From positions 1 to 64,000 of the forward strand of contig CANGPN010000012.1 in assembly GCA_947456305.1 (NCBI GenBank): 64,000 bases of DNA, given 5' to 3'. Shown piece after piece: positions 1 through 64,000 of this stretch. Source of the stretch: Comamonadaceae bacterium. Its GTDB lineage: Bacteria; Pseudomonadota; Gammaproteobacteria; Burkholderiales; Burkholderiaceae_C. The notes below the pieces were generated by a model that worked only from the letters and a program-made list of their open reading frames with translations, did no database searches and had not been told where the DNA came from. The translations under genes and the position numbers were made by a program. The first letter of the stretch is position 1. Each line of letters starts with the position of its first letter.

Positions 1-655
1 CATGTGCTTTGTCCAGCGCTTCGTAATAGGCCAAACGTTTTTCCACCGGCAGCACGATGGCCGGAAAACCTGCCTTCAGCAATTCGAGGTTGAGCAAAAG
101 GCGGGCGGTCCGGCCATTTCCATCGACGAACGGGTGAATCTTCACAAAGTCCATATGCAGGCGTGCCGCCCGCTCCACCGGGTGCATTTGCCCTGCCTGG
201 GTGTCGTACCAGTTCAGCAAAGCCAGCATTTGTTCGGGCACAACCAGCATGTCCGGCGGGACATGGCGGGCACCCGCAATCGTCACGTTCAGCTGACGGT
301 ATCGGCCCGCATTGTCGTCATCGATCTGCTTCAAGACCAAGCGATGAAGATTGCGAATTTGCCATTCGGTCAAAGGCTCGGCCCGGCGCACCACGTCTTC
401 CACATACAAAATCGCATCGCGGTGGTTGATGGCTTCAAAGTGCTCATGCAGCAACTTGCCACCCACCGTGATGCCTTCGAGCACCACCTTTGTTTCCATC
501 AAAGTGAGCGTATTGCCCTCAATGGCGTTGGAGTGGTAAGTCCAGCGCAGCACCAACTCCTCGTGCAAATTGCGCAGCGCCGCAGGCGGCAAGGGGCGCA
601 ATCCATCCAGCCGGTTTTTCAGCGCGTCCAGTTCGGCAAAGTCTCTCAGGGTCAT
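1..655 (-). CDS. Fic family protein (3' end outside window)
   Basis: This is a Fic-domain protein, expected to transfer AMP or another nucleotide phosphate group from a nucleotide onto target hydroxyls. Reading the minus strand from ATG at 655 gives an open frame to the window edge. Residues around 175-187 carry the Fic core HPFVDGNGRTAR (consensus HPFxxGNGRxxR). Near residue 42 is SNAIEG, which matches the (S/T)xxxE(G/N) inhibitory helix of class II Fic proteins, so the enzyme is probably self-inhibited. The C-terminus, where a winged-helix domain often sits, is cut off. The start at 655 is chosen because the N-terminal helix ending in LRPLPP looks typical of the family; the frame stays open further upstream. 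Family assignment is firm and the target is unknown. Confidence 0.9.
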   Translation of the reverse strand, partial: MTLRDFAELDALKNRLDGLRPLPPAALRNLHEELVLRWTYHSNAIEGNTLTLMETKVVLEGITVGGKLLHEHFEAINHRDAILYVEDVVRRAEPLTEWQIRNLHRLVLKQIDDDNAGRYRQLNVTIAGARHVPPDMLVVPEQMLALLNWYDTQAGQMHPVERAARLHMDFVKIHPFVDGNGRTARLLLNLELLKAGFPAIVLPVEKRLAYYEALDKAH

Positions 656-875
656 GCGAAATCCGTAGGCGTGGGCTGGTTCAAAAGCAGGGCATTGGCA
701 ATCCAATGAGCAAGCGCCAATTATGGATGCACCGGTTGCTTTAGGTGATACCCCGCTGACCGATGCTGGTGTAAAAAACCCCCTTCTTCTGAAGCGCCCC
801 ATGACCCCACACCCCGCTTTGCCCCAAGCCCGCCCTGCTGACGTGGGCGAATGTGTTCATTGGCGGTGCAATTTG

Positions 876-2168
876 TCAAAGCAAATTCCAAGGCAGTGCC
901 AACACATCCTCGCTGATCCAGCGGGGCTGTTCAACGGCACACAGCATCAGCCCATGGCCGATGCGTTGGTCGGGGTGTGCTTTGCGAAAGCCTTGCAAAC
1001 CCAGCGTTTGTTTGCGCGTGGGTTGGGCGGTGAGTTTGATTTCTATGGGGTGCAGCCAGCCATCGCGCTCGATGATGCAATCCACCTCAGCCCCCGTGCT
1101 GGCGCGCCAGTGGTAGAGGTTGGCGCTGCCGCCCATCAAGGCCAAGGTCTTGCGGATTTCGCACACCATGGCGGTCTCGAACAGGGCACCAAACAAGGGG
1201 TGGCTGCCCAGCGCCTGCGGGCTGCTCATGGCGGCGTGGTGGCAGGCCATGCCGGTGTCCACCAGATAACCCTTGGGGCTTTTGCTCACACGTTTGATGC
1301 GGTTGGCAAAAAACGGCGGCAGCTCGAACCACTGGAACGTGGCCTGCATCATGCGCAGCCAGCGTTGGGCGGTTTTGGGGGTGATGCCGATTTCGCGGCC
1401 CAATTGGCTGTGATTGATCTCTTGCGCTGTGAGCGCACTCATCAGGCGCACAAAGCGACCAAAGTCGTGCCAGTCGCCCACATCCCCTGCCAAGCGGGCA
1501 TCGCGCTCGACATAGGTGCGGTGGTAACCCTGCCAAAAGTCGGGCACCAGCCCTAAGTCCAAGGTTTGCGCCTTGGGCATGAAGCCGCGCCACATCCACT
1601 CTTGCAAGTTACCTGCATAAAAGCTGTGTGCATCAAGGCCGTCTGTATGACGCGGCGCGGTGCGGGCGTGGTCGGCAAACGCTTGTTGCGTTCCCTGCTC
1701 TTGCGCTTGCATCCAGCGGTGCAGCCACAAACTGTTGGCGGTTTGTGGCTGGGTGTGTGTCAACTCGCTCAGCGACAAGCCAGACAACTCCACAAACGCC
1801 ACCCGCCCTGCCAAGCTTTCGGCCAGTGCTTGCATCACCTGCCATTGTTGCGATCCCGTCAGCAAAAATTGCCCCGGCGTGGCTTGCCGGGCATCGACAG
1901 CCCGCTTGATGCTGGCCACCAACTCAGGGGCGTACTGAATTTCATCCAATATGACGGGCGCTGGGTGGTTGCGCAAAAACAAGTCTGGCTCGCTGCGGGC
2001 TTGCTCTAAGTCCAGACTGGCATCAAAAACCACATAGTCCAAATTGGGGAACACCTGCCGCAGCAAGGTGGTTTTGCCCACCTGCCGCGCCCCAGTGACC
2101 ACCACGACCGGAAAGGCGGCAAACAAGCTTTGTAGATGCTGCGTGGCGTTGCGGGGAAAATTAACCAT
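876..2168 (-). CDS. ATP-binding protein, AAA/DUF4143 family
   Basis: A 430-residue P-loop ATPase of the AAA_14 plus DUF4143 family. The Walker A motif GARQVGKT lies at about residues 26-33 and the Walker B segment VILDEIQ at about 71-77. A sensor-like LTGSQQ follows near 103. The C-terminal half has GAEVDCIIERDG and EIKLT, the PD-(D/E)xK-like pattern of the DUF4143 tail. Proteins of this family are common in accessory regions and their role is poorly defined; some are thought to act in stress or toxin-antitoxin-like settings. Length is normal for the family. No partner gene is adjacent: the next gene downstream is the Fic gene, 220 bp away on the same strand. Confidence 0.85.
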   Translation of the reverse strand: MVNFPRNATQHLQSLFAAFPVVVVTGARQVGKTTLLRQVFPNLDYVVFDASLDLEQARSEPDLFLRNHPAPVILDEIQYAPELVASIKRAVDARQATPGQFLLTGSQQWQVMQALAESLAGRVAFVELSGLSLSELTHTQPQTANSLWLHRWMQAQEQGTQQAFADHARTAPRHTDGLDAHSFYAGNLQEWMWRGFMPKAQTLDLGLVPDFWQGYHRTYVERDARLAGDVGDWHDFGRFVRLMSALTAQEINHSQLGREIGITPKTAQRWLRMMQATFQWFELPPFFANRIKRVSKSPKGYLVDTGMACHHAAMSSPQALGSHPLFGALFETAMVCEIRKTLALMGGSANLYHWRASTGAEVDCIIERDGWLHPIEIKLTAQPTRKQTLGLQGFRKAHPDQRIGHGLMLCAVEQPRWISEDVLALPWNLL

Positions 2169-2803
2169 GAATTTTAGGTTCGACAGTACTAAAAATCACG
2201 ATTATAAATTTTCTTTTCCAGTGCACAGCATTTTTTATCCCACTCTGCATTGGGCGTAGCCCCCAAGTCCGCCCACACCCCTCGTCCATTGCATGGTCAG
2301 GACTGGGTGGCACCGACTACCAAGATGGACGAGAGCGAACTCATCAAAGAAGGCCACAACGCCGCGTTTGGCACAGCAGGTGCGCGCACCGAAATGCCCG
2401 GTTGCTCTTGAATGCTCACCGTCTTATGCACCTGAGCCTGTTGATTAACCACGGCCACAGCCTGTTGATGCACTTCCATATGTTTGGCGTGCTCTGCCAG
2501 ATTTAGTAGTTCTAAAAAACTCTATCGAATGAAAAATAGAATTCAATAGAAGTAATATTTTTCGGTTTTGAAGCTATAGTGCGGGCACCGAACTCGCTCG
2601 CAGATCTGAAGAAACAAGCGGGTGGATGGCAAGAAAGGGGCCCGGGTTTCATGAGAAATTTAATTCTGCATACAAAAAAAGCCTGTGGCCGGACAAGCGA
2701 TGCTGCAAGAGGTTTGCTGTCGTTTCATTCAAAAGATGTATCGACTCGGAGCGGATGTATCCATCGGGGTTTGCGGGAAAAATTTCGTTAGACCACTATT
2801 ACT
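2169..2803. other. Intergenic region of about 635 bp with a possible gene remnant
   Basis: There is no convincing complete gene here. Minus-strand bases 2297 to about 2515 can be read as a helical, Gln/Val/His-rich peptide (LLNLAEHAKHMEVHQQAV and onward) with a stop just upstream and no good start, so it may be a decayed gene. I do not recognise it. Bases 2500-2580 are AT-rich and could hold the promoter for the PLD-like gene that follows. Confidence 0.4.
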
Positions 2804-3490
2804 ATGACTACTGAACGCGAACTGCTAACCCGACATCTCCGCGAGCTACTTGAAGTTGTCGAGAACCCTGAGTCGGACATTTCTCAACTCAGACCATGGC
2901 TCAGATATTGGTTGTTTGGCCCCCCCACAGACGAAGAGATATCTTCTCGCCTGAGTCGCATTGAACAACGATTATCGACACTTCAGCCGCAACGCTGCAC
3001 CCTCGCAGAGGGAGAGTCCGCCGACCGGCTTGCGTACCTCATTACCGGACTGGATGAGCGGCGTAGCGAAGAACGAAGACACATTACCTCTTGGCTAGCT
3101 GGGACCAACAATCTAACTATCTCTGATCCTTATTTTTTCTCGTTTAGTGGCCCAAATAAGGTATTCCGCACCCAAGCAGAATATGTCGAATGGCTCATTG
3201 ACTTTATTCCAAAGAGGATCAAGAAGCTTGAGGTATTTCACCTCCCAGGCCCAAACCGGCGCATCTATTCATCAATTGCAAAGTATTGCTGCAAGAAAGG
3301 AATCTCACTCAAGAACCACGAGACAAACGAAATCCACGACCGCGTTTTGATCAAGGATGACCAAGACGCTAAAGCTATAGGCACATCGTTTGGAGGCCTT
3401 GGAAATAAGATCGCGTTTGTGCTTGATCTTCCAGAAGAAGACCTAGAGGGATTTCGCCGTGAACTGCACCGAATCAGAACCGCGGTCTAA
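2804..3490 (+). CDS. PLD-like (HDR-motif) protein, putative defence or regulatory protein
   Basis: A 228-residue protein of uncertain function. The N-terminal third is helical and charged. The C-terminal half ends with NEIHDRVLIKDD (about residues 174-185) followed by GTSFGGLGNKIAFVLDL. This H-D-R ... G-x-S-x-x-x-L-G-x-K arrangement resembles the degenerate phospholipase-D-like domain found at the C-terminus of MIT proteins and in several bacterial defence-associated proteins. The usual HxK is HDR here, so hydrolase activity is doubtful. It lies 51 bp before a DUF4393-like gene on the same strand, which suggests a two-gene unit. Both run toward the retron-like locus. The domain call rests on motif resemblance only. 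Confidence 0.55.
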   Translation: MTTERELLTRHLRELLEVVENPESDISQLRPWLRYWLFGPPTDEEISSRLSRIEQRLSTLQPQRCTLAEGESADRLAYLITGLDERRSEERRHITSWLAGTNNLTISDPYFFSFSGPNKVFRTQAEYVEWLIDFIPKRIKKLEVFHLPGPNRRIYSSIAKYCCKKGISLKNHETNEIHDRVLIKDDQDAKAIGTSFGGLGNKIAFVLDLPEEDLEGFRRELHRIRTAV

Positions 3491-3541
3491 CCCGCCGCTC
3501 AACGCCAGTGATTTCAAACGTTTTGTTTGTGGAAAGAACAC

Positions 3542-4168
3542 ATGACTGATCACTTAACATCACTCGGCCTTAGCGCTGTAGCAGCCTATCTTGGGAAAGA
3601 TGGTTTGCAGAAGTTGCTTGGCCCTACAGCTGACTATCTTGGTACCGGATTGAAGGACTTCACCCAAAAGCGCGCCGAGGCTGTGGGAAAGATATTCTCG
3701 TCGGCGCAGCAGAAGCTTGGTGAAAAGGTGAACCAAGCAGGCGAAGTCCCACCGAAGGTGCTAAAGACCGTCCTTAATGAAGGCTCTTACTCGACAGATC
3801 AATTGACCGTCCTTAATGAAGGCTCTTACTCGACAGATCAATTAACTACGCATCACTATGCAACCCAGGTCTTTCAAGAAAAAATGACTGCACTCCTTGC
3901 AGAGGCCAAAGAAATAGATAAAGAATCTGTTATGCCGGACAAATATATGCTGATAGTTACAGAAGAAATTGGACAAGATAAACGCAATGACATTTCGCAT
4001 GCAGCCATCATCACCTTGCAAGCAGATGGAACCCAAGACGTTGACAAAATTTTTCACAACCAAAGAATCTTCTATGAATACGCTATGACCTTGGGCTGCG
4101 CACATGCAGTCGCATTAGGTGTAAAGGCGGTTAGATGGCGAAAAGACTACACATACACATGGCGCTAA
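3542..4168 (+). CDS. DUF4393-like protein with a 13-residue tandem duplication
   Basis: The N-terminal 80 residues (LGKDGLQKLLGPTADYLG and the following long helix ending VPPKVLKTVLNEGS) resemble the DUF4393 family, which often accompanies mobile or defence genes. The start is ATG at 3542, preceded by GGAAAG at proper spacing. The sequence TVLNEGSYSTDQL occurs twice in a row, the result of a 39-bp tandem duplication that keeps the frame. The second half (about residues 100-208) has no features I recognise and does not follow the usual DUF4393 pattern closely. It probably forms a pair with the PLD-like gene just upstream. Function unknown. Confidence 0.55.
   Translation: MTDHLTSLGLSAVAAYLGKDGLQKLLGPTADYLGTGLKDFTQKRAEAVGKIFSSAQQKLGEKVNQAGEVPPKVLKTVLNEGSYSTDQLTVLNEGSYSTDQLTTHHYATQVFQEKMTALLAEAKEIDKESVMPDKYMLIVTEEIGQDKRNDISHAAIITLQADGTQDVDKIFHNQRIFYEYAMTLGCAHAVALGVKAVRWRKDYTYTWR
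3767..3844 (+). repeat. 39-bp tandem duplication inside a coding sequence
   Basis: Bases 3767-3805 are repeated at 3806-3844 with a single difference at the last base (G versus A). The unit is 13 codons, so the frame is preserved and the protein contains TVLNEGSYSTDQL twice. The near identity of the copies points to a recent replication slippage event. Confidence 0.95.
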
Positions 4169-4272
4169 AAAGTGTCCCAAAAGGCATATCGAACATCAAT
4201 TCCACCTTGAATCAAGTATGCTTTGAGGGTGCTAAATGTGGCAATGACTCCCTTTAGCAATTAACTCTATCG

Positions 4273-5217
4273 CTAGAGATTCTCACTAACTTTTCCAACG
4301 TAAATTTTTGCTTTTTGTATGTTTGGCTTTAATTTAGTAGCTTCACCTGGGTGAAACCGTCCAAGTAATCCAACCATTTGGGCGGCTTTGTTGAGGGCTG
4401 GAATTGATTCAGATTGAGTCGTTGCTCGGTGGACTTGTGCCCGTATGTTTGCCCTTTTTTGCCGTGTCAATGAGGGCTTGCGGTTCACAATAAGTTTTGT
4501 GACCATCATCACGCCAGAGTCAGAAAAAACTTCATGTTTTTTCCTTGACGGAGAAAATCCATGTTTTATTAGCATTCCGTAAACTTGGCCAATGACTCTT
4601 TTCTGAAAAGGTTTCGAGATAAATGATTTTGCAGACATGGCAATATCGTCAACATATCTTGAATAAGTAATGCCGTCTTGCGCTAGCCTTGCTTGCAAGT
4701 ATGGTTCAACTCTCCAAAAAACTAAATTAGCAAGATAGGAACTGGTTTTTGCCCCTTGTGGAATGGCACTGTCTTTCGTCGTGATCGCTGTAAGCACCCT
4801 CGCAACGTCTTCCGAAAATAAGAAAAAATTTTGCCAAATATCCATTACAAGCTCAGATCGAATGGAGGGAAAAAAATTTTTTACATCTTCACAAATAATG
4901 ATTTTTTTATTTGTATGTAAAGTGGCATTGGTTACATAATCACACCCTTTTAAGCTGCCGTGCAAGTAGGGCGGGAAATCAACACGAGAAAGTATGCGAG
5001 TTTTAATGCGCTCGTGTACGACTTTCAAGAGTCCCTTGGCATCAAAAGTAAGCCTTGTCTTTCCCGCCTTTGTTATGTGATTTTCCCTATACATTGTGTT
5101 CGCACGAAGTGACAACTGCTCCAGTGCTGCTTCTTCAATGCCAAGCGCCGCAGCAAGTTTAGCTACCGTTCTAATGGGTTCACATGGGTAATGTGGTCTG
5201 ATGAGGTGCAGGCTCAT
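4273..5217 (-). CDS. Retron-type reverse transcriptase
   Basis: A 314-residue reverse transcriptase. Motif A is EDVKNFFPSI (residues 110-119), the block IPQGAKTSSYLANLVF is at 152-167, and the catalytic YVDD is at 188-191. IPQG..TS..LANL and the short length without maturase or endonuclease domains fit retron RTs rather than group II introns. The retron VTG motif appears as VTK (239-241), a departure from consensus. The gene overlaps the 3' end of the XRE gene by 38 bp, so the two are translationally linked, and a 78-residue ORF and a structured non-coding stretch lie upstream. It would copy part of the retron ncRNA into branched msDNA. The RT call is firm; retron membership is inferred from motifs and context. 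Confidence 0.85.
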   Translation of the reverse strand: MSLHLIRPHYPCEPIRTVAKLAAALGIEEAALEQLSLRANTMYRENHITKAGKTRLTFDAKGLLKVVHERIKTRILSRVDFPPYLHGSLKGCDYVTNATLHTNKKIIICEDVKNFFPSIRSELVMDIWQNFFLFSEDVARVLTAITTKDSAIPQGAKTSSYLANLVFWRVEPYLQARLAQDGITYSRYVDDIAMSAKSFISKPFQKRVIGQVYGMLIKHGFSPSRKKHEVFSDSGVMMVTKLIVNRKPSLTRQKRANIRAQVHRATTQSESIPALNKAAQMVGLLGRFHPGEATKLKPNIQKAKIYVGKVSENL

Positions 5218-5488
5218 TCATAAGCTCCAGCGCAGTAAAAGCAAGTTGTCCAGCAAGCTCTTTATTCATATTTCCAAGTTCACTACCTTCTGCGCCAAGG
5301 AAAAACAATAACTCAATAGGCATTCCAAGCGCTGTGGCAATTTTTTCAACTACTGACAGGGCAGGGTCGCGTTTTGATCGCTCAAGTAGCGAAAGGTACG
5401 AAACAGAGATACCCGCACGATTCGCCAACTCCGATTGTGAGAGTTTTCGTTTAGTTCGTACAAGTTGAATTGCGTTACCGATATTCAT
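5180..5488 (-). CDS. XRE-family HTH protein of the retron-like locus
   Basis: A 102-residue protein with a Cro/CI-type HTH at about residues 5-60 (LVRTKRKLSQSELANRAGIS, then SYLSLLERSKRDPALSVVEKIATALGMP). The C-terminal 40 residues are a short helical extension. The gene lies between a 78-residue ORF and the reverse transcriptase, overlapping the latter. Retrons with an HTH accessory protein are known (type VI in the 2020 retron classification, from memory). Here it may be both a regulator and part of the effector. The perfect 15-bp palindrome at 6129-6143, upstream of the candidate ncRNA, is a plausible binding site. Confidence 0.8.
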   Translation of the reverse strand: MNIGNAIQLVRTKRKLSQSELANRAGISVSYLSLLERSKRDPALSVVEKIATALGMPIELLFFLGAEGSELGNMNKELAGQLAFTALELMNEPAPHQTTLPM

Positions 5489-5527
5489 AATTTCAAAACA
5501 AAGAATGGGCTTGGGGGCTCAACCTGC

Positions 5528-5764
5528 TCATTTCATGTAATCGCGAATATTGGTCAATAAACTGACCACTAACGCAATCACTTGTAATGCACGCCTAGCA
5601 AGTCTTGCGACTTCCTCTGCGCTGTAACGACCTTCAATCTGCCTTTCTAGGGCTTCAATCGTTTCGTCCAATTCAGTCAACGCTCCAATGTCGAGTTGGC
5701 TTCCGCAAGCATCACGAATTTTTTTCAAAACTGTGATGTGATTTTTCAAAGTGTGTTTGTCCAT
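5528..5764 (-). CDS. Small protein with hydrophobic C-terminal helix, candidate retron effector
   Basis: A 78-residue protein I do not recognise. The first 50 residues are amphipathic and charged, with coiled-coil-like heptads (LDETIEALERQIEGRYSAEE). Residues about 59-72 (ALQVIALVVSLLTN) are hydrophobic enough for a short membrane helix. It has an excellent ribosome binding site (AGGAGGT, about 6 nt before ATG). It is the first gene after the candidate retron ncRNA and 39 bp before the XRE gene. By position and the hydrophobic tail it could be the membrane-acting toxin of a retron, but that is inference. Confidence 0.65.
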   Translation of the reverse strand: MDKHTLKNHITVLKKIRDACGSQLDIGALTELDETIEALERQIEGRYSAEEVARLARRALQVIALVVSLLTNIRDYMK

Positions 5765-5802
5765 AAGGACCTCCTATATCAGAGCACCATGCCCTGCTTC
5801 CC

Positions 5803-6103
5803 CATTCAAGGCAGCGCCGTATAGGAGCCAACCCGACACCAAGCCCATCACAGTTGCCGCTTAGCTAGCTGGAACTTCCCCTTGTTGCGCTTTGCTTTAT
5901 GCACTGAGCAACTCGGTTCTTCGATCCTGTCAGCTAGACCGCGCTTAGAGACCAAGCACTGTCCGCGTTACAAGCCACGCCACCGTGACGGCGTTGGCAA
6001 CTTCACTAATGTGAAGCCCGATCACTGGCTCTTCACCTCTTTGGGTAAGGAACTACAAACATCTGAAAAATCGCGTCAGCGCGAAACGCGCTGCCGTGAA
6101 ATG
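5803..6103 (-). ncRNA. Candidate retron msr-msd non-coding RNA
   Basis: About 300 bases without a gene but rich in inverted repeats, upstream of the retron-like genes. The ends pair: bases 5803-5817 (CATTCAAGGCAGCGC) against 6088-6103 (GCGCTGCCGTGAAATG) form a 15-bp helix with one bulge and one mismatch, as expected for retron a1/a2. Inside, on the a1 side, are hairpins at 6001-6016 and 5974-5998 (GCCACGCC with GGCGTTGGC), an msr-like set. Toward a2 is a long stem-loop: ACAGTTGC/GCACTGT (5850-5857, 5956-5962), CTAGCTG/CAGCTAG (5865-5871, 5931-5937), GAAC/GTTC and GTTGC/GCAAC, an msd-like hairpin. An AGC just inside a1 could hold the branching G. All of this was read by eye, not folded by program. 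Confidence 0.6.
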
Positions 6104-6128
6104 AATTCTATCATAAAAAATGTATTAT

Positions 6129-6143
6129 TTGACTGGCAGTCAA
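6129..6143 (-). promoter_or_regulatory. Perfect 15-bp palindrome upstream of the retron-like ncRNA
   Basis: TTGACTGGCAGTCAA is a perfect 7-1-7 inverted repeat 25 bp upstream of the a1 end of the candidate ncRNA. AT-rich sequence with TATGAT and TAGAAT lies between it and the RNA on the minus strand. TTGACT could serve as a -35 element. The arrangement suggests a promoter with an operator, most simply for the XRE protein of the locus. Confidence 0.5.
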
Positions 6144-6311
6144 TTTTTTTACGATGAATTGTAGTTTTTGTGCACATAACCAAACAAAACGGATGGCTAC
6201 AAAGCGTGAAAGAATCACCCACCAGTAACAGCTTTGCACCATGCACTGATCACGCCCAAGATCACACGGCGAATATTCATCGCCAATTACTTGTGAAGCG
6301 GTGTTGCCCCA

Positions 6312-6734
6312 TCAACCAGCCAAGTACAGCGCTACCCTATCGGAAGTCCATGTCGCAACACCAGCACCAAAGAAGTCCGCGTCCTCAGTCCATACAGGGC
6401 AACCTATGGCCATGGCGCAAGCCAAAACAGGCCAATCATCAGCATCGCGCAACGCAATTCTTTCTAAGGCCTGCGTTTTGAAGCCCAAATAAACGCCAAG
6501 CTCCAGAGGCAAAACGATGGATTCCAGCGCATCCAAAACTTTCATCGCTGACGCACTGTTAACGCCTCTTTTTTCTAACAGTGCGGGGAGATACTTTCGA
6601 GCGTCAGCGTAGGCGACATCGGGCGAAAAGAACTGCACCCTTTCTGTGTTGTCAACAATCAGTTCTCGCACACGCTTGCCTAGCACCGCGCGAATCAGGA
6701 TGTTGGCATCCAGAACAATCGCTCTGTCGCTCAT
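6312..6734 (-). CDS. PIN-domain toxin
   Basis: A 140-residue PIN-domain protein, predicted RNase toxin. The first acidic residue is in VLDANILIRAVLG (residues 7-19). The second conserved acidic cluster is ALRDADDWPVLACAMAIG (about 94-110) and the third is WTEDADFF (about 114-121). The gene starts 3 bp after the stop of an antitoxin-like gene on the same strand, giving the classic antitoxin-toxin order. Length and acidic residues look complete, so the toxin is probably functional. Confidence 0.85.
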   Translation of the reverse strand: MSDRAIVLDANILIRAVLGKRVRELIVDNTERVQFFSPDVAYADARKYLPALLEKRGVNSASAMKVLDALESIVLPLELGVYLGFKTQALERIALRDADDWPVLACAMAIGCPVWTEDADFFGAGVATWTSDRVALYLAG

Positions 6735-6737
6735 TTT

Positions 6738-7016
6738 TTATTTAGATATGCTTTTCTTGGGTGCCTTTGCACCTTTACGCGCCGATTTGAAATCTGCAAC
6801 TACGGCTTCAACATCAACGCGCTTAGCCGCAAGCAGGCTATCCAAGGTTGTGCTGGCTTTTTGCAGCGAGGCAACATCCGCATCGGCTTGGCCGTGGGTC
6901 GGGATGAAGTAGCCAATGGTTTGACCATGCCGTGTCACAGCCACTGGCGTACTGGATGCAATGAATTCAGCCATGCCAGCGCGAAATTCCCGAATACCTA
7001 CTTTGGTAGCTTCCAT
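6738..7016 (-). CDS. Phd/YefM-like antitoxin
   Basis: A 92-residue antitoxin when started at ATG 7016, which has AAAGGA at good spacing; a start at 7037 is possible but lacks this site. The N-terminus (VGIREFRAGMAEFIASSTPVAVTRHGQTIGYFIP) is the Phd/YefM DNA-binding fold. The C-terminal half is helical and Lys-rich and would wrap the toxin. It is paired with the PIN gene directly downstream. Confidence 0.85.
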   Translation of the reverse strand: MEATKVGIREFRAGMAEFIASSTPVAVTRHGQTIGYFIPTHGQADADVASLQKASTTLDSLLAAKRVDVEAVVADFKSARKGAKAPKKSISK

Positions 7017-7105
7017 CTTTTTTCCTTTACAGCCCAAGCGATTTTGTGAATCTCAGTGTACACAATATTGGGATTTCTGCATGTGACGTGCAAACACGCC
7101 AATGG

Positions 7106-7483
7106 TCAAAGGGGTGTGTTGGCGCTGTCCGTGATGAGCACTTGCGCAGAGATACCCAAGCCTTTGTTTAAATTCCGAATCATGCGCAGCGTCAGGGGCC
7201 GTTTGTAGTTGAGCACTTCATAGACACGGTTGGCCTGCCCGATCATCGGCTCCAAGTCTTTGATCGACAGCCCTGCTTGTTCCATGCGGAACTTGATGGC
7301 TTCTACCGGGTCAGGCAAGTCAATCGGATAGTGCTTGCGTTCATAGGCCTCAATCAAGGTAGAGAGCACATCAAGGTGTTCGCCTGCTGGTGTGTCAGGC
7401 GAGGGGTCTTGATCGACCAGCTTTGACACGACGCGCAGTGCTGCGCGGTAATCTTTCTTTGTACGGATGGGGGTGATTTCCAT
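7106..7483 (-). CDS. higA: HigA-type antitoxin / XRE regulator
   Basis: A 125-residue antitoxin. The start at 7483 (MEITPIRTKKDY) follows AAGGAG at 7 nt; an upstream ATG at 7504 overlaps the toxin stop. The N-terminal segment with YERKHYPIDLPDPVEAIKFRMEQAGL and the HTH SIKDLEPMIGQANRVYEVLNYKRPLTLRMIR are typical of HigA proteins that follow HigB toxins. It neutralises the toxin encoded just upstream and should repress the pair. Confidence 0.88.
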   Translation of the reverse strand: MEITPIRTKKDYRAALRVVSKLVDQDPSPDTPAGEHLDVLSTLIEAYERKHYPIDLPDPVEAIKFRMEQAGLSIKDLEPMIGQANRVYEVLNYKRPLTLRMIRNLNKGLGISAQVLITDSANTPL

Positions 7484-7500
7484 GGTTCTCTCCTTGACGC

Positions 7501-7809
7501 TCATGACTGATCCACTGAGGCCGCATCGACCTTGTCGTATTCGGCGTGCGTGCCTACAAACTTGACGTAGGCAATTTGCATCCGATAGGCAAAGGCGACG
7601 ATGAGCCGGTATTTGTTCCCTGCGATGTTGAAAACGATCCGGTTGTTTCCAACAATGCTGGCATTTCCATATTGCGCTTTGACTTCAGCGGGAGATTTCC
7701 ATTCGGCGCGACAGGCCTCGCCGTACCAGGTTTTCAAAGGCTCTTGCGCGTCCCCACGTCCGGGCTTTTCCCAGAATGTTTTGAGGGTTGATACGGCAAT
7801 GACTCGCAT
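7501..7809 (-). CDS. higB: HigB-type mRNA interferase toxin
   Basis: A 102-residue RelE-superfamily toxin of the HigB type, predicted to cleave mRNA on the ribosome. The pattern MRVIAVSTLKTFWEK, LKTWYGEACRAEWKSPAEVKAQYGNAS, NNRIVFNIAGNKYRLIVAFAY and the final KFVGTHAEYDKVD are characteristic of this subgroup. Toxin precedes antitoxin, the usual hig order. The length is complete. Confidence 0.9.
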   Translation of the reverse strand: MRVIAVSTLKTFWEKPGRGDAQEPLKTWYGEACRAEWKSPAEVKAQYGNASIVGNNRIVFNIAGNKYRLIVAFAYRMQIAYVKFVGTHAEYDKVDAASVDQS

Positions 7810-7854
7810 GGCAGGATTTTAGTCCCAAATTGGGATCAATGACTTGGCATCATT

Positions 7855-8148
7855 CTATTTTTGAGTGGCCGTCAAGGGCTCCATACGCACCACGGCACGC
7901 GCTCCCACCGCACTGGCAAAACGTTGCACAGTTCGCATAGATGGCGTGCCTCTGCCACTTTCTATGCGTGCCACCACGCTTTGGGTCGTGCCCATGCGCG
8001 CGGCCACTTCGCCTTGCGTCAGGCCTGCTTGTGTGCGTGCGGCAATCAGTTCACGGGCCAGCTCAAACTCGGGCGCTTGTGCGTCATAGGCTTGGCGAAC
8101 GGCGGGCTTGGCCAGCAGTTTTGTTTTCACATCTTTCAAGCTTTTCAC
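7855..8148 (-). CDS. XRE-family antitoxin of a broken toxin-antitoxin pair
   Basis: A 97-residue HTH protein: ELARELIAARTQAGLTQGEVAARMGTTQSVVARIESGRG (about residues 29-67), ending ARAVVRMEPL. This is the antitoxin type that follows phage-derived Gp49-like/HigB toxins. It overlaps the 3' end of the toxin frame by 4 bp. The antitoxin is complete although the toxin carries a stop codon. A second, truncated copy of the same coding sequence lies near 9957-10127. Confidence 0.85.
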   Translation of the reverse strand: MKSLKDVKTKLLAKPAVRQAYDAQAPEFELARELIAARTQAGLTQGEVAARMGTTQSVVARIESGRGTPSMRTVQRFASAVGARAVVRMEPLTATQK

Positions 8149-8504
8149 GTCGATTCCTCCAAGCGTTTCAATGCGGTTTCAATCGCGCTTCGTGGTGTGG
8201 TCTGCGTCTTTTTTACAAACACATGCAACACCAGCAAAGTGCGCCCCTGCACGGCAGCGTAAACAGCACGGGCAATACCATCGCGGCCCGTCATGCGCAT
8301 TTCCCACAGCTTGCTTTCCAGTGGCCGTATGTGCGGCATGCCCACACGCTGCGGCCCTAGCTCTTCCAGCATTTCACCGATGTGCAAAAACCGGGCTTGC
8401 ATATCTGCGGGGATGTTCTGTCATTCATGTTCCGCCAGTGGATGCAGGGTCACAGTCCACTGGGTTACGAGTATAGCTTTTTTGCTATCTTTTCGGTTTC
8501 TCAT
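8145..8504 (-). pseudogene. Gp49/HigB-like toxin gene with an in-frame stop
   Basis: From ATG 8504, which is preceded by GGGGAGA, the frame reads 27 codons ending TQWTVTLHPLAEHE and then TGA at 8421-8423. It continues in the same frame as QNIPADMQARFLHIGEMLEELGP to the stop at 8145. The joined sequence matches the normal toxin pattern (WTVTLHP...IPADMQARF...KLWEMRMTGRDGIARAVY...FVKKTQTTPR), so the stop replaces about one residue of an otherwise intact toxin. Re-initiation at ATG 8402 would give an 85-residue protein lacking the N-terminal strand. Most likely an inactivated toxin beside a live antitoxin. Confidence 0.85.
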
Positions 8505-8674
8505 GTATCTCCCCTAGCTCGCGCTTAATCCATGCTTTATCCGTATGTGGGCAATTTCCCTCCAGTAGCTTAGTGAGCCCACTCCGCCGTGAGGGCTATC
8601 AAAACTCAGGTTTTTTTTGACTATCTGCTGCGCTCTACAGCCCACAGCTATTCGCTGCACATAATTGCTCCCAT

Positions 8675-8767
8675 ATGAAAGCCGAATACGAACTATCCAA
8701 GCTCAAAAAGCCTGTGACGATTCGTCTGTCGACAAAGGAGTCCAAAAATGGCAAGAAAACTCGATGA
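8675..8767 (+). pseudogene. BrnA-like antitoxin remnant with internal deletion
   Basis: ATG at 8675 encodes MKAEYELSKLKKPVTIRLS and stops after 30 codons. Compared with the intact copy starting at 9714, 33 bases (KARKNPYASKL) are missing, and in that copy the lost segment is bounded by near-identical direct repeats TCCAA(A/G)CTCAA. The rest of the antitoxin is gone and the frame runs into the XRE gene at 8748, whose ribosome binding site AAAGGAG lies inside this remnant. Confidence 0.75.
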
Positions 8768-9101
8768 CGTGATGGCAACGCTGCCCAAAGACCGGAAAAA
8801 ACGGGTGGAAGATCGGGCCATGGAGTTGGCGACGCTCAAAGACCTTCGCCTTGCAGTTCAGCAAACCCAAGAGCAAATGGCCGCTGCCTTAGGGGTGCGC
8901 CAGGACACTATTTCTCGTCTGGAAAAACGCAGTGACATGCTGCTTTCAACGATGCGCCACTACGTAGAAAGCATGGGCGGAAGGCTGGAATTGGTGGCCA
9001 AGTTTCCTGATCGTCCTTCGGTGGTGATCGACCACTTAGGGGGAGACGTCACCCTCAACAAACGCGTAAGTGCTGCTCGTCGATCACGGGCAGCTGTCTG
9101 A
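8748..9101 (+). CDS. XRE-family regulator / orphan antitoxin
   Basis: A 117-residue HTH protein with a long N-terminal helix (MARKLDDVMATLPKDRKKRVEDRAMELATLKDLR) and the HTH QTQEQMAAALGVRQDTISRLEKRSDMLLSTMRHYVESMGGRLEL at about residues 43-86. This form is found next to RelE-type toxins in many Proteobacteria. Here no toxin lies beside it: upstream is only the BrnA remnant. It may be an orphan regulator or a left-over antitoxin. Confidence 0.8.
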   Translation: MARKLDDVMATLPKDRKKRVEDRAMELATLKDLRLAVQQTQEQMAAALGVRQDTISRLEKRSDMLLSTMRHYVESMGGRLELVAKFPDRPSVVIDHLGGDVTLNKRVSAARRSRAAV

Positions 9102-9172
9102 TGCCAAGACACCGATTGAGGGTGGCTAAGTTAGGGCGACGTTTTGATTGTTTCATTCAAGGAGCTATGACC

Positions 9173-9421
9173 ATGAAATGCCCAAGCTGTGGAGCGGCAG
9201 AACTGATCCACGATACCCGCGACATACCCTATGTCTACAAGGGCGAAAGCACCGCCATTCCCGACGTGACGGGTGATTTCTGTCCTGCCTGCGGCGAAGT
9301 CGTCTTGAACCGCGAACACGGTGACCGATACAGCGAGTTGCTTGGGGTGCATCAAAGGCAAGCCTTGCTCAAGGTACTGGATCGCCACCCCGATTTGCTG
9401 AGCGAGGTCAAAGCGTCTTAG
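9173..9421 (+). CDS. MqsA-like antitoxin lacking its HTH domain
   Basis: An 82-residue protein starting at ATG 9173 (AAGGAG 8 nt upstream). Its first 50 residues are the MqsA/YgiT-type zinc-binding domain: CPSCG at 3-7, RDIPYVYKGE, and CPACGE. The last 20 (ALLKVLDRHPDLLSEVK) equal the normal C-terminal end of MqsA. The roughly 50 residues between, which hold the DNA-binding HTH in full-length MqsA (about 131 residues), are missing without loss of frame. No mqsR toxin is adjacent. It may still bind zinc or a toxin but should not bind an operator. Confidence 0.75.
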   Translation: MKCPSCGAAELIHDTRDIPYVYKGESTAIPDVTGDFCPACGEVVLNREHGDRYSELLGVHQRQALLKVLDRHPDLLSEVKAS

Positions 9422-9453
9422 CACCCCCCATTTAGCTGGCAGTGAATTTGCGT

Positions 9454-9657
9454 ATGAAAAAGAAGATCGTTTACTCGGATGAGCCCATGGGCGAGGTTGA
9501 GGTGGTGGCAGATTTTCTGCCGTCACCTGCCGAGTTGGCGTTCAAGGAAGATGGCGTGAAAGTCACGCTGACCCTGAGACAAATCGACAGCAAGTGTGAA
9601 ACGTCTCGCTTGACAACTGACATCTCTTACCTACAAAGTACAGATGATCAAGTTTGA
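9454..9657 (+). pseudogene. Truncated CopG-like antitoxin
   Basis: The first 35 residues from ATG 9454 (KKKIVYSDEPMGEVEVVADF, then PSPAELAFKEDGVKVTLTL) match the start of CopG/RHH antitoxins that pair with BrnT-like toxins. After that the expected ribbon-helix-helix is absent and the sequence is unrelated, so the gene appears disrupted. Its end overlaps the BrnT-like micro-ORF at 9644. Confidence 0.55.
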
Positions 9658-9712
9658 ATGGCACACAAGCAAGGCAACCAAGCGTGAAAGCGCGTTTTAT
9701 CAAGGCATCTGA
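9644..9712 (+). pseudogene. BrnT toxin reduced to 22 residues
   Basis: ATG 9644 opens a 22-codon frame: MIKFEW followed by HTSKATKRESAFYQGI and a stop. The first six residues are the usual BrnT N-terminus, and SKATKRE..FYQGI resembles the usual BrnT C-terminus (ARKATxxE..YY). About 60-70 residues between are missing. The stop is 1 nt before the start of the intact brnA-like gene, the normal brnTA spacing. The toxin must be inactive. Confidence 0.6.
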
Positions 9713-9713
9713 C

Positions 9714-9938
9714 ATGAAAGCCGAATACGACCTCTCCAAACTCAAGGCCCGCAAAAATCCCTATGCATCCAAGCTCAAAAAGCCTGTGACCATGCGTCTG
9801 TCAGAGGACGTTGTCATCTATTTCAAAAGCATGGCAGAGGATGCAGGGGTTCCCTACCAAAGCCTGATTAACTTGTATTTACGCGACTGCTTGGCCAACA
9901 ACCGCAAAGTTCAAATCAACTGGCCAAAGCTGGGTTGA
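9714..9938 (+). CDS. brnA: BrnA-type antitoxin
   Basis: A 74-residue antitoxin: MKAEYDLSKLKARKNPYASK followed by the ribbon-helix-helix KKPVTMRLSEDVVIYFKSMA and EDAGVPYQSLINLYLRDCL. This is the BrnA family, which neutralises and autoregulates with the ribonuclease BrnT. It is intact, but the brnT in front of it is reduced to 22 codons, so it is an antitoxin without its toxin. Confidence 0.82.
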   Translation: MKAEYDLSKLKARKNPYASKLKKPVTMRLSEDVVIYFKSMAEDAGVPYQSLINLYLRDCLANNRKVQINWPKLG

Positions 9939-9956
9939 ACGGCGCATACCTTGCGT

Positions 9957-10127
9957 TCATGCGGGCGCCAAAGGCTCCATACGCACCACGGCACGCGCTC
10001 CCACCGCACTCGCAAAACGTTGCACTGTCCGCATGGATGGCGTGCCTCTGCCACTTTCTATGCGTGCCACCACGCTTTGGGTCGTGCCCATGCGTGCGGC
10101 CACTTCGCCTTGCGTCAGGCCCGCATA
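9957..10127 (-). pseudogene. Duplicated fragment of the 7855-8148 antitoxin gene
   Basis: The minus strand encodes AGLTQGEVAARMGTTQSVVA through ARAVVRMEPLAPA, nearly identical in DNA to bases 7866-8030 of the complete XRE gene. The N-terminal 39 residues and the toxin are missing. The frame runs upstream into unrelated sequence, so it has no proper start. A duplicated, decayed copy. Confidence 0.8.
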
Positions 10128-10221
10128 AACACCGCGTTCTAAAGACCAGAAGGTGGATTGCAGCGCGTCCCAAACTGCTATCGGCCAGGCAAAAAATAGC
10201 GATGGATCTAACGGCAAACCA

Positions 10222-10237
10222 CTGTATAAAATAACAG
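10222..10237 (+). promoter_or_regulatory. Probable LexA (SOS) box
   Basis: CTGTATAAAATAACAG fits the LexA consensus CTGT-N8-ACAG exactly, with an AT-rich centre and flanking A and T (ACTGT...ACAGT) also as expected. It lies 16 bp before the start of the BRO/DinD-like gene, so that gene should be induced by DNA damage. Confidence 0.75.
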
Positions 10238-10253
10238 TTTTATTGGGCGCAAT

Positions 10254-11177
10254 ATGAAAAAAATCACCCCCAACGATCCCGCGCACCACATCGCGGTATT
10301 CCAAGAAACCACCATTCGCCGTGTCTGGCACAACGAGGAATGGTGGTTTGCCCTGAGCGATGTCATCGTGGTGTTAACCGATTCGGCAGATCCACGTCAA
10401 TACATCAAGAAGATGCGTAGCCGTGACCCTGCTCTGGACACCAACTGGGGTACAACTTGTACCCCCCTTGCGCTTCGGGCCTCAGACGGAAAGATGCGAG
10501 AGACCAATTGCGCCAACACAGAAGGCCTGTTCCGCATCATCCAGTCCATCCCGTCGCCCAAGGCCGAGCCGTTCAAACGCTGGCTGGCGCAGGTGGGTTA
10601 CGAGCGGGTCAAAGAAATTGAAAACCCAGAACTGGCCAGCGCCCGTGCCCGTGAGTTGTACCAAGCCAAAGGCTACCCGCAAGCATGGATCGAGAAGCGG
10701 TTGCGCTCTATCTCCGTGCGTGGGGAGCTAACCGACGAGTGTAAGGCGCGGGGCGTGGCCGAGGGCAAAGAGTACTCGATACTCACTGCCGAAATTGCCC
10801 GCGCTACCTTTGGCGTGACGCCCGTCGAACACAGCCAACTTAAAGGCTTGGATCTGGTGAAGACCGGTAACAACCTGCGCGATCACATGACCGACCTGGA
10901 GTTGATCTTCACCATGCTGGGCGAAGCAAGCACCACCGAGATTGCCCGCCGCAGCGACGCCTTGGGTTTTGATGAAAACCGCACTTCAGCCAAAGAAGGC
11001 GGGAAGATTGCTGGCAACGCCCGCAAAGCGCTAGAGGCCAAAACGGGTAAGAAGGTGGTGAGCAAAGCCAACTACCTGAACACAACTCCCTCGCCTGGTT
11101 TGCTGGATGCGCCCCAACCGGCAGCGCCGAGCCAGCCCAAAGTTAAGGCGAAGTCGAAGTTGGCCAAGGGCACATAG
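10254..11177 (+). CDS. BRO-N / DinD-like DNA-damage-inducible protein
   Basis: A 307-residue protein. The N-terminal domain (about residues 12-110: IAVFQETTIRRVWHNEEWWF, ALSDVIVVLTDSADPRQYIK, then ANTEGLFRIIQSIPSPKAEPFKRWL) is the BRO/antirepressor fold. The rest (YQAKGYPQAWIEKRLRSI, HSQLKGLDLVKTGNNLRDHM, TDLELIFTMLGE) resembles DinD-like proteins. The C-terminal 40 residues are Ala/Pro/Lys-rich and probably disordered. A good LexA box just upstream supports SOS control. E. coli DinD is reported to inhibit RecA filament activity; whether this one does is unknown. Confidence 0.75.
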   Translation: MKKITPNDPAHHIAVFQETTIRRVWHNEEWWFALSDVIVVLTDSADPRQYIKKMRSRDPALDTNWGTTCTPLALRASDGKMRETNCANTEGLFRIIQSIPSPKAEPFKRWLAQVGYERVKEIENPELASARARELYQAKGYPQAWIEKRLRSISVRGELTDECKARGVAEGKEYSILTAEIARATFGVTPVEHSQLKGLDLVKTGNNLRDHMTDLELIFTMLGEASTTEIARRSDALGFDENRTSAKEGGKIAGNARKALEAKTGKKVVSKANYLNTTPSPGLLDAPQPAAPSQPKVKAKSKLAKGT

Positions 11178-11214
11178 CTTAATGAGACTACTTTTCAGAA
11201 ATGGCCACCTCCTA

Positions 11215-11502
11215 TCAAGGACCACCGCCAGCAGCACGCTCCTTGCGCACTTGCTCCCTCAGCATGAACAGGTACAGGCTCTCCACCTTGTCACGCGCCC
11301 AAGGTGTTTTGCGCAGAAATTTCAAACTCGAGCTGACGCTCGGGTCGTGCGAAAAGCAGCGAATAGGAATCTGGCGGGCCAATTCATCCCAACCGTAGTG
11401 CGCTTCAAGAGCGCGCACGATCGCCTCGAGCGTCACACCATGAAGGGGGTTGCGCGGTTGTTCGGCACTGGCAGTCGGGGAGGTCATGCCTGTATTGTCC
11501 AT
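11215..11502 (-). CDS. VF530 (DUF2132) family small DNA-binding protein
   Basis: About 95 residues. The core [60 protein letters not shown] is the VF530/DUF2132 domain, reported to bind double-stranded DNA. The start is uncertain: ATG codons at 11508, 11502 and 11487 are all possible and none has a strong ribosome binding site. It lies between accessory genes on the opposite strand; its role is unknown. Confidence 0.75.
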
Positions 11503-11607
11503 CGCCATATGCGGCAACTTGGCTTGGGGGCATTCTGACTTTGGCTGTAGCTGATAGACGGTGATAAAGTAGGTACGTTTTCGTATATACATTTCAAGGA
11601 GGCCGCC

Positions 11608-11949
11608 ATGCTCCCAACCGCCAAAGTGTTTACCAACGGCAACAGCCAAGCCATTCGTTTGCCAAAGGCCTTTCGCGTGGATGTGGATGAAATGTGGATT
11701 GCCCGCAATGAGGTGACAGGTGAGATCACCCTCAAGCCTAAAGACACGCAAACCTTACGCCAGCGTCGGCTGGATGCGCTGATGGCCGCCATTGCCGAAA
11801 ACCCATTGCCCGATAACTTTTTGTCGGATGCCAGTCGGCAAAACAAGCCACCGAAAAATCCGTTTGCCAACTGGGATGCACCAACAGCCCCCAAAGCATC
11901 CGCAAAAGCCTCTGTTAAACGCACTGCCAAACCCAAGGGTCGCAAGTGA
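11608..11949 (+). CDS. vapB: VapB-type (AbrB/SpoVT fold) antitoxin
   Basis: A 113-residue antitoxin. [20 protein letters not shown] and [17 protein letters not shown] form the swapped-hairpin AbrB-like DNA-binding domain. The tail is unusually long and Lys/Ala-rich ([17 protein letters not shown]) for a VapB. AAGGAGG precedes the ATG. The GTG start of vapC overlaps the end by 4 bp. A GTATATAC palindrome just upstream (about 11583-11590) may be the operator. Confidence 0.88.
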
Positions 11950-12353
11950 TCAAGTACTTGGTCGACACCAACATCCTGGGCTACTTTGCGCGCAACAGTT
12001 CTGCCGCGTTGCAAAAGCGCATGTTGGCAGCGCTCAAAAAGCAGGAGGTCGCCATCTCCGCCATCACCCGCGCCGAAATACGATTTGGACTGGCACTGCT
12101 GCAAGCCGATGACAAACGCCGCCGAACCATAGATATGCTGCTCAATGAGTTGCCCGTTTTGCCATGGACGCTAGAGGCCGCAGACCGGTATGGCGATATT
12201 GCCGCCCACCTACAGCAAACTGGTCAACCCATTGGCGACATGGACACCCAAATCGCCGCGCATGCATTGGCGCTGGGTCTGCCCTTGGTGACCCACAACA
12301 CGCGTCACTTCAAGCGGGTGGCTGGCTTGAAGCTTGAAGACTGGATGACTTGA
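11946..12353 (+). CDS. vapC: VapC PIN-domain ribonuclease toxin
   Basis: A 135-residue PIN toxin with all conserved acidic positions: YLVDTNIL (residue 7), AITRAEIRFGL (about 43), GDMDTQIAAHALALGLPLVT (about 98-102) and the final THNTRHFKRVAGLKLEDW. Starts with GTG overlapping vapB. Members cut initiator tRNA or rRNA. The module looks intact. Confidence 0.9.
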   Translation: MIKYLVDTNILGYFARNSSAALQKRMLAALKKQEVAISAITRAEIRFGLALLQADDKRRRTIDMLLNELPVLPWTLEAADRYGDIAAHLQQTGQPIGDMDTQIAAHALALGLPLVTHNTRHFKRVAGLKLEDWMT

Positions 12354-12367
12354 AAAGACATTACCGT

Positions 12368-12401
12368 TTGACAAACGCCCTCAATTCTGTACAGTCTGTA
12401 C
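12368..12401 (+). promoter_or_regulatory. Promoter with palindromic operator for a Phd-PIN module
   Basis: TTGACA (12368-12373) and TACAGT (12390-12395) are separated by 16 bp and form a plausible sigma-70 promoter. The -10 lies inside the perfect palindrome GTACAGTCTGTAC (12389-12401), a likely binding site of the antitoxin, placed to block the promoter. AAAGGAGG and the antitoxin ATG follow. Confidence 0.6.
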
Positions 12402-12420
12402 GGAATCAAAGGAGGATGTC

Positions 12421-12681
12421 ATGAGCGACAAGAAGACATACGGCTTAGAGCAAGCGCGTGCGCAGTTACCGCTGATTGCCGCAGAGGCGCAAGCCGGTTA
12501 CAGCAGTGAAATCACCCGCCACGGTAAGCCTGTGGCCATGGTCGTGCCGGTGCAAAACTGGCAAGCGTCGCAGGGCAAGCAGGTGGCATTGGGCGGCATC
12601 TTGGCCTTGCGTGGCACAGGGCGCGGACTCTGGCCACAAGGTGCGGCCAAAGCAGTGGCGCAGTTGCGCAACGAATGGTAA
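12421..12681 (+). CDS. Phd/YefM-family antitoxin
   Basis: An 86-residue antitoxin. TYGLEQARAQLPLIAAEAQA followed by SSEITRHGKPVAMVVPVQNW is the Phd/YefM fold, and the C-terminal part with LRGTGRGLW is the toxin-binding segment. The start follows AAAGGAGG. The PIN toxin starts 10 bp downstream. Expected to repress through the palindrome at 12389-12401. Confidence 0.88.
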   Translation: MSDKKTYGLEQARAQLPLIAAEAQAGYSSEITRHGKPVAMVVPVQNWQASQGKQVALGGILALRGTGRGLWPQGAAKAVAQLRNEW

Positions 12682-12691
12682 GACTAAGACC

Positions 12692-13147
12692 ATGACTGAG
12701 CGTGTGTCTGCCTACAACTCAGCTTGGGGCGGTTTGAGCGATGGCGACACAGTGCTGGTGGACACCGCGCCTTGGATTTACGTGTTGGAAGACCACGCGC
12801 AATTCGCGCCGCTGTTTCTGGGTTTGTTCGAAGCTGCAGAGCTTGGCCGTTTACAACTGGCCTTGACCACGGTCACGCTGGCAGAGGTGTTGTCTGGCCC
12901 GTTCAAGGCAAAGCAGACGGCTTTGGCCAAGCGCTATGAAAAAGCATTGAATCGCTACCAATTGGTGCCCTTATCGGCGCCCATAGCCAGCATGGCGGCA
13001 CAGTTGCGGGCGCAATACCGTTTGAAGTTGCCAGATGCGGTGCAACTAGCCTCGGCATTAGACATAGGCGCCGCAGCTTTGGCAACCCACGACAGAGAAT
13101 TTTCCCGGGTTGCAGGCCTGCCCGTGTTAACGGGCAAGGCTGCTTGA
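12692..13147 (+). CDS. PIN-domain toxin
   Basis: A 151-residue PIN-domain protein starting at ATG 12692. TVLVDTAPWIYVLED holds the first Asp, TTVTLAEVLSGPF the Glu, and LKLPDAVQLASALDIGAAAL followed by THDREFSRVAGLPVL the later acidic residues. It is complete and lies just after its antitoxin; the intact pair is the last accessory gene before the chromosomal-looking region. Confidence 0.88.
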   Translation: MTERVSAYNSAWGGLSDGDTVLVDTAPWIYVLEDHAQFAPLFLGLFEAAELGRLQLALTTVTLAEVLSGPFKAKQTALAKRYEKALNRYQLVPLSAPIASMAAQLRAQYRLKLPDAVQLASALDIGAAALATHDREFSRVAGLPVLTGKAA

Positions 13148-13160
13148 AAAAACCAGTTGA

Positions 13161-14300
13161 TCAGTTCTTTTGCGTGGTGGCCAGAAACTCAATGATGGCT
13201 TTGATTTCTTCGTCAGGCAATATGCCACCCCAGGTGGGCATGCCCAGGTCAGGACGGCCTTTGGTGATGGTGGTGTAAGCCACATCTTTCCACTCATCTT
13301 TGTAGCGCTTGCTTAGTTTGCGTAAATCGCGCTCAGGGATGGGGCTGGCGCCGTTGCTGCCGTGGCAATGCGAGCACTTGTTGTTGAAATTGGATTTGGC
13401 TTCGGCAATGGTGTCGCCGCTTTCAGCCACCAGCCACTCACGCTGCTGAGGTTTGTCGCTGACTTTCATGAAGCCGGATTTTGCCGGCGCGACTGTCGAC
13501 TGTGCGTAATGCGTATCGGTTTTGCGGCTGTTAACGATGAGAGGCACTTGCAAAGGAAAGCCGTATTTCACGGTCAGTTGTTGAATCTCAGGTTTGAGTT
13601 CTTCTAGAGCCTTGTTAATGCGGTCTTTCAACTCTAGGTTCTCTTTGGAAACAGCGACGGCGACTTGTCCACCCAAGCCCTCACCGTTGATGGGGATGAC
13701 TTGCCAGCGGTTGTCAAACTGCTTTTTATTGTCAAAACCTGCACTCGGTCCCCACAGCAAAGCCGCGTCAATTTCTTTTTTGTTTAATGCCTCAAACACT
13801 TCTTCTTGAGAGCGGAAAGTGCTGGCTGTGTAGCCGCCTTGCGAGGCCAACAGAATTTGCGGGGGAGAGGCATGCAGCACGCCGATTTTTTTGGCTTTCA
13901 GGTCTGACAGTGCGGATACCTTCACGCCTTGAGCTGCCACGATGGCGTAACTGACATTCAGGAAAGGATTGCTCTTGGACAGGCCTTTGACTTTGTATTC
14001 GGAGTCTGCGGGCAAAGCGAAATACGCATCACAACCTTCCATGGTGTTGCGCAGAGCGCGTCGCTGATTGAAAGACAACCACCACACGTATTCAACTTTG
14101 GCGCCCAAGCGTTGACCGACCATTTCAGCAAGTTCGATATACAAGCCTTTGTCGCTGCCTTCAGATTTGCTAAAGGGCAGGTTGTCCGGGTCTGAACAAA
14201 CTCGCAATGTCTCTGCAGCCATGGCGGAGGACAGCGTGATACTTGCCAAAGCCACCACACTCAGTGCAGTTTTGACAACACGGTTGAACGACTTGCTCAT
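13161..14300 (-). CDS. XoxJ-like periplasmic binding protein fused to cytochrome c
   Basis: A 379-residue exported protein. A signal peptide ends around AMAAE (residue 30). Residues 31 to about 275 are the quinoprotein-dehydrogenase-associated solute-binding domain (LRVCSDPDNLPFSK, VEYVWWLSFNQRRALRNTM) found in MxaJ/XoxJ. Residues about 300-379 are a c-type cytochrome with CSHCH at 309-313 and the likely distal Met in PDLGMP near 354. In methylotrophs these two functions are usually separate genes (xoxJ, xoxG). The PQQ dehydrogenase gene lies just upstream on the same strand, so this is probably its partner and electron acceptor. CAGGAG precedes the ATG. Confidence 0.88.
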   Translation of the reverse strand: MSKSFNRVVKTALSVVALASITLSSAMAAETLRVCSDPDNLPFSKSEGSDKGLYIELAEMVGQRLGAKVEYVWWLSFNQRRALRNTMEGCDAYFALPADSEYKVKGLSKSNPFLNVSYAIVAAQGVKVSALSDLKAKKIGVLHASPPQILLASQGGYTASTFRSQEEVFEALNKKEIDAALLWGPSAGFDNKKQFDNRWQVIPINGEGLGGQVAVAVSKENLELKDRINKALEELKPEIQQLTVKYGFPLQVPLIVNSRKTDTHYAQSTVAPAKSGFMKVSDKPQQREWLVAESGDTIAEAKSNFNNKCSHCHGSNGASPIPERDLRKLSKRYKDEWKDVAYTTITKGRPDLGMPTWGGILPDEEIKAIIEFLATTQKN

Positions 14301-14646
14301 AAAGATACTCCTGAAGTTGAATGGAATCAGCTGAAACGCAGCAGATCAAAGTACGTGGATGGAACTGAAAAAATCATGATGTCTATTATGAGAATGCAAC
14401 TGACAATTAACTGAATCAATGCAAAAAAACGCGAGTTGTAAGGGTTTAAAACACAAGTTTCAGATGGACTCAAAGTATGCATAGTCATATTTTTCAGTGT
14501 GATTTCAAAAAACCGGAACAGTACAAACAAACGTTCAAGGGTTTATCTGGTATTCAAGTCAGGCACTTTGAAATCAAGCCGATGGAGCAACTTTGCGCAG
14601 ATAAAAAAACACCGCCCGAAGGCGGTGTTTTTCATCTCAACTGAGA
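14301..14646. other. Intergenic region between PQQ dehydrogenase and its partner gene
   Basis: About 346 bp, AT-rich, without a credible gene. It holds the terminator of the dehydrogenase gene at its right end, so the downstream fusion gene probably has its own promoter here. I could not fix a -35/-10 pair with confidence. Confidence 0.5.
14605..14632. terminator. Rho-independent terminator after the PQQ dehydrogenase gene
   Basis: AAACACCGCC (14607-14616), loop CGAA, GGCGGTGTTT (14621-14630) form a perfect 10-bp stem. It is bounded by A-runs on the left and T on the right, so it can end transcription in both directions. It lies 15 bp beyond the dehydrogenase stop codon. Confidence 0.9.
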
Positions 14647-16326
14647 TCAGTCCAAAGCGAACACAAACAATGTGCCGCCTTCAGGGCTGGCTGCAACCAT
14701 TCTCTCGCCCAATGTTCCGAAGAACGCGGGGATAGATTGTGTGCGGCCTGACACGACTGCAAGGTATTGCTTGCCGTCGAGTGTGTAGGTCATAGGAGCG
14801 GCAGTGATGCCTGAACCGGTGTTGAACTTCCACAGTTCTTTACCTGTTTTGGCATCCATAGCGCGGAACACGCCTTTGATGTCACCAGCAAAAACCAGAC
14901 CGGTAGAAGTGGTCATGGTGCCGCCGTTGAAAGGCAGTTCGTCTTTGTTGAACCACACTTGTTTTTGCTTCACGGGGTCCCATGCTTTCAAACCGCCGCC
15001 GTGGCCGCCTGGGCCCACTTTGCTCAAGTCAAAGTTCACGCCCAAGTAGAACTGGCCGCGCTTGTACTCTTCTTGAATGCCTTCCAGGTCCATACACAGG
15101 TTGATGGTCGGGATGTAGACCAGGCCTGTTTTGGGGTTGTAAGACATAGGCATCCAGTTTTTGCCGCCGATCAGGTTGGGGCAAATGTCTTTAGCCCATT
15201 TTTTCAGGCGAGGACGCTTTTCGTTGTTGGCCGCTTCGATAGGAGCGCCTGTCTTCAGGTCAATACCGGTTGCCCAGTTGACGCCGTCGATGAACTGCTT
15301 GGCAGACAACAGTTTGCCGTTAGCGCGGTCGATGACGTAGAAGAAGCCGTTACGGTTAGCTTGCATCAGGACTGGAACTGTCTTGCCGTCGATAGGCAGG
15401 TCAGCCAACACCAATTCATTCACGCCGTCATAGTCCCATGCATCATGCGGTGTGAACTGGTAGTGCCACACGATGTTGCCTGTGTCAGGGTTCAAAGCCA
15501 CCACAGAAGCTGTGTACAGGTTGGTGAACTTGCCGACGTCAGAAGAGTCATTGCCGCGAACGATGGCAGACCAAGGCGCAGGGTTGCTGGTGCCGTAGTA
15601 AACCAAGTTCAGCTTGGGATCGTAAGAACCGATGAACCATGCAGCGCCGCCGCCGGTTTTGCCTGAGTCACCTTTCCATGTGTCAGCATTTTTTTCGTTG
15701 CCGACTGGAACGGTGTGGGTACGCCAGATTTCCTTGCCGGTGGCTTGGTCCAACGCAATGATGGCACCGCGAACACCGTACTCACCGCCGCCGAAGCCGG
15801 TGATGACCATGTTCTTGACCAATGTGGGGGGAGAAGTGATGACTGAACCTTGGGTGTAATCAACCACTTTAGTGGTCCACAGTTCCTTGCCTGTTTTTGC
15901 ATCGAGGGCAGTGACTTGTGCGTCAAGGCGGCCGAAGAAAATCTTGCCATCGTTGTAAGAAACGCCGCGGCTGTTCACGTCACAGCAAGCGTACTGGTCA
16001 ACGCCTTTAGGCATTTCAGGAGAGTATTTCCAACGGACTTCACCGGTTTTTGCGTTCACAGCAAAAACGTTTTTCGGTCCGAAAGAGGAAGTCACGTACA
16101 AAGTGTCACCAACCAGAATAGGTGTGGATTCCTGTGAACGGTTGGAGCCGAGTTGCAGCGCCCATTTGACGTTCAATTTGTTGACGTTGGCCGGGGTGAT
16201 TTGACCGGCTTGGCTGTAACGCTGGTTGCCAGCGTCGCCGCCGTAAATCGGCCAGCTTTGTGCGCTGGCCAATGAGGCAGCACCCAGAGCAGCAGCCAAT
16301 GCGACTGACTTGATTAACAGTTTCAT
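14647..16326 (-). CDS. PQQ-dependent alcohol dehydrogenase, lanthanide-type
   Basis: A 559-residue periplasmic quinoprotein with signal peptide (cleavage near SAQS, residue 23). It oxidises primary alcohols, passing electrons to cytochrome c. The vicinal disulfide pair CC is at 114-115, and metal-ligand candidates are Glu182 (GGGEYG) and Asn248 (SNPAPW). WDYDG at 297-301 gives catalytic Asp298 and a second Asp at 300; this extra Asp marks lanthanide-dependent enzymes (XoxF, ExaF/PedH), where calcium enzymes have Ala or another residue. It lacks a fused haem domain. Shorter than typical XoxF (about 600), so the substrate could be methanol, ethanol or another alcohol. No PQQ synthesis genes are in the window. 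Confidence 0.88.
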   Translation of the reverse strand: MKLLIKSVALAAALGAASLASAQSWPIYGGDAGNQRYSQAGQITPANVNKLNVKWALQLGSNRSQESTPILVGDTLYVTSSFGPKNVFAVNAKTGEVRWKYSPEMPKGVDQYACCDVNSRGVSYNDGKIFFGRLDAQVTALDAKTGKELWTTKVVDYTQGSVITSPPTLVKNMVITGFGGGEYGVRGAIIALDQATGKEIWRTHTVPVGNEKNADTWKGDSGKTGGGAAWFIGSYDPKLNLVYYGTSNPAPWSAIVRGNDSSDVGKFTNLYTASVVALNPDTGNIVWHYQFTPHDAWDYDGVNELVLADLPIDGKTVPVLMQANRNGFFYVIDRANGKLLSAKQFIDGVNWATGIDLKTGAPIEAANNEKRPRLKKWAKDICPNLIGGKNWMPMSYNPKTGLVYIPTINLCMDLEGIQEEYKRGQFYLGVNFDLSKVGPGGHGGGLKAWDPVKQKQVWFNKDELPFNGGTMTTSTGLVFAGDIKGVFRAMDAKTGKELWKFNTGSGITAAPMTYTLDGKQYLAVVSGRTQSIPAFFGTLGERMVAASPEGGTLFVFALD

Positions 16327-16410
16327 AAAAAATCCTTCAGGGTTTAACTAAGGGGAACACAACTAACGGGAGGAATTTTCGTAGACTTATATAAGACCCT
16401 CGCTAGTGCA

Positions 16411-16425
16411 AACCCTAGTTGGGTT
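16411..16425. promoter_or_regulatory. Inverted repeat upstream of the PQQ dehydrogenase gene
   Basis: AACCCTAGTTGGGTT (5-5-5 inverted repeat) lies 85 bp upstream of the dehydrogenase start codon. A LuxR-type or other activator could bind here; no regulator gene is next to it. Confidence 0.3.
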
Positions 16426-16556
16426 ATTCAAATAATCGAATTTCTCAAAACGAGACACCAGCAATTGTCAGCTTGGTGTAGGAATGATTGAAAAATATTC
16501 AATGCCTCTAAAGATGGCGTTTTCGCTCGTAAGACTAGCGACAGTTTGACGGCTGA

Positions 16557-17279
16557 TTACTGGTAGTTCACCAGTTTCATACGCATGGTTCCGCCTTGGA
16601 AAAACTTGGCAGTGGTCGGCTCATCACGTTCCACTTGAACCAGACCGACGTCAGGGCAATACCATTCGCGCGCGGTCAGCGCAGTCGGCTTGTACGCATT
16701 GGCCTGATCATTCCACAGCATCATGTCCATTTTGCCGTCGACCCGCATGCAATGCTCGAACTTACCCGCAGGCGTTTCTATGCTCACGCCCATGTCCGCA
16801 ACAGTGAACACCATGGGCACGTCTTTGTATTTATCCACGTAGCGGAATTCAGCCGGTTTTTCATTTCTACGGCGTAAAAAATAAGGCACGGTGGTGACGG
16901 TCCAGGTGCTTCCCGCTGCGAGCGCTGCCGGTAGGACAGTACGCGGCAGGAGGTCCATCACGGCTTCTTCTTTGGTAGGGGACTTCATGGCGACGCGGTT
17001 GATACCTTTGTCCGTGCTGGTCAACCAATACTCGTGTCCGTTGCTGCTGCGGCGTATCCAGGCGGTGCTGCCGTCGGCCAGGGCGGCGCTGCCGAGATTG
17101 CGCATTTCAAGCGTATAGCGGAGGGTTTTGCCATCAGGTTCGTCATACACCGTCTCTACCTGGTAAGTCCAGCTTTTACCTGCAGCCAGAGGAAACAACA
17201 AATTTTCTTTGACCGGTTGGTCACAGGCGCTCAAGCAAAGCAAAGCAGCCAGGGCGGAAAGAGTCAAGCGTGTGTTCAT
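16557..17279 (-). CDS. Putative lipoprotein
   Basis: A 240-residue exported lipoprotein. The signal peptide ends in the lipobox LSAC with Cys19. The mature part is beta-rich (AAGKSWTYQVETVYDEPDGK, REWYCPDVGLVQVERDE) like DUF-type lipoproteins with a single beta-sandwich; I do not recognise a named family. It is the last gene of a four-gene operon and overlaps the preceding gene by 4 bp. An envelope role is inferred only from the lipobox and its neighbours. Confidence 0.7.
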   Translation of the reverse strand: MNTRLTLSALAALLCLSACDQPVKENLLFPLAAGKSWTYQVETVYDEPDGKTLRYTLEMRNLGSAALADGSTAWIRRSSNGHEYWLTSTDKGINRVAMKSPTKEEAVMDLLPRTVLPAALAAGSTWTVTTVPYFLRRRNEKPAEFRYVDKYKDVPMVFTVADMGVSIETPAGKFEHCMRVDGKMDMMLWNDQANAYKPTALTAREWYCPDVGLVQVERDEPTTAKFFQGGTMRMKLVNYQ

Positions 17280-17776
17280 TTTTCCGGCACCTGAGGCGTG
17301 GGCAAGTCCATGATCTTGACTTCTTGCTCATCGCTGCCCGGATTGAGCCAGCTTGTGCCCTTACCGTTGCCTTGTTGCTTGATTTCAGCTGTGCCCATTT
17401 GCGGCACGCCTTCGCGTCCTTTGCGCATGCCGTCCGAAATCTGCTCATGCATGGTGCGTGTATAGGGCAGCTTGTAGGCCCGTGGTTGTAAAAAGCTTTT
17501 GCCTTCTTCAATAGGCGTGACCCAGACATACAAGGCGCCGGGGAATTTGCCGCGCGGTTCGTCAACCAAGGCCGCGAGCATGACAAATCGCTCAGGCAAA
17601 GCATCGGTGCTGGGAATACCCAGCAAAGAATGCACCGCGCTGAAGCCGAAAAAATAAAAGCTGCTCACGCCCAGGGCCAGCAGGCCTTTGAGCCAGTTAG
17701 GCCAGTTGGAATACACCAGCGCCAAGGCCAGTAACACGGCCACGAGCGCAAAAACAATGATAAAGGTCAGCGTCAT
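17276..17776 (-). CDS. Membrane-anchored hypothetical protein
   Basis: A 166-residue protein with two hydrophobic segments at about residues 3-22 and 28-50, followed by a hydrophilic periplasmic or cytoplasmic part (WVTPIEEGKSFLQPRAYKLP). No known domain seen. It lies 1 bp after the ExbD-like gene and overlaps the lipoprotein gene, so it should work with both. Confidence 0.65.
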   Translation of the reverse strand: MTLTFIIVFALVAVLLALALVYSNWPNWLKGLLALGVSSFYFFGFSAVHSLLGIPSTDALPERFVMLAALVDEPRGKFPGALYVWVTPIEEGKSFLQPRAYKLPYTRTMHEQISDGMRKGREGVPQMGTAEIKQQGNGKGTSWLNPGSDEQEVKIMDLPTPQVPEK

Positions 17777-17777
17777 A

Positions 17778-18407
17778 TCAGAAAGACTTGATTAAGGTTT
17801 TGGGAATGGTGTTGACATTGTCTACACCACCTTCGGGGGTAACTGTGAATCTGGCCATGGTGACTTCCTTGCCGCGCGCTTCCAGTGTGGACTGGCCGTA
17901 AAAGACCACCTCGGCTTTGGGATTGACCTTGATGACGGACAGCGTTGCCAGGACCGGTTGTCCGGCTTTAGGGTCGCTGGCGTCAATGTCTTTGGTTTCG
18001 TAATAGTGTGCGTTGATCACGTATTCGCCGGGCACGATGCTGCGTATGGTCACCACTTCCTGGCGCAATGGGTTGACCACTTTGTGGCCGTTGACCATGA
18101 TGGTGTTGTTGGAGTTGCCCCGGTCGTCCCGGTCCAGGTGCATCAAATCGGCTTCGCGGTTACGAAACCACACGCTTTCACCGGAAGGACCTTGCACCCA
18201 CAAGTCGAGATCGTTCGGGTCCATGTCCGGCCAGGACAAAGTGATGATGAATTCTGCCTTGGCGGGAATGTCGCCGCTTTTGGTGGCTTTGGGATTCATG
18301 GCTAGCAAAGCGATGATGAAACAAAACACGAAGGCAATCAACATGTTGAACAACATGTCGTAAAAAGGGTCGACCTCGGGCTCGCGGGAAAAGCGGTTTT
18401 TGCGCAT
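17778..18407 (-). CDS. ExbD/MotB-like protein with periplasmic beta domain
   Basis: A 209-residue protein with one membrane helix at about residues 15-40. PFYDMLFNMLIAFVFCF matches the ExbD/TolR helix, with Asp18 at the position of the proton-carrying Asp. The periplasmic part (ITLSWPDMDPNDLDLWVQGP, SGESVWFRNREADLMHLDRD, PGEYVINAHYYE) resembles DUF2135/YfaP-type domains rather than the peptidoglycan-binding OmpA or the TonB-binding ExbD domain. It follows an ExbB/MotA-like gene by 15 bp. Together they would form a proton-driven membrane motor with an unusual output domain. Confidence 0.72.
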   Translation of the reverse strand: MRKNRFSREPEVDPFYDMLFNMLIAFVFCFIIALLAMNPKATKSGDIPAKAEFIITLSWPDMDPNDLDLWVQGPSGESVWFRNREADLMHLDRDDRGNSNNTIMVNGHKVVNPLRQEVVTIRSIVPGEYVINAHYYETKDIDASDPKAGQPVLATLSVIKVNPKAEVVFYGQSTLEARGKEVTMARFTVTPEGGVDNVNTIPKTLIKSF

Positions 18408-18422
18408 GGCGTGTCAATCGCT

Positions 18423-19103
18423 TCAGCGACCGATGATCAATCCGTGGCGTTGTGCCTGGCCCAGCATTTGGTCGGCAAATCGGTCCATGCGGGTGAGCTG
18501 CAGGCCAAGCAAAATATTGCCGACCAGTCCGACCATGGTGGTGAGCAATGCCACGCCCAGGCCTGAGGTGAGGTTGCGCAACAATTCTTGCGCTTGACTG
18601 GGGTCAAAGTTTTGTATCTGCCCGATTTGCATGGCCAGCACCGAAAAGCCAATGACCTTGCCCAGCAATCCCAGTTTGAGTTGTACGCCGTTGACCCACC
18701 AGGCGGTGGAGTGCGGGCCGTGGGTTTTTTCCATCAGCAAATCCAGCGGCGCGCCACTGTCTTGCGGGTTCGCAGCCAGTGCAGCCCAGTACTCACCGGC
18801 CCAGCAATCTGCTTTAAGCAGGCCTTCGAGCCCGTGTGCGGCCGCCTTGTCCATCAAAGCGCGTTGTTGTGCGAGTTCGCGCGATCGCACACCGCACCAC
18901 AGCGTAGAAACTGCAAACACCACGATGATGACCATGGTGATGCCGGTTGGGTCGGAGCTGATCAGCAAATGCCAGACACCTTTGATGCCCAGCAGCCAGG
19001 TTGAAAAAACAAACAGGCCCAGTAATACAAGCCACTCAAACCACAAGGGTTCGACATCCCACTGAGGATGGGCTGTCTTCAGCCGCTTTAACAAAGACTT
19101 CAA
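18423..19103 (-). CDS. MotA/TolQ/ExbB-type proton channel protein
   Basis: About 226 residues with membrane helices near the N-terminus (FEWLVLLGLFVFSTWLLGIK, GITMVIIVVFAVSTLW) and two in the C-terminal half (LKLGLLGKVIGFSVLAMQIG and TSGLGVALLTTMVGLVGNIL). The final pair, with GLGVALLTTMVGLVGNILLG, is the conserved MotA/TolQ/ExbB signature. The start is uncertain: an ATG at 19250 would add 49 residues that do not look like protein. TTG at 19103 follows AGGTGG at 5 nt and is preferred. First gene of the operon ending with the lipoprotein. Confidence 0.75.
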   Translation of the reverse strand: MKSLLKRLKTAHPQWDVEPLWFEWLVLLGLFVFSTWLLGIKGVWHLLISSDPTGITMVIIVVFAVSTLWCGVRSRELAQQRALMDKAAAHGLEGLLKADCWAGEYWAALAANPQDSGAPLDLLMEKTHGPHSTAWWVNGVQLKLGLLGKVIGFSVLAMQIGQIQNFDPSQAQELLRNLTSGLGVALLTTMVGLVGNILLGLQLTRMDRFADQMLGQAQRHGLIIGR

Positions 19104-19300
19104 AACAAACCACCTGTCAAAAATTGCCGCTGAAAGGCAGGTAATGCCATTTACATCTTGCTCAGCGGTTAAAGAGTGGGCCGGATAATAACTTAGCCGC
19201 TTGCCGGCTCGGGCACGCTTGGGATTCGGGGAAATGACTGTCACAAGCATCGCACTTCATTCGTGGCACACTTAAGACTCCATTTTTGACGGACATTGAC

Positions 19301-19897
19301 ATGGCAAACGAACCCTTAATGAATGAGACGCAAGAAACCGCGCACGAGGCTGACTTACAGCGTTACGACAAGTTGCTGGTGGCGCTGCATTGGTTGCTGG
19401 CGCTGGCTTTGATCGGGCAATTGTTGCTGGGTTTGTGGATGGTAGATCTGCCCAAAGAGCCGCCGGGTTACCGTGGCGGCTGGTTCAATGTCCACAAATC
19501 CATAGGCTTGGTCATCGCTGTGTTGATTGTGTGGCGACTGGGTTGGCGCATCAGCCACCCGGTTCCGGCGGCAGTAGCCGCGCCCGGCACATGGCAACAC
19601 ATCGTCTCAAAGTTAAACCACGGTTTGATGTACGCGTGTATGGTGGCCATGCCGGTGACTGGTTTCATCGGTTCCAATTTTTCGCAATACCCCATCAAAT
19701 TCTTCGGCTACCCGCTGCCGCGTTTGTTTGAACCGCAGCCCGATATGAAAGCCTTGTTTGCCGAGGTGCATGAATTGTTTGCTTCGATTTTCATGGTGTT
19801 GATCGCCTTGCACCTGGCAGCCGTGGTCTGGCATGTGCTGGTCAAACGCGACGGTTTGCTGCAACGCATGAGCTGGGGTCGTGCCGCTGACCAGTGA
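19301..19897 (+). CDS. Cytochrome b561
   Basis: A 198-residue membrane dihaem cytochrome b of the b561/YodB type, which moves electrons between quinone and periplasmic carriers. RYDKLLVALHWLLALALIGQ opens the first helix with a haem His, and further His residues lie in FNVHKSIGL, KLNHGLMYA, EVHELFASI and IALHLAAVVWHVLVKRD. Four helices are visible. Started at ATG 19301; a TTG at 19286 is less likely. The GTG start of the glycosyltransferase overlaps the stop. Confidence 0.88.
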   Translation: MANEPLMNETQETAHEADLQRYDKLLVALHWLLALALIGQLLLGLWMVDLPKEPPGYRGGWFNVHKSIGLVIAVLIVWRLGWRISHPVPAAVAAPGTWQHIVSKLNHGLMYACMVAMPVTGFIGSNFSQYPIKFFGYPLPRLFEPQPDMKALFAEVHELFASIFMVLIALHLAAVVWHVLVKRDGLLQRMSWGRAADQ

Positions 19898-21132
19898 AAG
19901 TTCTTTTTCTTCACCAGAATTTTCCGGGTCAATTCAAGCACCTGGCGCCGGCGCTGGCAGTCGCCGGTCATGAAGTGCACGCCTTGATACTTGCCAACAA
20001 ACCCGGCATGCTGTGGCAGGGTGTGCAAGTGCACACATATTTCCCCAAACGCAGCAGCACGCCGGGCATACACCCTTGGATCATCGATATGGAGGCCAAG
20101 GTCATACGCGGTGAAGCGGTATTGCACTGGGCGCTTGCTTTCAGGCAACAGGGTTTTTATCCGGATATCGTGATCGCCCATCCTTCCTGGGGTGAAAGTC
20201 TGTTTATTAAACAGGTCTGGCCCGCAGCCCGGTTGGGCTTGTTTTACGAAATGTTCTACCAGACCCAAGGTCAGGATGTGAACTTCGATCTTGAATTTTC
20301 CAAACCGGAACTCAGCGCTGAAAGCCGCTTGCTGGTGAAAAATGCGGTGACTGTCTTACAGCACCAAGACGTGGATGCGGCGGTCTCACCCACGCACTGG
20401 CAGGCGCAGACCTACGCCCCGCACATGCGCGAAAAAATCACCGTGGTTCACGATGGCATTGATACCGAGGTCATACGTCCTGATCCGGCGGCCCGCTTGA
20501 CCTTGGACGATGGCCGCAGCTGGTCGCGGGACGACGAGGTGTTGACCTTTGTCAGCCGCAATTTAGAGCCTTACCGTGGCTACCATGTGTTCATGCGCGC
20601 TTTGCCCGGTGTGCTGCGTTTACGGCCACATGCGCAGGTGCTCATAGTTGGCGGCGACGGCGTGAGTTATGGCGCGAAGGCTCCTGAAGGAAAAAGCTGG
20701 AAGCAAATCTTCATCGACGAAGTGCGCATGCAAATACCCGACAGCGATTGGCAGCGTGTGCACTTTCTGGGGCGGCTCGCTTATCCGCAGTTTTTGACGA
20801 TGCTGCAAATCAGCCGGGTGCATGTGTATTTGACCTATCCGTTTGTCCTGAGCTGGAGTTTGATAGAGGCCATGAGCAGCGGTTGTGCCATTCTGGCCAG
20901 TGACACCGGACCGGTGCACGAAGCCATTGAGGACGGTGTCACCGGGCGCTTGCTGCCTTTTTTTGATGTGACGGCCTGGGTTCAAGGCATACACAGTTTG
21001 ATGAACGACCCTTTTGAGCGCGAGCGCCTGGGCGCAGCGGCGCGTGCGCGGGCGATCGAACGGTATGACTTGCGAACCGTTTGTTTGCCGCGCCAGTTGG
21101 CCTGGGTGCAGGCCTTGTCTAAATCACTTTGA
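19894..21132 (+). CDS. Glycosyltransferase family 4 protein
   Basis: A 412-residue GT-B glycosyltransferase. The N-terminal domain (KVLFLHQNFPGQFKHLAPAL) belongs to the subgroup often annotated Glyco_trans_4_3. The C-terminal domain has FVSRNLEPYRGYHVFMRALP, VHFLGRLAYPQFLTMLQISR and the nucleotide-sugar site SWSLIEAMSSGCAILASDTG, then VHEAIEDGVTGRLLPFFD. Starts with GTG overlapping the b561 stop by 4 bp. Its 3' end overlaps the convergent dioxygenase-rhodanese gene by 14 bp. The sugar acceptor is unknown. Confidence 0.9.
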   Translation: MKVLFLHQNFPGQFKHLAPALAVAGHEVHALILANKPGMLWQGVQVHTYFPKRSSTPGIHPWIIDMEAKVIRGEAVLHWALAFRQQGFYPDIVIAHPSWGESLFIKQVWPAARLGLFYEMFYQTQGQDVNFDLEFSKPELSAESRLLVKNAVTVLQHQDVDAAVSPTHWQAQTYAPHMREKITVVHDGIDTEVIRPDPAARLTLDDGRSWSRDDEVLTFVSRNLEPYRGYHVFMRALPGVLRLRPHAQVLIVGGDGVSYGAKAPEGKSWKQIFIDEVRMQIPDSDWQRVHFLGRLAYPQFLTMLQISRVHVYLTYPFVLSWSLIEAMSSGCAILASDTGPVHEAIEDGVTGRLLPFFDVTAWVQGIHSLMNDPFERERLGAAARARAIERYDLRTVCLPRQLAWVQALSKSL

Positions 21133-23479
21133 AATGGTGACTGCCGTCCCTGCGTAGTTGCTCCACCAAGCCGTACTCCCAATCTAAATAGGCTTGCATG
21201 GCCTGCGCCGGGTTGTCTAAGCCCTCGTATGGGCGGCGATAACGATCAATGCGCGGACTCGCCAGGTAAGACTCGCCTTGCTGGGTGCTGAAACCTTGGG
21301 CGGTCCAGGCGGCATTACCGCCGGGCAACCAAAGCACTTGCACGCCTGGTCGAACCAGCGGTTGCAATTCGGCTACCGCGAAACGTGAAGCACGTCCGTC
21401 AGCACAGGTCAGCACATAGCGGTTGGCCTTGTGTACCCGGCTGAAGTCCTGTGCCAGTTGTGAGCGCAACAGCCACCAGGCGCCAGGTATGTGCCGTTTG
21501 ACATAGGTGGCACTGTCTCCTACATCGATAACCATACTCAGATTGCTGCGGTTGGCAAGCCATTCTTTAAGTGTGACCGGATCGACCTCAGCCACAGGTG
21601 TCAGCGGCTCGGGCAAACCAAAGTCAACTACTGCCGTGTCCTGCAAATCCTCGGGCTTGAGGTCTTTGAGCACAAAGGTCTCCCAGCCCATTTGCGCCAG
21701 CCATGAAGCCGTCATTGAGGCGCGCACGCCATCGTTGTCGTACAGCACGATGCGCGCGCCGCGCACACCGGCGTAGTGATCGGTTTCCTGCACCAGTTGC
21801 CCGCCGGGCGCACTGTGTGCCCCTTGCAAGTGGCCCAGCGCATATTCCTCTGGCGAGCGCACATCGAACACATAGGTATTGCGTGTGTTGTCGTTCAGCA
21901 AGACCTGTAATTCCTGTGTATCTATGCGTTGGACACCGGCGCGAAACAGCAATGCCAGCGCCGAGGCTGCGGCTTTCTGCCGGTCGGCGTCCTTGACTTC
22001 ACCGAAACGTTTATCCGCCTTGTGTTCAAGTTCCAGCCCGGCCAGATACCAGCCCATGGTGCCGTTGCGCAAAGCGCAGACGGGGTTGGGAATGCCTGCA
22101 TTCACCAGCGATTGGGTGCCGATGATGCTGCGCGTGCGACCGGCGCAGTTAACCACAATGCGCGTGGTCGCACTTGGCGCCAGACTGCGGGCGTGCAACA
22201 CCAGTTCTGCACCGGGGACGCTGATAGCGCCCGGAATACTCATGGTCTGGTATTCGTCATAACGTCTGGCGTCCAGCACTACCATGTCGGCATCGCTGTC
22301 TATCAGGGCTTTGACTTCGGTGGCCGATAACGACGGTGTCTTGCGCTTGGACTCCACCAGTTCCGCAAAAGCTTTGCTGGCTACATTCACATCGCGGAAC
22401 AACTCGCCGCCGGCGGCGGCCCAACCGCTCAAGCCGTTTTGAAAAATACTCAATTGCGTGTAGCCCATGCGTGTCAACACCTGCGCCGCACGCACAGTCA
22501 AACCCTCGCCGTTGTCTATCAACACTAGCGGTGTGTCCAGGCGAGGTATGCGACGCCGAGCATCGGCTTCGATACGGCCATAAGCCAGATGAATGGCAAA
22601 CAGCGGGTGGCTTTGCGCGTACAAGTCTTCTTCGCGCACATCGATCAGTGCGATTTCCTGCTTATCCAGCAAAGCCTGCCGCACTTCTTCGTAGGTGCTG
22701 ATGGCGTAGCCGTGCGCGGGCGTGTCTGCTGTGACATTCAGAGCTGTAATCTCATCGGCAGGGGGCAGTTCTGAGTCCTGCAGAGCCGCGGTACTTGCCG
22801 GGGCAGTCAAGGGCGCGACGTTGACCGGTGCCGGACTGTCCGTCAAAGAAATACGTTCAGGCACTGAGGGGTGTGTGGCTGACATGGCAGGCCCCGGCGC
22901 TGAGCTGACTGCCACGTTGGCGTAACCGGAAATGAACACACTGCGCGACCCGTCTTCGCGGTAACTGTGCCGCTCGATCCGTCCAATCGGACCCCCGTAC
23001 ACGTGAATGCTGACGGACACCTGGGCGGGTAAGGCATTCCATGTTTTGTGCACATCGCCTATGTTCGGCGAAACAGCTTCAATATCGCCCGGCAACATAT
23101 CGATTTGAAAACCGGCCGGCACCCAGCGGCCGTCTGACATGCGGCTATAGGGTTGAATGGACTCGCTGCCGCGCAGCATGCCTATCAAACCCCAGACCGT
23201 GTGATCGTGGATAGGCGTGGACTGGCCCAGACCCCAGACAAAACTGATCACGGAAAACCGGTCCTGAGGATCGGCATACATCAGGTATTGCTGGTAGTGC
23301 GCAGGGTGGGCTTGCGCCAGCTCAGGCTGCAACCAATCGTCATATTGCAACAGGTGTTGCATCAGGCGCTGGCCTTGTGCCAGCAATTGAGCTTCAGGGG
23401 GTGCGGTGTCGACCAGCCTGGTCATGTCGGCCAGAAACTGGTGCAGTCTGTGACTGTTGGCGTTGTTTGCTTCGTACAT
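21119..23479 (-). CDS. Cysteine-dioxygenase-like protein fused to four rhodanese domains
   Basis: About 786 residues. The first 190 form a cupin of the cysteine/thiol dioxygenase family, with Fe ligands in TPIHDHTVW (HxH) and a third His in GDVHKTWN. Four rhodanese domains follow a Pro/Ala-rich linker. Domain 2 (NCAGRTRS) and domain 4 (LTCADGRASR) keep the active-site Cys, while domain 1 (IDNGEGL) and domain 3 (YDNDGVRAS) have lost it. The protein probably oxidises a thiol and handles the sulfur via persulfides in one chain. Start uncertain: ATG 23479 fits, GTG 23521 adds 14 residues. The sox genes lie close by. Confidence 0.85.
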   Translation of the reverse strand: MYEANNANSHRLHQFLADMTRLVDTAPPEAQLLAQGQRLMQHLLQYDDWLQPELAQAHPAHYQQYLMYADPQDRFSVISFVWGLGQSTPIHDHTVWGLIGMLRGSESIQPYSRMSDGRWVPAGFQIDMLPGDIEAVSPNIGDVHKTWNALPAQVSVSIHVYGGPIGRIERHSYREDGSRSVFISGYANVAVSSAPGPAMSATHPSVPERISLTDSPAPVNVAPLTAPASTAALQDSELPPADEITALNVTADTPAHGYAISTYEEVRQALLDKQEIALIDVREEDLYAQSHPLFAIHLAYGRIEADARRRIPRLDTPLVLIDNGEGLTVRAAQVLTRMGYTQLSIFQNGLSGWAAAGGELFRDVNVASKAFAELVESKRKTPSLSATEVKALIDSDADMVVLDARRYDEYQTMSIPGAISVPGAELVLHARSLAPSATTRIVVNCAGRTRSIIGTQSLVNAGIPNPVCALRNGTMGWYLAGLELEHKADKRFGEVKDADRQKAAASALALLFRAGVQRIDTQELQVLLNDNTRNTYVFDVRSPEEYALGHLQGAHSAPGGQLVQETDHYAGVRGARIVLYDNDGVRASMTASWLAQMGWETFVLKDLKPEDLQDTAVVDFGLPEPLTPVAEVDPVTLKEWLANRSNLSMVIDVGDSATYVKRHIPGAWWLLRSQLAQDFSRVHKANRYVLTCADGRASRFAVAELQPLVRPGVQVLWLPGGNAAWTAQGFSTQQGESYLASPRIDRYRRPYEGLDNPAQAMQAYLDWEYGLVEQLRRDGSHHFKVI

Positions 23480-23553
23480 CAGAGAGCATTTTTTAATAAG
23501 TACCGATTGTTCCACAGTCACCCGCTGGTGCGGTCAGCCGTCTGCAAACCGCT

Positions 23554-24417
23554 ATGCTTGTAGCCATGATTAGCATTCACACCTCACCCCCTTTCACGCT
23601 GGCCGGTGTCATGGGTTGGCCGATTTCACACTCGCGTTCACCGGTCATCCATGGTCACTGGTTGGCAGAACTCGGCCTGCGCGGCGCCTATGTGCCGCTG
23701 GCTGTGAATCCGTCCCGCTTGAGCGAAGCCCTTAACGGCTTGTCGGCACTGGGCTTTGCCGGTTGCAACCTGACCTTGCCGCACAAAATTGACGCTCTGG
23801 CCTGTATTCATCAGTTAGATGATGTAGCCCGGCAAATCGGTGCAGTCAACACCGTGGTAGTGAATGCCGACGGCAGTTTGCGCGGCACAAACACCGACGC
23901 GTTTGGCTATATATACAGTTTGCGCGAGGCTCAGCCCGCGTGGCGAGCCGACCAAGGCGCTGCCGTGGTGCTGGGTGCAGGCGGCGCGGCGCGTGCCGTG
24001 GTCTGGGCGCTGGCCGACGCCGGTGTGAAAGAGATTCGTTTGCTCAACCGCAGCTTGGACAAAGCGCAGGCCTTGGCAACCGAGTTCGGCGCACCGGTCA
24101 CAGCTTTGAGTTGGGATGAGCGCCACCATGCATTGGCAGATGCAGGCTTGCTGGTCAACACCACCACACAAGGCATGCAAGGCCAGCCTGCGCTGGATAT
24201 TGATTTATCGGCGCTGCCTTTGCATGCACTGGTCTCAGATATTGTCTATACGCCGTTGCAAACCGATTTGCTGCTGCGCGCCGCTGCGCGCGGCCATCCG
24301 GTGGCTAACGGTCTGGGTATGTTATTGCACCAGGCACGGCCCGGATTTCAAGCCTGGTTTGGTGTCATGCCCGAGGTAACGCCCACCTTGTGGCAAAAGG
24401 TATTGGCGACTTTCTAA
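23554..24417 (+). CDS. aroE: Shikimate dehydrogenase
   Basis: A 287-residue NADP-dependent shikimate dehydrogenase of aromatic amino acid synthesis. The substrate site has GWPISHSRSPVIH and NLTLPHKIDAL with catalytic Lys. The Rossmann loop is VLGAGGAARAVVWAL, and LNRSLDKAQAL and NTTTQGMQGQPALDID are typical. The C-terminus has VYTPLQTDLL and NGLGMLLHQARPGFQAWFG. ATG at 23566 is another possible start. Ends 3 bp from the convergent soxA. Confidence 0.95.
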   Translation: MLVAMISIHTSPPFTLAGVMGWPISHSRSPVIHGHWLAELGLRGAYVPLAVNPSRLSEALNGLSALGFAGCNLTLPHKIDALACIHQLDDVARQIGAVNTVVVNADGSLRGTNTDAFGYIYSLREAQPAWRADQGAAVVLGAGGAARAVVWALADAGVKEIRLLNRSLDKAQALATEFGAPVTALSWDERHHALADAGLLVNTTTQGMQGQPALDIDLSALPLHALVSDIVYTPLQTDLLLRAAARGHPVANGLGMLLHQARPGFQAWFGVMPEVTPTLWQKVLATF

Positions 24418-24420
24418 AGC

Positions 24421-25212
24421 CTATTTGCGTACGGAAGGTACTTCAATATTCAGGCCTTGCGCCCGCCACATCAGGTAAAGGCTGATGTCGCGCATCACGC
24501 CATGGCCCCAAGGCGGCACTTCGGCGCGAACGCCGTTGTAACAAAAACGCAATCGCCGTTCCAATGAAGCCAACCGCTGCCATTCGATGCGGTAAGCAGG
24601 GTAAGCGTTGGGCTGGCCCTGGCTGAGCCGGTCGGTGTAGAGCTTGATGCCGTAGCGCTGGTCATGGCACTGGGTGCACGACATGTTCATTTGCCCTTGG
24701 CGGGTCATGAAGATTTTCTGGCCGTTTTCAAAATGGCTTTTGGCTTTGCCTTCGATATCCGCCTGTATGGGCATGCCATTGGAGGCTGAGGTCACAAACA
24801 AGCTGACCGCCAGCAATTCATCAGATTCCAGCGGCCAGTCTGCGGCTTTTTGTTGTTTGGTGCGGCAGTTGCGTATGCGGTCTTCCAGGTTGAGCAGCTT
24901 GCCGCTGGGTTTGTCGATGGCCGGATAGCGCGCGGCCACGCCTTTCATGCCGCTATTGATTTCACCGTGGCAGCTCTCACAACTTTTGTCGGATTTACCA
25001 GCCGCCTGGCTCCACAATTTTGTGCCCTTGTCCATATAGGGCAGAGCCGGGTTGGCAAAGTCGTCGGCTTGTAATTCCAGAATTTCCGGCCCGGTAAATG
25101 CCAGGCCGGATTGCACCTTGTCCAGCGGCAGCAAGCGTTGTTGCGCCATGGCCTGACCCAGACCTGAAACAGCCGCAAGCAGCAAAGCAGCAGTCAGGTA
25201 CTGTTTGCTCAT
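24421..25212 (-). CDS. soxA: Sulfur-oxidation cytochrome SoxA
   Basis: A 263-residue exported cytochrome c; a signal peptide runs to about AMAQQ. There are two haem motifs, CESCHG and CTQCHD, and the Cys in RRLRFCYNGVRAEVPPWG matches the active-site Cys-persulfide haem ligand of SoxA. With SoxX it couples thiosulfate to the SoxYZ carrier. Started at ATG 25212, which gives a clean signal peptide; an earlier ATG at 25254 overlaps soxZ. Last gene of the soxXYZA series. Confidence 0.92.
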   Translation of the reverse strand: MSKQYLTAALLLAAVSGLGQAMAQQRLLPLDKVQSGLAFTGPEILELQADDFANPALPYMDKGTKLWSQAAGKSDKSCESCHGEINSGMKGVAARYPAIDKPSGKLLNLEDRIRNCRTKQQKAADWPLESDELLAVSLFVTSASNGMPIQADIEGKAKSHFENGQKIFMTRQGQMNMSCTQCHDQRYGIKLYTDRLSQGQPNAYPAYRIEWQRLASLERRLRFCYNGVRAEVPPWGHGVMRDISLYLMWRAQGLNIEVPSVRK

Positions 25213-25253
25213 GGCGTGGCGCAACTGTGAAGGCAGAAAACAAAAACGTGGCA

Positions 25254-25604
25254 TCAGGATTTAGGGGCGGAAGATTGGTTGGCCGGAATGACCACCAGGT
25301 TGTGACGTAACTCGCCGATATAGCCTTTGTCGTCGACCCAGCGGAAATACAACTCGCCCGAGGTGGTGGCGCGCAAATAAAACTCGAACAAGGGGTTGGC
25401 CGCTGTGCCGGTGGTGGGTTCGACGCGGAACACTTCTTTGTCGTGGTACATGCATTGCAAATGGCGAATCACATTGCGCTTGACCAGCACGCCTTCGAGG
25501 TTGCGCAAAAAACCGCTGTCCATGGGGTGCTGCACCAGCAGACGCAGCTTGAACACATCGCCTTCGACGATGCGCGGGGGGACTTGTAAACGGGCAGCAG
25601 TCAT
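25254..25604 (-). CDS. soxZ: Sulfur carrier partner SoxZ
   Basis: A 116-residue immunoglobulin-like protein that forms the SoxYZ carrier. Typical segments are VPPRIVEGDVFKLRLLVQHP, MDSGFLRNLEG and FEFYLRATTSGELYFRWVDD. It starts 3 bp after soxY. No signal peptide, as usual: it would be exported with SoxY by the Tat system. Confidence 0.92.
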   Translation of the reverse strand: MTAARLQVPPRIVEGDVFKLRLLVQHPMDSGFLRNLEGVLVKRNVIRHLQCMYHDKEVFRVEPTTGTAANPLFEFYLRATTSGELYFRWVDDKGYIGELRHNLVVIPANQSSAPKS

Positions 25605-25607
25605 GGT

Positions 25608-26114
25608 TTAACCGTTGTCCACACAGGCGGCTTCAGTCACCGACACCTGGCGCGACGCATAGCGGAAATTGCCGTCAGACATCCGCGCCAGCGCCACCAC
25701 CATTTGCGTGCCGGACAAACGCACTCGCATGCTGAGTTCGGCGCGGCCGTTCCAGGGCCCGAGCACAAACATGGCCATCAGCGGCGCCGGGTTGAGTTGT
25801 GACAACAGATAGACATGGGTGACATGAGACTCCTCGGTCATCGGGCTGTCGACTTTTAAACTCAGTGGCACCAAGTGACCGTTGTCTGCCAACAGGGGCA
25901 GCGACAAGCTGATGCCTTCGTTTTTCAATTGCTGGCGCACCACATAAGGCGTCACCATTTCGTCGAAAGTGCGCAAGCGCGCGTCACTCAGGTCTTGCAC
26001 CCGGCCGAGCACCGACATGTCCTGGGCTTGGGACAAGCCTGAGAAACCGGCCCACAAGCCTGCCGTGCTCAGGCTGAAGCGTCGGAGCCAGTCACGGCGA
26101 GACAGTAAGTACAT
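25608..26114 (-). CDS. soxY: Sulfur carrier SoxY with atypical C-terminus
   Basis: A 168-residue protein with an N-terminal twin-arginine-like signal (LLSRRDWLRRFSLSTAGLW). The body (VTPYVVRQQLKNEGISLSLP, SHVTHVYLLSQLNPAPLMAM, GTQMVVALARMSDGNFRYAS) is SoxY-like. The usual C-terminal swinging arm GGCGG is absent: the protein ends TEAACVDNG, keeping one Cys three residues before the end. That Cys may still carry sulfur, but the flexible glycines are lost. The 5' end touches the soxX stop. Confidence 0.85.
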   Translation of the reverse strand: MYLLSRRDWLRRFSLSTAGLWAGFSGLSQAQDMSVLGRVQDLSDARLRTFDEMVTPYVVRQQLKNEGISLSLPLLADNGHLVPLSLKVDSPMTEESHVTHVYLLSQLNPAPLMAMFVLGPWNGRAELSMRVRLSGTQMVVALARMSDGNFRYASRQVSVTEAACVDNG

Positions 26115-26527
26115 CAGGGTCCTTTGGTAGCGTCGAGCAAATAGGCCACGATATCTTCAAGGCCTTGCTCGGTGAGTACGGTTTTGCCAATCTGCGGCTT
26201 GGCGACATTATGGAGACCTTTGGTGCTGAAGTAGGCCGGCATGAAAGTCTGGGGGTTTACCGCTCTCCAGTCGGCGATGCGCTGGCGGATTTGATCGGCG
26301 GTCATGCGCTGGCTCAGGCCACCAAGGTTCGGCCCCATGTCGCCGCCTTCTTTCATGCCGGGGATTTTGTGGCACAGCACGCAACCGGTTTCCTGTCGGC
26401 TGATCAAAAGTTTGCGTCCGCGCTCGACATTGGCAGTGGCCGCAGACTTGGTCGGCGGCATGCTGTTTTCTGCGGCCCACGCATGGGCTGCCAACAGGGC
26501 TGCCGCACACACAATCCAGTGTTTCAT
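26114..26527 (-). CDS. soxX: Cytochrome SoxX
   Basis: A 137-residue exported monohaem cytochrome c, starting at ATG 26527 after trimming a longer frame. The signal peptide ends near AWAAE. The haem motif is CVLCHK, and a likely distal Met lies in PQTFMPAYF. ERGRKLLISRQETGCVLCHK and AYLLDATKGP are typical of SoxX. The start overlaps the stop of the molybdenum hydroxylase gene by 4 bp (ATGA), so the two are translationally coupled. Confidence 0.9.
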   Translation of the reverse strand: MKHWIVCAAALLAAHAWAAENSMPPTKSAATANVERGRKLLISRQETGCVLCHKIPGMKEGGDMGPNLGGLSQRMTADQIRQRIADWRAVNPQTFMPAYFSTKGLHNVAKPQIGKTVLTEQGLEDIVAYLLDATKGP

Positions 26528-28680
26528 GCTTTCACCAAAGTCAAGCCATGGTTTTTCAATGGCAGCGAACGTATGCGCTTGCCGGTGGCGGCGAACAGCG
26601 CATTGCCCAACGCAGGTGCCAGTGGCGCTTGCGTGGGCTCGCCGACACCGCCCCAAAAACCGCCGGTCGGTGCGATCACGGTTTCCACCTTGGGCATTTC
26701 ATTCATGCGCATCATGTGGTAGTCGTGGAAATTGGATTGTTCGACACGACCGTCTTTGACCGTCATTTCGCCCCAGAAGATGGCGGACAAACCATGCACC
26801 ACACTGCCTTGCAATTGCGCTTGTATGTTGTCGGGGTTGACCGCATAACCCGGGTCAATGCCGATGACGACACGGTGGATTTTCACTTCGCCGCGCGCAC
26901 TGACCGAGACTTCGCACACGCAAGCGGTCCAACTGCCGTAACCGTCGACACCGGCAATGCCCCGGTGCACGCCGGCGGGCAGCGGTTTGTCCCAGTCAGC
27001 GGCTTTGGCCACGGCCATCAACATGCTGCGGTCGCGGTTGGCTTTCTCGTTGTTCGGCAGCAATGACAAGCGGTAAGCCAGCGGGTCTTGGCCTGCGGCA
27101 TGGGCCAGTTCATCCAAAAAGCATTCACGCACAAACGGGTTTTGCGAATGCCCGACGGTGCGCCAAAAACCCACCGGCACGTGGGTGCTGCGCATGGCAA
27201 AGTCAACCAGCGTGTTGGGTATGGCGTAAGGGTGGTCGGGGAAGCAAGCCACGGCCTGGTTGTCAACACCGTTTTGCAGCGGCATGCGCAGCAGTTGAGA
27301 AAAAATGGATGGCGCACTGACGCGCACATGCAAGGCCTGCGGTTTGCCGCTTGTATCCACGGCGGCACGCATGCGCACCAGGCTGGCCGGGCGGTACAAG
27401 TCGTGCTGCATGTCTTCTTCGCGGCTCCACATCAGCTTCACCGGTTTACCCGGCAACTGCATGGCAATGGCGACGGCTTGGCGGGTGAAGTCTTGCGGGC
27501 TTTTGCGACCCAGTCCACCACCCATTTGCATGGCAAACACGCGCACATTTTCTTGCGGCACCTCGGCGGTGGAGGCAGCCGCAGTCAAGGTGGATTCCGG
27601 ATTTTGGGTGGAGGCCCAAATGTCGACTTTGTCGCCATTGAGCAAAGCAGTGCACACCATAGGTTCCATGGTGGCATGTGCCAGATACGGTGTGTAGTAA
27701 TCGGCCTCGATCACTTTGGATGCGGTTTTAAGAGCAGCCAGCGTGTCGCCGTCATTGCGGGCGATGGCCACTTCTTTTTCGTTCAAGCCGTCGCGGTAGT
27801 ACTGCATCAGGCTGGCGCTGTTGACGCTGCCGTGTTTGCCGTTGTCCCAATCAATGGCCACATCGCGCAAAGCTTCTTTGGCACGCCACCAGTTGTCGGC
27901 CACCACGGCGACAAACTCGCCCAGGTTGATGACTTTGACAATGCCGCGTCGGCTGTCCACTTTGCTGCTGTCAATGGCGGTGGCCTTGCCGCCGAACACT
28001 GGCGACTGCGCAATGGCGGCATGCAGCATGCCGGGCAATTGCACGTCCACGCCATAACGGATTTTTCCGGTGACGATGTCGGTGATGTCTACGCGCGGTA
28101 TCGGCTTGCCTGCCAGCGTCCAGGTTTTCGGGTCCTTCAGGGGAATGTCTTTGGGTGGTGTCAGCTTGGCGGCATCGGCGGCCAGTTGGCCGTAGCTGAG
28201 CTTCTTGCTGCTGGCGCTGTGAACCACTTGGCCCAGGCTTGCTTTGCATTCAGCAACCGGCACGCCCCAGCGTTGTGCGGCGGCTTCAACCAGCATGATG
28301 CGGGCGGCTGCACCGGCTTTGCGCAAATAGTCTTGCGACATGCGTATGGTGCGGCTGCCGACGCTGGCCATGTCGCCATACACACGCTGGCGGCTGAGGT
28401 TGTCATGCGCGGGCACATCGACCACGCGCACTTGTTTCCAGTCGGCTTCCAGTTCTTCGGCGATCAACATGGGTGCCGAGGTGCGGCTGCCTTGGCCCAT
28501 TTCGGTACGCGCATAGCGAATGACGATGGACTCGTCGCTGTGAATCTCTATCCATGCGTTGACTTCGGCATGTGCGTTGGCCAATGCGGCATCCGGCCAG
28601 ACAAAACCCAGACTCAGCGCCGCAGCGGCGCTGCTACTCACTTGCAAAAATTGGCGGCGATTCAGGGCGTTGCTGCTCAT
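26524..28680 (-). CDS. Molybdopterin-binding subunit of an IorB-type aldehyde/isoquinoline oxidoreductase
   Basis: A 718-residue protein of the xanthine oxidase family with a Tat signal ([20 protein letters not shown]), as in periplasmic IorB/aldehyde dehydrogenases. [48 protein letters not shown] and the C-terminal [20 protein letters not shown], with the catalytic Glu region, are typical. It works with the 2Fe-2S subunit encoded immediately upstream (4-bp overlap). Electrons normally leave by a cytochrome c; here the downstream coupled genes are soxXYZA. The substrate cannot be told from sequence. Confidence 0.88.
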
Positions 28681-29138
28681 GATTGACCTCCGGCTTGACG
28701 CGCGGCAGCGTGTATGGCGGTGCGCATGCGTGCATAGGTGCCACAGCGGCAAATATTGGTCATGGCCGCGTCTATGTCTTGGTCGGTGGGCTGGGGTTTT
28801 TTCTTCAGCAAAGCCACGGTCGCCAGCATTTGGCCGCCTTGGCAATAACCGCATTGCGGCACCTGATGGTCAATCCAAGCCTGTTGCACCGCATGCAATT
28901 TGCCTTTGTCGGCCAGGCCTTCGATGCTGATGACTTGCTGGCCGTCAGCCGATGAAACGGGGTAACTGCAAGAGCGCACCGGCTCGCCGTTCAGCAGCAC
29001 GGTGCAAGCGCCGCATTGGGCGATGCCGCAACCGTATTTCGGACCTTTGATGTCGAGTTCATCACGCAGTGCCCACAGCAGCGGCATTTCCGGTTCGACA
29101 TCCAGCGTGTGGTTTTGACCATTGACGTTGAGTTTCAT
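28677..29138 (-). CDS. 2Fe-2S subunit of IorA type
   Basis: A 153-residue protein with the plant-type ferredoxin site [21 protein letters not shown] and the second cluster site CGYCQGGQ ... CRCGTY, typical of the small subunit of xanthine-oxidase-family hydroxylases. It passes electrons from the molybdopterin subunit. It precedes that gene with a 4-bp overlap. Confidence 0.92.
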
Positions 29139-29150
29139 GGTATGGCTTTC

Positions 29151-30086
29151 TTAAAAAAGGTAACGCTTGAGTGCGTCTGCACACACAGCCACACCGGTAT
29201 GGGCTTCGCGCATGACGCGACCCATGGTGATGAAGCCGTGAATCTGGCGTTCAAAGCAAATGTATTCAGCGCTGCCACCGGCGGCGGACAAGGCGTCGGC
29301 GTACAAGCGGCCTTCGTCGCGCAGTGGATCAAAGCCTGCTGTCAGCACCAAGGCAGGCGGCAGACCGGCGTGTGACTCGGCTTTCAAAGGCGAGGCGCGC
29401 CAGTCGTGGGCCAGATCGCGTGTTGGCAGGTAATGGTCCATGAACCAATCCATGATTTCTGCGGTGAGCGCATAGCCTTCGCCGTTGTCGCGGTAACTTT
29501 GTGTGTCCGGGTACATCAGCGTGGCCGGGTAAATCAGCAATTGAAACGCAGGTTGATGTTCGCCGCCGCGTGCGCCCAGACAAACGGCTGCGGCCAGGTT
29601 GCCACCGGCGCTGTCGCCGCCGACGGCAATCCGTTTGGCATCCACATGCAAACTGTGGGCATGCGTAGCCAGCCATTGAAAGGCCGCTTGTGCATCGTCG
29701 TAAGCGGCAGGGAACACATGCTCGGGCGCGAGGCGGTAGTCCACGGAGAACACGGCGCATCCGCTGGCCACGCACAACTGGCGGCACAGCACATCATGGG
29801 TGTCAATGTCGCCAATCACCCAGCCGCCACCGTGGTAATACATCAGTGCAGGCAGCACAGCGTTGGCAGCAACGCCTTGGGGGAGGAATTCGCGGATTTT
29901 GATTTGAGCCCCGTGCAAAGCCACCAGGTGATCGTGGCAGTGCGACACCGCAGGCGGGTCGGGTTGGGTAAAGCCTTTGCGCATCAAATAGGCTTGGCGG
30001 GCTTCGACGGGTGATTGCGCATTGAGCGCCGGAATGCCGCGTTCAATCATCAGTCGCAGCAGGGTTTGGGCTTGGGGGTCTAGCAT
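29151..30086 (-). CDS. Alpha/beta hydrolase (HSL/acetyl esterase family)
   Basis: A 311-residue esterase of the hormone-sensitive lipase group. The oxyanion-hole motif is MYYHGGGWVIGD at about 82-93, the nucleophile Ser is in VGGDSAGGNLAAAV, the acid in DPLRDEGRLYAD and the His in QIHGFITMG. Lies 12 bp upstream of the iorA-like gene in the same operon, so it may release the alcohol or aldehyde that the hydroxylase then oxidises. Confidence 0.9.
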   Translation of the reverse strand: MLDPQAQTLLRLMIERGIPALNAQSPVEARQAYLMRKGFTQPDPPAVSHCHDHLVALHGAQIKIREFLPQGVAANAVLPALMYYHGGGWVIGDIDTHDVLCRQLCVASGCAVFSVDYRLAPEHVFPAAYDDAQAAFQWLATHAHSLHVDAKRIAVGGDSAGGNLAAAVCLGARGGEHQPAFQLLIYPATLMYPDTQSYRDNGEGYALTAEIMDWFMDHYLPTRDLAHDWRASPLKAESHAGLPPALVLTAGFDPLRDEGRLYADALSAAGGSAEYICFERQIHGFITMGRVMREAHTGVAVCADALKRYLF

Positions 30087-30113
30087 GGTCTTATCCGCTG
30101 AAAGTTCAAAAGT

Positions 30114-30938
30114 TCATGATGCTTGTGTCACCGGTGCATAAGCACCCGTGTGTTGTTGCAGCCATTGTTGCGACAAGGTATCGGGGTGGTGTGAGGGATG
30201 AAACCCGGGCTTGAAATAGTCGCGCCATAGGCTATAGCCCTCACGGAACAAGCCCCCTTTGGCAAACAAATGTTGCCAAGCGCTGGCCCATGTGGACAGT
30301 TTGAACAAGCTGCCGTCATGCCACAGGTTGTTGACCGTTTGGCGCAGCAAATCGGTGAGGAAAAACCAAGTGACACGCCGCATCCATCGCAACCGCCATT
30401 CTTCACTGCCGCCCAAGGCTTGGTAAATGTCAAACGCCGTGCAGCGGTGTTCTGACTCTTCGCTGGCATGCCACAGCCACAAGGTTTTTAAACGCGGGTC
30501 GGCATGTTGAAAAAAATCTTCATTCGACAACAACCAGTGGGCGAAAACTGCGGTGTAGTGTTCAGTGGCAGCGGTGGCGGCGACTGCATGCCGTATGTCC
30601 ATTTGCTGGAGTATGGCGATGCGTTTGGCCGCGCGTTGTTCCCAGTGGTTGACCATGCCTTGGCTGAGCAAATGTTGGTTGTACAAGGCGTGCAGTCGGC
30701 GGTGCGTGGCTTCCTGTCCGATAAACCCTTTGACATCGCTCTTAAACAAGTCCTGTTGTTCTGCCGGTAATTGCTTGAGGCCTTCGCGCACGCTGTCCAG
30801 AAAAAACTGTTCACCTGCCGGAAAGCTCAGCGACAAGGCATTCATGAACGCGGAAGTAAAGGCATCGCCGCCGTTCCAGCGCAGCGCAAACGGCACATTC
30901 AAATCGACCAATAATTGACGGATGACAGGCGGTTTCAT
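30114..30938 (-). CDS. Predicted metal-dependent hydrolase (PF10118 type)
   Basis: A 274-residue helical protein. The metal-ligand pattern FIGQEATHRRLHALYN, TAATEHYTAVFAHWLL, and HASEESEHRCTAFDIYQALG is that of the YbgI-unrelated Metal_hydrol family, a ferritin-like di-metal fold. Function unknown; members often lie near lipid or detoxification genes. Likely co-transcribed with the esterase downstream. Confidence 0.75.
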   Translation of the reverse strand: MKPPVIRQLLVDLNVPFALRWNGGDAFTSAFMNALSLSFPAGEQFFLDSVREGLKQLPAEQQDLFKSDVKGFIGQEATHRRLHALYNQHLLSQGMVNHWEQRAAKRIAILQQMDIRHAVAATAATEHYTAVFAHWLLSNEDFFQHADPRLKTLWLWHASEESEHRCTAFDIYQALGGSEEWRLRWMRRVTWFFLTDLLRQTVNNLWHDGSLFKLSTWASAWQHLFAKGGLFREGYSLWRDYFKPGFHPSHHPDTLSQQWLQQHTGAYAPVTQAS

Positions 30939-30945
30939 GGCGAGT

Positions 30946-31401
30946 TCAGGGAGGGAGTTGACAAGGGCCGCTGATGTAAAACTTCAGTTTTTTGCCATAG
31001 CGTTGAACATCTTTGATGGCCTTGATGTTCACCGGTTCACGGTTGATTTTGATTTCAGACTCTTCCATGGTTTGCAGGTTTTTGCGTTTAACCCACATAC
31101 TGGTTTTGGAGGTGAGGTCCATGCCTTCAAATTCGGGTGTTCTGAGGGTATTGACAAAAAAATTGTAAAGCTTGGGGCCGTCTATGCGTATATATAAATG
31201 GTCGCCGATGGAAGTGATGTCCACCTTGACCGAGGCCGGTTCTATGGTGATTTTGTCCATCTCGGGAAACGAGCCTTGAACATCACAAGTCAGTGTGTAG
31301 GCCAGCGCTGAAGGGCTGAACACTATGTAAGCGGCCAGACCCAGAAAAGCGTGGCGGATAAACGGCCGCGCCTGTGAAGCAATGGAGTACAACAAATGCA
31401 T
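30946..31401 (-). CDS. Exported hypothetical protein
   Basis: A 151-residue protein with a signal peptide (AFLGLAAYIVFSPSALA) and a small beta-rich mature part containing two Cys (LTCDVQG near the mature N-terminus and SGPCQLPP at the end) that could form a disulfide. No family recognised. It ends 7 bp before the metal-hydrolase gene, so it probably heads that operon. Confidence 0.65.
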   Translation of the reverse strand: MHLLYSIASQARPFIRHAFLGLAAYIVFSPSALAYTLTCDVQGSFPEMDKITIEPASVKVDITSIGDHLYIRIDGPKLYNFFVNTLRTPEFEGMDLTSKTSMWVKRKNLQTMEESEIKINREPVNIKAIKDVQRYGKKLKFYISGPCQLPP

Positions 31402-31527
31402 AACAGCCTTTCAATGCCTTGATCATCGCATGATCAGCCAGTATGGGTACTTATCAGGAAGCAAGTCAGGATCGGGCACTTGGTTATTATTCGTTATCCT
31501 AATTTCAATGCTTTCAAGGGGCTGGCT

Positions 31528-32061
31528 GTGGCTGTGATACCTAAACCTTTCCGACTATTACCCGTGGTGCTGGCGGCCAGTTTGGCCGCAACGCCTTGGA
31601 CTGCAGGTGCTTTTGACGCAGGCAAGATGGAAGACTTTAAAACCACCAACGTTTGCAAATACTGCGATCTGACCGATGCCCCGTTGGGCGGGCGCGATAT
31701 GCGCGGCGCCGATTTTCAAAATGCCAATCTGTCCGGTGCGTTGTTGGCCAAGGCTAATATGGGCGAGCGCCCGATGGAAAAACGCACGCTGGTCACTAAC
31801 TTCGAAGACGCCAACCTGCGCCGCACCGATTTAAGTGGTGCCAATCTGCATATGGCCAATTTCACCAACGCTTATTTGCGCGATGCCAATTTGAGCGGTG
31901 CCGACCTCAGTGATGCGGTGTTACTCAATGCAAATATGAAAGGCGCAGTGCTTGCAGGCACCAATCTCAAAGGCGCAAAGATGGACGGCGCCAAACTAGA
32001 CGATGCGAAATTCTGCAAAACTGTCATGCCTGACGGCGCAGTGAATGACAGCGGGTGTTGA
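31528..32061 (+). CDS. Exported pentapeptide-repeat protein
   Basis: About 177 residues. The start is taken as GTG 31528, with AAGGGG 6 nt upstream; an upstream TTG at 31480 is less likely. A signal peptide ends near TAGAFD. Then come pentapeptide repeats A(D/N)LxG (GADFQNANLSGALLAKANMG, DANLRRTDLSGANLHMANFT, DANLSGADLSDAVLL), forming a right-handed quadrilateral beta-helix. A CxxC (VCKYCDLTDA) precedes the repeats. No partner identified. Confidence 0.82.
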   Translation: MAVIPKPFRLLPVVLAASLAATPWTAGAFDAGKMEDFKTTNVCKYCDLTDAPLGGRDMRGADFQNANLSGALLAKANMGERPMEKRTLVTNFEDANLRRTDLSGANLHMANFTNAYLRDANLSGADLSDAVLLNANMKGAVLAGTNLKGAKMDGAKLDDAKFCKTVMPDGAVNDSGC

Positions 32062-32141
32062 GAACCCTTTGAACCCTGTCAGCCGGCGGTTTTGAGCAGC
32101 CGAAGCCGAAAGCGCTTCAGACTTTCATGCAGCGGCGGCAC

Positions 32142-32903
32142 TCAGGAAGCATCCTCGCCGGGTATAGCCGCTTCACGCAGTTTGACCGGTTTGGCCCGGG
32201 GCTTGCGGAAGCGGATATTCAGTAATTCGACGCTGAACGAAAAGGCCATGGCGAAGTAAACATAGCCTTTGGGTACGTGGTGTCCGAAGCCCTCGGCCAC
32301 CAGCACCACGCCGACCACCACCAAAAAGCTCAGGGCCAACATTTTGATGGACGGGTGCGCGTCGACGAATTCGCCGATGGAGCGGGCGAACAACATCATC
32401 AATCCGAGTGAAACAACCACCGCAGTGATCATGATGCGTACATCGTCGACCATGCCGACGGCGGTGATGATGGAGTCCAGCGAAAACACCAGATCGATGA
32501 CGATGATTTGGGCAATGGTGGCACTCAGACTGACCTTGGGTTTGACATTAGCGGCATGACCTTCCTCATCGCCTTCCAGTGAATGGTGAATTTCACCGGT
32601 ACTCTTCCAGATTAAAAACAAGCCGCCTGCCAGCAAGATCAGGTCGCGGCCGGAGAAGGCCTGATCCATCACGTTGAACAAAGGTTCAACCAGTCCGATG
32701 ATGAATGACAGCAGCATGAGCAAGGCAATACGCAAAAACATGGCCATGAACAAGCCTATGCGGCGAGCCGTTTCTTGTTGCTCACGAGGAAGTTTGCTTA
32801 CCAGAATGGATATGAAAATGATGTTGTCAATGCCGAGCACGAGTTCGAGCAAGGTCAGGGTGGCAAGCGCCATCCACATATGCGGGTCAGTCAATAATTC
32901 CAT
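32142..32903 (-). CDS. TerC family membrane protein
   Basis: A 253-residue integral membrane protein. LTLLELVLGIDNIIFISILV and VIDLVFSLDSIITAVGMVDD are the two conserved acidic-residue helices of TerC/Alx-type proteins, now linked to manganese or calcium export. Seven or so helices are visible, including LSFLVVVGVVLVAEGFGHHV. Monocistronic by position. Confidence 0.9.
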   Translation of the reverse strand: MELLTDPHMWMALATLTLLELVLGIDNIIFISILVSKLPREQQETARRIGLFMAMFLRIALLMLLSFIIGLVEPLFNVMDQAFSGRDLILLAGGLFLIWKSTGEIHHSLEGDEEGHAANVKPKVSLSATIAQIIVIDLVFSLDSIITAVGMVDDVRIMITAVVVSLGLMMLFARSIGEFVDAHPSIKMLALSFLVVVGVVLVAEGFGHHVPKGYVYFAMAFSFSVELLNIRFRKPRAKPVKLREAAIPGEDAS

Positions 32904-32961
32904 TGCGTTTTATTTTGTATTCAAAATAGGAACTGTAGCCCATGGCTTTCAAACCTTGGGG

Positions 32962-33675
32962 TCATAGGGTTGTTGCCTGTTGGTGTACCCTTAAACGTCG
33001 CCACCGAAGGCGCAGCCATAAAGCGCGTATGGCTTGCATGCAAAGCCAAATGACCCAGCCGGAAAAAACCACGTCGCTTAAAAAATGCCCGCCTTGCATG
33101 ATGCGTGCAACGCCGATCAAGCTGCCTGCCGCCACGCCAGCCAAAAGCCAGGCCTGACGCCGCCGGCGTGCTCCCCACATGCCCCATGCCATCCAGACAA
33201 AGCCACCGGCTGCGTGTCCGCTGACAAACGAGCAATTGAGTTCACACAGCGGGCGGTAATGAAAGACCGGCACAAAATCCTGGTCGCCAGTGAACACATG
33301 CGTTTGGTAAGGATGAGGTCGACCGAAATGATCTTTCAGCACCCAATCCACCACAAACCCCAGGCCTATGCCCACCACCAGCAGCCAGGCGCACATGCTT
33401 CTGCGTGCACGCAAGTTCGGCCAGCCCGGCCTTATCCAGTGCAACAGCAAGGCTGACACCATCAGCAATCCCAGCCACTGGTTGATCACCGGCGTTTCGT
33501 CGTAAACCCATTTGACCCATGGTTGTGCCTGGGCCGGAAATTGCTGGTTAATCGGATCAAAAAACTTCCGCGTGACGATCAGATCAAGTTCAGGCCAGAT
33601 TAAAAAAAGTACGACACAGCACGCTAAAAGGCACCAGGCCGGCCACAAGCGATGTTTATGCGGATTCAAGCCCAT
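32962..33675 (-). CDS. PAP2-family phosphatase (lipid A/phospholipid type)
   Basis: A 237-residue membrane phosphatase with the three PAP2 motifs: KDHFGRPHP, SFVSGHAAGG and ARIMQGGHFLSDV. Several membrane helices. The N-terminal LFLIWPELDLIVTRKFFDP resembles LpxE-like or undecaprenyl/phosphatidyl phosphatases. Its start overlaps the end of another PAP2 gene by 10 bp. Confidence 0.85.
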   Translation of the reverse strand: MGLNPHKHRLWPAWCLLACCVVLFLIWPELDLIVTRKFFDPINQQFPAQAQPWVKWVYDETPVINQWLGLLMVSALLLHWIRPGWPNLRARRSMCAWLLVVGIGLGFVVDWVLKDHFGRPHPYQTHVFTGDQDFVPVFHYRPLCELNCSFVSGHAAGGFVWMAWGMWGARRRRQAWLLAGVAAGSLIGVARIMQGGHFLSDVVFSGWVIWLCMQAIRALWLRLRWRRLRVHQQATTL

Positions 33676-34475
33676 GCATGCCGCCGAATGAACAGCCAGC
33701 GGGACACGGTGCCGGCAATACCGACCGTGGCGATCAGGTCAAATGCCAGTCGCTCGGCAGATGTCACTGTGGATGCACTGAGTAAATAGACAGTCAGAAT
33801 AGCTTCGGTCAGCAGCAAACACCATTGGGCGTTTCGGGTTTGCAACTGCGGTTGCCAAGCTTGTAGCGATTCCCAGCGCCAGGCCAGCCAGGCCAAGGCC
33901 AGTCCTGCGCCAGCGCCAGCAAGCACATCAGCAGGCCAGTGAGCACCGACCATGACCCGAGACAGGGCTACCAGCGCAGCCCATAACGCCAACAACACGG
34001 CCACAGGCCGGTGGCGCGCTTTAAAGTGGTAGCTCAGAAAAATGACGGCCACGGCGGCGAACGCCGTCATGCTATGCCCCGAGGGCATGGAGTTGGCACC
34101 GGACGGGGGCTGGCCTATGCTGTTTAATAGACCTGCCGGAATCACGCCCAGAGGGCGCGGAGATGCCACCCAAGACTTTAGCAGCGGTGACAGCAGCGAA
34201 CCGAGCAGAAACACTTTCAAACTGACTGCGTTTCCGCCCGGGCTGAAACGGGTAATGACAAGCAGCCAAAGCAGGGCAGCGCCGCCCTCACCGAATTGGG
34301 TGATGAACGACCAGAAGCCGTCCCAACCCGGGGTCAGGTGGTTCAGCCACAGCATGGCTTGCAGGTTCAGCGGGGAGAAAAATAAACACAGACCGCAGAC
34401 CGAGAAAACGCCGGAACATAGCCATAGCAAAAAGGTCAGTCGGCCCTGGTCCGGGGCTGGTGTGGGCAGGAACAT
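33666..34475 (-). CDS. PAP2-family phosphatase
   Basis: A 269-residue membrane protein, started at ATG 34475 (a TTG at 34481 is also in frame). Motifs LLKSWVASPRP, SMPSGHSMTAFAAVAV and SRVMVGAHWPADVLAGAGAG are complete. It precedes and overlaps a second, only distantly similar PAP2 gene. Substrates are probably lipid phosphates in the envelope. Confidence 0.85.
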   Translation of the reverse strand: MFLPTPAPDQGRLTFLLWLCSGVFSVCGLCLFFSPLNLQAMLWLNHLTPGWDGFWSFITQFGEGGAALLWLLVITRFSPGGNAVSLKVFLLGSLLSPLLKSWVASPRPLGVIPAGLLNSIGQPPSGANSMPSGHSMTAFAAVAVIFLSYHFKARHRPVAVLLALWAALVALSRVMVGAHWPADVLAGAGAGLALAWLAWRWESLQAWQPQLQTRNAQWCLLLTEAILTVYLLSASTVTSAERLAFDLIATVGIAGTVSRWLFIRRHAWA

Positions 34476-34554
34476 CGTCAAGATTGTAAGCAGCGAGGCC
34501 TATCTGCCGGGCTGCATTGGGTATAGTTCGGCTTAACCGAGAAAGTTGTCAGCC

Positions 34555-34974
34555 ATGCCTACGTCAAAGAAGAAAATCCTCCAGCATCTGGAATCTGAAA
34601 TATTTTGCAAACTCGGTGTGTCGCCGATTCATGGTATCGGCGTGTTTGCCTTGCGGCCTATCCCTAAGGGCATCAACCCTATGAAGAGTTATTTGCGCTT
34701 CAAGGAAATTGATATCGATAAGAAGGATATTAAAAATCTGCCAAAAGGTGTAAGAAGCCAGATTGACATGTTTTGTTTTTACGATAGAAAAACAGTCAGT
34801 ATTCCCAGCATCGGGTTGAATTCATTTGATTTGGCGGTCTACCTTAACCACTCCAAGCAACCCAATTTGCGTTTCAAGAAAAACGGCGCATTGGAAAGCC
34901 TTACGCATATCGCCGAAGGTGAAGAGCTGTTTATCGATTACGACATCAGCTTCGGCGAGAAGCACTATTTCTGA
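34555..34974 (+). CDS. SET-domain protein
   Basis: A 139-residue protein made almost only of a SET fold: FCKLGVSPIHGIGVFALRPI at the N-terminus, LNSFDLAVYLNHSKQPNLRF (the NHS of SET domains) and IAEGEELFIDYDI near the end. SET proteins are lysine methyltransferases. The post-SET Cys are missing, as usual in bacteria. It ends exactly next to the convergent transferase-like gene. Confidence 0.82.
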   Translation: MPTSKKKILQHLESEIFCKLGVSPIHGIGVFALRPIPKGINPMKSYLRFKEIDIDKKDIKNLPKGVRSQIDMFCFYDRKTVSIPSIGLNSFDLAVYLNHSKQPNLRFKKNGALESLTHIAEGEELFIDYDISFGEKHYF

Positions 34975-35886
34975 TCAACCGGCCATGGCCAAAACGCTGT
35001 GCTGATCTGCGGTTTGGCGGGTCACCGGCACATGGCGGTAAATCTGGTTTAACTCATGTGGTTTGAAATCCGTGATCAGCGGTGAAGTCGGATCAGTGGC
35101 CAGAGGATGCTCTGGATCAATCAAAGCCAGCGCATAGATAGGCTCGAAATCAGTCACAAACAAGGCTTTGTAGCCGTAATCATCCACTGGGCCGAGGTTG
35201 TAATAACGCAAGCCGTTTTTCTGCGCCCAGCGGCAGGCCTGCAAACAAGCGTAAATCCCGGGAGAGCGGTTTTTATAGTCACGGTTCCATTGGCAGAAGC
35301 TGCCGTACAACTGGTTGTACTGGGGCAACAAAATAGATACATCGGTCAGTACCAGTTCGCCTTCAGGGCTGTGTACACGCAAAATCAACACATCCAGATT
35401 GCGTACGTAGTCCACAAAACCCTCGACTTCACGGTCATCAATATAGTAATTGGCGAAATGCTCACCGCCCATTTCGAACATATCGTCGACAGTCAGTTGA
35501 GCGCCGGGAATGACTTCTTCTGTATAAACAAAATTTTTATACTGCTTGTCGTATTCTCGGAATTTACGTTCGCGACGCGGCTCGGTCCAGAAGCTTTCGT
35601 CCATGGTGTTGACTAGGCCGTATTTATCGTTGATGGGAACGCCAAAGGGGCTATCAGGCGGCAAGGCATAAACCACAAAAGGACGCGGTGCAGAGTCCAG
35701 CATTTCCAGTGTCACATTGATATAAGGGCAAAGCGCGTCCCAGCGCGTGGTGTAGTAAAGAATGTCGTTGTGCTCACTTTCAACCAGCAGGTTGTCTTCA
35801 GTCCAACTCTGGTTTCCGACCTCGTGCACCTTGGGCACGGCGGAAAACTGATGTGCGGGTTTGAATTGGTAAAGCATGCCATTCAT
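34975..35886 (-). CDS. Acyl/aminoacyl-transferase-like protein (Ate1/GNAT-like fold)
   Basis: A 303-residue protein of uncertain function. Its second half (LVLTDVSILLPQYNQLYGSF and ACLQACRWAQKNGLRYYNLG, then GPVDDYGYKALFVTDFEPIY) has the look of the GNAT-like domain of arginyltransferases and related acyltransferases. No metal Cys cluster is present, unlike true Ate1. It is followed 10 bp upstream in the operon by a CxxCxxCC protein and faces a SET gene. Assignment is tentative. Confidence 0.45.
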   Translation of the reverse strand: MNGMLYQFKPAHQFSAVPKVHEVGNQSWTEDNLLVESEHNDILYYTTRWDALCPYINVTLEMLDSAPRPFVVYALPPDSPFGVPINDKYGLVNTMDESFWTEPRRERKFREYDKQYKNFVYTEEVIPGAQLTVDDMFEMGGEHFANYYIDDREVEGFVDYVRNLDVLILRVHSPEGELVLTDVSILLPQYNQLYGSFCQWNRDYKNRSPGIYACLQACRWAQKNGLRYYNLGPVDDYGYKALFVTDFEPIYALALIDPEHPLATDPTSPLITDFKPHELNQIYRHVPVTRQTADQHSVLAMAG

Positions 35887-35896
35887 GTTGTTGCCT

Positions 35897-36394
35897 TTAT
35901 GGATGTGATTTTTTTTTGAATTGTTTTGTTGTGGAATGTAACGCAGGAATCTTTTTCAAGTCGAAATATGTAACGTCAACCGCGTGGTTGGTTTGTAGAA
36001 AAACCGGATCGGTTTTTTCGAGCTTGTCTATGCTTTGCTGCATGCGTGACAGATGTCGGTAGGCATCGCTGTCGGTGTGCTTCAAGCCCAGGATGTAATC
36101 GTCCATCAAAGGACAGTCGGTGTCGAAATAAAAACTTTTGTTATTGGGGTTGTAACTTAGAGGATAGAGCGAACAGCCGAAAGGCTTTTCTTCGCCCATG
36201 TTGCAACCTTGAGGTCCGAGGTGATCGCAGCGAGTTTCTATGCAGACTGACCCGAGTTTTTTTTGTTCAACTTGGGTTAGGGTAATGTCAAGAGGCGGGT
36301 AACCCGCCTCGACGTTGCAACATCGTTGGCATTCGGCGCAGTGATCAAACAACACTCGATGACTCCCTGGTGGGTGGGTTATCTCGGTTGTCAT
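35897..36394 (-). CDS. YkgJ-type CxxCxxCC protein
   Basis: A 165-residue protein with CAECQRCCNVEAGYPPLDIT near residue 19 and later Cys in CDHLGPQGCNMGEEKPFGCS and YPLSYNPNNKSFYFDTDC. This is the YkgJ-like zinc- or iron-chelating Cys-rich family. Started at ATG 36394. First gene of a two-gene unit with the transferase-like gene. Confidence 0.78.
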   Translation of the reverse strand: MTTEITHPPGSHRVLFDHCAECQRCCNVEAGYPPLDITLTQVEQKKLGSVCIETRCDHLGPQGCNMGEEKPFGCSLYPLSYNPNNKSFYFDTDCPLMDDYILGLKHTDSDAYRHLSRMQQSIDKLEKTDPVFLQTNHAVDVTYFDLKKIPALHSTTKQFKKKSHP

Positions 36395-36575
36395 GCACCG
36401 CAAAAAAACTTAAATGTGTCATCTAGCGTGGCAAAAGGTTGAAGAATTATTAACGTTTTGTCATATTGAGTCAAGAAATGATTAATTTACTAAATTTCAC
36501 TTTTTTCGAGAATTTGTAAATCAACGACAACGCACGTTTTTTCAACAACCGGGCCTATGTACTTTGGCGACAAAC

Positions 36576-37739
36576 TTAATGTTTTGCTTCAACTGCGCTG
36601 ATTTGCACAACGTCGCCTTGGGCCACACCATCAGGCGGGTTTTCAATCACCTTATCACCGGCTTGTATACCTGTGAGGATTTCTACTTTGCTGCCATGGT
36701 CGCGCGCGATAACGATAGGCTTGAGTTCAACCTTGTTTTGAGCGTTCACAGTAGCAACAGCGATACCGGCTTTGGAGAAAATCAAAGCACTTGGAGGTAG
36801 TGTGAAACGGTCGGCTGTTGCGTCCAGATCAAAGCTGACACTGGCAAAGCCGCCAGGCAGCAATTCACCTCTTGGGTTTTCGGCTGACAGCTGCACCAGC
36901 ATGCTGCCTGAGTTGGCATTAATGGCTTGAGACATATTCAGTACGGTTGCATTGAATACTTTGCCTGGTTGGCCGGGCAATGTGAATTTGGCTTTGCTGC
37001 CTTGTCTAATGGAACCTACTTGGCTTTGCGGTACATTCACATACAGGCGAAGTCGTTTGATATCAGACACCACAAAGAGTTCAGAACCCGCACCGCCTCC
37101 GACATTGATCAACGCACCGACATCTGTGTTGCGTGCAGTGACCACGCCGTCAAAAGGCGCCGCGATGCGGGAAAAGTTTTTCAAAGCCTGTAAGCGGTTG
37201 ACATTGGCCTGAGATGCATTGACAGCTGCCAATTTGGCGTTGTAGTCGCCGACTTTTTCTTCTACCGCCTGTGAAGAGACAAAGTTGGCTGCCTCCAACG
37301 ATTTCCAGCGTTTGGCTGTATTTTCGGAAAGTGTTGCGTTAGCTTGGGTAGTAGCCAATTCGGCCTTGGCTTGCAGGATTTGCTGGTCCAGGTCCGGCGT
37401 GTCTATCTCAGCCAGCACCTGGCCTGCACGAACCGGCGTACCGATGTCGGCTTTCCAACTTTTCAGATAGCCGCTGATGCGTGCGTATATAGGCGCGCGT
37501 GAAAAAGCTTCAATGCGACCGGGCAGCGACAGCAAGCCGCCTTCGGTAGCAGGTGTGGGTGAAATCACACTCACCACGGTCAAGGCCTGCTTTTCAGTGT
37601 TGGCTTTCAATTGGGCAGCATCAGTGGAGCGAACGTGCAAGCCGTTGATCACTATGCCTGCTGCCACCAAGGCGAAAACAACGGCCGAGGTCCATAGTAA
37701 ACCGCGGGATAAAGGACGACGCGAAGATAAATCAGACAT
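36576..37739 (-). CDS. RND efflux periplasmic adaptor
   Basis: A 387-residue membrane fusion protein. One N-terminal membrane helix, then the lipoyl/coiled-coil part (IGTPVRAGQVLAEIDTPDLD, QAKAELATTQANATLSENTA) and beta-barrel domain (VNVPQSQVGSIRQGSKAKFT). Started at ATG 37739. It overlaps the stop of the RND pump gene by 8 bp and follows it, so the order pump-adaptor is the reverse of the usual one. No outer membrane factor is encoded alongside. Confidence 0.9.
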   Translation of the reverse strand: MSDLSSRRPLSRGLLWTSAVVFALVAAGIVINGLHVRSTDAAQLKANTEKQALTVVSVISPTPATEGGLLSLPGRIEAFSRAPIYARISGYLKSWKADIGTPVRAGQVLAEIDTPDLDQQILQAKAELATTQANATLSENTAKRWKSLEAANFVSSQAVEEKVGDYNAKLAAVNASQANVNRLQALKNFSRIAAPFDGVVTARNTDVGALINVGGGAGSELFVVSDIKRLRLYVNVPQSQVGSIRQGSKAKFTLPGQPGKVFNATVLNMSQAINANSGSMLVQLSAENPRGELLPGGFASVSFDLDATADRFTLPPSALIFSKAGIAVATVNAQNKVELKPIVIARDHGSKVEILTGIQAGDKVIENPPDGVAQGDVVQISAVEAKH

Positions 37740-40700
37740 GACGAACTCCAGGGGAAAGCGGTGCGGTTTTGGAAGAACGGTGACGCGAATGCACCATACT
37801 GAATAAGAGAGGAACAAGGATCAAGGTGGCCACGGTGGCGAATGTCAGACCGCCGATAACGGCTCGGCCAAGCGGAGCATTCTGCTCGCCGCCTTCACCC
37901 AAACCCAGTGACATGGGAATCATGCCAATGATCATGGCCAAAGCGGTCATTAGCACCGGCCTGAATCGCACAAAACCAGCTTCCAAAGCGGCCTCTACCG
38001 GATCGCCCAGTGCCTCCAGCCGTTCTCTGGCAAAGCTGATAACTAGCACGCTGTTGGCGGTAGCGACACCCATACACATGATGGCGCCGGTAAGCGCGGG
38101 CACAGACAAGGTGGTGCGGGTGGTGAACAACATCCAGACAATGCCTGCTACCGCCGATGGCAGCGCACTGATGATGACAAAGGGATCACGCCATGATTGA
38201 AAATTCACCACAATCAGAAAGTAAATCAAAGCGATTGCTCCGACCAGTCCCCACAGTAAGCCAGAAAAAGCTTTTTCCATAGTTCGGACCTGTCCCAGCA
38301 GCACCACTTTGCTGCCTTTGGGTAATTCTGCTTCGGTGTCAGCAATCGCTTTGCGGACTTCTGCAGCAACGCTTGCCAGATCTGTGTCTTGCGATGTTGC
38401 ATGGATTTGCACCATGTATTGAATATCGTATTGGCTGACCAAATCGTTTTTGGTCGTGCGGTTGAAGTTGGCTATCGATCCCAGCACCTGCTGACCGCTG
38501 CCTGAAATGATGGGTAAGTTGGCCAATTCGTCCAGCGAGTCAAGGTTGTATTGAGGGGTTTGCATGACGATGCTGTACGACACGCCGTTGGCAGGGTTGA
38601 GCCAGTAGGTGGGTGCAACCTGGCTGCTGCCAGCCAGATTGACCACCAGGTTATTGGTCACGTCTCTGGGTGTGATTCCCATGTCCAGCGCTTGTGAGCG
38701 GTCCATGTTGACCTCAAACACCGGGCTTCGGCCGGATTGCTGAACGCGTACATCGGCAATACCGGGGATCTGGCGTATTTTTTTCAGCAGTTTGTTGGAG
38801 TATTCAAAGTTGCCGCTGAGATTAGCGCCACGGATTTGCACATCAATCGGTGCAGGTGCACCGAAATTCAAAATCTGGCTGACGATATCGGCCGGCGGGA
38901 AATAAAAAATAGTATCTGGGAAGGCTGCTGGCAAGGTTTTGCGCAACTCACGAACGTAGTCCGCCGTTGGCACGTGTTCTTTGCGCAAGGCAATTTGTAT
39001 GTCGCCGTCCATGGTGCCAATCACACCGGTGTTGTTGTAAATCGTGTTGATCCAACTCGGCGGTAAGCCGATGTTGTCAACCAAGGTGACGATTTCATCC
39101 GCAGGTATGACTTTTTGAATTTCTTTTTCAATACGCGCAAAACGGGCTGCTGTTTCTTCGACACGGGTACCGATAGGCACGCGTACGTGTAGCAGTATCT
39201 GGCCGCCGTCGACATCCGGAAAGAAGTTGCTGCCTAGGAAAGGCACCAGCGCAAACGACGCTATGACAAAGCCCATGAAGCCTATAACGATGGGCCAGCG
39301 GGTTTGCAGGCATACACCCAGCAAATTTTTATAGCTGTCGCGGATATTTTCAAAGCCGGATTCAAAACTGCGTTGCAGCATCACGATGGGGTTGCGCGTG
39401 CGCGGGAGGCCTAAATTGCCGTGCATGTCTGTGTGCGGGGCATGCGGTTTGAGCAAGTAATTCGCCATGGTCGGCACCAGCGTGCGCGACAAAAAGAATG
39501 ACAAGGCCATGGCCAGCATCACGGCCAATGCCAATGGCACAAACAGAAAACGTGACACGCCTTCCAGAAAGAACATGGGTACAAACACAATACACACGCA
39601 CAACATAGAGACAAATGCGGGCGTCACGATTTGCGCTGCCCCGTCGAGAATAGCGTTTTCAACCGACTTGCCTTGTTCCAGGTGCCAGTTGATGCTTTCG
39701 ATGGTTACCGTGGCATCGTCCACCAGAATACCGACCGCCAGTGCCAGGCCGCCTAAAGTCATGATGTTGAGCGTTTCGCCAAGTGCATACAAACCGACGA
39801 TGGCACCCATGATGGAAAGCGGAATAGACACAGCCACAATCAGAGTCGAGCGCCAGCTGCCCAGAAACAGAAAAATCATGATGCTGGTCAAAGCCGCTGC
39901 AATCATGGCCTCGACTGCTACGCCTTTGATGGCGGCGCGAACAAACAGCGATTGATCGTTGATCGGTTGTACCGTCAAATTAGGCGGCAAGGTGGCTTTC
40001 ATGCCTTCAAGTTTGTCGCGGATGCCGTCCACAATGGACAAGGTAGATGTGGTGCCATTTTTCAGCACCGACATCAGCACCGAGCGGTTGCCGTTGACGT
40101 GAACAATATTGGTTTGCGGTGAGTTCCCGTCATGCACATTGGCCACATCGCGCACGTACACCATGGCGCCGTTGACAGACTTGACCGGCAGATCGGCCAT
40201 GTCTTTGATATTCACTGCCGCATTGTTCAGGTTGATCGAGTATTCCAGTGAGTCAATTTTTTGTGTGCCGACTGGAATGATGATGTTTTGTGTGGCCAGT
40301 GCGTTGGCCACATCTTGAGCGCTCAGACCCAGCGATTGCAGTTCGGGTAATTTCAAATCAACCTGAACCAAGCGTGTTTTGCCACCGTAGGGAAAAGGAA
40401 TCGCCGCCCCGGGTACGGTCACCAATGGAGTGCGTACCAGGTTCAATCCATAGTCAGCCAGATTCTGTTCAGACAAGCCTTTACCTGCCAGTGCCAATTG
40501 CAAAATAGGAACGGTAGACGCGTTGTAGTTGACGATCAGCGGAGGCAAAGTACCGGGTGGCATTTGTCGCAGCATGGTTTGGGAAACAGCCGTGACTTGC
40601 GCATTAGCGGTTGCAATATTGACGCCCGGGTGAAAAAAGATTTTGACAATGCCCAAGCCCGCATAGGAATTGGCTTCTAGGTGCTCGATATCGTTGACCG

Positions 40701-40926
40701 TGGTAGTCAACACGCGTTCATACAAGGTGGTCATGCGACCGGCCATTTGGTCCGGCGGCAGACCGGTGTAGGCCCAAGCCACAGCAATCACGGGGATGCG
40801 TATTTCGGGAAAGATGTCGGTAGGTGTTCTTAGCGCGGCCAGAGGGCCTAGGATCAACAGCAATAGCGCCATCACTACAAACGTATACGGGCGCTTGAGC
40901 GCCAGACCTACAACATTGAACGACAT
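37732..40926 (-). CDS. RND multidrug efflux pump permease
   Basis: A 1064-residue inner-membrane pump of the AcrB/MdtB superfamily. Twelve helices in two halves, with LILGPLAALRTPTDIFPEIR at the N-terminus, GETLNIMTLGGLALAVGILV and DDATVTIE (proton-relay Asp pair) in helix 4, and LGRAVIGGLTFATVATLILV PLLFSM near the end. The full length is normal. It is first in the operon with the adaptor. Substrates cannot be predicted; aromatic compounds are possible given the neighbouring catabolic genes. Confidence 0.92.
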   Translation of the reverse strand: MSFNVVGLALKRPYTFVVMALLLLILGPLAALRTPTDIFPEIRIPVIAVAWAYTGLPPDQMAGRMTTLYERVLTTTVNDIEHLEANSYAGLGIVKIFFHPGVNIATANAQVTAVSQTMLRQMPPGTLPPLIVNYNASTVPILQLALAGKGLSEQNLADYGLNLVRTPLVTVPGAAIPFPYGGKTRLVQVDLKLPELQSLGLSAQDVANALATQNIIIPVGTQKIDSLEYSINLNNAAVNIKDMADLPVKSVNGAMVYVRDVANVHDGNSPQTNIVHVNGNRSVLMSVLKNGTTSTLSIVDGIRDKLEGMKATLPPNLTVQPINDQSLFVRAAIKGVAVEAMIAAALTSIMIFLFLGSWRSTLIVAVSIPLSIMGAIVGLYALGETLNIMTLGGLALAVGILVDDATVTIESINWHLEQGKSVENAILDGAAQIVTPAFVSMLCVCIVFVPMFFLEGVSRFLFVPLALAVMLAMALSFFLSRTLVPTMANYLLKPHAPHTDMHGNLGLPRTRNPIVMLQRSFESGFENIRDSYKNLLGVCLQTRWPIVIGFMGFVIASFALVPFLGSNFFPDVDGGQILLHVRVPIGTRVEETAARFARIEKEIQKVIPADEIVTLVDNIGLPPSWINTIYNNTGVIGTMDGDIQIALRKEHVPTADYVRELRKTLPAAFPDTIFYFPPADIVSQILNFGAPAPIDVQIRGANLSGNFEYSNKLLKKIRQIPGIADVRVQQSGRSPVFEVNMDRSQALDMGITPRDVTNNLVVNLAGSSQVAPTYWLNPANGVSYSIVMQTPQYNLDSLDELANLPIISGSGQQVLGSIANFNRTTKNDLVSQYDIQYMVQIHATSQDTDLASVAAEVRKAIADTEAELPKGSKVVLLGQVRTMEKAFSGLLWGLVGAIALIYFLIVVNFQSWRDPFVIISALPSAVAGIVWMLFTTRTTLSVPALTGAIMCMGVATANSVLVISFARERLEALGDPVEAALEAGFVRFRPVLMTALAMIIGMIPMSLGLGEGGEQNAPLGRAVIGGLTFATVATLILVPLLFSMVHSRHRSSKTAPLSPGVRHV

Positions 40927-40993
40927 CGCTGACTTTCTTTTTTTAGCAACAAGATGTCTCGGCTTCTTGTTGGTGAAAGGATTTTTTTGATAC

Positions 40994-41006
40994 GTTGATT
41001 ATCAAC
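40994..41006. promoter_or_regulatory. Palindrome upstream of the RND pump gene
   Basis: GTTGATTATCAAC is a perfect 6-1-6 palindrome 68 bp upstream of the pump start and overlapping the paaX stop codon. It could be the operator of the pump promoter; no regulator gene is adjacent other than paaX. Confidence 0.35.
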
Positions 41007-41940
41007 ATATTCGGAAGCGATTTTGAAACAAACTCTGGCTGCGGGTCAATCCACCATCAGCGAGTTGCAATTGCTGATCTAAGTATGTCTCGCTGGGGAC
41101 AGCAAGCAATGCGTACAAGCGTGCACACACAAGCCGGGCGTTTTGTCCGGGCCACTCATTGGGCAGCAGGCTTTGCGGCAATCCGGGATCTCGCAACAGC
41201 AATCGTCTGTAGTCATGAATCAGTAACAAGCGAATTAAAAAAGCTTGTTCGTTTTGAGCATGATCTGCGCTTGTTTTTACCACTGACCATTCGTCGATCA
41301 AAGTTTCGTAAGTTTTGACAAATTGATGGTAACTGTGGGCCAGTTGCGCCAGATCCCATGACTCGGTGGCAACTTGCCGGTCAGTGGCCACAGTGTTGCT
41401 CTGCAGACTATCTCCCGTGAGTGGCCAGATATGTTTTTGCAAATGTCCCAAACCCTCGGTTTGCAACAGTTGTAAAGCGACCTGCAAATCCGCCCCGGGA
41501 TGGACAAACACCTGGCTTTGCCACTGACCGAAGCCCTGCCATGTCAGGGCTTTGCGCAAGCGCTCTTTGTCTTTAGGGGGGAGTGAAGGTGACAGCATGA
41601 GAAAGCGCCAGCGATTGTCCCAAGCGGGTGATTGCGATGCGTAAATAGCTTTGGATGCCGCTTCGATGCGGTTTATGCCGCTGGCGCTGAGTGCATAGTC
41701 GGTACGTCTGCCGTAGGCATTTGTAATCAGCCAGTCTTCTTTCACCAACCGGTAAACAGCGGTGCGTACCAGTCGTTCGTTGACGCCTAAGGGCACCAGC
41801 AACTGAATCAAACAGCCCAGCCATGCAGCGCCGCCGCGCGGGTAAATGGCGTCGCCGAACAGGGAAACAATCAGCGAGCCGGCCTGCATGCGGTCTTGGC
41901 GCCGGAATCGTTGCAGTCTTTTGTCAGTCAATGAGGTCAT
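41002..41940 (-). CDS. paaX: PaaX-family transcriptional repressor
   Basis: A 312-residue regulator. A winged-helix domain opens the protein (GSLIVSLFGDAIYPRGGAAW, VRTAVYRLVKEDWLITNAYG), followed by PaaX domains (WRFLMLSPSLPPKDKERLRK, QVFVHPGADLQVALQLL). PaaX represses phenylacetate genes and releases DNA on binding phenylacetyl-CoA. It diverges from paaA. Started at ATG 41940. It is longer at the C-terminus than the E. coli protein by little, so it appears complete. Confidence 0.92.
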   Translation of the reverse strand: MTSLTDKRLQRFRRQDRMQAGSLIVSLFGDAIYPRGGAAWLGCLIQLLVPLGVNERLVRTAVYRLVKEDWLITNAYGRRTDYALSASGINRIEAASKAIYASQSPAWDNRWRFLMLSPSLPPKDKERLRKALTWQGFGQWQSQVFVHPGADLQVALQLLQTEGLGHLQKHIWPLTGDSLQSNTVATDRQVATESWDLAQLAHSYHQFVKTYETLIDEWSVVKTSADHAQNEQAFLIRLLLIHDYRRLLLRDPGLPQSLLPNEWPGQNARLVCARLYALLAVPSETYLDQQLQLADGGLTRSQSLFQNRFRIC

Positions 41941-41980
41941 GGCTCGATTTGTCAAAGGCGAGGGCAATGATCTCATGAAA

Positions 41981-42020
41981 TGATACAAAATAAATTAATT
42001 TTTACCATTTTTATGTATCA
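41981..42020. promoter_or_regulatory. Candidate PaaX operator between paaX and paaA
   Basis: Inverted half-sites TGATACA (41981-41987) and TGTATCA (42014-42020), each followed inward by an A/T-run (TGATACAAAATAAAT and, on the other strand, TGATACATAAAAAT). They lie in the 114 bp between the divergent start codons, so one site could control both genes. PaaX boxes elsewhere also begin with a TGAT-type half-site. Confidence 0.5.
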
Positions 42021-42054
42021 GTTAAGATGTGCCTATCCGCAGCGAGGTGAACCC

Positions 42055-43098
42055 ATGTACACACAGTCTTTCAATGTGCCCGACGGCCCGTCGCCGACGC
42101 CGGTCAAACACGACATCAAACCGGTGTTGACCCCAGAACAACAGCATGTCTTGGACAGAGCGCAAATGCGTTTTGACGAAGTGATAGACGCTGACGGCAA
42201 GATCGAACCCAAAGACTGGATGCCAGAGGCTTACCGTAAAACATTGGTCAGGCAAATCAGCCAGCACGCGCACAGCGAAATTGTGGGCATGCTGCCCGAA
42301 GGAAACTGGATCAGCCGCGCCCCCAGTTTGAAGCGCAAAGCTATTTTGATTGCCAAGGTGCAGGACGAAGGCGGCCACGGTTTGTATTTGTACAGCGCCG
42401 CAGAAACTTTGGGCACCAGCCGCGACCAGATGTTGGATGCGCTGCATACCGGACGCGCCAAATACAGTTCCATCTTTAACTACCCCACACTCACTTGGGC
42501 GGATGTCGGTGTCATCGGTTGGCTGGTGGATGGCGCGGCCATCATGAATCAAATCCCTTTGTGCCGTTGCAGTTACGGCCCGTATGCACGCGCCATGGTG
42601 CGCATTTGCAAAGAAGAATCCTTTCATCAGCGCCAAGGCTTTGAGTCCTTGATGGTGATGATGCAAGGCAATGCTGAACAACAAGCCATGGTGCAAGACG
42701 CGGTCAACCGCTGGTGGTGGAAATGTCTGGCCATGTTCGGCCCGCCGGATGCCGACAGCACCAACAGCACACAAGGCATGCGCTGGGGCATCAAGCGAGT
42801 AAGCAACGACGATTTGCGACAAAAGTTTGTCGATGCCACCGTGCCGCAAGCCAAGGTGCTGGGCGTGACTTTGCCTGACCCTGATTTGAAATGGAACGAA
42901 GCGCGTGGCCATCACGACTATGGGCAGATTGACTGGGACGAGTTTTGGGCCACAGTGAATGGCAATGGCCCGTGTAACAAAGAACGTTTGGCCACACGGG
43001 TCAAAGCCCACGAAGACGGTCAATGGGTGCGCGATGCCGCCATGGCCTACGCGCGCAAACAGCAACAGCGCCAACAGCAGCAACAGGAGGCCGCATGA
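42055..43098 (+). CDS. paaA: Phenylacetyl-CoA epoxidase subunit PaaA
   Basis: A 347-residue catalytic di-iron subunit that epoxidises the ring of phenylacetyl-CoA. Ferritin-like ligand motifs are visible: [20 protein letters not shown] then [34 protein letters not shown] (ExxH) and [15 protein letters not shown] (ExxH). The start is ATG 42055 after GCGAGGTGA. The C-terminus is Gln-rich. The ATGA overlap with paaB shows coupling. First gene of paaABCDE. Confidence 0.95.
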
Positions 43099-43397
43099 GC
43101 ACGACCCACAACATCGCCAATGAATGGCCCTTGTGGGAAGTATTCATTCGCAGCAAACAAGGCATAGAGCACAAACATTGCGGCAGCCTGCATGCGGCTG
43201 ATGCGCAGCAGGCATTGCAAATGGCACGCGATGTGTATACGCGCCGTCAAGAAGGCGTGAGCATTTGGGTGATGCCTTCAGCGGCCATCACTGCCAGCGA
43301 CCCGGGTGACAAAGACACCATGTTCGAACCCGCCAAGGACAAGGTGTATCGGCACCCCACTTTTTTTGTGATCCCGGATGAAGTGGGGCACATGTGA
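43095..43397 (+). CDS. paaB: Phenylacetyl-CoA epoxidase subunit PaaB
   Basis: A 100-residue accessory subunit, with [20 protein letters not shown] and [36 protein letters not shown] typical of PaaB. ACAGGAGG lies before the ATG at the paaA end. It is needed for assembly of the epoxidase complex. PaaC begins with GTG overlapping its stop. Confidence 0.95.
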
Positions 43398-44161
43398 ATT
43401 CGCATCAGCGTTTTTTGTTGCATTTGGCGGATAACGCGCTGATATTGGGTCAGCGCAATGCCGAGTGGTGCGGCCACGGTCCCATTCTGGAAGAGGACCT
43501 GGCCATGGCCAATAACTCGCTGGACCTGATCGGCCAATCCAGATTGCTCTACCAGCATGTGGCTCAGTTGCGCAACGACGGCAGCACAGAAGATTCCTTG
43601 GCATATTTCCGCGACCAGCAGGATTTTTTCAATTTCACCTTGCTTGAGTTGCCACACACCACTGCGCTGGCGCCGTCCGCAAGGGCCGAGCGCGATTACG
43701 CAGTCACCATCGCGCGCAATTTTTTATTCAGCGCCTACATGGTGTTGCTGTGGACGCAATTGCAAAGCCATGAAGACAAGCAACTGGCGGCCATCGCCGA
43801 CAAATCTCTCAAAGAAGTGCGCTACCACTTGCAGCACTCCTCTGATTGGTTGATCCGCTTTGGCGACGGCACCGCAGAGTCTCACGCCAAAGCGCAAGCA
43901 GCGCTGGATTTTTTAATGCCGTATACCCAAGAGTTTTGGAGCGATTGGCCTGCTGCTCCGCTTGTGCATGCAGATGCACAGGGCTTGAAACCCACTTGGC
44001 TGGACACAGTAGAACAGGTGCTGGCGCAAGCCGGTCTGCAAACACCGCCCGTTGCTGGTTATGTCACCCAAGGCAAAAACGGTATCCATTCAGAGCACAT
44101 GTCTTACCTGTTGGCAGAGATGCAAAGTCTGGCTCGCCAACACCCTGGTGCCATGTGGTGA
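43394..44161 (+). CDS. paaC: Phenylacetyl-CoA epoxidase subunit PaaC
   Basis: A 255-residue structural ferritin-like subunit that pairs with PaaA. LLHLADNALILGQRNAEWCG and GPILEEDLAMANNSLDLIGQ, then ELPHTTALAPSARAERDYAV and EVRYHLQHSSDWLIRFGDGT are characteristic. Starts with GTG overlapping the paaB stop. Confidence 0.95.
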   Translation: MNSHQRFLLHLADNALILGQRNAEWCGHGPILEEDLAMANNSLDLIGQSRLLYQHVAQLRNDGSTEDSLAYFRDQQDFFNFTLLELPHTTALAPSARAERDYAVTIARNFLFSAYMVLLWTQLQSHEDKQLAAIADKSLKEVRYHLQHSSDWLIRFGDGTAESHAKAQAALDFLMPYTQEFWSDWPAAPLVHADAQGLKPTWLDTVEQVLAQAGLQTPPVAGYVTQGKNGIHSEHMSYLLAEMQSLARQHPGAMW

Positions 44162-44718
44162 ACACCTTGATTGACCAACCGATATTGCCTGACGGCCCGC
44201 TGGCCTTGCCTGCAACGGATGCGCCCGGGTTTGCGCTTTGGCAATTGTTGGAGTCTGTCTGCGACCCTGAAATACCGGTGCTGTCATTGCGCGAAATTGG
44301 TGTGCTCAGAGCAGTGCAACCCGGTCCTTACGCATGGCAGGTATACATCACCCCCACATACAACGGTTGTCCTGCCATATCGCAAATGCAAGACGATATC
44401 CAAAGCTGTTTGCAGCAAGCGGGTTATCACGCCGAAGTGATCAGTTGTTTGTTTCCGGCCTGGTCCAGCGAATGGATCACCTTGGAGGGTAAAGATAAAT
44501 TGCACGCTTACGGCATCGTGCCACCGCATGCCATCGCCACGCCTGCTGGCATGCACCACATCAAGCTGGTGCCTGCAAACACACACCGCTCAGTGGCTTG
44601 CCCGCAATGCGGTTCAACCAACACCACAGAAACATCGCATTTCGGTTCCACCGCATGCAAGGCCATGTACAAATGCCTAGCCTGCATGGAACCGTTTGAC
44701 TATTTCAAACCTTATTGA
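44158..44718 (+). CDS. paaD: Phenylacetate degradation protein PaaD
   Basis: A 186-residue protein of the MIP18/SufT-like family, thought to help mature the Fe-S cluster of the reductase. SVCDPEIPVLSLREIGVLRA and ITPTYNGCPAISQMQDDI form the DUF59 core. A C-terminal zinc-ribbon has CPQCGS and CLACMEPFDYFKP. Starts with GTG 44158 inside the end of paaC. Confidence 0.93.
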   Translation: MNTLIDQPILPDGPLALPATDAPGFALWQLLESVCDPEIPVLSLREIGVLRAVQPGPYAWQVYITPTYNGCPAISQMQDDIQSCLQQAGYHAEVISCLFPAWSSEWITLEGKDKLHAYGIVPPHAIATPAGMHHIKLVPANTHRSVACPQCGSTNTTETSHFGSTACKAMYKCLACMEPFDYFKPY

Positions 44719-44730
44719 TGGCGCGCATGT

Positions 44731-45822
44731 ATGTCTGATGTCAGAAATTTTCACGAGTTGCGCATTGCGCGTGTGCGGCCAGAAGCCGGTGGCTCGGTTG
44801 CCGTGACACTGGCTGTTCCACCTGCGCTTGTTTCATTGTTTTCATTTCAACCCGGTCAGTACCTGACTGTCAAAGCATTGATTGACGGGCAAGAGGTCAG
44901 ACGCAGTTATTCCATTTCCAGCAGCCGGCAACGGTATGACAGCAGCCACGAGATGGAGATTGGCATACGTGCGGTGACGGGCGGGGTGTTTTCAAACTGG
45001 GCGGTGCAGCAGCTCAAAGCCGATGGCGTTCTCGCAGTCATGCCGCCGCAAGGCCGGTTTGTCGTGCAGCAAACCAGCGCAAAACACCGCGCCGGGTTTG
45101 CAGCCGGTTCGGGCATCACGCCGGTGCTGTCCATCATGGCCAGTTGTTTGCAACAGGAAACGGATTCACATTTCACACTGGTTTACGGCAACCGCAACAT
45201 GGCCAGTGTGATGTTCAACGAGACCTTGCAGGACTTGAAAGACAACTACACCGGGCGCGTGACCTTGGTGCATGTGTTGTCCAAACAAGCGCAGGACATT
45301 GAGTTGTTACAAGGCAGGCTTGATGTTGGCAAAGTCACTGAACTGCTCCATACCGTGTTGGCAGCTGGCAGCTTGGATGAGGTGTTTGTTTGCGGGCCGC
45401 AAGCCATGATGGACGATACATGCCGCGCTTTGACGCAGGCTGGTGTGCCGCAAGAGCGAATTCACAGCGAACGTTTTCTGACTGACGGGCAAACACACCG
45501 GGCCCCGCTTGTCATTTCTACAGAGCAGACAGACGACAACGCCACGGTGGCACTGACCTTGGTGCTGGACGGCAAGCAGCACCAACTGCGCATGTCAGCC
45601 GATCAAAAAATTCTGGATGTGGGTCTGGCCGCCGGGCTGGATTTGCCGTATTCATGCCGGGGCGGCGTGTGTTGCACCTGCCGCGCCAAAGTCATGCAAG
45701 GCAGCGTGGTCATGGAAAAAAACTTCACGCTCGAAGACTGGGAAACAAGACAGGGTTTTGTGCTGTCCTGCCAGTCTCGCCCCACCAGTGATTCGGTGAC
45801 TTTGAGTTACGACGAGCGCTGA
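44731..45822 (+). CDS. paaE: Phenylacetyl-CoA epoxidase reductase PaaE
   Basis: A 363-residue reductase. An FAD domain (PGQYLTVKALIDGQEVRRSY SIS) and an NADPH domain (GFAAGSGITPVLSIMASCLQ; EVFVCGPQAMMD) are followed by a plant-type 2Fe-2S domain with CRGGVCCTCRAKV and a final Cys in VLSCQSRP. It feeds NADPH electrons to PaaAC. The downstream pathway genes (paaF, G, H, J, K, Z) are not in this window. Confidence 0.94.
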   Translation: MSDVRNFHELRIARVRPEAGGSVAVTLAVPPALVSLFSFQPGQYLTVKALIDGQEVRRSYSISSSRQRYDSSHEMEIGIRAVTGGVFSNWAVQQLKADGVLAVMPPQGRFVVQQTSAKHRAGFAAGSGITPVLSIMASCLQQETDSHFTLVYGNRNMASVMFNETLQDLKDNYTGRVTLVHVLSKQAQDIELLQGRLDVGKVTELLHTVLAAGSLDEVFVCGPQAMMDDTCRALTQAGVPQERIHSERFLTDGQTHRAPLVISTEQTDDNATVALTLVLDGKQHQLRMSADQKILDVGLAAGLDLPYSCRGGVCCTCRAKVMQGSVVMEKNFTLEDWETRQGFVLSCQSRPTSDSVTLSYDER

Positions 45823-45915
45823 GGCTAAAACCCTTGCGCCACGGGTGCATTACTGCCTTGCAGACGCAATGCCGTATGCTGAATTAATATGCGCTGAACA
45901 AACGGGGTGGCGTGA

Positions 45916-46878
45916 ATGTGGCTGCGGTTATTTTTTATTTCTTTTTTCTGCGGGTGTGCCGCTTCGTATGCACAAGACCTGCCCAGACTGCACAACTGGA
46001 CCGTGGAGCACCCCAGCTGGAAAGAAGAAAAAGCCGAATTGGCCTATGTCGCCAGCCGCTGTGCCACCATGTTTGAGACCATAGGCAATTATTTCGCCGC
46101 CAACCCTGTGCACGACGAGCAGCGCCGCAGCGCAAATGCGTATTTGTCCCACAGCGATATGTATGCACGCATAGGTTATTTTTTGAGCATCAAAAGCGGC
46201 GTCACAGAACGTGAAGCAGTGGATCGCCAGGCCATATTCAGCCAAGACTTCAGTCAGCAAATGCAAGCCAATTTGGCAGCGCATAACAATGTCATGGTGC
46301 CGCCGCTCAGTTTGGATCTGGAGGTGTGCATGTTGAATTTCAGGTTCGCCGAGGTACAGGCCAGACAGCTGGAAACCGACTATTCCAACGCGGGAAATAT
46401 CACTTCGGTGGCAGCCCCTCTAGTAGACAAGGCTTTTGACGGTCAAGCGCTGAATCTGGTTTGGGATTTCATCAAATCACAAACCGGCGCACCGCCAAAC
46501 GCGCCTTTGCCGCGTTTGGTGATACAGCCCGGCTTGCCCACCAGCGCGCGTATGGTGTTTGAATTTCCGTCTGAAGACCAGCCCGGTAATGCTTTGCAAA
46601 TCAATGTCTCGCCACGCACACTACAGACTTGGAGCCGTTCCATGGTGAGCTGGGCTTTGGGTCATGAACTGGTGCATTACGCTTTTTTGATGCGCGAAAA
46701 CCAGTGGAAGCCTCAGAAGATTTACAAAAACTCCATCAAACACCACTGCAACCCCGAGTTCCTCAAATTGACCGGTGATATCGCCGACTTGATCTCAGAC
46801 ACGCAAATGCCAAGTCGAGAGCGATTGCGGATGTACTCTGAAGTCTTCCGAAGCTGTACCCGGCACCCGGATCAATAA
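45916..46878 (+). CDS. Exported HExxH metalloprotease-like protein
   Basis: A 320-residue protein with a signal peptide (FFISFFCGCAASYAQ). The zinc site GHELVHYAF (HExxH) lies at about residues 250-258, and a downstream Glu or His ligand could be in KHHCNPEFLKLTGDIADLIS. I do not recognise the family beyond this motif. Lies alone between paaE and a convergent membrane protein. Confidence 0.65.
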   Translation: MWLRLFFISFFCGCAASYAQDLPRLHNWTVEHPSWKEEKAELAYVASRCATMFETIGNYFAANPVHDEQRRSANAYLSHSDMYARIGYFLSIKSGVTEREAVDRQAIFSQDFSQQMQANLAAHNNVMVPPLSLDLEVCMLNFRFAEVQARQLETDYSNAGNITSVAAPLVDKAFDGQALNLVWDFIKSQTGAPPNAPLPRLVIQPGLPTSARMVFEFPSEDQPGNALQINVSPRTLQTWSRSMVSWALGHELVHYAFLMRENQWKPQKIYKNSIKHHCNPEFLKLTGDIADLISDTQMPSRERLRMYSEVFRSCTRHPDQ

Positions 46879-46907
46879 ACCCAACTGTTTCTAGCAACAC
46901 TCAGAAC

Positions 46908-47279
46908 TCAGTTAACAATGTTGAGCTTGCTCCGGGCCAAGTCGTAATTCGGGTCGGCGCTGTCCAATACCCAGCCGCTGGTGAGCATTCGGTTCATGAA
47001 CTGGCGGTTGTACAAAAACGGAAAAATCAGTTGTGACAAACCGAATGACACCAGTGTGATGACGAGGTGCAGCACGCCCACACCGAGTTCACCGCGAACC
47101 ACCGGCACCAACCAACCAAAGAACAAATACGTCCAACTGTAGCCAACGTAACCGTTTTTGGCTATGCCTGACACGCTGTGAATAATGCGCACCTTTTTTT
47201 GCAAGCCGATCAACAGCAGACCCAGTATCAGCGGGCTGAAGACCACAAAGACCAACGCCCATATCCAGAAGGTTTCCAT
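46908..47279 (-). CDS. Small membrane protein
   Basis: A 123-residue protein with hydrophobic segments at about residues 4-27, 47-60 and 68-90 (WALVFVVFSPLILGLLLIGL; LFFGWLVPVVRGELGVGVLH). No family recognised with certainty. Upstream lies about 200 bp before cobT. Confidence 0.6.
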   Translation of the reverse strand: METFWIWALVFVVFSPLILGLLLIGLQKKVRIIHSVSGIAKNGYVGYSWTYLFFGWLVPVVRGELGVGVLHLVITLVSFGLSQLIFPFLYNRQFMNRMLTSGWVLDSADPNYDLARSKLNIVN

Positions 47280-47359
47280 TCATTGCTCCTTCGATGAAAA
47301 GCCTAGCATACGCTTTTGTGATGGTCTGCCTGCCGCAACAAGCTGATGTACGCATCGAC

Positions 47360-47459
47360 CGCTGCCGGTGCTCACTTTGGACAGCGTGTTTGAAGGTCTG
47401 GCAGACTATGTGCAATCGCACTTTGAACCCGACGTGTTGGACGAGCTGATTCTTTGACT
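47360..47459 (+). other. Possible gene remnant before cobT
   Basis: In the frame ending TGA at 47457-47459 the plus strand reads THRPLPVLTLDSVFEGLADY VQSHFEPDVLDELIL. This looks like a protein C-terminus, but a stop lies 30 bp upstream of it and there is no start. It may be the decayed end of a gene. No B12 riboswitch is apparent in this interval. Confidence 0.3.
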
Positions 47460-47486
47460 GCATCCTCTGATTTAAAAAATGACAAC

Positions 47487-48569
47487 ATGAACCCCGTGCT
47501 ACCTAAGCTTACTGATATACATGACCCGGTGCTGCATAGCGTCTTGCTAGCCGCCATAGACAATAAAACCAAGCCCTTAGGTTCGCTGGGGCGGTTGGAA
47601 GCATTGGCCGTGCAAATAGGCGAAATTCTGGGCACCCAGCAACCGGTGCTGACGCATCCGCAAATGGTGGTGTTTGCTGCCGACCACGGGTTGACCGCGC
47701 AAGGTATATCTGCTTTTCCCACCGATGTAAGTTGGCAAATGGTTGAAAACTTTTTAGCGGGCAGTGCCGCGGTCAGCGTGCTGGCGCGTCAGCACGGCTT
47801 GGCGTTGACCGTGGTCGACTGCGGCGTCAACCGCGATTTTCTGGTGGGTCTGCCCGCGGGTACGCAACGCGCAGGTTTGTTGGTTCGCAAAGTCACAGGC
47901 GCTGAATACGGTACGGCTGATTCGTCGCAAGGCGTGGCGATGACTTTCTTGCAGTGCGAACAAGCGTTAAGCAATGGCATGGCATTGGTAAGCGACTTGC
48001 CCGGCAATGCACTGCTTCTCGGCGAGATGGGTATAGGTAATACCTCGGCAGCTTCGTTGCTATTAGCTCGACTGGCGGGGTTAGATATTGAACTGTGTAC
48101 CGGCGCGGGCACTGGCCTGGATGCTGTGGCCGTGGCGCGCAAATGCGAGGTCTTGCGTGGAGTGCTGGCGCTGCACGCTGGTGCAACGCAGCCTTTAGAC
48201 GCCTTGGCAGCTTTCGGCGGGCTGGAGATCGCCACTATGGTGGGCGCTGTGTTGCAAGCGGCAGCACAGCGAAGAGTCATCGTAGTGGACGGGTTTATTG
48301 CCAGCGCGGCGGTGCTTGTGGCGCAAGCGCTGCAACCGCTGGTCTTGCAGCGCTGTGTGTTTGCGCACCGCTCGGGCGAGCGCGGTCACTCTTTGATGCT
48401 GAATGCCCTGAAAGCCGAGCCGCTGCTGGATTTGCAATTGCGTCTGGGCGAGGGCTCGGGAGCGGCACTGGCTTGGCCGCTGTTGCAATCAGCTTGCGCC
48501 ATTTTGCGAGAGATGGCCAGTTTTGCCTCGGCTGGTGTGTCTGAAAAATCTTCATCGGTTATTGCATGA
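47487..48569 (+). CDS. cobT: Nicotinate-nucleotide:dimethylbenzimidazole phosphoribosyltransferase
   Basis: A 360-residue enzyme that makes alpha-ribazole phosphate for the lower ligand of cobalamin. AIDNKTKPLGSLGRLEALAV, MVVFAADHGLTAQGISAFP, MGIGNTSAASLLLARL and GFIASAAVLVAQ are CobT hallmarks, with the catalytic Glu in the C-terminal half (SGERGHSLMLNALKAEPLLD, LQLRLGEGSGAALAWPL). Started at ATG 47487. Overlaps cobS by 4 bp. Confidence 0.95.
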   Translation: MNPVLPKLTDIHDPVLHSVLLAAIDNKTKPLGSLGRLEALAVQIGEILGTQQPVLTHPQMVVFAADHGLTAQGISAFPTDVSWQMVENFLAGSAAVSVLARQHGLALTVVDCGVNRDFLVGLPAGTQRAGLLVRKVTGAEYGTADSSQGVAMTFLQCEQALSNGMALVSDLPGNALLLGEMGIGNTSAASLLLARLAGLDIELCTGAGTGLDAVAVARKCEVLRGVLALHAGATQPLDALAAFGGLEIATMVGAVLQAAAQRRVIVVDGFIASAAVLVAQALQPLVLQRCVFAHRSGERGHSLMLNALKAEPLLDLQLRLGEGSGAALAWPLLQSACAILREMASFASAGVSEKSSSVIA

Positions 48570-49426
48570 CAGCGCTGCGACATTTTTTGTTGGCGCTGCA
48601 GTTTTTCACGCGCATTCCGGTTATCGGACGGCTGGCCGATTGGGTGGGATTCAGCCCGGCCATGTTGCGCGCGAGTGCGGCGTATTTTCCAGCGGTCGGC
48701 GTGGTGATTGGCGGTTTGGTGGTGGTGGTGACTGCAGCGCTCATGCACTATTTGCCGACGGCGTATACGCCTTTGGTGGCCGCCGCATTGGGCACGGCTT
48801 GGAGTGTCTGGCTGACTGGCGCATTCCACGAAGACGGTCTGGCCGATGTGGCTGATGGTTTGGGCGGCAGCTATGACCGCGAGCGGGCTCTCATCATCAT
48901 GAAAGACTCGCGTGTAGGTGCTTTCGGTGCCATTGCCGTGGTGCTGGCCTTGTTGAGCAAAGTGGCCTTGTTGGCAATGCTCGGCGCAGTCGGCTCGGTC
49001 TGGATGTGTTTGGCTTTGATGGCCGCGCATGTGGTTTCGCGTACCTGGCCGTTGTTCGTCATTCGTTGGTTACCGCATGTGGGAGACGATTCAGGCTCTA
49101 AGTCCAAACCGCTGGCCGATCAAATCAGTTTAAGCAGCTTGTTTCTTGCTGTTGCTTGGTGTGTGGGTGCATTGGCTTTGAGCGTATGGGTTGCAGCGTC
49201 TGTGCTTTCAGGATCCGGTGTGCATTCACTGTCACTAGCGCAGGTTTTAGCCGTATTGAAAGTCTTGGCGTGCGGCGGTCTGGCCAGCGCTCTGGCCTTT
49301 GTATATGTTCTGCGCCTGTTTGCGCGGCGTTTGCAAGGCTTTACCGGCGACTGCCTGGGCACCACACAGCAGATGTGTGAGATTGCGTTTTACTTGGGCT
49401 GTGCGCTGGCCTTAGGTGATCTTTGA
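48566..49426 (+). CDS. cobS: Adenosylcobinamide-GDP ribazoletransferase
   Basis: A 286-residue membrane enzyme joining alpha-ribazole to adenosylcobinamide-GDP, the last step of cobalamin assembly. LALQFFTRIPVIGRLADW, GAFHEDGLADVADGLGGSYD and RALIIMKDSRVGAFGAIAVV are the conserved acidic motifs. Several helices. Its end lies 19 bp before cobC. Confidence 0.95.
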   Translation: MTALRHFLLALQFFTRIPVIGRLADWVGFSPAMLRASAAYFPAVGVVIGGLVVVVTAALMHYLPTAYTPLVAAALGTAWSVWLTGAFHEDGLADVADGLGGSYDRERALIIMKDSRVGAFGAIAVVLALLSKVALLAMLGAVGSVWMCLALMAAHVVSRTWPLFVIRWLPHVGDDSGSKSKPLADQISLSSLFLAVAWCVGALALSVWVAASVLSGSGVHSLSLAQVLAVLKVLACGGLASALAFVYVLRLFARRLQGFTGDCLGTTQQMCEIAFYLGCALALGDL

Positions 49427-49445
49427 CTGCCATGGATTAGCACTC

Positions 49446-49994
49446 ATGAAGCTGTGGATAGTCAGACACGCCAAGCCGCTGATAGATAGCGGTATTTGCT
49501 ACGGGGCACTCGATCTAGCGGCAGACGCTCAGCACACCTTCCAAGCTGCGCATGCATTGGCGCAAGTGCTGCCCGCGCCATGCACAGTTCTGGTATCGCC
49601 TTTGCAGCGTTGTCTGCAACTTTCTGATGCACTGTCTGCACTAAGGCCGGACTTAAAGCCGCAGACCGACGCGAGCTTGCGTGAAATGGACTTCGGCAAA
49701 TGGGAGGGTGTGGCCTGGGACGCCATACCCCTGGCGGCGATGCAAACCTGGACCGATGATTTCGGTGCGCACCGCTTCGGTGGAGTAGAAAGTGCTAATG
49801 AGGTATTGGCGCGGGTGGCACAAGGGTGGAATGCAGCAAGGCAACACAAAAATGAAGACCATGTATGGATCACCCATGCCGGTGTGGCACGGGCTGTGCA
49901 GTTAATTTCACAAGGCGTCCTCCGTGTGGACAGTGCCAGCCAGTGGCCCAAGGAAGCGCCGGGGTACGGGCAGTGGTGGTGTGTGAACGGTTAA
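49446..49994 (+). CDS. cobC: Alpha-ribazole phosphatase / histidine phosphatase
   Basis: A 182-residue histidine phosphatase. The motif LWIVRHAKPLIDSGICYGAL starts the protein with catalytic RHA, SPLQRCLQLSDAL and LREMDFGKWEGVAWD follow, and the second His is in VWITHAGVARA. With cobT and cobS it forms the lower-ligand branch. ATG 49446 is chosen because the frame upstream lacks family sequence. Confidence 0.9.
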   Translation: MKLWIVRHAKPLIDSGICYGALDLAADAQHTFQAAHALAQVLPAPCTVLVSPLQRCLQLSDALSALRPDLKPQTDASLREMDFGKWEGVAWDAIPLAAMQTWTDDFGAHRFGGVESANEVLARVAQGWNAARQHKNEDHVWITHAGVARAVQLISQGVLRVDSASQWPKEAPGYGQWWCVNG

Positions 49995-50072
49995 ACGTCC
50001 AAATTTTTCAGCGTTTTGAGCGCGTTTCCTGTTGGGCGCACTTGGCCTTGGCATTGGACTTATATTAAGCGA

Positions 50073-51020
50073 ATGGACAGACTGCAAAACATCGAGACCT
50101 TTGTGCGTGTCGCGCAAACACAAAGCTTTGCCGAGGCGGCCAGGCAGTTGCGTGTGTCTAAATCGGTGGTGACCACCCGGGTCAAGCAACTCGAAGACTA
50201 TTTGGGCGCGGCTTTGTTTCACCGCAGCACGCGCTTGGTTCGCTTGAGTGAACTCGGTCAAACCTTTTTGCGCGACTGCACCGAACTGGTGTCGCAGGCC
50301 AACAGCGTGGTCGATCAGATGCGCGATGTGCAGACCAAACCCGCAGGCACATTGCGGGTACATGCATTGACCGGCTTGGTGTTGGGAAATTTCGCTTCCC
50401 TGCTGCACCAATTCCAAACGGCTTATCCGGATATACGCATGGACTTGATCGTCAGCGATGTGGTGGTGGACCCGGTCAAGGCCGGTGTCGATTGCGCCTT
50501 GCAGATTTTTCCACCCAATTCAGATGAACTCATCTCACGCAAACTGTTTCCGGTGCGCCGGGTGTTTTGTGCCACGCCGCAGTATTTGCAGTCGCATGAA
50601 GCACCTCAGTCGCCGCGCGATTTGCATAAACACAAACTGGGTTTGTATTCGGGCTATCCCACGCGTGACCAATGGACGTTCTATCACCAAGGTGATTCAT
50701 TGACCATGTATTTGTCTGCCAGTCTCTTGACCAACAGCGTGCATTTGCTGCGTGAATACGCGTTGGCCCATGCAGGTATTGTGTGTTTGCCCACTTTGGT
50801 GGCGGGCGAAGACATATTGAAAGGGAATTTGCAAGTGGTCATGCCTGAGCATTTGCTGTCTTCGTTTTCATTGAGTGCGGTGTATGCAGGCACTTCAAGG
50901 CATGCGGTGAAATTGAATTTGTTCATTGAACATATCGCCAACAAATTCACCCGCGAGCCGCCGTGGGACGCAGATTTGATTGCCAAAGGTTTGATACCCG
51001 AAACCTTGATTTCCACCTGA
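50073..51020 (+). CDS. LysR-type regulator of the hydroquinone cluster
   Basis: A 315-residue LysR-family regulator. The HTH is at residues 2-60 (LQNIETFVRVAQTQSFAEAA RQLRVSKSVVTTRVKQLEDY). The effector domain is typical, e.g. TLRVHALTGLVLGNFASLLH and VSDVVVDPVKAGVDCALQIF. It lies 152 bp upstream of the dioxygenase gene in the same direction. By position it is the likely regulator of the hydroquinone genes; LysR proteins usually activate on sensing a pathway intermediate. Confidence 0.88.
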   Translation: MDRLQNIETFVRVAQTQSFAEAARQLRVSKSVVTTRVKQLEDYLGAALFHRSTRLVRLSELGQTFLRDCTELVSQANSVVDQMRDVQTKPAGTLRVHALTGLVLGNFASLLHQFQTAYPDIRMDLIVSDVVVDPVKAGVDCALQIFPPNSDELISRKLFPVRRVFCATPQYLQSHEAPQSPRDLHKHKLGLYSGYPTRDQWTFYHQGDSLTMYLSASLLTNSVHLLREYALAHAGIVCLPTLVAGEDILKGNLQVVMPEHLLSSFSLSAVYAGTSRHAVKLNLFIEHIANKFTREPPWDADLIAKGLIPETLIST

Positions 51021-51037
51021 GCCCGGGCGTAGGCTTT

Positions 51038-51090
51038 CGGGTTAACCCGATATATTGTTCGGTTATGGCGAACAATCTACTTTTTAACTG
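51038..51090 (+). promoter_or_regulatory. Regulatory block A upstream of the hydroquinone dioxygenase genes
   Basis: CGGGTTAACCCG (51038-51049) is a perfect palindrome. It is followed by ATTGTTC-N9-GAACAAT (51054-51076) and CTACTTTTTAACTGAGGTCTACC. The same string order, with the same 9-bp spacing, recurs at 55359-55420 before the transporter operon. It lies 97 bp before the dioxygenase start. A shared operator/promoter is the simplest reading; a T-rich tail means a terminator for the regulator gene cannot be excluded. Confidence 0.6.
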
Positions 51091-51172
51091 AGGTCTACCG
51101 CCTGCAGTCCGCCAAGCCTACAGTCTGACTACCCCATTTGTTTGATGGCAGATATGCCGAGGAGACCATGCC

Positions 51173-51679
51173 ATGACCGTGAATTACCACACCCACTTCG
51201 GCTCGCTCAAGAGCTATGAAAAAGGCCGCGTCGAGCCCATCGATGACGATGTCAAACATTACGCCTTTTCAAATTGCTTTGAAATTGCCAGCAAGTCCAA
51301 GCCTTATGAAAAAGTGGTGTTCGGACAAAACCAGATTTATGTGTTGGAGGCCTTGCGTGCCGAAGGCACATCGCCTTGGTACACCTGCGCGCATGATGAA
51401 TTTGCGCTCAGCATGGACGGCGATATAGAGATTCATCTCATCAAATTGGACGCGGCTCAAACCGTCAAAGACGAGGACAAAAACGGCGCTGTGCTGGTGC
51501 AAGGCGAACCCAAGGGTGCCAAGATGGGTTGGATGAAGATCAAACGCGGTCACCAGGCCCTGCTGCCGAAAAACACCGCCTACCAATTCAAAAGCGCCCA
51601 AGCCGGTGTGTTGATATTGCAAACCTGCAAAGGCGATTTGTCGGTTGAGAAATGGGCAGACATCTGCCAAACCGCTTAA
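51173..51679 (+). CDS. hapC: Hydroquinone 1,2-dioxygenase small subunit
   Basis: A 168-residue subunit matching in size and order the HapC/PnpC1-type small subunit of two-component Fe(II) hydroquinone dioxygenase, which cleaves hydroquinone to 4-hydroxymuconic semialdehyde. A cupin-like body is visible (SPWYTCAHDEFALSMDGDIE, KIKRGHQALLPKNTAYQFKS). Gene 12 bp before the large subunit. The call depends on recognised family sequence plus the two genes that follow; the symbol is by analogy to Pseudomonas. Confidence 0.85.
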   Translation: MTVNYHTHFGSLKSYEKGRVEPIDDDVKHYAFSNCFEIASKSKPYEKVVFGQNQIYVLEALRAEGTSPWYTCAHDEFALSMDGDIEIHLIKLDAAQTVKDEDKNGAVLVQGEPKGAKMGWMKIKRGHQALLPKNTAYQFKSAQAGVLILQTCKGDLSVEKWADICQTA

Positions 51680-51691
51680 GGAGACACAGAC

Positions 51692-52699
51692 ATGAACGCA
51701 CCTTCCGAGATCACCAAAGTGTTGGCCTCAACGCCGGATGCCACCATGGGCTACCGCGCATACACGCTGGGCAGTTTCAATTTCCGCCGTGATGAGTATT
51801 TCGCTCACATCACTTGGACCACCCGCGACGGCCGGCCTTTGTCGCACACTATGGACATTGGCAATTTTTTGCGCGCACTCATGCGCGATGTGGCTTGGGG
51901 CTTTTTTTACGGCTGGGTCAATTTCGACAACGTGTTCGGCACGGTCAACCATTACCAGTCGGTCGATATGTATGCGGGCAGTTACAACGGCACCATGAAA
52001 GCCGCCGGTGTCGATTTGTTGGAAAACTTTCCCACCGACCAAATTCGCGCCACCTTCGAGCAAATGCTGGACGACTGGACCAACGAAACCTTTGACCCGT
52101 TCTCTGCACCTCAGGAAACAGGCACACCCTATGGTCGCAAGAACGGCAACAACAACGCCAAGATCACACGGGCGCGCGAACTCGCCACCCGTTGCGTGGG
52201 TTTGAAAGACGATTTAGATTTGCGCACCGATGCACGCGGCGCACCCATTAACCGCGCGTTTGCCGATGTGCCTCAGGACATGCCTGAGTTGCATCCTGAG
52301 CCCGGCTTTGAAAACGAAGTCCATGCCTTCAACTTGTTTGCGTTTTTGTCGCGCAGCCAAGTCACCTGGAACCCGAGCTTCACCTCGGTGGTCAAGTACA
52401 GCTATATGTGCCCAACCACGGAAGAGCACATCTTGCCCATCATTCACGGCAACGACCGTGTGGAATGGTTCTTCCAGATGTGCGATGAAATCCACTGGGA
52501 TTGCGCTGACAAAAACACTGGCAAGCCATTGGCCCGCGTCATCATGAAAGCCGGTGACATGGCTGCCATGCCGGCCTATTGCAGACACCAAGGCTACAGC
52601 CCTAAGCGTTCCATGCTGTTGGTGTGGGAAAACGGTTCTCCCACACTGGTGCATGAAATCCAAAAAGGTGATGCACCGGAAGTGCCGGTTCAGTTTTAA
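51692..52699 (+). CDS. hapD: Hydroquinone 1,2-dioxygenase large subunit
   Basis: A 335-residue subunit, the size of HapD/PnpC2. Distinctive segments are YTLGSFNFRRDEYFAHITWT, WGFFYGWVNFDNVFGTVNHY, CPTTEEHILPIIHGNDRVEW and AGDMAAMPAYCRHQGYSPKR. The His residues HGND and CRHQ, and an intervening Glu, may bind Fe(II). Together with the small subunit it forms an extradiol-type enzyme unrelated to the intradiol enzyme encoded at 60199. A terminator-like hairpin follows. Confidence 0.85.
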   Translation: MNAPSEITKVLASTPDATMGYRAYTLGSFNFRRDEYFAHITWTTRDGRPLSHTMDIGNFLRALMRDVAWGFFYGWVNFDNVFGTVNHYQSVDMYAGSYNGTMKAAGVDLLENFPTDQIRATFEQMLDDWTNETFDPFSAPQETGTPYGRKNGNNNAKITRARELATRCVGLKDDLDLRTDARGAPINRAFADVPQDMPELHPEPGFENEVHAFNLFAFLSRSQVTWNPSFTSVVKYSYMCPTTEEHILPIIHGNDRVEWFFQMCDEIHWDCADKNTGKPLARVIMKAGDMAAMPAYCRHQGYSPKRSMLLVWENGSPTLVHEIQKGDAPEVPVQF

Positions 52700-52710
52700 G
52701 CACCGGGTTC

Positions 52711-52740
52711 AGGCCTGACCGCGAGGCGCAGGCCTTTTTT
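52711..52740 (+). terminator. Terminator or attenuator between hapD and the aldehyde dehydrogenase gene
   Basis: AGGCCTG (52711-52717) and CAGGCCT (52729-52735) form a 7-bp GC-rich stem with an 11-nt loop, followed by six T. It sits inside the operon, 12 bp after the hapD stop, so it probably reduces rather than ends transcription of the downstream genes. Confidence 0.65.
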
Positions 52741-52782
52741 CACAGCGCTGCATAGGTCATGCGCTGCATTTCAAGGACAGTT

Positions 52783-54291
52783 ATGGATTTGTCGGACATC
52801 CAAAAAGCAGTGGGTTTGAAATCTCCCATCAGGCATCAGTTGTTTATCGACGGTGAATTTGTCGATGCCATCTCCGGCGAAACATTGGCCACGCTCAACC
52901 CGCATGACAACTCGGTGATTGCGCAAGTGGCCATGGCCGGTCATGCCGATGTCGATTTGGCGGTCAAGGCCGCGCACAAAGCGTTTCCCGCTTGGAGCCG
53001 CATGCAGGCAGCGGATCGCGGGCGGATTTTGTTGAAGCTGGCTGACTTGATTGAAGCCAATGGCGAAGAACTCGCCCGGCTGGAATCGCTGGACACTGGC
53101 CACCCGATTCGTGATTGCCGGATGTTGGATGTGCCGCGCACAGCGGGTTGTTTCCGTTACTTCGGCGGCATGGCCGACAAGTTCCAAGGCGAAACCATTC
53201 CGGTCGATGCCGGGTTTTTGAACTACACCTTGCGTGAACCGCTGGGTGTGGTGGGCCAAGTGGTCCCTTGGAATTTTCCTTTGATGTTCACCAGTTGGAA
53301 GATGGCGCCAGCGCTGGCCGCTGGCAACACCATCGTGCTCAAGCCCGCAGAAATCACACCGCTGACCACTTTGAAAATTGCCGAATTGATGCGCGAAGCC
53401 GGTATGCCTGCCGGTGTGGTCAACATAGTGCCGGGGTTGGGACAAGTGGCCGGTCAATACATTGCCGAGCATCCGGACATTGCCAAGATTGCATTCACCG
53501 GCAGCACAGCCACAGGCAAACGCATTGTGCAAGCCAGCGCAGGCAATTTGAAAAAAGTGCAATTGGAACTTGGTGGCAAAGGTGCCAACATCGTGTTTGA
53601 AGATGCTAACCTGATCGCTGCTGTCAACGGTGCTGCATGGGCGATTTTTCACAACCAAGGCCAGGCTTGCATTGCAGGTTCGCGCTTGGTTTTGCATGAA
53701 AACATCGCAGATGCTTTTTTAGAAAAATTCATCGCGCTTGCCAATTCGATACGCTTGGGCAACCCGCTGGACCCGGAGACAGAAATGGGCCCTTTGACCA
53801 GCGCCATGCATCGCGACCGGGTGTTGAGTTATGTGGAAGTGGCCAAAGCCGAAGGCGGCGAAGTGCTGGCCGGTGGCGTGTCACCCGGCGGCGATTTGGC
53901 CAACGGGTGTTATGTGAAGCCGACGATTGTTCGAGTTAAAAATTACAAAGACCGGGTGGCGCAAGAAGAAGTGTTCGGGCCGTTCGTGACGGTGCTGACA
54001 TTCAAAACCGATGCCGAAGCATTGGATATCGCCAATGGCACTGAATACGGTTTGGGCAGCGGTTTGTGGACCACGAATTTGCAGCGGGCGCATTTGTTTG
54101 CACGTGAAATCCGCTCAGGCATGGTCTGGGTCAACAGCTATAAGCGCGTCAACCCGGGCTCACCTTTTGGCGGCACAGGGCAAAGCGGCTACGGTCGTGA
54201 AATGGGTTTTGATGCCATGCGCGAATACACCCAGGTCAAAAGCGTGTGGGTCAACATCGACGCGCAAATCAAACCGCATTACCCGCGCTGA
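52783..54291 (+). CDS. hapE: 4-hydroxymuconic semialdehyde dehydrogenase (ALDH family)
   Basis: A 502-residue NAD(P)-dependent aldehyde dehydrogenase started at ATG 52783. VVPWNFPLMFTSWKMAPALA (coenzyme site), FTGSTATGKRIVQ, the catalytic Glu in LELGGKGANIVF and the catalytic Cys in NQGQACIAGSRLVLHE are present, as is EEVFGPFVTVLTF. Placed between hydroquinone dioxygenase and maleylacetate reductase, it should oxidise 4-hydroxymuconic semialdehyde to maleylacetate. The substrate is inferred from context. Confidence 0.88.
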   Translation: MDLSDIQKAVGLKSPIRHQLFIDGEFVDAISGETLATLNPHDNSVIAQVAMAGHADVDLAVKAAHKAFPAWSRMQAADRGRILLKLADLIEANGEELARLESLDTGHPIRDCRMLDVPRTAGCFRYFGGMADKFQGETIPVDAGFLNYTLREPLGVVGQVVPWNFPLMFTSWKMAPALAAGNTIVLKPAEITPLTTLKIAELMREAGMPAGVVNIVPGLGQVAGQYIAEHPDIAKIAFTGSTATGKRIVQASAGNLKKVQLELGGKGANIVFEDANLIAAVNGAAWAIFHNQGQACIAGSRLVLHENIADAFLEKFIALANSIRLGNPLDPETEMGPLTSAMHRDRVLSYVEVAKAEGGEVLAGGVSPGGDLANGCYVKPTIVRVKNYKDRVAQEEVFGPFVTVLTFKTDAEALDIANGTEYGLGSGLWTTNLQRAHLFAREIRSGMVWVNSYKRVNPGSPFGGTGQSGYGREMGFDAMREYTQVKSVWVNIDAQIKPHYPR

Positions 54292-55364
54292 TGCAAGCCT
54301 TTGTCTACAACGCACAAGCAGCACGCGTGCTGTTTGGTGCGGGCACCTTGGCGCAACTGCCGCAAGAAGCCGAGCGCTTGAACATGCAGCGTGCCTTGGT
54401 GTTGTGCACGCCGGAGCAGTTGACGCAGGCCTTGAGGGTGGCCGAATTGCTGGGCAGCCAATGTGTAGGCACTTATCACAAGGCAGTGATGCATGTGCCC
54501 ATGGAAACCGCTCGTGCTGCTTGTGATGAAGCCAAACGCTTGAGCGCTGATGGTTTGGTGGCATTCGGCGGCGGCTCCACCACAGGGCTTGCCAAAGCGA
54601 TTGCATTGGAAACCGGCTTGCCCATATTGGCGATACCCACCTCGTATGCAGGATCGGAGATGACCAGCATTTATGGCATCACCGACGGCGGCCTCAAAAA
54701 AACAGGCAAAGACCCGAAAGTGTTGCCGCGTACCGTGATTTACGACCCTGAACTCAGCCTGGGTCTGCCACTGGGATTGAGTATCACCAGTGGCATGAAT
54801 GCCATCGCGCATGCCGCAGAAGGTTTGTATGCGCAAGACCGCAACCCGATGACACGCTTGATGGCCATGGAAGGCATTGCGTCTTTGGCCAAAGCCTTGC
54901 CATTGATACGCAAACAGTTTGATGACCCGCAGGGCAGGGCGCTGGCTTTGTACGGTGCTTGGTTGTGTGGCAGCGTGTTGGGCAGTGTGGGCATGGCTTT
55001 GCATCACAAACTCTGTCACACACTGGGCGGCAGTTTCAATTTGCCGCACGCCGAGGTGCATACCGTGGTGTTGCCGCATGCTTTGGCTTTCAATGCCAGT
55101 GCTGCGCCGGAAGCCATGCACGATTTGGCCCATGCACTGGGTGTGAATAACGGTCCGCTGGGCGTGTACCAACTGGCCAAAGACAACGGCGCACCTGTGG
55201 CGTTGAAAGACATAGGCATGAAAGAGGCTGACCTGGATTCAGCAGCTGACTTGGCAGTGAAACAGCCTTATTGGAATCCGCGTCCCTTTGGTGTGCCGCA
55301 GCGCGATGAGATCAGGGCGTTATTGCAAAGGGCATTTGATGGCAGTCCACCGGTTTACGGGTAA
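54291..55364 (+). CDS. hapF: Maleylacetate reductase
   Basis: A 357-residue member of the iron-alcohol-dehydrogenase-like group that reduces maleylacetate to 3-oxoadipate. VLFGAGTLAQLPQEAERLNM, VAFGGGSTTGLAKAIALETG, IPTSYAGSEMTSIYGITDGG and HHKLCHTLGGSFNLPHAEVH are typical. The ATG overlaps the last base of the aldehyde dehydrogenase stop (TGATG). It serves both the hydroquinone and hydroxyquinol routes. Confidence 0.92.
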   Translation: MQAFVYNAQAARVLFGAGTLAQLPQEAERLNMQRALVLCTPEQLTQALRVAELLGSQCVGTYHKAVMHVPMETARAACDEAKRLSADGLVAFGGGSTTGLAKAIALETGLPILAIPTSYAGSEMTSIYGITDGGLKKTGKDPKVLPRTVIYDPELSLGLPLGLSITSGMNAIAHAAEGLYAQDRNPMTRLMAMEGIASLAKALPLIRKQFDDPQGRALALYGAWLCGSVLGSVGMALHHKLCHTLGGSFNLPHAEVHTVVLPHALAFNASAAPEAMHDLAHALGVNNGPLGVYQLAKDNGAPVALKDIGMKEADLDSAADLAVKQPYWNPRPFGVPQRDEIRALLQRAFDGSPPVYG

Positions 55365-55420
55365 ACCCCGTACATTGTTCTGCATCAACGAACAATCTAC
55401 TTTTCAATTAATGACTACCC
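55359..55420 (+). promoter_or_regulatory. Regulatory block B upstream of the transporter operon
   Basis: CGGGTAAACCCCG (55359-55371), then ATTGTTC-N9-GAACAAT (55375-55397) and CTACTTTTCAATTAATGACTACC. This repeats block A (51038-51090) in order, half-sites and spacing while the 9-bp centre differs, the mark of a conserved protein-binding site. It overlaps the end of the maleylacetate reductase gene and lies 144 bp before the binding-protein gene. Confidence 0.6.
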
Positions 55421-55540
55421 CTGAGCAACTCAGCCGTCTACAGTCACCACAGCGTCGGACATTCGAAAGTATTTGGAGTGACTGACCCAACGACAAGAGA
55501 TCAGTGCTCATCAAGCAACCATTCATAACAGGAGACAAGC

Positions 55541-56794
55541 ATGACGTTGAATCGCAGAGAATTTATTCAAAACACGGCAGCCGCCGCAGCCGCAGTGACC
55601 AGTACCACACTCTGGGCTGCTGACACCATCAAAATCGGTTTTGTCACACCGTTGACCGGCCCGCTGGCATTGTTCGGCGAAGCCGACAAATGGACGGTCG
55701 AGCAGATGAAGCAAACCTTCAAAGACGGCATCACCGTGGCCGGCAAGAAATACAGCGTCGAGATTCTGATCAAAGACAGCCAGTCCAACCCGAACCGCGC
55801 TGCTGAAGTTGCCAGCGATTTGATTTTGAAAGACAAGATCACCTTGATGGTGGTCAGCAGCACACCTGAAACCACCAACCCGGTGAGCGATGTGTGTGAA
55901 TTGAATGAAACCCCTTGCATTTCTTCCGTCTGCCCTTGGCAGCCGTGGTTCTTCGGTCGCAAGGGCGATCCAGCCAAAGGTTTTGCTTGGACACACCATT
56001 TCTTCTGGGGATTGGAAGACGTGATCGGCAATTTCACCAATGGCTGGAAAAGTGTCAAGAGCAACAAAAAAGTCGGTGGCCTGTTCCCGAATGACGGCGA
56101 CGGCAACGCTTGGGGCGACAAGGCGCTGGGCTTTCCCAAGCCTTTGGCAGAGATGGGCTTCACATTGAATGACCCGGGCCGTTACCAAAATGGCACCCAA
56201 GATTTCAGCGCGCAGATTGCAGCCTTCAAAAAAGACGGTGTCGAGATCGTCACCGGCGTGATGATTCCACCGGATGCCAAAACCTTTTTGACCCAAGCCA
56301 AGCAGCAAGGTTTCAACCCCAAAGTGATCACATTGGGCAAAGCCTTGTTGTTCCCTGTGGGCATTGAAGCGCTGGGTGATTTGGGGCTGGGTTTGACCAC
56401 CGAAGTCTGGTGGAGCCCGTCACATCCGTTCAGCTCCTCGTTGACCAAACAAAGCGCCAAAGATTTGGCCGCTACCTATGAAAAGAGCAGCAACAAGCAA
56501 TGGACGCAGCCCCTTGGTTTCGCCCATGCCTTGTTTGAAGTCGCAGCTGATGCACTCAAGCGCGCCAAGTCGGTCAAGGCCGCAGATTTGCGCGACGCCA
56601 TCGCTGCCACCGATTTGGACACCATCGTTGGCCATGTGAAATGGGGCGGTCCCGGCCCGTTCAAAAACGTCAGCAAAACACCGCTGGTGCTTGGTCAGTG
56701 GGTCAAAGGCAGCAAACACAAAGTTGACCTCGTCATCGTCAATAACGAGACGGCGAAAAATATTCCTACCGGAGGCTCCCTCAAGCCAATGTAA
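55541..56794 (+). CDS. Branched-chain-type ABC transporter substrate-binding protein
   Basis: A 417-residue periplasmic binding protein with a Tat signal (MTLNRREFIQNTAAAAAAVT). The mature part KIGFVTPLTGPLALFGEADK and VVSSTPETTNPVSDVCELNE is of the LivK/aromatic-compound class. First gene of the transporter operon and directly after the hydroquinone genes, so its ligand is probably an aromatic substrate or a precursor, not an amino acid. Confidence 0.9.
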   Translation: MTLNRREFIQNTAAAAAAVTSTTLWAADTIKIGFVTPLTGPLALFGEADKWTVEQMKQTFKDGITVAGKKYSVEILIKDSQSNPNRAAEVASDLILKDKITLMVVSSTPETTNPVSDVCELNETPCISSVCPWQPWFFGRKGDPAKGFAWTHHFFWGLEDVIGNFTNGWKSVKSNKKVGGLFPNDGDGNAWGDKALGFPKPLAEMGFTLNDPGRYQNGTQDFSAQIAAFKKDGVEIVTGVMIPPDAKTFLTQAKQQGFNPKVITLGKALLFPVGIEALGDLGLGLTTEVWWSPSHPFSSSLTKQSAKDLAATYEKSSNKQWTQPLGFAHALFEVAADALKRAKSVKAADLRDAIAATDLDTIVGHVKWGGPGPFKNVSKTPLVLGQWVKGSKHKVDLVIVNNETAKNIPTGGSLKPM

Positions 56795-56805
56795 GGGTAG
56801 GACAC

Positions 56806-57534
56806 ATGGCCTTGCTTGAGTTGCATTCTGTCTCCAAGGCCTATGGTGCTTTGCAGGTGATCCAGTCTGTCTCCTTGTCGGTTGACGAGGGGCAGACGCT
56901 GGGTATCCTCGGGCCCAACGGGGCGGGCAAAACCACGCTGTTCAATCTCATCTCTGGCGATGCAGCTTGTGACAACGGCCGGGTCATTTATGACGGGCGG
57001 GACATCACACGTGAAAAAGCCCATCAGCGATGCCGCAGCGGTATCGGTCGCTCCTACCAAGTACCGCAGCCATTCGGCAATATGACAGTGTTTGAAAATT
57101 TGGTCACTGCCGCTTGCTTTGGTGGCGGTCAGCTTGAACGCGATGCCTGGGACACCGCTTACCAAGTGCTTGAACAAACAGGCTTGCTGGCGCAGGCCAA
57201 CAAGTCCGCCGGGTCACTCACTTTGCTGAACCGAAAACGTTTGGAGTTGGCTCGCGCCTTGGCAACACGACCCAAATTGTTGTTGCTCGATGAAATCGCT
57301 GGTGGATTGACGGTGCATGAAGCGCAACAGTTGTTGGAAGAATTGCATCGCATCAAAGCCAGCGGTGTCACCATGGTGTGGATTGAGCACGTGGTTCATG
57401 CCTTGTTGTCTATTGCAGACCGTTTGCTGGTCATCAATTTCGGCACCATGCTGGCGCAAGGCAGTCCAGAAGCCGTGATGAACAACCCCGACGTACAGCG
57501 TGTCTACATGGGATTGGAAGTCGCCCCCGCATGA
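56806..57534 (+). CDS. ABC transporter ATPase, LivG type
   Basis: A 242-residue ATPase. Walker A is GPNGAGKTTL at about 35-44 and Walker B is LLLLDEIAGGL. The signature loop reads SLTLLNRKRLELARAL in place of the usual LSxGQ, a variant I have seen in LivG-like proteins of aromatic uptake systems. Overlaps the next gene by 4 bp. Confidence 0.9.
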   Translation: MALLELHSVSKAYGALQVIQSVSLSVDEGQTLGILGPNGAGKTTLFNLISGDAACDNGRVIYDGRDITREKAHQRCRSGIGRSYQVPQPFGNMTVFENLVTAACFGGGQLERDAWDTAYQVLEQTGLLAQANKSAGSLTLLNRKRLELARALATRPKLLLLDEIAGGLTVHEAQQLLEELHRIKASGVTMVWIEHVVHALLSIADRLLVINFGTMLAQGSPEAVMNNPDVQRVYMGLEVAPA

Positions 57535-58259
57535 ATGCCTTGTTGCAAACCCGGGGATTGACCGCTTTTTATGGCGATGCCCAAGCCTTGTTTGGCATTG
57601 ATTTCCAAGTGGCTCAAGGTGAAATGGTCGCCATCATTGGTGCCAATGGCGCTGGTAAAAGCACCTTCATGAAAGCCGTCACCGGATTGGTTAGGGTTCA
57701 GCCTTCACACATCATGTGGCAGGGGCAAGCCATTGGCGGCATGGCACCTTTTGAGATTGTCAAACGCGGTATTGCATTGGTGCCCGAAGGCAGACGTTTA
57801 TTCCCTAGCCTGAATGTGGAAGAAAACCTGTTGATGGGTGCGTGTGCTGAGCGCAAAGGGGTTTGGAATCTGGCGCGTGTGTATGAACTGTTTCCCATAC
57901 TCAAAGACAAACGTTTGCAAGCTTCCACCTCTTTGTCTGGCGGTCAACAGCAAATGGTGGCGATTGGCCGTGCCTTGATGAGCAACCCTGCTTTGCTACT
58001 TTGCGATGAACTCAGTTTGGGATTGGCACCGATAGTCATCAAAGAAATTTACAGCGCCATGCCGCGCATTTGTGCTGAAGGCATGACCGTGGTGATGGTT
58101 GAACAAGATGTAAGCAAAGCCCGTGAAGTCTCCAGCCGTTTGTATTGTTTTCAGGAAGGCACAGTGTCGCTGCAAGGTGTTTCTGCTGCATTGACTGCTG
58201 AACAAATTTCGCAGGCCTATTTCGGTTTGCCTGATCAACACGCAGTTGCACAGCCATGA
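57531..58259 (+). CDS. ABC transporter ATPase, LivF type
   Basis: A 242-residue ATPase: Walker A GANGAGKST, signature LSGGQQQMVAIGRAL and Walker B LLLCDELSLGLAP. Pairs with the LivG-type ATPase. Overlaps the permease gene by 4 bp. Confidence 0.92.
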   Translation: MNALLQTRGLTAFYGDAQALFGIDFQVAQGEMVAIIGANGAGKSTFMKAVTGLVRVQPSHIMWQGQAIGGMAPFEIVKRGIALVPEGRRLFPSLNVEENLLMGACAERKGVWNLARVYELFPILKDKRLQASTSLSGGQQQMVAIGRALMSNPALLLCDELSLGLAPIVIKEIYSAMPRICAEGMTVVMVEQDVSKAREVSSRLYCFQEGTVSLQGVSAALTAEQISQAYFGLPDQHAVAQP

Positions 58260-59149
58260 TGGACATGCTGCTGCAAACACTGGTGCAAGGTGCCTTACTT
58301 GGCGGCTTGTACTGTTTGTTCGCGCTTGGTTTGTCATTGATGTATGGCGTGATGCGATTGACCAACACCGCACAAGGCGATTTCATATTGCTGGGCTCAT
58401 TCAGCGCGGTGGCGGGTATCGCAGGTTTGAAATTATTGGCACCAGAGGCCGCGTGGTTGCCTTTGCTGTTGTCGCCTTTGTTGTTATTGATCGCATTTGG
58501 TGTCGGTTTTGCATTGCAGCGGCAAGTGCTCAACCGTGTGTTGGGCAAAGACCCGTTGCCCTCGTTGGTGGTGACATTCGGTTTGTCCATCGTGATTCAA
58601 AACCTGTTGTTGGAATTGTTTTCAGCGGATCCGCGTTCTATAGAAACTGGCGGATTGAATATCGCCAGTGTGCAGTTACCCGGCGGACTGGCGGTCGGTG
58701 TGTTGCCCTTATTGATACTGGGTTTGGCATTGGCAGCCACTTATGGTTTGCAATGGTTGTTCGACCATACCGCCTTGGGGCGCAGTTTTCGTGCGGTGTC
58801 AGACGATTTGGACATTGCCCAATTGATGGGCTTGAATGCGAAACGGGTGTATGCCTATGCCACTGGCATCGCCTTCATGTTGATCACCGTGGCCGGGGTG
58901 TTGCAAGCCATGCGCACCACGGTGTCGCCGTCAGACGGACCGATGCTGTTGCTGTTTGCTTTCGAGTCAGTCATCATTGGCGGCATGGGTTCGTTCAAAG
59001 GCACCTTGATCGGCGCATTGCTGTTGGGTGTCACACAGCAAATCGGTTTTTTGTTTGATCCCGGCTGGGGCATTTGGTTTGGGCATATTGTTTTCTTGAT
59101 GTTGCTTGTGATTCGTCCGCAAGGGCTGTTCCCCAAAACCGTAGGTTGA
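58256..59149 (+). CDS. ABC transporter permease, LivH type
   Basis: A 297-residue permease with about eight hydrophobic helices; GALLGGLYCLFALGLSLMYG, RLTNTAQGDFILLGSF and ESVIIGGMGSFKGTLIGALL are typical LivH segments. Forms the membrane channel with the LivM-type permease. Confidence 0.92.
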   Translation: MMDMLLQTLVQGALLGGLYCLFALGLSLMYGVMRLTNTAQGDFILLGSFSAVAGIAGLKLLAPEAAWLPLLLSPLLLLIAFGVGFALQRQVLNRVLGKDPLPSLVVTFGLSIVIQNLLLELFSADPRSIETGGLNIASVQLPGGLAVGVLPLLILGLALAATYGLQWLFDHTALGRSFRAVSDDLDIAQLMGLNAKRVYAYATGIAFMLITVAGVLQAMRTTVSPSDGPMLLLFAFESVIIGGMGSFKGTLIGALLLGVTQQIGFLFDPGWGIWFGHIVFLMLLVIRPQGLFPKTVG

Positions 59150-59153
59150 ACGC

Positions 59154-60149
59154 ATGAGCAGATTTACCGTTACCCGCAGCAACCCATTGAGTTTTGTAGC
59201 CTTGTGCCTTGGCCTGTTGCTGGTGCTGGCCGCAGCAAGCATTCCTTACTGGGCACCGGAGGACAACCGGTCGGCGTGGATGCGCGAGTTTGTGGAAATC
59301 GCCTGTTACCTGGTGTTTGCATTGATGTGGAATTTGCTGGCCGGTTATGGCGGCATGGTCAGCATTGGCCAGCAGGCGTATTTTGGTTTTGGCGGATACG
59401 CGATGTTGATGTTGAGCAATTTCGCCGGTATCAACCCCTTTGTAGCAGTGCCCTTAGCCGCCTTGTGTGCCGGACTGATCGCTGTACCTGTCTCGTTCAT
59501 TGCGTTTCGTTTGCAAGGCGGTTATTTCGCTATTGGCACTTGGGTGATTGCCGAAGTGTTTCGTTTGAGCTTTGCCAATATGTCTGTGGTCGGTGGCGGC
59601 TCGGGCACCAGCCTCACCGCATTCAGTGGCATCAGCAAAGCCGTGCGCGAACAAACCACTTTCTGGATGGCGCTGGCAGGCATGGTGGTTTCCGTCGTGT
59701 TGGTGTATGTGTTTTTACGCAGCAAGCGCGGCCTGGCCTTGATGGCGATACGAGACAACGAGGTGGCTGCCGAATCACAAGGCATTGCGGTGCAACGGAC
59801 CAAGTTGGCGGTGTATGTGGTGGCCGGATTGGGCGCCGGGCTGGCAGGTGCCATGTATTACCTGAGCAATTTACGCATCACGCCAGACGCAGCTTTCAGT
59901 GTGAACTGGACGGCGTTCGCCATTTTCATGGTCGTCATTGGCGGCATAGGCCGCATAGAAGGACCCATCGTCGGTGCATTGATATTTTGGGTGCTAAACA
60001 AATTTTTCAGTGACTATGGCAGTTGGTATTTGATGGGCTTGGGGCTGTTGGCCATCGTCGTCACCATTTATTTCAAGCAAGGCTTGTGGGGCTATGCGCA
60101 ACAACGCTGGGGCTGGGCGCTTTTCCCGACCCAAAGGCGCTTGGACTGA
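59154..60149 (+). CDS. ABC transporter permease, LivM type
   Basis: A 331-residue permease with helices such as NLLAGYGGMVSIGQQAYFGF, GYAMLMLSNFAGINPF and MVVIGGIGRIEGPIVGALIF, the LivM signature. Last transporter gene; 49 bp separate it from hydroxyquinol dioxygenase and contain an inverted repeat. Confidence 0.92.
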   Translation: MSRFTVTRSNPLSFVALCLGLLLVLAAASIPYWAPEDNRSAWMREFVEIACYLVFALMWNLLAGYGGMVSIGQQAYFGFGGYAMLMLSNFAGINPFVAVPLAALCAGLIAVPVSFIAFRLQGGYFAIGTWVIAEVFRLSFANMSVVGGGSGTSLTAFSGISKAVREQTTFWMALAGMVVSVVLVYVFLRSKRGLALMAIRDNEVAAESQGIAVQRTKLAVYVVAGLGAGLAGAMYYLSNLRITPDAAFSVNWTAFAIFMVVIGGIGRIEGPIVGALIFWVLNKFFSDYGSWYLMGLGLLAIVVTIYFKQGLWGYAQQRWGWALFPTQRRLD

Positions 60150-60151
60150 TA

Positions 60152-60176
60152 CTGTGCTGTTTAGCTAAACACACAG
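60152..60176 (+). promoter_or_regulatory. Inverted repeat between livM-type gene and hydroxyquinol dioxygenase
   Basis: The core TGTTTAGCTAAACA (60158-60171) is a perfect 14-bp palindrome. With one bulged C it extends to CTGTG...CACAG, giving a 12-bp stem. It could be a terminator-like hairpin, an mRNA processing site or an operator. Confidence 0.5.
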
Positions 60177-60198
60177 TTTGAATTACTCAAGGAAACAC

Positions 60199-61068
60199 AT
60201 GGTCAATATCAATGAGCATTCCATCACGCAAGCGGTGCTGGACCGGTTGGACAACTGCGACAACCCGCGACTCAAAACAGTCATGACTTCACTCATACGG
60301 CATTTGCATGACTTTGCCCGCGAAGTGCAATTGAGCGAAGAAGAATGGATGACCGGCATACAGTTTTTGACCGCCACCGGCCATATGTGCGATGACAAGC
60401 GGCAAGAGTTCATTTTGTTGTCCGACACCTTGGGACTGTCTATGTTGACCGTGGCCATGCAAAACGCCAAGCCCCCGGGTGCCACCGAAGCCACGGTGTT
60501 CGGCCCGTTTCACATCGATCATCCGCCGCAATACAAGGATGGCGAAGACATATCGAATGGAGCCAGCGGCGAACCCTTGTTTGTCACTGCACGCATATTG
60601 AATACCGAAGGCAAGCCTGTGCCAGCGGCACGCGTCAACATATGGCAGGCAGATGCAGACGGTTTGTACGATGTGCAAAGGCCGGATCTGCAAACCAACC
60701 AGGCGCGCGGCATATTGCACAGCGATGAACAAGGACGCATTGCGTTTCAAACCGTGTTGCCTGTGTCTTACCCCGTGCCCACCGATGGACCGGTCGGGCA
60801 CATGTTGCTGGCCACTGGCAGACACCCGTGGCGACCCGCGCATGTGCATTTCAAAATTGATGCGCCCGGTTACCAAAGCTTGATCACCCATGTGTTTCGT
60901 GATGACGATGCGTATTTGCATAGCGATGTGGTGTTCGGTGTGCGCTCATCATTGCTGGGCAAATACATCAAACATGAAGCAGGTGACACACCTGACGGAC
61001 AAACACTGAAGACACCGTTTTACACCTTGAATTACGACTTTGTGTTGGCGGCAGAAGGTGTGGCATGA
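60199..61068 (+). CDS. Hydroxyquinol 1,2-dioxygenase
   Basis: A 289-residue intradiol dioxygenase that opens 1,2,4-trihydroxybenzene to maleylacetate. The N-terminal helical dimerisation domain is at about 1-100. The Fe(III) ligands are expected in QADADGLYDVQ (Tyr), LPVSYPVPTDGPVG (Tyr) and RHPWRPAHVHFKIDAPGY (two His). Started at ATG 60199 with AAGGAAA upstream. It joins the pathway at maleylacetate, next to the reductase and CoA-transferase genes. Confidence 0.9.
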   Translation: MVNINEHSITQAVLDRLDNCDNPRLKTVMTSLIRHLHDFAREVQLSEEEWMTGIQFLTATGHMCDDKRQEFILLSDTLGLSMLTVAMQNAKPPGATEATVFGPFHIDHPPQYKDGEDISNGASGEPLFVTARILNTEGKPVPAARVNIWQADADGLYDVQRPDLQTNQARGILHSDEQGRIAFQTVLPVSYPVPTDGPVGHMLLATGRHPWRPAHVHFKIDAPGYQSLITHVFRDDDAYLHSDVVFGVRSSLLGKYIKHEAGDTPDGQTLKTPFYTLNYDFVLAAEGVA

Positions 61069-61376
61069 GCCAGGTATTGCATTTGGTGATGTGGAAACTC
61101 AAAGGCGACACACCCGCCGATAAAGCCGCACATGCAGCAACATTGAAAACAGCTTTTTTGGGCATGCAGCAACATCTGCCCGGTTTGCTGGAGGTGTTTG
61201 CAGATGCCAATGTGGTGCAAGTCGATGGCGCTTTCGATTTCGCCATCAGCATGCGGTTTGCTTCTTGGGCCGACTTGAAGGCTTACAACGAGCATCCGGC
61301 GCATGAAGACATCAAACATTTGATGCGCGAGATTCGCACCGAGCGTGCGCAAGTGGATTTTGAAATTCCCGGTTGA
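61065..61376 (+). CDS. Dabb-family (stress-responsive alpha/beta-barrel) protein
   Basis: A 103-residue ferredoxin-like protein: QVLHLVMWKLKGDTPADKAA, ADANVVQVDGAFDFAISMRF, HPAHEDIKHLMREI. Dabb proteins are small dimers whose members include enzymes and proteins of unknown role. Here it overlaps the dioxygenase stop by 4 bp and precedes the CoA-transferase, so it probably assists the pathway, for example by acting on an unstable intermediate. That is inference. Confidence 0.8.
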   Translation: MSQVLHLVMWKLKGDTPADKAAHAATLKTAFLGMQQHLPGLLEVFADANVVQVDGAFDFAISMRFASWADLKAYNEHPAHEDIKHLMREIRTERAQVDFEIPG

Positions 61377-61386
61377 AGGAACGCAG

Positions 61387-62103
61387 ATGATCAACAAGAT
61401 TGCAGACAGCGTGGCCCATGCCATTGGTCATGTGGCCGACGGATCCATCGTCATGGTCGGCGGGTTTGGCACCGCAGGCATACCGGATGAATTGATCGAT
61501 GGCTTGATTGCGCAAGGTGCGAAAGACCTGACATTGATCAACAACAACGCAGGCAATGGCGACACCGGTTTGGCGGCATTGTTGAAAGCCGGGCGAGTGA
61601 AAAAAATCATTTGCAGTTTTCCACGCCAGACCGACAGCCATGTGTTTGATGCGCTGTACCGCAGTGGTGAACTCGAACTGGAACTCGTGCCGCAAGGTAA
61701 TTTGGCCGAGCGCATACGCGCCGCAGGCGCAGGCATTGGCGCATTTTTCACACCGACCGGCTATGGCACCGATCTGGCCAAAAACGCAGACGGCAGCCCC
61801 AAAGAAACACGCTTCATCAACGGCAAACACTATGTGTTGGAGTACCCCTTGTATGCAGACTTGGCTTTGGTGAAAGCAGAGCGCGGTGACCGTTGGGGCA
61901 ATCTGATGTTCAGAAAGGCTGCGCGCAATTTCGGCCCCATCATGGCCATGGCCGCCAAGCGCAGCGTGGCCTCGGTACATGAAATAGTGAGCCTGGGACA
62001 ACTCGACCCGGAACATATCGTGACCCCCGGCATTTTTGTCAGCGCGATTGTGCAAATAGAAAGACGCGCCACACAAGGCGGCGGTTTTAAAGCCGTGGCC
62101 TAA
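61387..62103 (+). CDS. pcaI: 3-oxoadipate CoA-transferase subunit A
   Basis: A 238-residue alpha subunit: DGSIVMVGGFGTAGIPDELI, LINNNAGNGDTGLAALLKAG, and FFTPTGYGTDLAKNADGSPK are typical of the class I CoA-transferase alpha chain. It moves CoA from succinyl-CoA to 3-oxoadipate. Started at ATG 61387. The pathway context points to 3-oxoadipate rather than acetoacetate. Confidence 0.9.
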   Translation: MINKIADSVAHAIGHVADGSIVMVGGFGTAGIPDELIDGLIAQGAKDLTLINNNAGNGDTGLAALLKAGRVKKIICSFPRQTDSHVFDALYRSGELELELVPQGNLAERIRAAGAGIGAFFTPTGYGTDLAKNADGSPKETRFINGKHYVLEYPLYADLALVKAERGDRWGNLMFRKAARNFGPIMAMAAKRSVASVHEIVSLGQLDPEHIVTPGIFVSAIVQIERRATQGGGFKAVA

Positions 62104-62124
62104 GGATCACACAGGAGCAACAAC

Positions 62125-62781
62125 ATGGCGATACACAAACGCAGCAAAGACGAGTTGGCCAAACGCGTGGCTCAGGACATGTTTGACGGCGCTTACGTGA
62201 ACTTAGGGATTGGTATGCCGACACTGGTGGCCAACCATTTGCCGCCCGGCATAGAAATTATTTTGCACAGCGAAAACGGCATACTCGGCATGGGCCCTGC
62301 GCCTGCCAAAGGCGAGGAAGACTTTGACTTGATCAACGCCGGTAAACAAGCGGTGACCTTGCTGCCCGGCGGCGCATACTTTCACCACGCAGACAGCTTT
62401 GCCATGATGCGTGCCGGACACTTGGACATTTGCGTGCTCGGTGGTTTTCAAGTCTCGGTCACCGGTGACCTGGCCAACTGGAGCACCGGCGAGCCCGGTG
62501 CCATTCCCGCTGTCGGTGGTGCCATGGACTTGGCCATTGGTGCAAAACAAACCTGGGTGATGATGGACTTGTTGACCAAACAAGGCCAAAGCAAAGTGGT
62601 GCCGCATTGCACTTACCCGTTGACTGGTATTGCGTGTGTCAAACGCATTTACACCGACATGGCCACGCTTGAATGCACACCGAATGGATTGGTGTTGATC
62701 GATTTGGTGGATGGGTTGACGAAGGGGGAGTTGGAGGGGTTGATGGGTGTTGAGGTTAGTCTTGAGAACAAAGTTATTTAA
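62125..62781 (+). CDS. pcaJ: 3-oxoadipate CoA-transferase subunit B
   Basis: A 218-residue beta subunit with the catalytic Glu in SENGILGMGPAP and NLGIGMPTLVANHLPPG, GGAMDLAIGAKQTWVMMDLL. Lies 21 bp after pcaI. The thiolase that would finish the pathway is not in this window. Confidence 0.92.
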   Translation: MAIHKRSKDELAKRVAQDMFDGAYVNLGIGMPTLVANHLPPGIEIILHSENGILGMGPAPAKGEEDFDLINAGKQAVTLLPGGAYFHHADSFAMMRAGHLDICVLGGFQVSVTGDLANWSTGEPGAIPAVGGAMDLAIGAKQTWVMMDLLTKQGQSKVVPHCTYPLTGIACVKRIYTDMATLECTPNGLVLIDLVDGLTKGELEGLMGVEVSLENKVI

Positions 62782-62941
62782 CCCAATTCTCTAGACTGAG
62801 CCCTTTAATTCTTCGAAACTCTTTCAAGTTATTTGTCACCAAAGTGCAGTCTTCTGACAGTGCATGGCAGGCTATCCATAAATCGTTGGCACCTATCGGT
62901 GTGCCTGCGGCGCGAAACCAATTGATTTGGCGGGAGCAAAT
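62774..62941 (-). pseudogene. C-terminal remnant of a VapC toxin gene
   Basis: The minus strand reads RAAGTPIGANDLWIACHALS, then EDCTLVTNNLKEFRRIKGLS and LENWVK before the stop. This is the C-terminal third of a VapC PIN domain, with its last conserved Asp. The frame is cut on the upstream side by a TGA shared with the end of the glyoxalase-like gene. The rest of vapC and its vapB are absent. It overlaps the last bases of pcaJ. Confidence 0.82.
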
Positions 62942-63664
62942 TCACAGCCCGCGACTTTGCAACACCACCAGCCCTTTAGGCGTTTGCAAAGTAACGGAGA
63001 TATTCGCTTCGCCGTTACTTACTTCAATATCTTTCAAATGCACCGCTTCAAAAGCATTGGTCAACTTCTCCGAGGAAGGGTGCGACACAGTGATGCTTTG
63101 CAAGCTCACACCCGAGCGGGGCAGACTGTGGCGCGGGTGCAGGCGCATGGGATCTGTCGCATCGGGCTTGCCCCATTGAATCAAAGTTGGCAAAGTGCCA
63201 TTGAACAGGCGCTGGCCGTCGTCGCGCACCGTGATTTGCCAGTAAAGCTTGCCTTTGCCGGTGCGGCGATGCGCTTGCACCACGGGTCCGGTGTCCAGGC
63301 CTTGCGCTTTCCATGTGTGTCTGGCGAGTTGAACATCGGTGGTGTTCACCACAAAGTGAATCAATCTGGGTTGTTGCGCAATCGATGCTTGTAAAGCCGC
63401 GTCATCCAAGTTGAACCAGCGTTTGTGTGCATTGCGTTTTTGCGCAGAAGCGGTGGGATTGATGGCGATGATTTCGCAATAAGCCATGGGATAACGTGGC
63501 GTGGCAATTTTGAACAAAAGATTGTGTGTGCCGTATTTTTCATGCTCACCGCCTGCATTCGGGGTGATACCCAAGGTGGCTTCGCACCAAGCGACGCCCT
63601 CATCCAGGTTACGGGCTGCGACAACCAAGTGGTCCATGTGTGTTTCAAGTGCGTTGATAGTCAT
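62942..63664 (-). CDS. Glyoxalase-like (VOC superfamily) protein
   Basis: A 240-residue protein of the Glyoxalase_3 group: MDHLVVAARNLDEGVAWCEA TLGI at the N-terminus and RLIHFVVNTTDVQLARHTW in the middle. Members of the group include uncharacterised metal-dependent isomerases and lyases. It is convergent with the CoA-transferase genes and lies just upstream of a LivF-type gene. Function unknown. Confidence 0.75.
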   Translation of the reverse strand: MTINALETHMDHLVVAARNLDEGVAWCEATLGITPNAGGEHEKYGTHNLLFKIATPRYPMAYCEIIAINPTASAQKRNAHKRWFNLDDAALQASIAQQPRLIHFVVNTTDVQLARHTWKAQGLDTGPVVQAHRRTGKGKLYWQITVRDDGQRLFNGTLPTLIQWGKPDATDPMRLHPRHSLPRSGVSLQSITVSHPSSEKLTNAFEAVHLKDIEVSNGEANISVTLQTPKGLVVLQSRGL

Positions 63665-63734
63665 GGTTCATGTTATCGCTGAATCTGCAGCGCATAAAAC
63701 ACGGTAATGACATCAAGTACAGTTGAACCGATTT

Positions 63735-64000
63735 TTAAGCCAATCCCAAATAAATCTGTCTCACATGGTCATTTTTGGCCAGATCCGCCGCAGCGCCTTC
63801 TTGCGCCACGTGGCCGTGCTCTAGGATGTAAGCGCGGTCGGCAATTTGCAGCGCAGATTGCGCGTCTTGCTCGGCCATCAAAATGGCGACGCCGCTGTCG
63901 CGGATATGGCGTATGGCGCTGAAAATCTCCATCTTTAAGCGGTGAGCAATGCCGACTGAAGGCTCATCCAGTAGCAACAGTTTGGGTGAGCCCATGAGTG
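63735..64000 (-). CDS. Second LivF-type ABC transporter ATPase (5' end outside window)
   Basis: The last 88 residues of an ABC ATPase: SPKLLLLDEPSVGIAHRLKM (Walker B) and ILMAEQDAQSALQIADRAYI (H-loop position occupied by Gln-Asp, as in LivF), ending HVRQIYLGLA. The Walker A half lies beyond the window edge. It shows that a second branched-chain-type transporter starts to the right. Confidence 0.9.
   Translation of the reverse strand, partial: LMGSPKLLLLDEPSVGIAHRLKMEIFSAIRHIRDSGVAILMAEQDAQSALQIADRAYILEHGHVAQEGAAADLAKNDHVRQIYLGLA

Follow-up and report, generated by a model that had tools for sequence, protein, structure and literature searches.

The window, a stretch of 64,000 nucleotides from a Comamonadaceae bacterium, contains six genes on the minus strand between 24421 and 29138 in the order iorA-iorB-soxX-soxY-soxZ-soxA, with two further genes upstream:

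29151..30086, minus strand: esterase of the hormone-sensitive-lipase type, 12 bp upstream of iorA (NF058653, 351.8 bits, cut-off 350)
30114..30938, minus strand: predicted metal-dependent hydrolase (PF10118, 239.7 bits)
28677..29138, minus strand: iorA-like [2Fe-2S] subunit, 153 aa (Pfam Fer2 and Fer2_2)
26524..28680, minus strand: iorB-like molybdenum subunit with Tat signal, 718 aa (Pfam MoCoBD_1/2)
26114..26527, minus strand: soxX, c-type cytochrome (TIGR04485, 69.6 bits, cut-off 61)
25608..26114, minus strand: soxY, carrier, with arm VTEAACVDNG replacing GGCGG (PF13501; TIGR04487, 107 bits, below the cut-off of 172)
25254..25604, minus strand: soxZ, partner of the carrier SoxY (PF08770; TIGR04490, 68.3 bits, below the cut-off of 76)
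24421..25254, minus strand: soxA, diheme cytochrome; an alternative downstream start is possible near 25209 (TIGR04484, 216 bits, cut-off 110)

Read from the sequence, iorA and iorB overlap by 4 bp (28677-28680), as do iorB and soxX (26524-26527); soxX and soxY share 1 bp at 26114, soxY and soxZ are separated by 3 bp, and soxZ and soxA share 1 bp at 25254. This confirms the six genes, their coordinates and both 4 bp overlaps of the original prediction. Junction distances compared between loci use the start codon closest to the upstream stop, and are thus biased toward overlaps. Across the six genes dN/dS is 0.02-0.21, with dS close to saturation. At the window locus no soxB or soxCD adjoins the six-gene set, and no soxF or flavocytochrome c gene is found.

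By domain content iorA and iorB encode an IorAB-like enzyme of the xanthine oxidase family, having MoCoBD domains, the catalytic glutamate and a Fer2/Fer2_2 subunit with two [2Fe-2S] clusters, as found by Pfam, alignment and fold. Enzymes of this family hydroxylate carbon. The iorA product is 91-96% identical to its counterparts in L061, L062 and L068, with a dN/dS of 0.02-0.04. The Tat signal of IorB lies above the cut-off of NCBIfam TAT_signal_seq (19.0 against 16.7 bits) and below that of Pfam TAT_signal (16.4 against 22.7 bits). The catalytic Glu681, within FWGGVGEP, is invariant in all 16 rows of the IorB alignment (A1). An FWGG-GEP motif at this glutamate is common to IorBs linked to sox genes, and the adjacent W676 is present in 88/88 of these, against 2/12 outside their clade. 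The solved fold nearest to the predicted model of IorB (pLDDT 88) is the large subunit of the membrane-bound aldehyde dehydrogenase of Gluconobacter oxydans (8gy3; TM 0.86, 27% identity); its aligned sequence lacks the FWGG motif, and the enzyme is not known to have a Sox carrier.

The cytochromes SoxX and SoxA are of the canonical type, both being above the cut-offs of their families. The best solved relative of SoxA is 1h31. Cys130 and Cys238 are invariant among the 13 rows of its alignment (A3), and an arginine is retained four residues N-terminal of Cys238. We infer that Cys238 is a heme ligand, and by analogy with TsdA (PMC4423706) Cys238 and the arginine may function as they do there. 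An anionic thiol and thiosulfate fit the arginine equally well, and this counts against the proposal made below. The SoxA of the window is the only copy found in its genome (assembly 86.9% complete).

The locus departs in several ways from the canonical Sox system of the Paracoccus type (L160). Both have homologs of SoxXA and SoxYZ and the arm cysteine of SoxY, but the window has no SoxB, the arm is AC-x-[DE] and not GGCGG, and the molybdenum enzyme of the operon belongs to the xanthine oxidase family rather than the sulfite oxidase family. The best family match of SoxY is TIGR04487, the 'SoxY-related AACIE arm protein', whose arm is of similar type, AACIE in the family against AACVD in the window; the match does not reach the cut-off. 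A class-wide survey with this model (370 genomes) returned mainly low-scoring ordinary SoxY. Besides the window, six matches exceed 110 bits (L197-L202); their arms are rich in glycine, and iorAB does not adjoin them. The survey is useful as a control and uninformative on prevalence. The quinoprotein-associated carriers of ped/xox clusters (TIGR04557) resemble the window in placing a SoxYZ relative beside a periplasmic oxidising enzyme other than SoxB. In those clusters SoxY and SoxZ are fused, and the fusion is accompanied by PQQ dehydrogenases and SoxH, whereas in the window SoxY and SoxZ are separate genes (57 and 44 bits, cut-off 140) accompanied by a molybdenum enzyme and SoxXA.

How widespread is the arrangement? 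Loci L031-L070 and L154-L156 were recruited via SoxY, and L074-L153 via IorB alone; their genes are open reading frames with BLAST matches rather than curated annotations, and the loci are partly redundant (e.g. L070/L075 and L046/L134). The locus counts are not a census, because the 80 IorB-recruited loci are the best 80 of 575 confirmed stretches. Within those best 80, sox genes adjoin IorB in 49, so the survey of the iorAB-soxXYZA order that was proposed at the outset finds the order conserved. It recurs in dozens of genomes, and the arrangement in the window is thus more than chance. Loci of this kind are found in Alpha- and Betaproteobacteria, and the gene set, a compact SoxXYZA with a molybdenum enzyme and without adjoining SoxB, is carried by many soil and freshwater bacteria.

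The changed arm accompanies the enzyme. It is AC-x-[DE] in 83/86 of the SoxYs linked to ior genes. Since L031-L070 and L154-L156 came in through SoxY, only L074-L153 provide an unselected test, and there, in the best 80 of 575 stretches, 47 of 48 SoxYs have this arm. GGCGG is found in all ten SoxYs linked to SoxB, and is retained in the five that match TIGR04487 (up to 144 bits); these five belong to the high- or mid-scoring controls for that family, so the arm count and the control are not two separate tests. In a tree of IorB (quick search, midpoint root) the sox-linked sequences lie in a single clade of 109 rows, of which 88 are sox-linked, while none of the 12 rows outside is linked to sox in cis. 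IorB and SoxY distances are correlated over 86 loci (r = 0.74), with 0 of 2000 permutations as high. These comparisons show IorAB, with its predicted Tat signal, and the changed-arm SoxYZ to be a co-inherited pair, usually with a SoxXA of its own and often with flavocytochrome c.

Some genomes depart from this pattern, and these count against the proposal made below. Of 11 ior loci inside the clade that have no sox genes in cis, four are in genomes where no arm-type SoxY was found; among four outgroup genomes, one has such a SoxY. The pair iorAB is gone from the locus of G016 (98% complete), leaving 77 bp between esterase and soxX, although a different contig encodes an IorB that has the FWGG motif.

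Fifteen of 86 loci, a few of which lie close to the end of a contig, have iorAB and soxYZ but lack soxXA. A further ior locus is present in seven of the genomes concerned, and in six of the seven it includes soxXA; SoxA is present in 12/12 genomes checked. Function of iorAB-soxYZ-only loci without any SoxXA was ruled out for the genomes checked, as SoxA lies elsewhere in G052, G018 and G019. Because soxXA-less loci coexist with SoxA in the genome, IorAB and SoxYZ look like specific pairs, on this gene content, and SoxXA like a shared loader. This bears on whether IorAB might be an ordinary periplasmic aldehyde dehydrogenase with SoxXA as its cytochrome acceptor and SoxYZ as a passenger. There is precedent in the iorAB-like deoxyribose and vanillin dehydrogenases, which come with cytochrome c as a possible electron acceptor (PMC6365646). 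By description only, these have iorAB-like subunits as in the window, and the deoxyribose enzyme also a Tat signal, but their substrates are free and the passages describing them do not mention Sox proteins. Loci with soxYZ and no soxXA are the opposite of what such a relay leads one to expect. Many ior loci already have a small cytochrome of their own, the arm cysteine of SoxY is conserved and soxY is under purifying selection. We regard such a relay as quite improbable.

The esterase and the metal-dependent protein had also been suggested as participants, and this did not hold. They are kept beside the locus in close relatives of the window, but neither is recurrent beside the core outside its genus; both were ruled out as core components and are lineage-specific neighbours. 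Loci of a second type (L044, L046, L050 and L134) have divergently oriented esterase homologs of 53-55% identity next to them. No widely recurring neighbour family was found in the sox-linked set, the commonest having 4/69 members in the first neighbour set and 2/117 in the second; the scan took in 186 of 194 listed open reading frames, eight being cut or repeated, and 73 neighbour proteins of non-sox ior loci lay outside it. A hydrolase is called for if the carrier holds carbon: an aldehyde and the arm cysteine of SoxY would give a hemithioacetal, IorAB a thioester and the hydrolase an acid, as in glutathione-dependent aldehyde oxidation. The aldehyde dehydrogenase fold agrees with this, as do the alpha/beta hydrolases that adjoin several loci in the first neighbour set, and SoxYZ fusions beside PQQ alcohol dehydrogenases have been argued to serve carbon metabolism (PMC11237559). 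Yet in the second set hydrolases do not recur, the window esterase has no signal peptide by eye, and SoxXA (12/12 genomes checked) and flavocytochrome c sulfide dehydrogenase (FCSD) would be left without a role. We consider a carbon carrier unlikely.

In the window genome (assembly 86.9% complete) no SoxB is matched at E<=0.001. None was found in G006, G015, G016 or G024, among which are near-complete congeners that share this sox locus, and neither SoxB nor SoxC is over the cut-off in G006 (97% complete), G016 (98%) and G024 (94%); of these three, G006 and G024 hold the locus. Nor does any SoxB or SoxC match lie within 9 kb of an IorB in the loci surveyed. The view that the hydroxylase belongs with the Sox proteins in a unit that occurs without SoxB is thus upheld; the findings named as refuting it, a soxB elsewhere in the genome and an order that is not conserved, were not made. 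The accompanying claim, 'without soxB or soxCD', holds at the locus; in the 86.9% complete genome no SoxB was found, but the claim does not extend to SoxC. A genome without SoxC is ruled out by an equivalog on contig C3 (TIGR04555, 613 bits, cut-off 420), together with a cytochrome resembling SoxD in BLAST and without an NCBIfam match. Absence of SoxB is no rule: of 27 genomes from the genus that encode a SoxY of this kind, 17 have SoxB too, which counts against our proposal. FCSD is found inside the cluster in 26/86 loci, favouring a role in sulfur metabolism, and is often part of the alphaproteobacterial clusters; in the window genome an fccAB pair lies on contig C15. Anywhere in the genome, FCSD occurs in 9/10 SoxB-less congeners with this SoxY against 1/5 with neither; this tally and that for SoxB were made by hand, on related and partly incomplete genomes, with the arm not read in each.

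The one instance that we found in the open-licence literature, which as far as it was available gives no characterised function for this gene set, is the second sox cluster of Starkeya novella, reported in 2013: soxX2Y2Z2A2F2 (Snov_1982-1977) with a molybdenum enzyme of the xanthine oxidase family (Snov_1975/1976) (PMC3797975). By its description there, it resembles the window in combining soxXYZA with such an enzyme, SoxB and SoxCD being missing from the cluster. Its soxF corresponds to the FCSD of many surveyed loci, whereas the window has none in cis, and the Starkeya genome also has a complete sox cluster. Expression was very low on glucose, methanol and thiosulfate, an observation that counts against our proposal, and the cluster was read as either functionless or required under other, untried conditions (PMC3797975). 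The low expression would suit a leftover duplicate, but the dN/dS of 0.02-0.21 and the broad conservation of order and arm make this a very remote prospect.

A role in sulfur metabolism could be inorganic. IorAB would then stand in place of SoxCD, oxidising sulfane or polysulfide loaded on SoxYZ by FCSD and SoxXA, with no need of SoxB. FCSD in the clusters and in SoxB-less congeners is consistent with this, as is the retention of Cys238 and its arginine in SoxA, and in the canonical pathway inorganic sulfur is the cargo of SoxYZ (PMC5336275). The carbon chemistry of the enzyme family and the aldehyde dehydrogenase fold argue otherwise, release of sulfate would be left without any step, and the Starkeya cluster is barely expressed on thiosulfate (PMC3797975). 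Since SoxC and fccAB are present, ordinary oxidation of carrier-bound sulfane is possible in the window genome, which counts against the proposal made below. On balance inorganic oxidation seems rather unlikely.

What the gene set breaks down is probably a sulfur compound, and one distinct from thiosulfate. Our preferred reading, held tentatively and with somewhat less than even confidence, is of a dedicated Sox variant that does not depend on SoxB and in which SoxXA loads an organic thiol on SoxYZ, IorAB oxidises the cargo and flavocytochrome c clears the sulfur. SoxXA would link the arm cysteine of SoxY, through a disulfide, to a reduced sulfur compound, for which a small organic thiol is the likeliest candidate. 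IorAB would hydroxylate a carbon of the carried group, passing electrons to cytochrome c, and a carbonyl product would leave the carrier. Flavocytochrome c, encoded in cis in many alphaproteobacteria and in the window genome perhaps by the distant fccAB, would take off the sulfane sulfur remaining on SoxY in the form of sulfide or polysulfide. Sulfonate hydrolysis of the SoxB type would be dispensable, which would explain why SoxB is absent and why the arm is no longer GGCGG. The original prediction had SoxXA and SoxYZ taking electrons or a sulfur-containing product from the hydroxylase; the arm and paralog evidence suggests instead that the hydroxylase acts on the cargo of SoxYZ. That this amounts to a separate, widespread periplasmic organosulfur pathway, its substrate hydroxylated at carbon by a xanthine-oxidase-family enzyme while bound to SoxYZ, is possible but doubtful.

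The presence of sox genes is commonly read as a sign of thiosulfate oxidation. Since soxXYZA is conserved where SoxB is not found, soxA, soxX or soxY alone could mislead genome surveys; in the loci surveyed, AC-x-[DE] as against GGCGG in the arm separates the two kinds. The purpose of extra Sox sets in such genomes becomes testable. If our reading is correct, it would add a xanthine-oxidase-family enzyme whose substrate is bound to a protein, as well as a SoxB-free Sox system for carbon-sulfur compounds. Common bacteria of soil, fresh water and plants, including Bradyrhizobium, Methylobacterium, Duganella and Polynucleobacter, would then possess a sulfur-compound pathway that has yet to be described.

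The sox genes of the window follow directly on a pair encoding an IorAB-like molybdenum hydroxylase of the xanthine oxidase (XO) family, with an esterase and a hydrolase upstream.

30114-30938, minus strand, PF10118 hydrolase (Pfam)
29151-30086, minus strand, hormone-sensitive-lipase-type esterase (profile match)
28677-29138, minus strand, iorA-like gene
26524-28680, minus strand, iorB-like gene
26114-26527, minus strand, soxX
25608-26114, minus strand, soxY
25254-25604, minus strand, soxZ
24421-25254, minus strand, soxA

Direct reading of the sequence shows that the six core genes are joined by overlaps of 4, 4, 1 and 1 bp and a single gap of 3 bp, and neither soxB nor soxCD lies within the locus. 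This confirms the six-gene unit of the original prediction; the interpretation placed on it is partly supported. A shikimate dehydrogenase-type gene comes next, on the opposite strand. At 21119-23521 (minus strand) lies an 800-amino acid protein containing four rhodanese stretches; its N-terminus weakly matches the cysteine dioxygenase type (PF05995, E = 0.002, below cut-off). It is found near the ior-sox locus in the closest relatives too (68-74% identity), and may be a persulfide-handling enzyme.

Elsewhere in the window, a reverse transcriptase (4273-5217, minus strand) best matches PADLOC model RT_VI (254 bits), which we take to be retron type VI; two adjoining ORFs (2804-3490 and 3527-4168) have no Pfam matches. 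A PQQ-dependent alcohol dehydrogenase adjoins a fusion of a solute-binding protein and a cytochrome c domain (13161-16326, minus strand) that resembles xox-type accessory proteins. Candidate defence or mobile-element genes lie at 10254-11177 (plus strand), encoding a Bro-N protein that matches PADLOC PDC-S13 (386 bits), and at 876-2168 (minus strand), whose product matches PDC-S01 (336 bits).

How widespread is the ior-sox order? Forty stretches were fetched, mostly surrounding SoxY matches of congeners and order-mates; where the match was strong, iorAB adjoins soxYZ or soxXYZA in most cases. Named genomes were also scanned with an IorB alignment. The 80 top-ranking stretches out of 575 confirmed ones were kept, a selection and not a census. 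In 48 of them SoxY lies close to IorB, and a further one carries soxX at its contig end; no sox gene was seen in the remaining 31, some of which lack the downstream DNA. The sox-linked loci include Bradyrhizobium, Tardiphaga, Methylobacterium, Microvirga, Azorhizobium, Reyranella, Duganella, Roseateles and Polynucleobacter. The iorAB-soxXYZA order is conserved. The 86 loci with both IorB and SoxY comprise 40 with soxXYZA, 24 with soxXYZA and flavocytochrome c, 15 with soxYZ only (three of these, L033, L080 and L117, at most 2.5 kb from a contig end) and seven others. Flavocytochrome c lies inside the cluster in 26 of the 86, and no SoxB or SoxC hit falls within 9 kb of any IorB in the loci surveyed. 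In Methylobacterium sp. NMS14P and Roseomonas marmotae, plasmid annotations list iorAB, a small cytochrome c, an FAD oxidoreductase and soxXYZA in varying order, and the Roseomonas flavoprotein has both domains of flavocytochrome c sulfide dehydrogenase (FCSD). The Neorhizobium galegae record lists iorA, an FAD oxidoreductase and soxXYZA and omits iorB, which similarity places over two reading frames, so that copy may be broken. In locus L038 a 383-amino acid SoxA frame (9942-11093, minus strand), on the strand opposite iorAB-soxYZ, has an apparent SoxX-like cytochrome at its N-terminus and appears by eye to be a SoxX-SoxA fusion.

A genome-wide profile search for SoxB (TIGR04486), as the prediction had proposed, gave no match in the window's genome (52 contigs, the window being on C12; 86.9% complete). 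Since that assembly is incomplete, the status of its relatives matters. The same sox locus occurs in congeners G006 (97% complete), G015 (99%), G016 (98%; here without iorAB) and G024 (94%), and all four also lack a SoxB match. This is no rule for the genus: among 27 congeners carrying such a SoxY (recognised in 25 by a TIGR04487 score of at least 95 bits, and in G011 and G031 from the arm itself), SoxB exceeds the cut-off in 17 and not in 10, by hand tally. The noted lack of soxCD holds at the locus and not genome-wide: contig C3 of the window's genome carries a true SoxC equivalog (613 bits, cut-off 420) accompanied by a cytochrome resembling SoxD in BLAST searches. SoxC is found in G015 and G014 too, and is not over cut-off in G006, G016 or G024; therefore the sox locus can occur without SoxB and SoxC alike. 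The window's genome also encodes MsrP (contig C3), an IorAB paralog without sox neighbours (C6) and a flavocytochrome c pair, fccAB (C15; L194:6095-7732), which stands alone here and has its homolog inside the ior-sox cluster of many alphaproteobacteria.

The C-terminal arm of SoxY distinguishes the two settings. It reads AC-x-[DE] in 83 of 86 iorB-linked SoxY (the exceptions being L033, L037 and L117) and in 47 of the 48 from loci recruited by IorB alone, that is, without SoxY selection (best 80 of 575). All 10 SoxB-linked SoxY have GGCGG, including five fetched for their TIGR04487 match of 76-144 bits (L197, L201, L202, L204 and L206), so the arm, not overall similarity, tracks the partner. 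Other contexts occur. On Sinorhizobium meliloti pSymA (L158), soxYZ with a small cytochrome and an FCSD-like flavoprotein, and no adjoining ior, soxXA or soxB, has the arm VATNGCL. Two SoxYZ pairs from the window's class (L199 and L200; arms GGAGGCG and GGAGACG), with no SoxB, SoxX or SoxA hits nearby, are possibly further divergent carriers.

A tree was built from 121 IorB rows by quick search with a midpoint root. Every one of the 88 sox-linked IorB falls in a single clade of 109, together with 11 that have no sox in cis and 10 undecided; of the 12 outside, one is undecided and the other 11 lack sox in cis. Residues marking the sox-linked proteins include R58, R99, Y118, W187, E362, R497 and W676. 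The last, in the catalytic glutamate motif FWGG[VI]GEP, is present in 88/88 sox-linked IorB versus 2/12 outside the clade, and the paralogs of the window's genome, G006 and G015 have KPGGIGEP instead. The AlphaFold2 model of IorB (mean pLDDT 88) has as its closest fold the large subunit of a Gluconobacter membrane-bound aldehyde dehydrogenase (8gy3, TM 0.86), in agreement with sequence search. Relatives of the iorAB-like type that work with a cytochrome c are described as oxidizing deoxyribose and vanillin (PMC6365646).

Distances correlate between IorB and SoxY (r = 0.74, 86 loci), IorB and SoxA (0.75, 68 loci) and SoxY and SoxA (0.84), with none of 2000 permutations as high in each case. Seven congeners with two ior loci were compared. 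One locus has soxYZ only and the other soxXYZA in six of them; in the seventh (G026), L057 shows soxYZ only by these hits. Within a genome the two IorB are 43-47% identical and the two SoxY 27-42%, against means of 69-72% and 45-53% for the same locus type across genomes, and SoxA is present in 12 of 12 genomes checked. We therefore read these as specific IorAB-SoxYZ pairs that could share a single SoxXA. Some cases do not fit. In G016 the sox locus has lost its iorAB, and an IorB with the FWGG motif, 64% identical to a sox-linked IorB, sits on another contig with no adjoining sox. Eleven in-clade loci have no sox in cis. An AC-arm SoxY is encoded elsewhere in six of their genomes; in a seventh, a strong SoxY match contains an in-frame stop and its arm was not read; two have only SoxYs of other kinds, and two have none. 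One of four outgroup genomes has an AC-arm SoxY. The window's genes were compared by NG86 with orthologs from six congeners lacking a SoxB match (five in the case of iorA). The dN/dS values are 0.02-0.04 (iorA), 0.07-0.11 (iorB) and 0.06-0.21 (sox genes), rough figures as dS is mostly >1; the core genes are being retained.

What might the system do? SoxA Cys130, Cys238 and an arginine four residues ahead of Cys238 are conserved in a 13-row alignment, both cysteines being heme ligands in solved relatives. In TsdA, a SoxA-family enzyme, a cysteine of this type is reported to give a thiosulfonate intermediate, with thiosulfate bound by nearby residues including two arginines (PMC4423706); in our reading of the alignments the SoxA arginine may match one of these. 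By this analogy an anionic sulfur compound would likely be loaded oxidatively onto SoxY. The target of SoxB is described as a thiosulfonate group on SoxYZ (PMC5336275). Lacking SoxB as well as the GGCGG arm, the present system is unlikely to hydrolyse a sulfonate. XO-family enzymes hydroxylate carbon, and IorB is closest in fold to an aldehyde dehydrogenase; the carried group therefore most likely contains carbon. The rival reading, oxidation of inorganic sulfur by IorAB and Sox, to which the thiosulfate analogy might also lend itself, is unlikely. FCSD lies within many clusters and is encoded in 9 of 10 SoxB-less congeners with this SoxY versus 1 of 5 with neither (hand tally; genomes related and partly incomplete), an indication that a product is sulfide or sulfane. 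That SoxYZ is instead a carrier for carbon is slightly less likely than the inorganic reading. The whole sequence of loading, oxidation of the carbon group and release of sulfide or sulfane is offered tentatively, at somewhat below even chances.

The closest described system is the second sox cluster of Starkeya novella, soxX2Y2Z2A2F2, which like the window locus combines soxXYZA with an XO-family molybdenum enzyme and has no SoxB or SoxCD. Its SoxAX and SoxYZ were undetected in proteomes, qRT-PCR gave very low levels on glucose, methanol and thiosulfate, and the authors suggested that it is either without functional significance or active under other growth conditions (PMC3797975). A role in the metabolism of organosulfur compounds or alcohols has been proposed for divergent SoxYs, and the same source has SoxH replacing SoxB in Sulfurimonas CVO (PMC11237559). 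SoxYZ-like fusions adjoining PQQ dehydrogenases form a separate group (PMC12997753). The open-licence literature searched yielded no characterised function or survey of the ior-sox cluster, and we regard the locus as a conserved, uncharacterised Sox variant. Within that literature, its occurrence in genomes where SoxB was not found is new, as are its wide distribution, the rule for the SoxY arm, the clade and motif of IorB, and the pairing of IorAB with SoxYZ.
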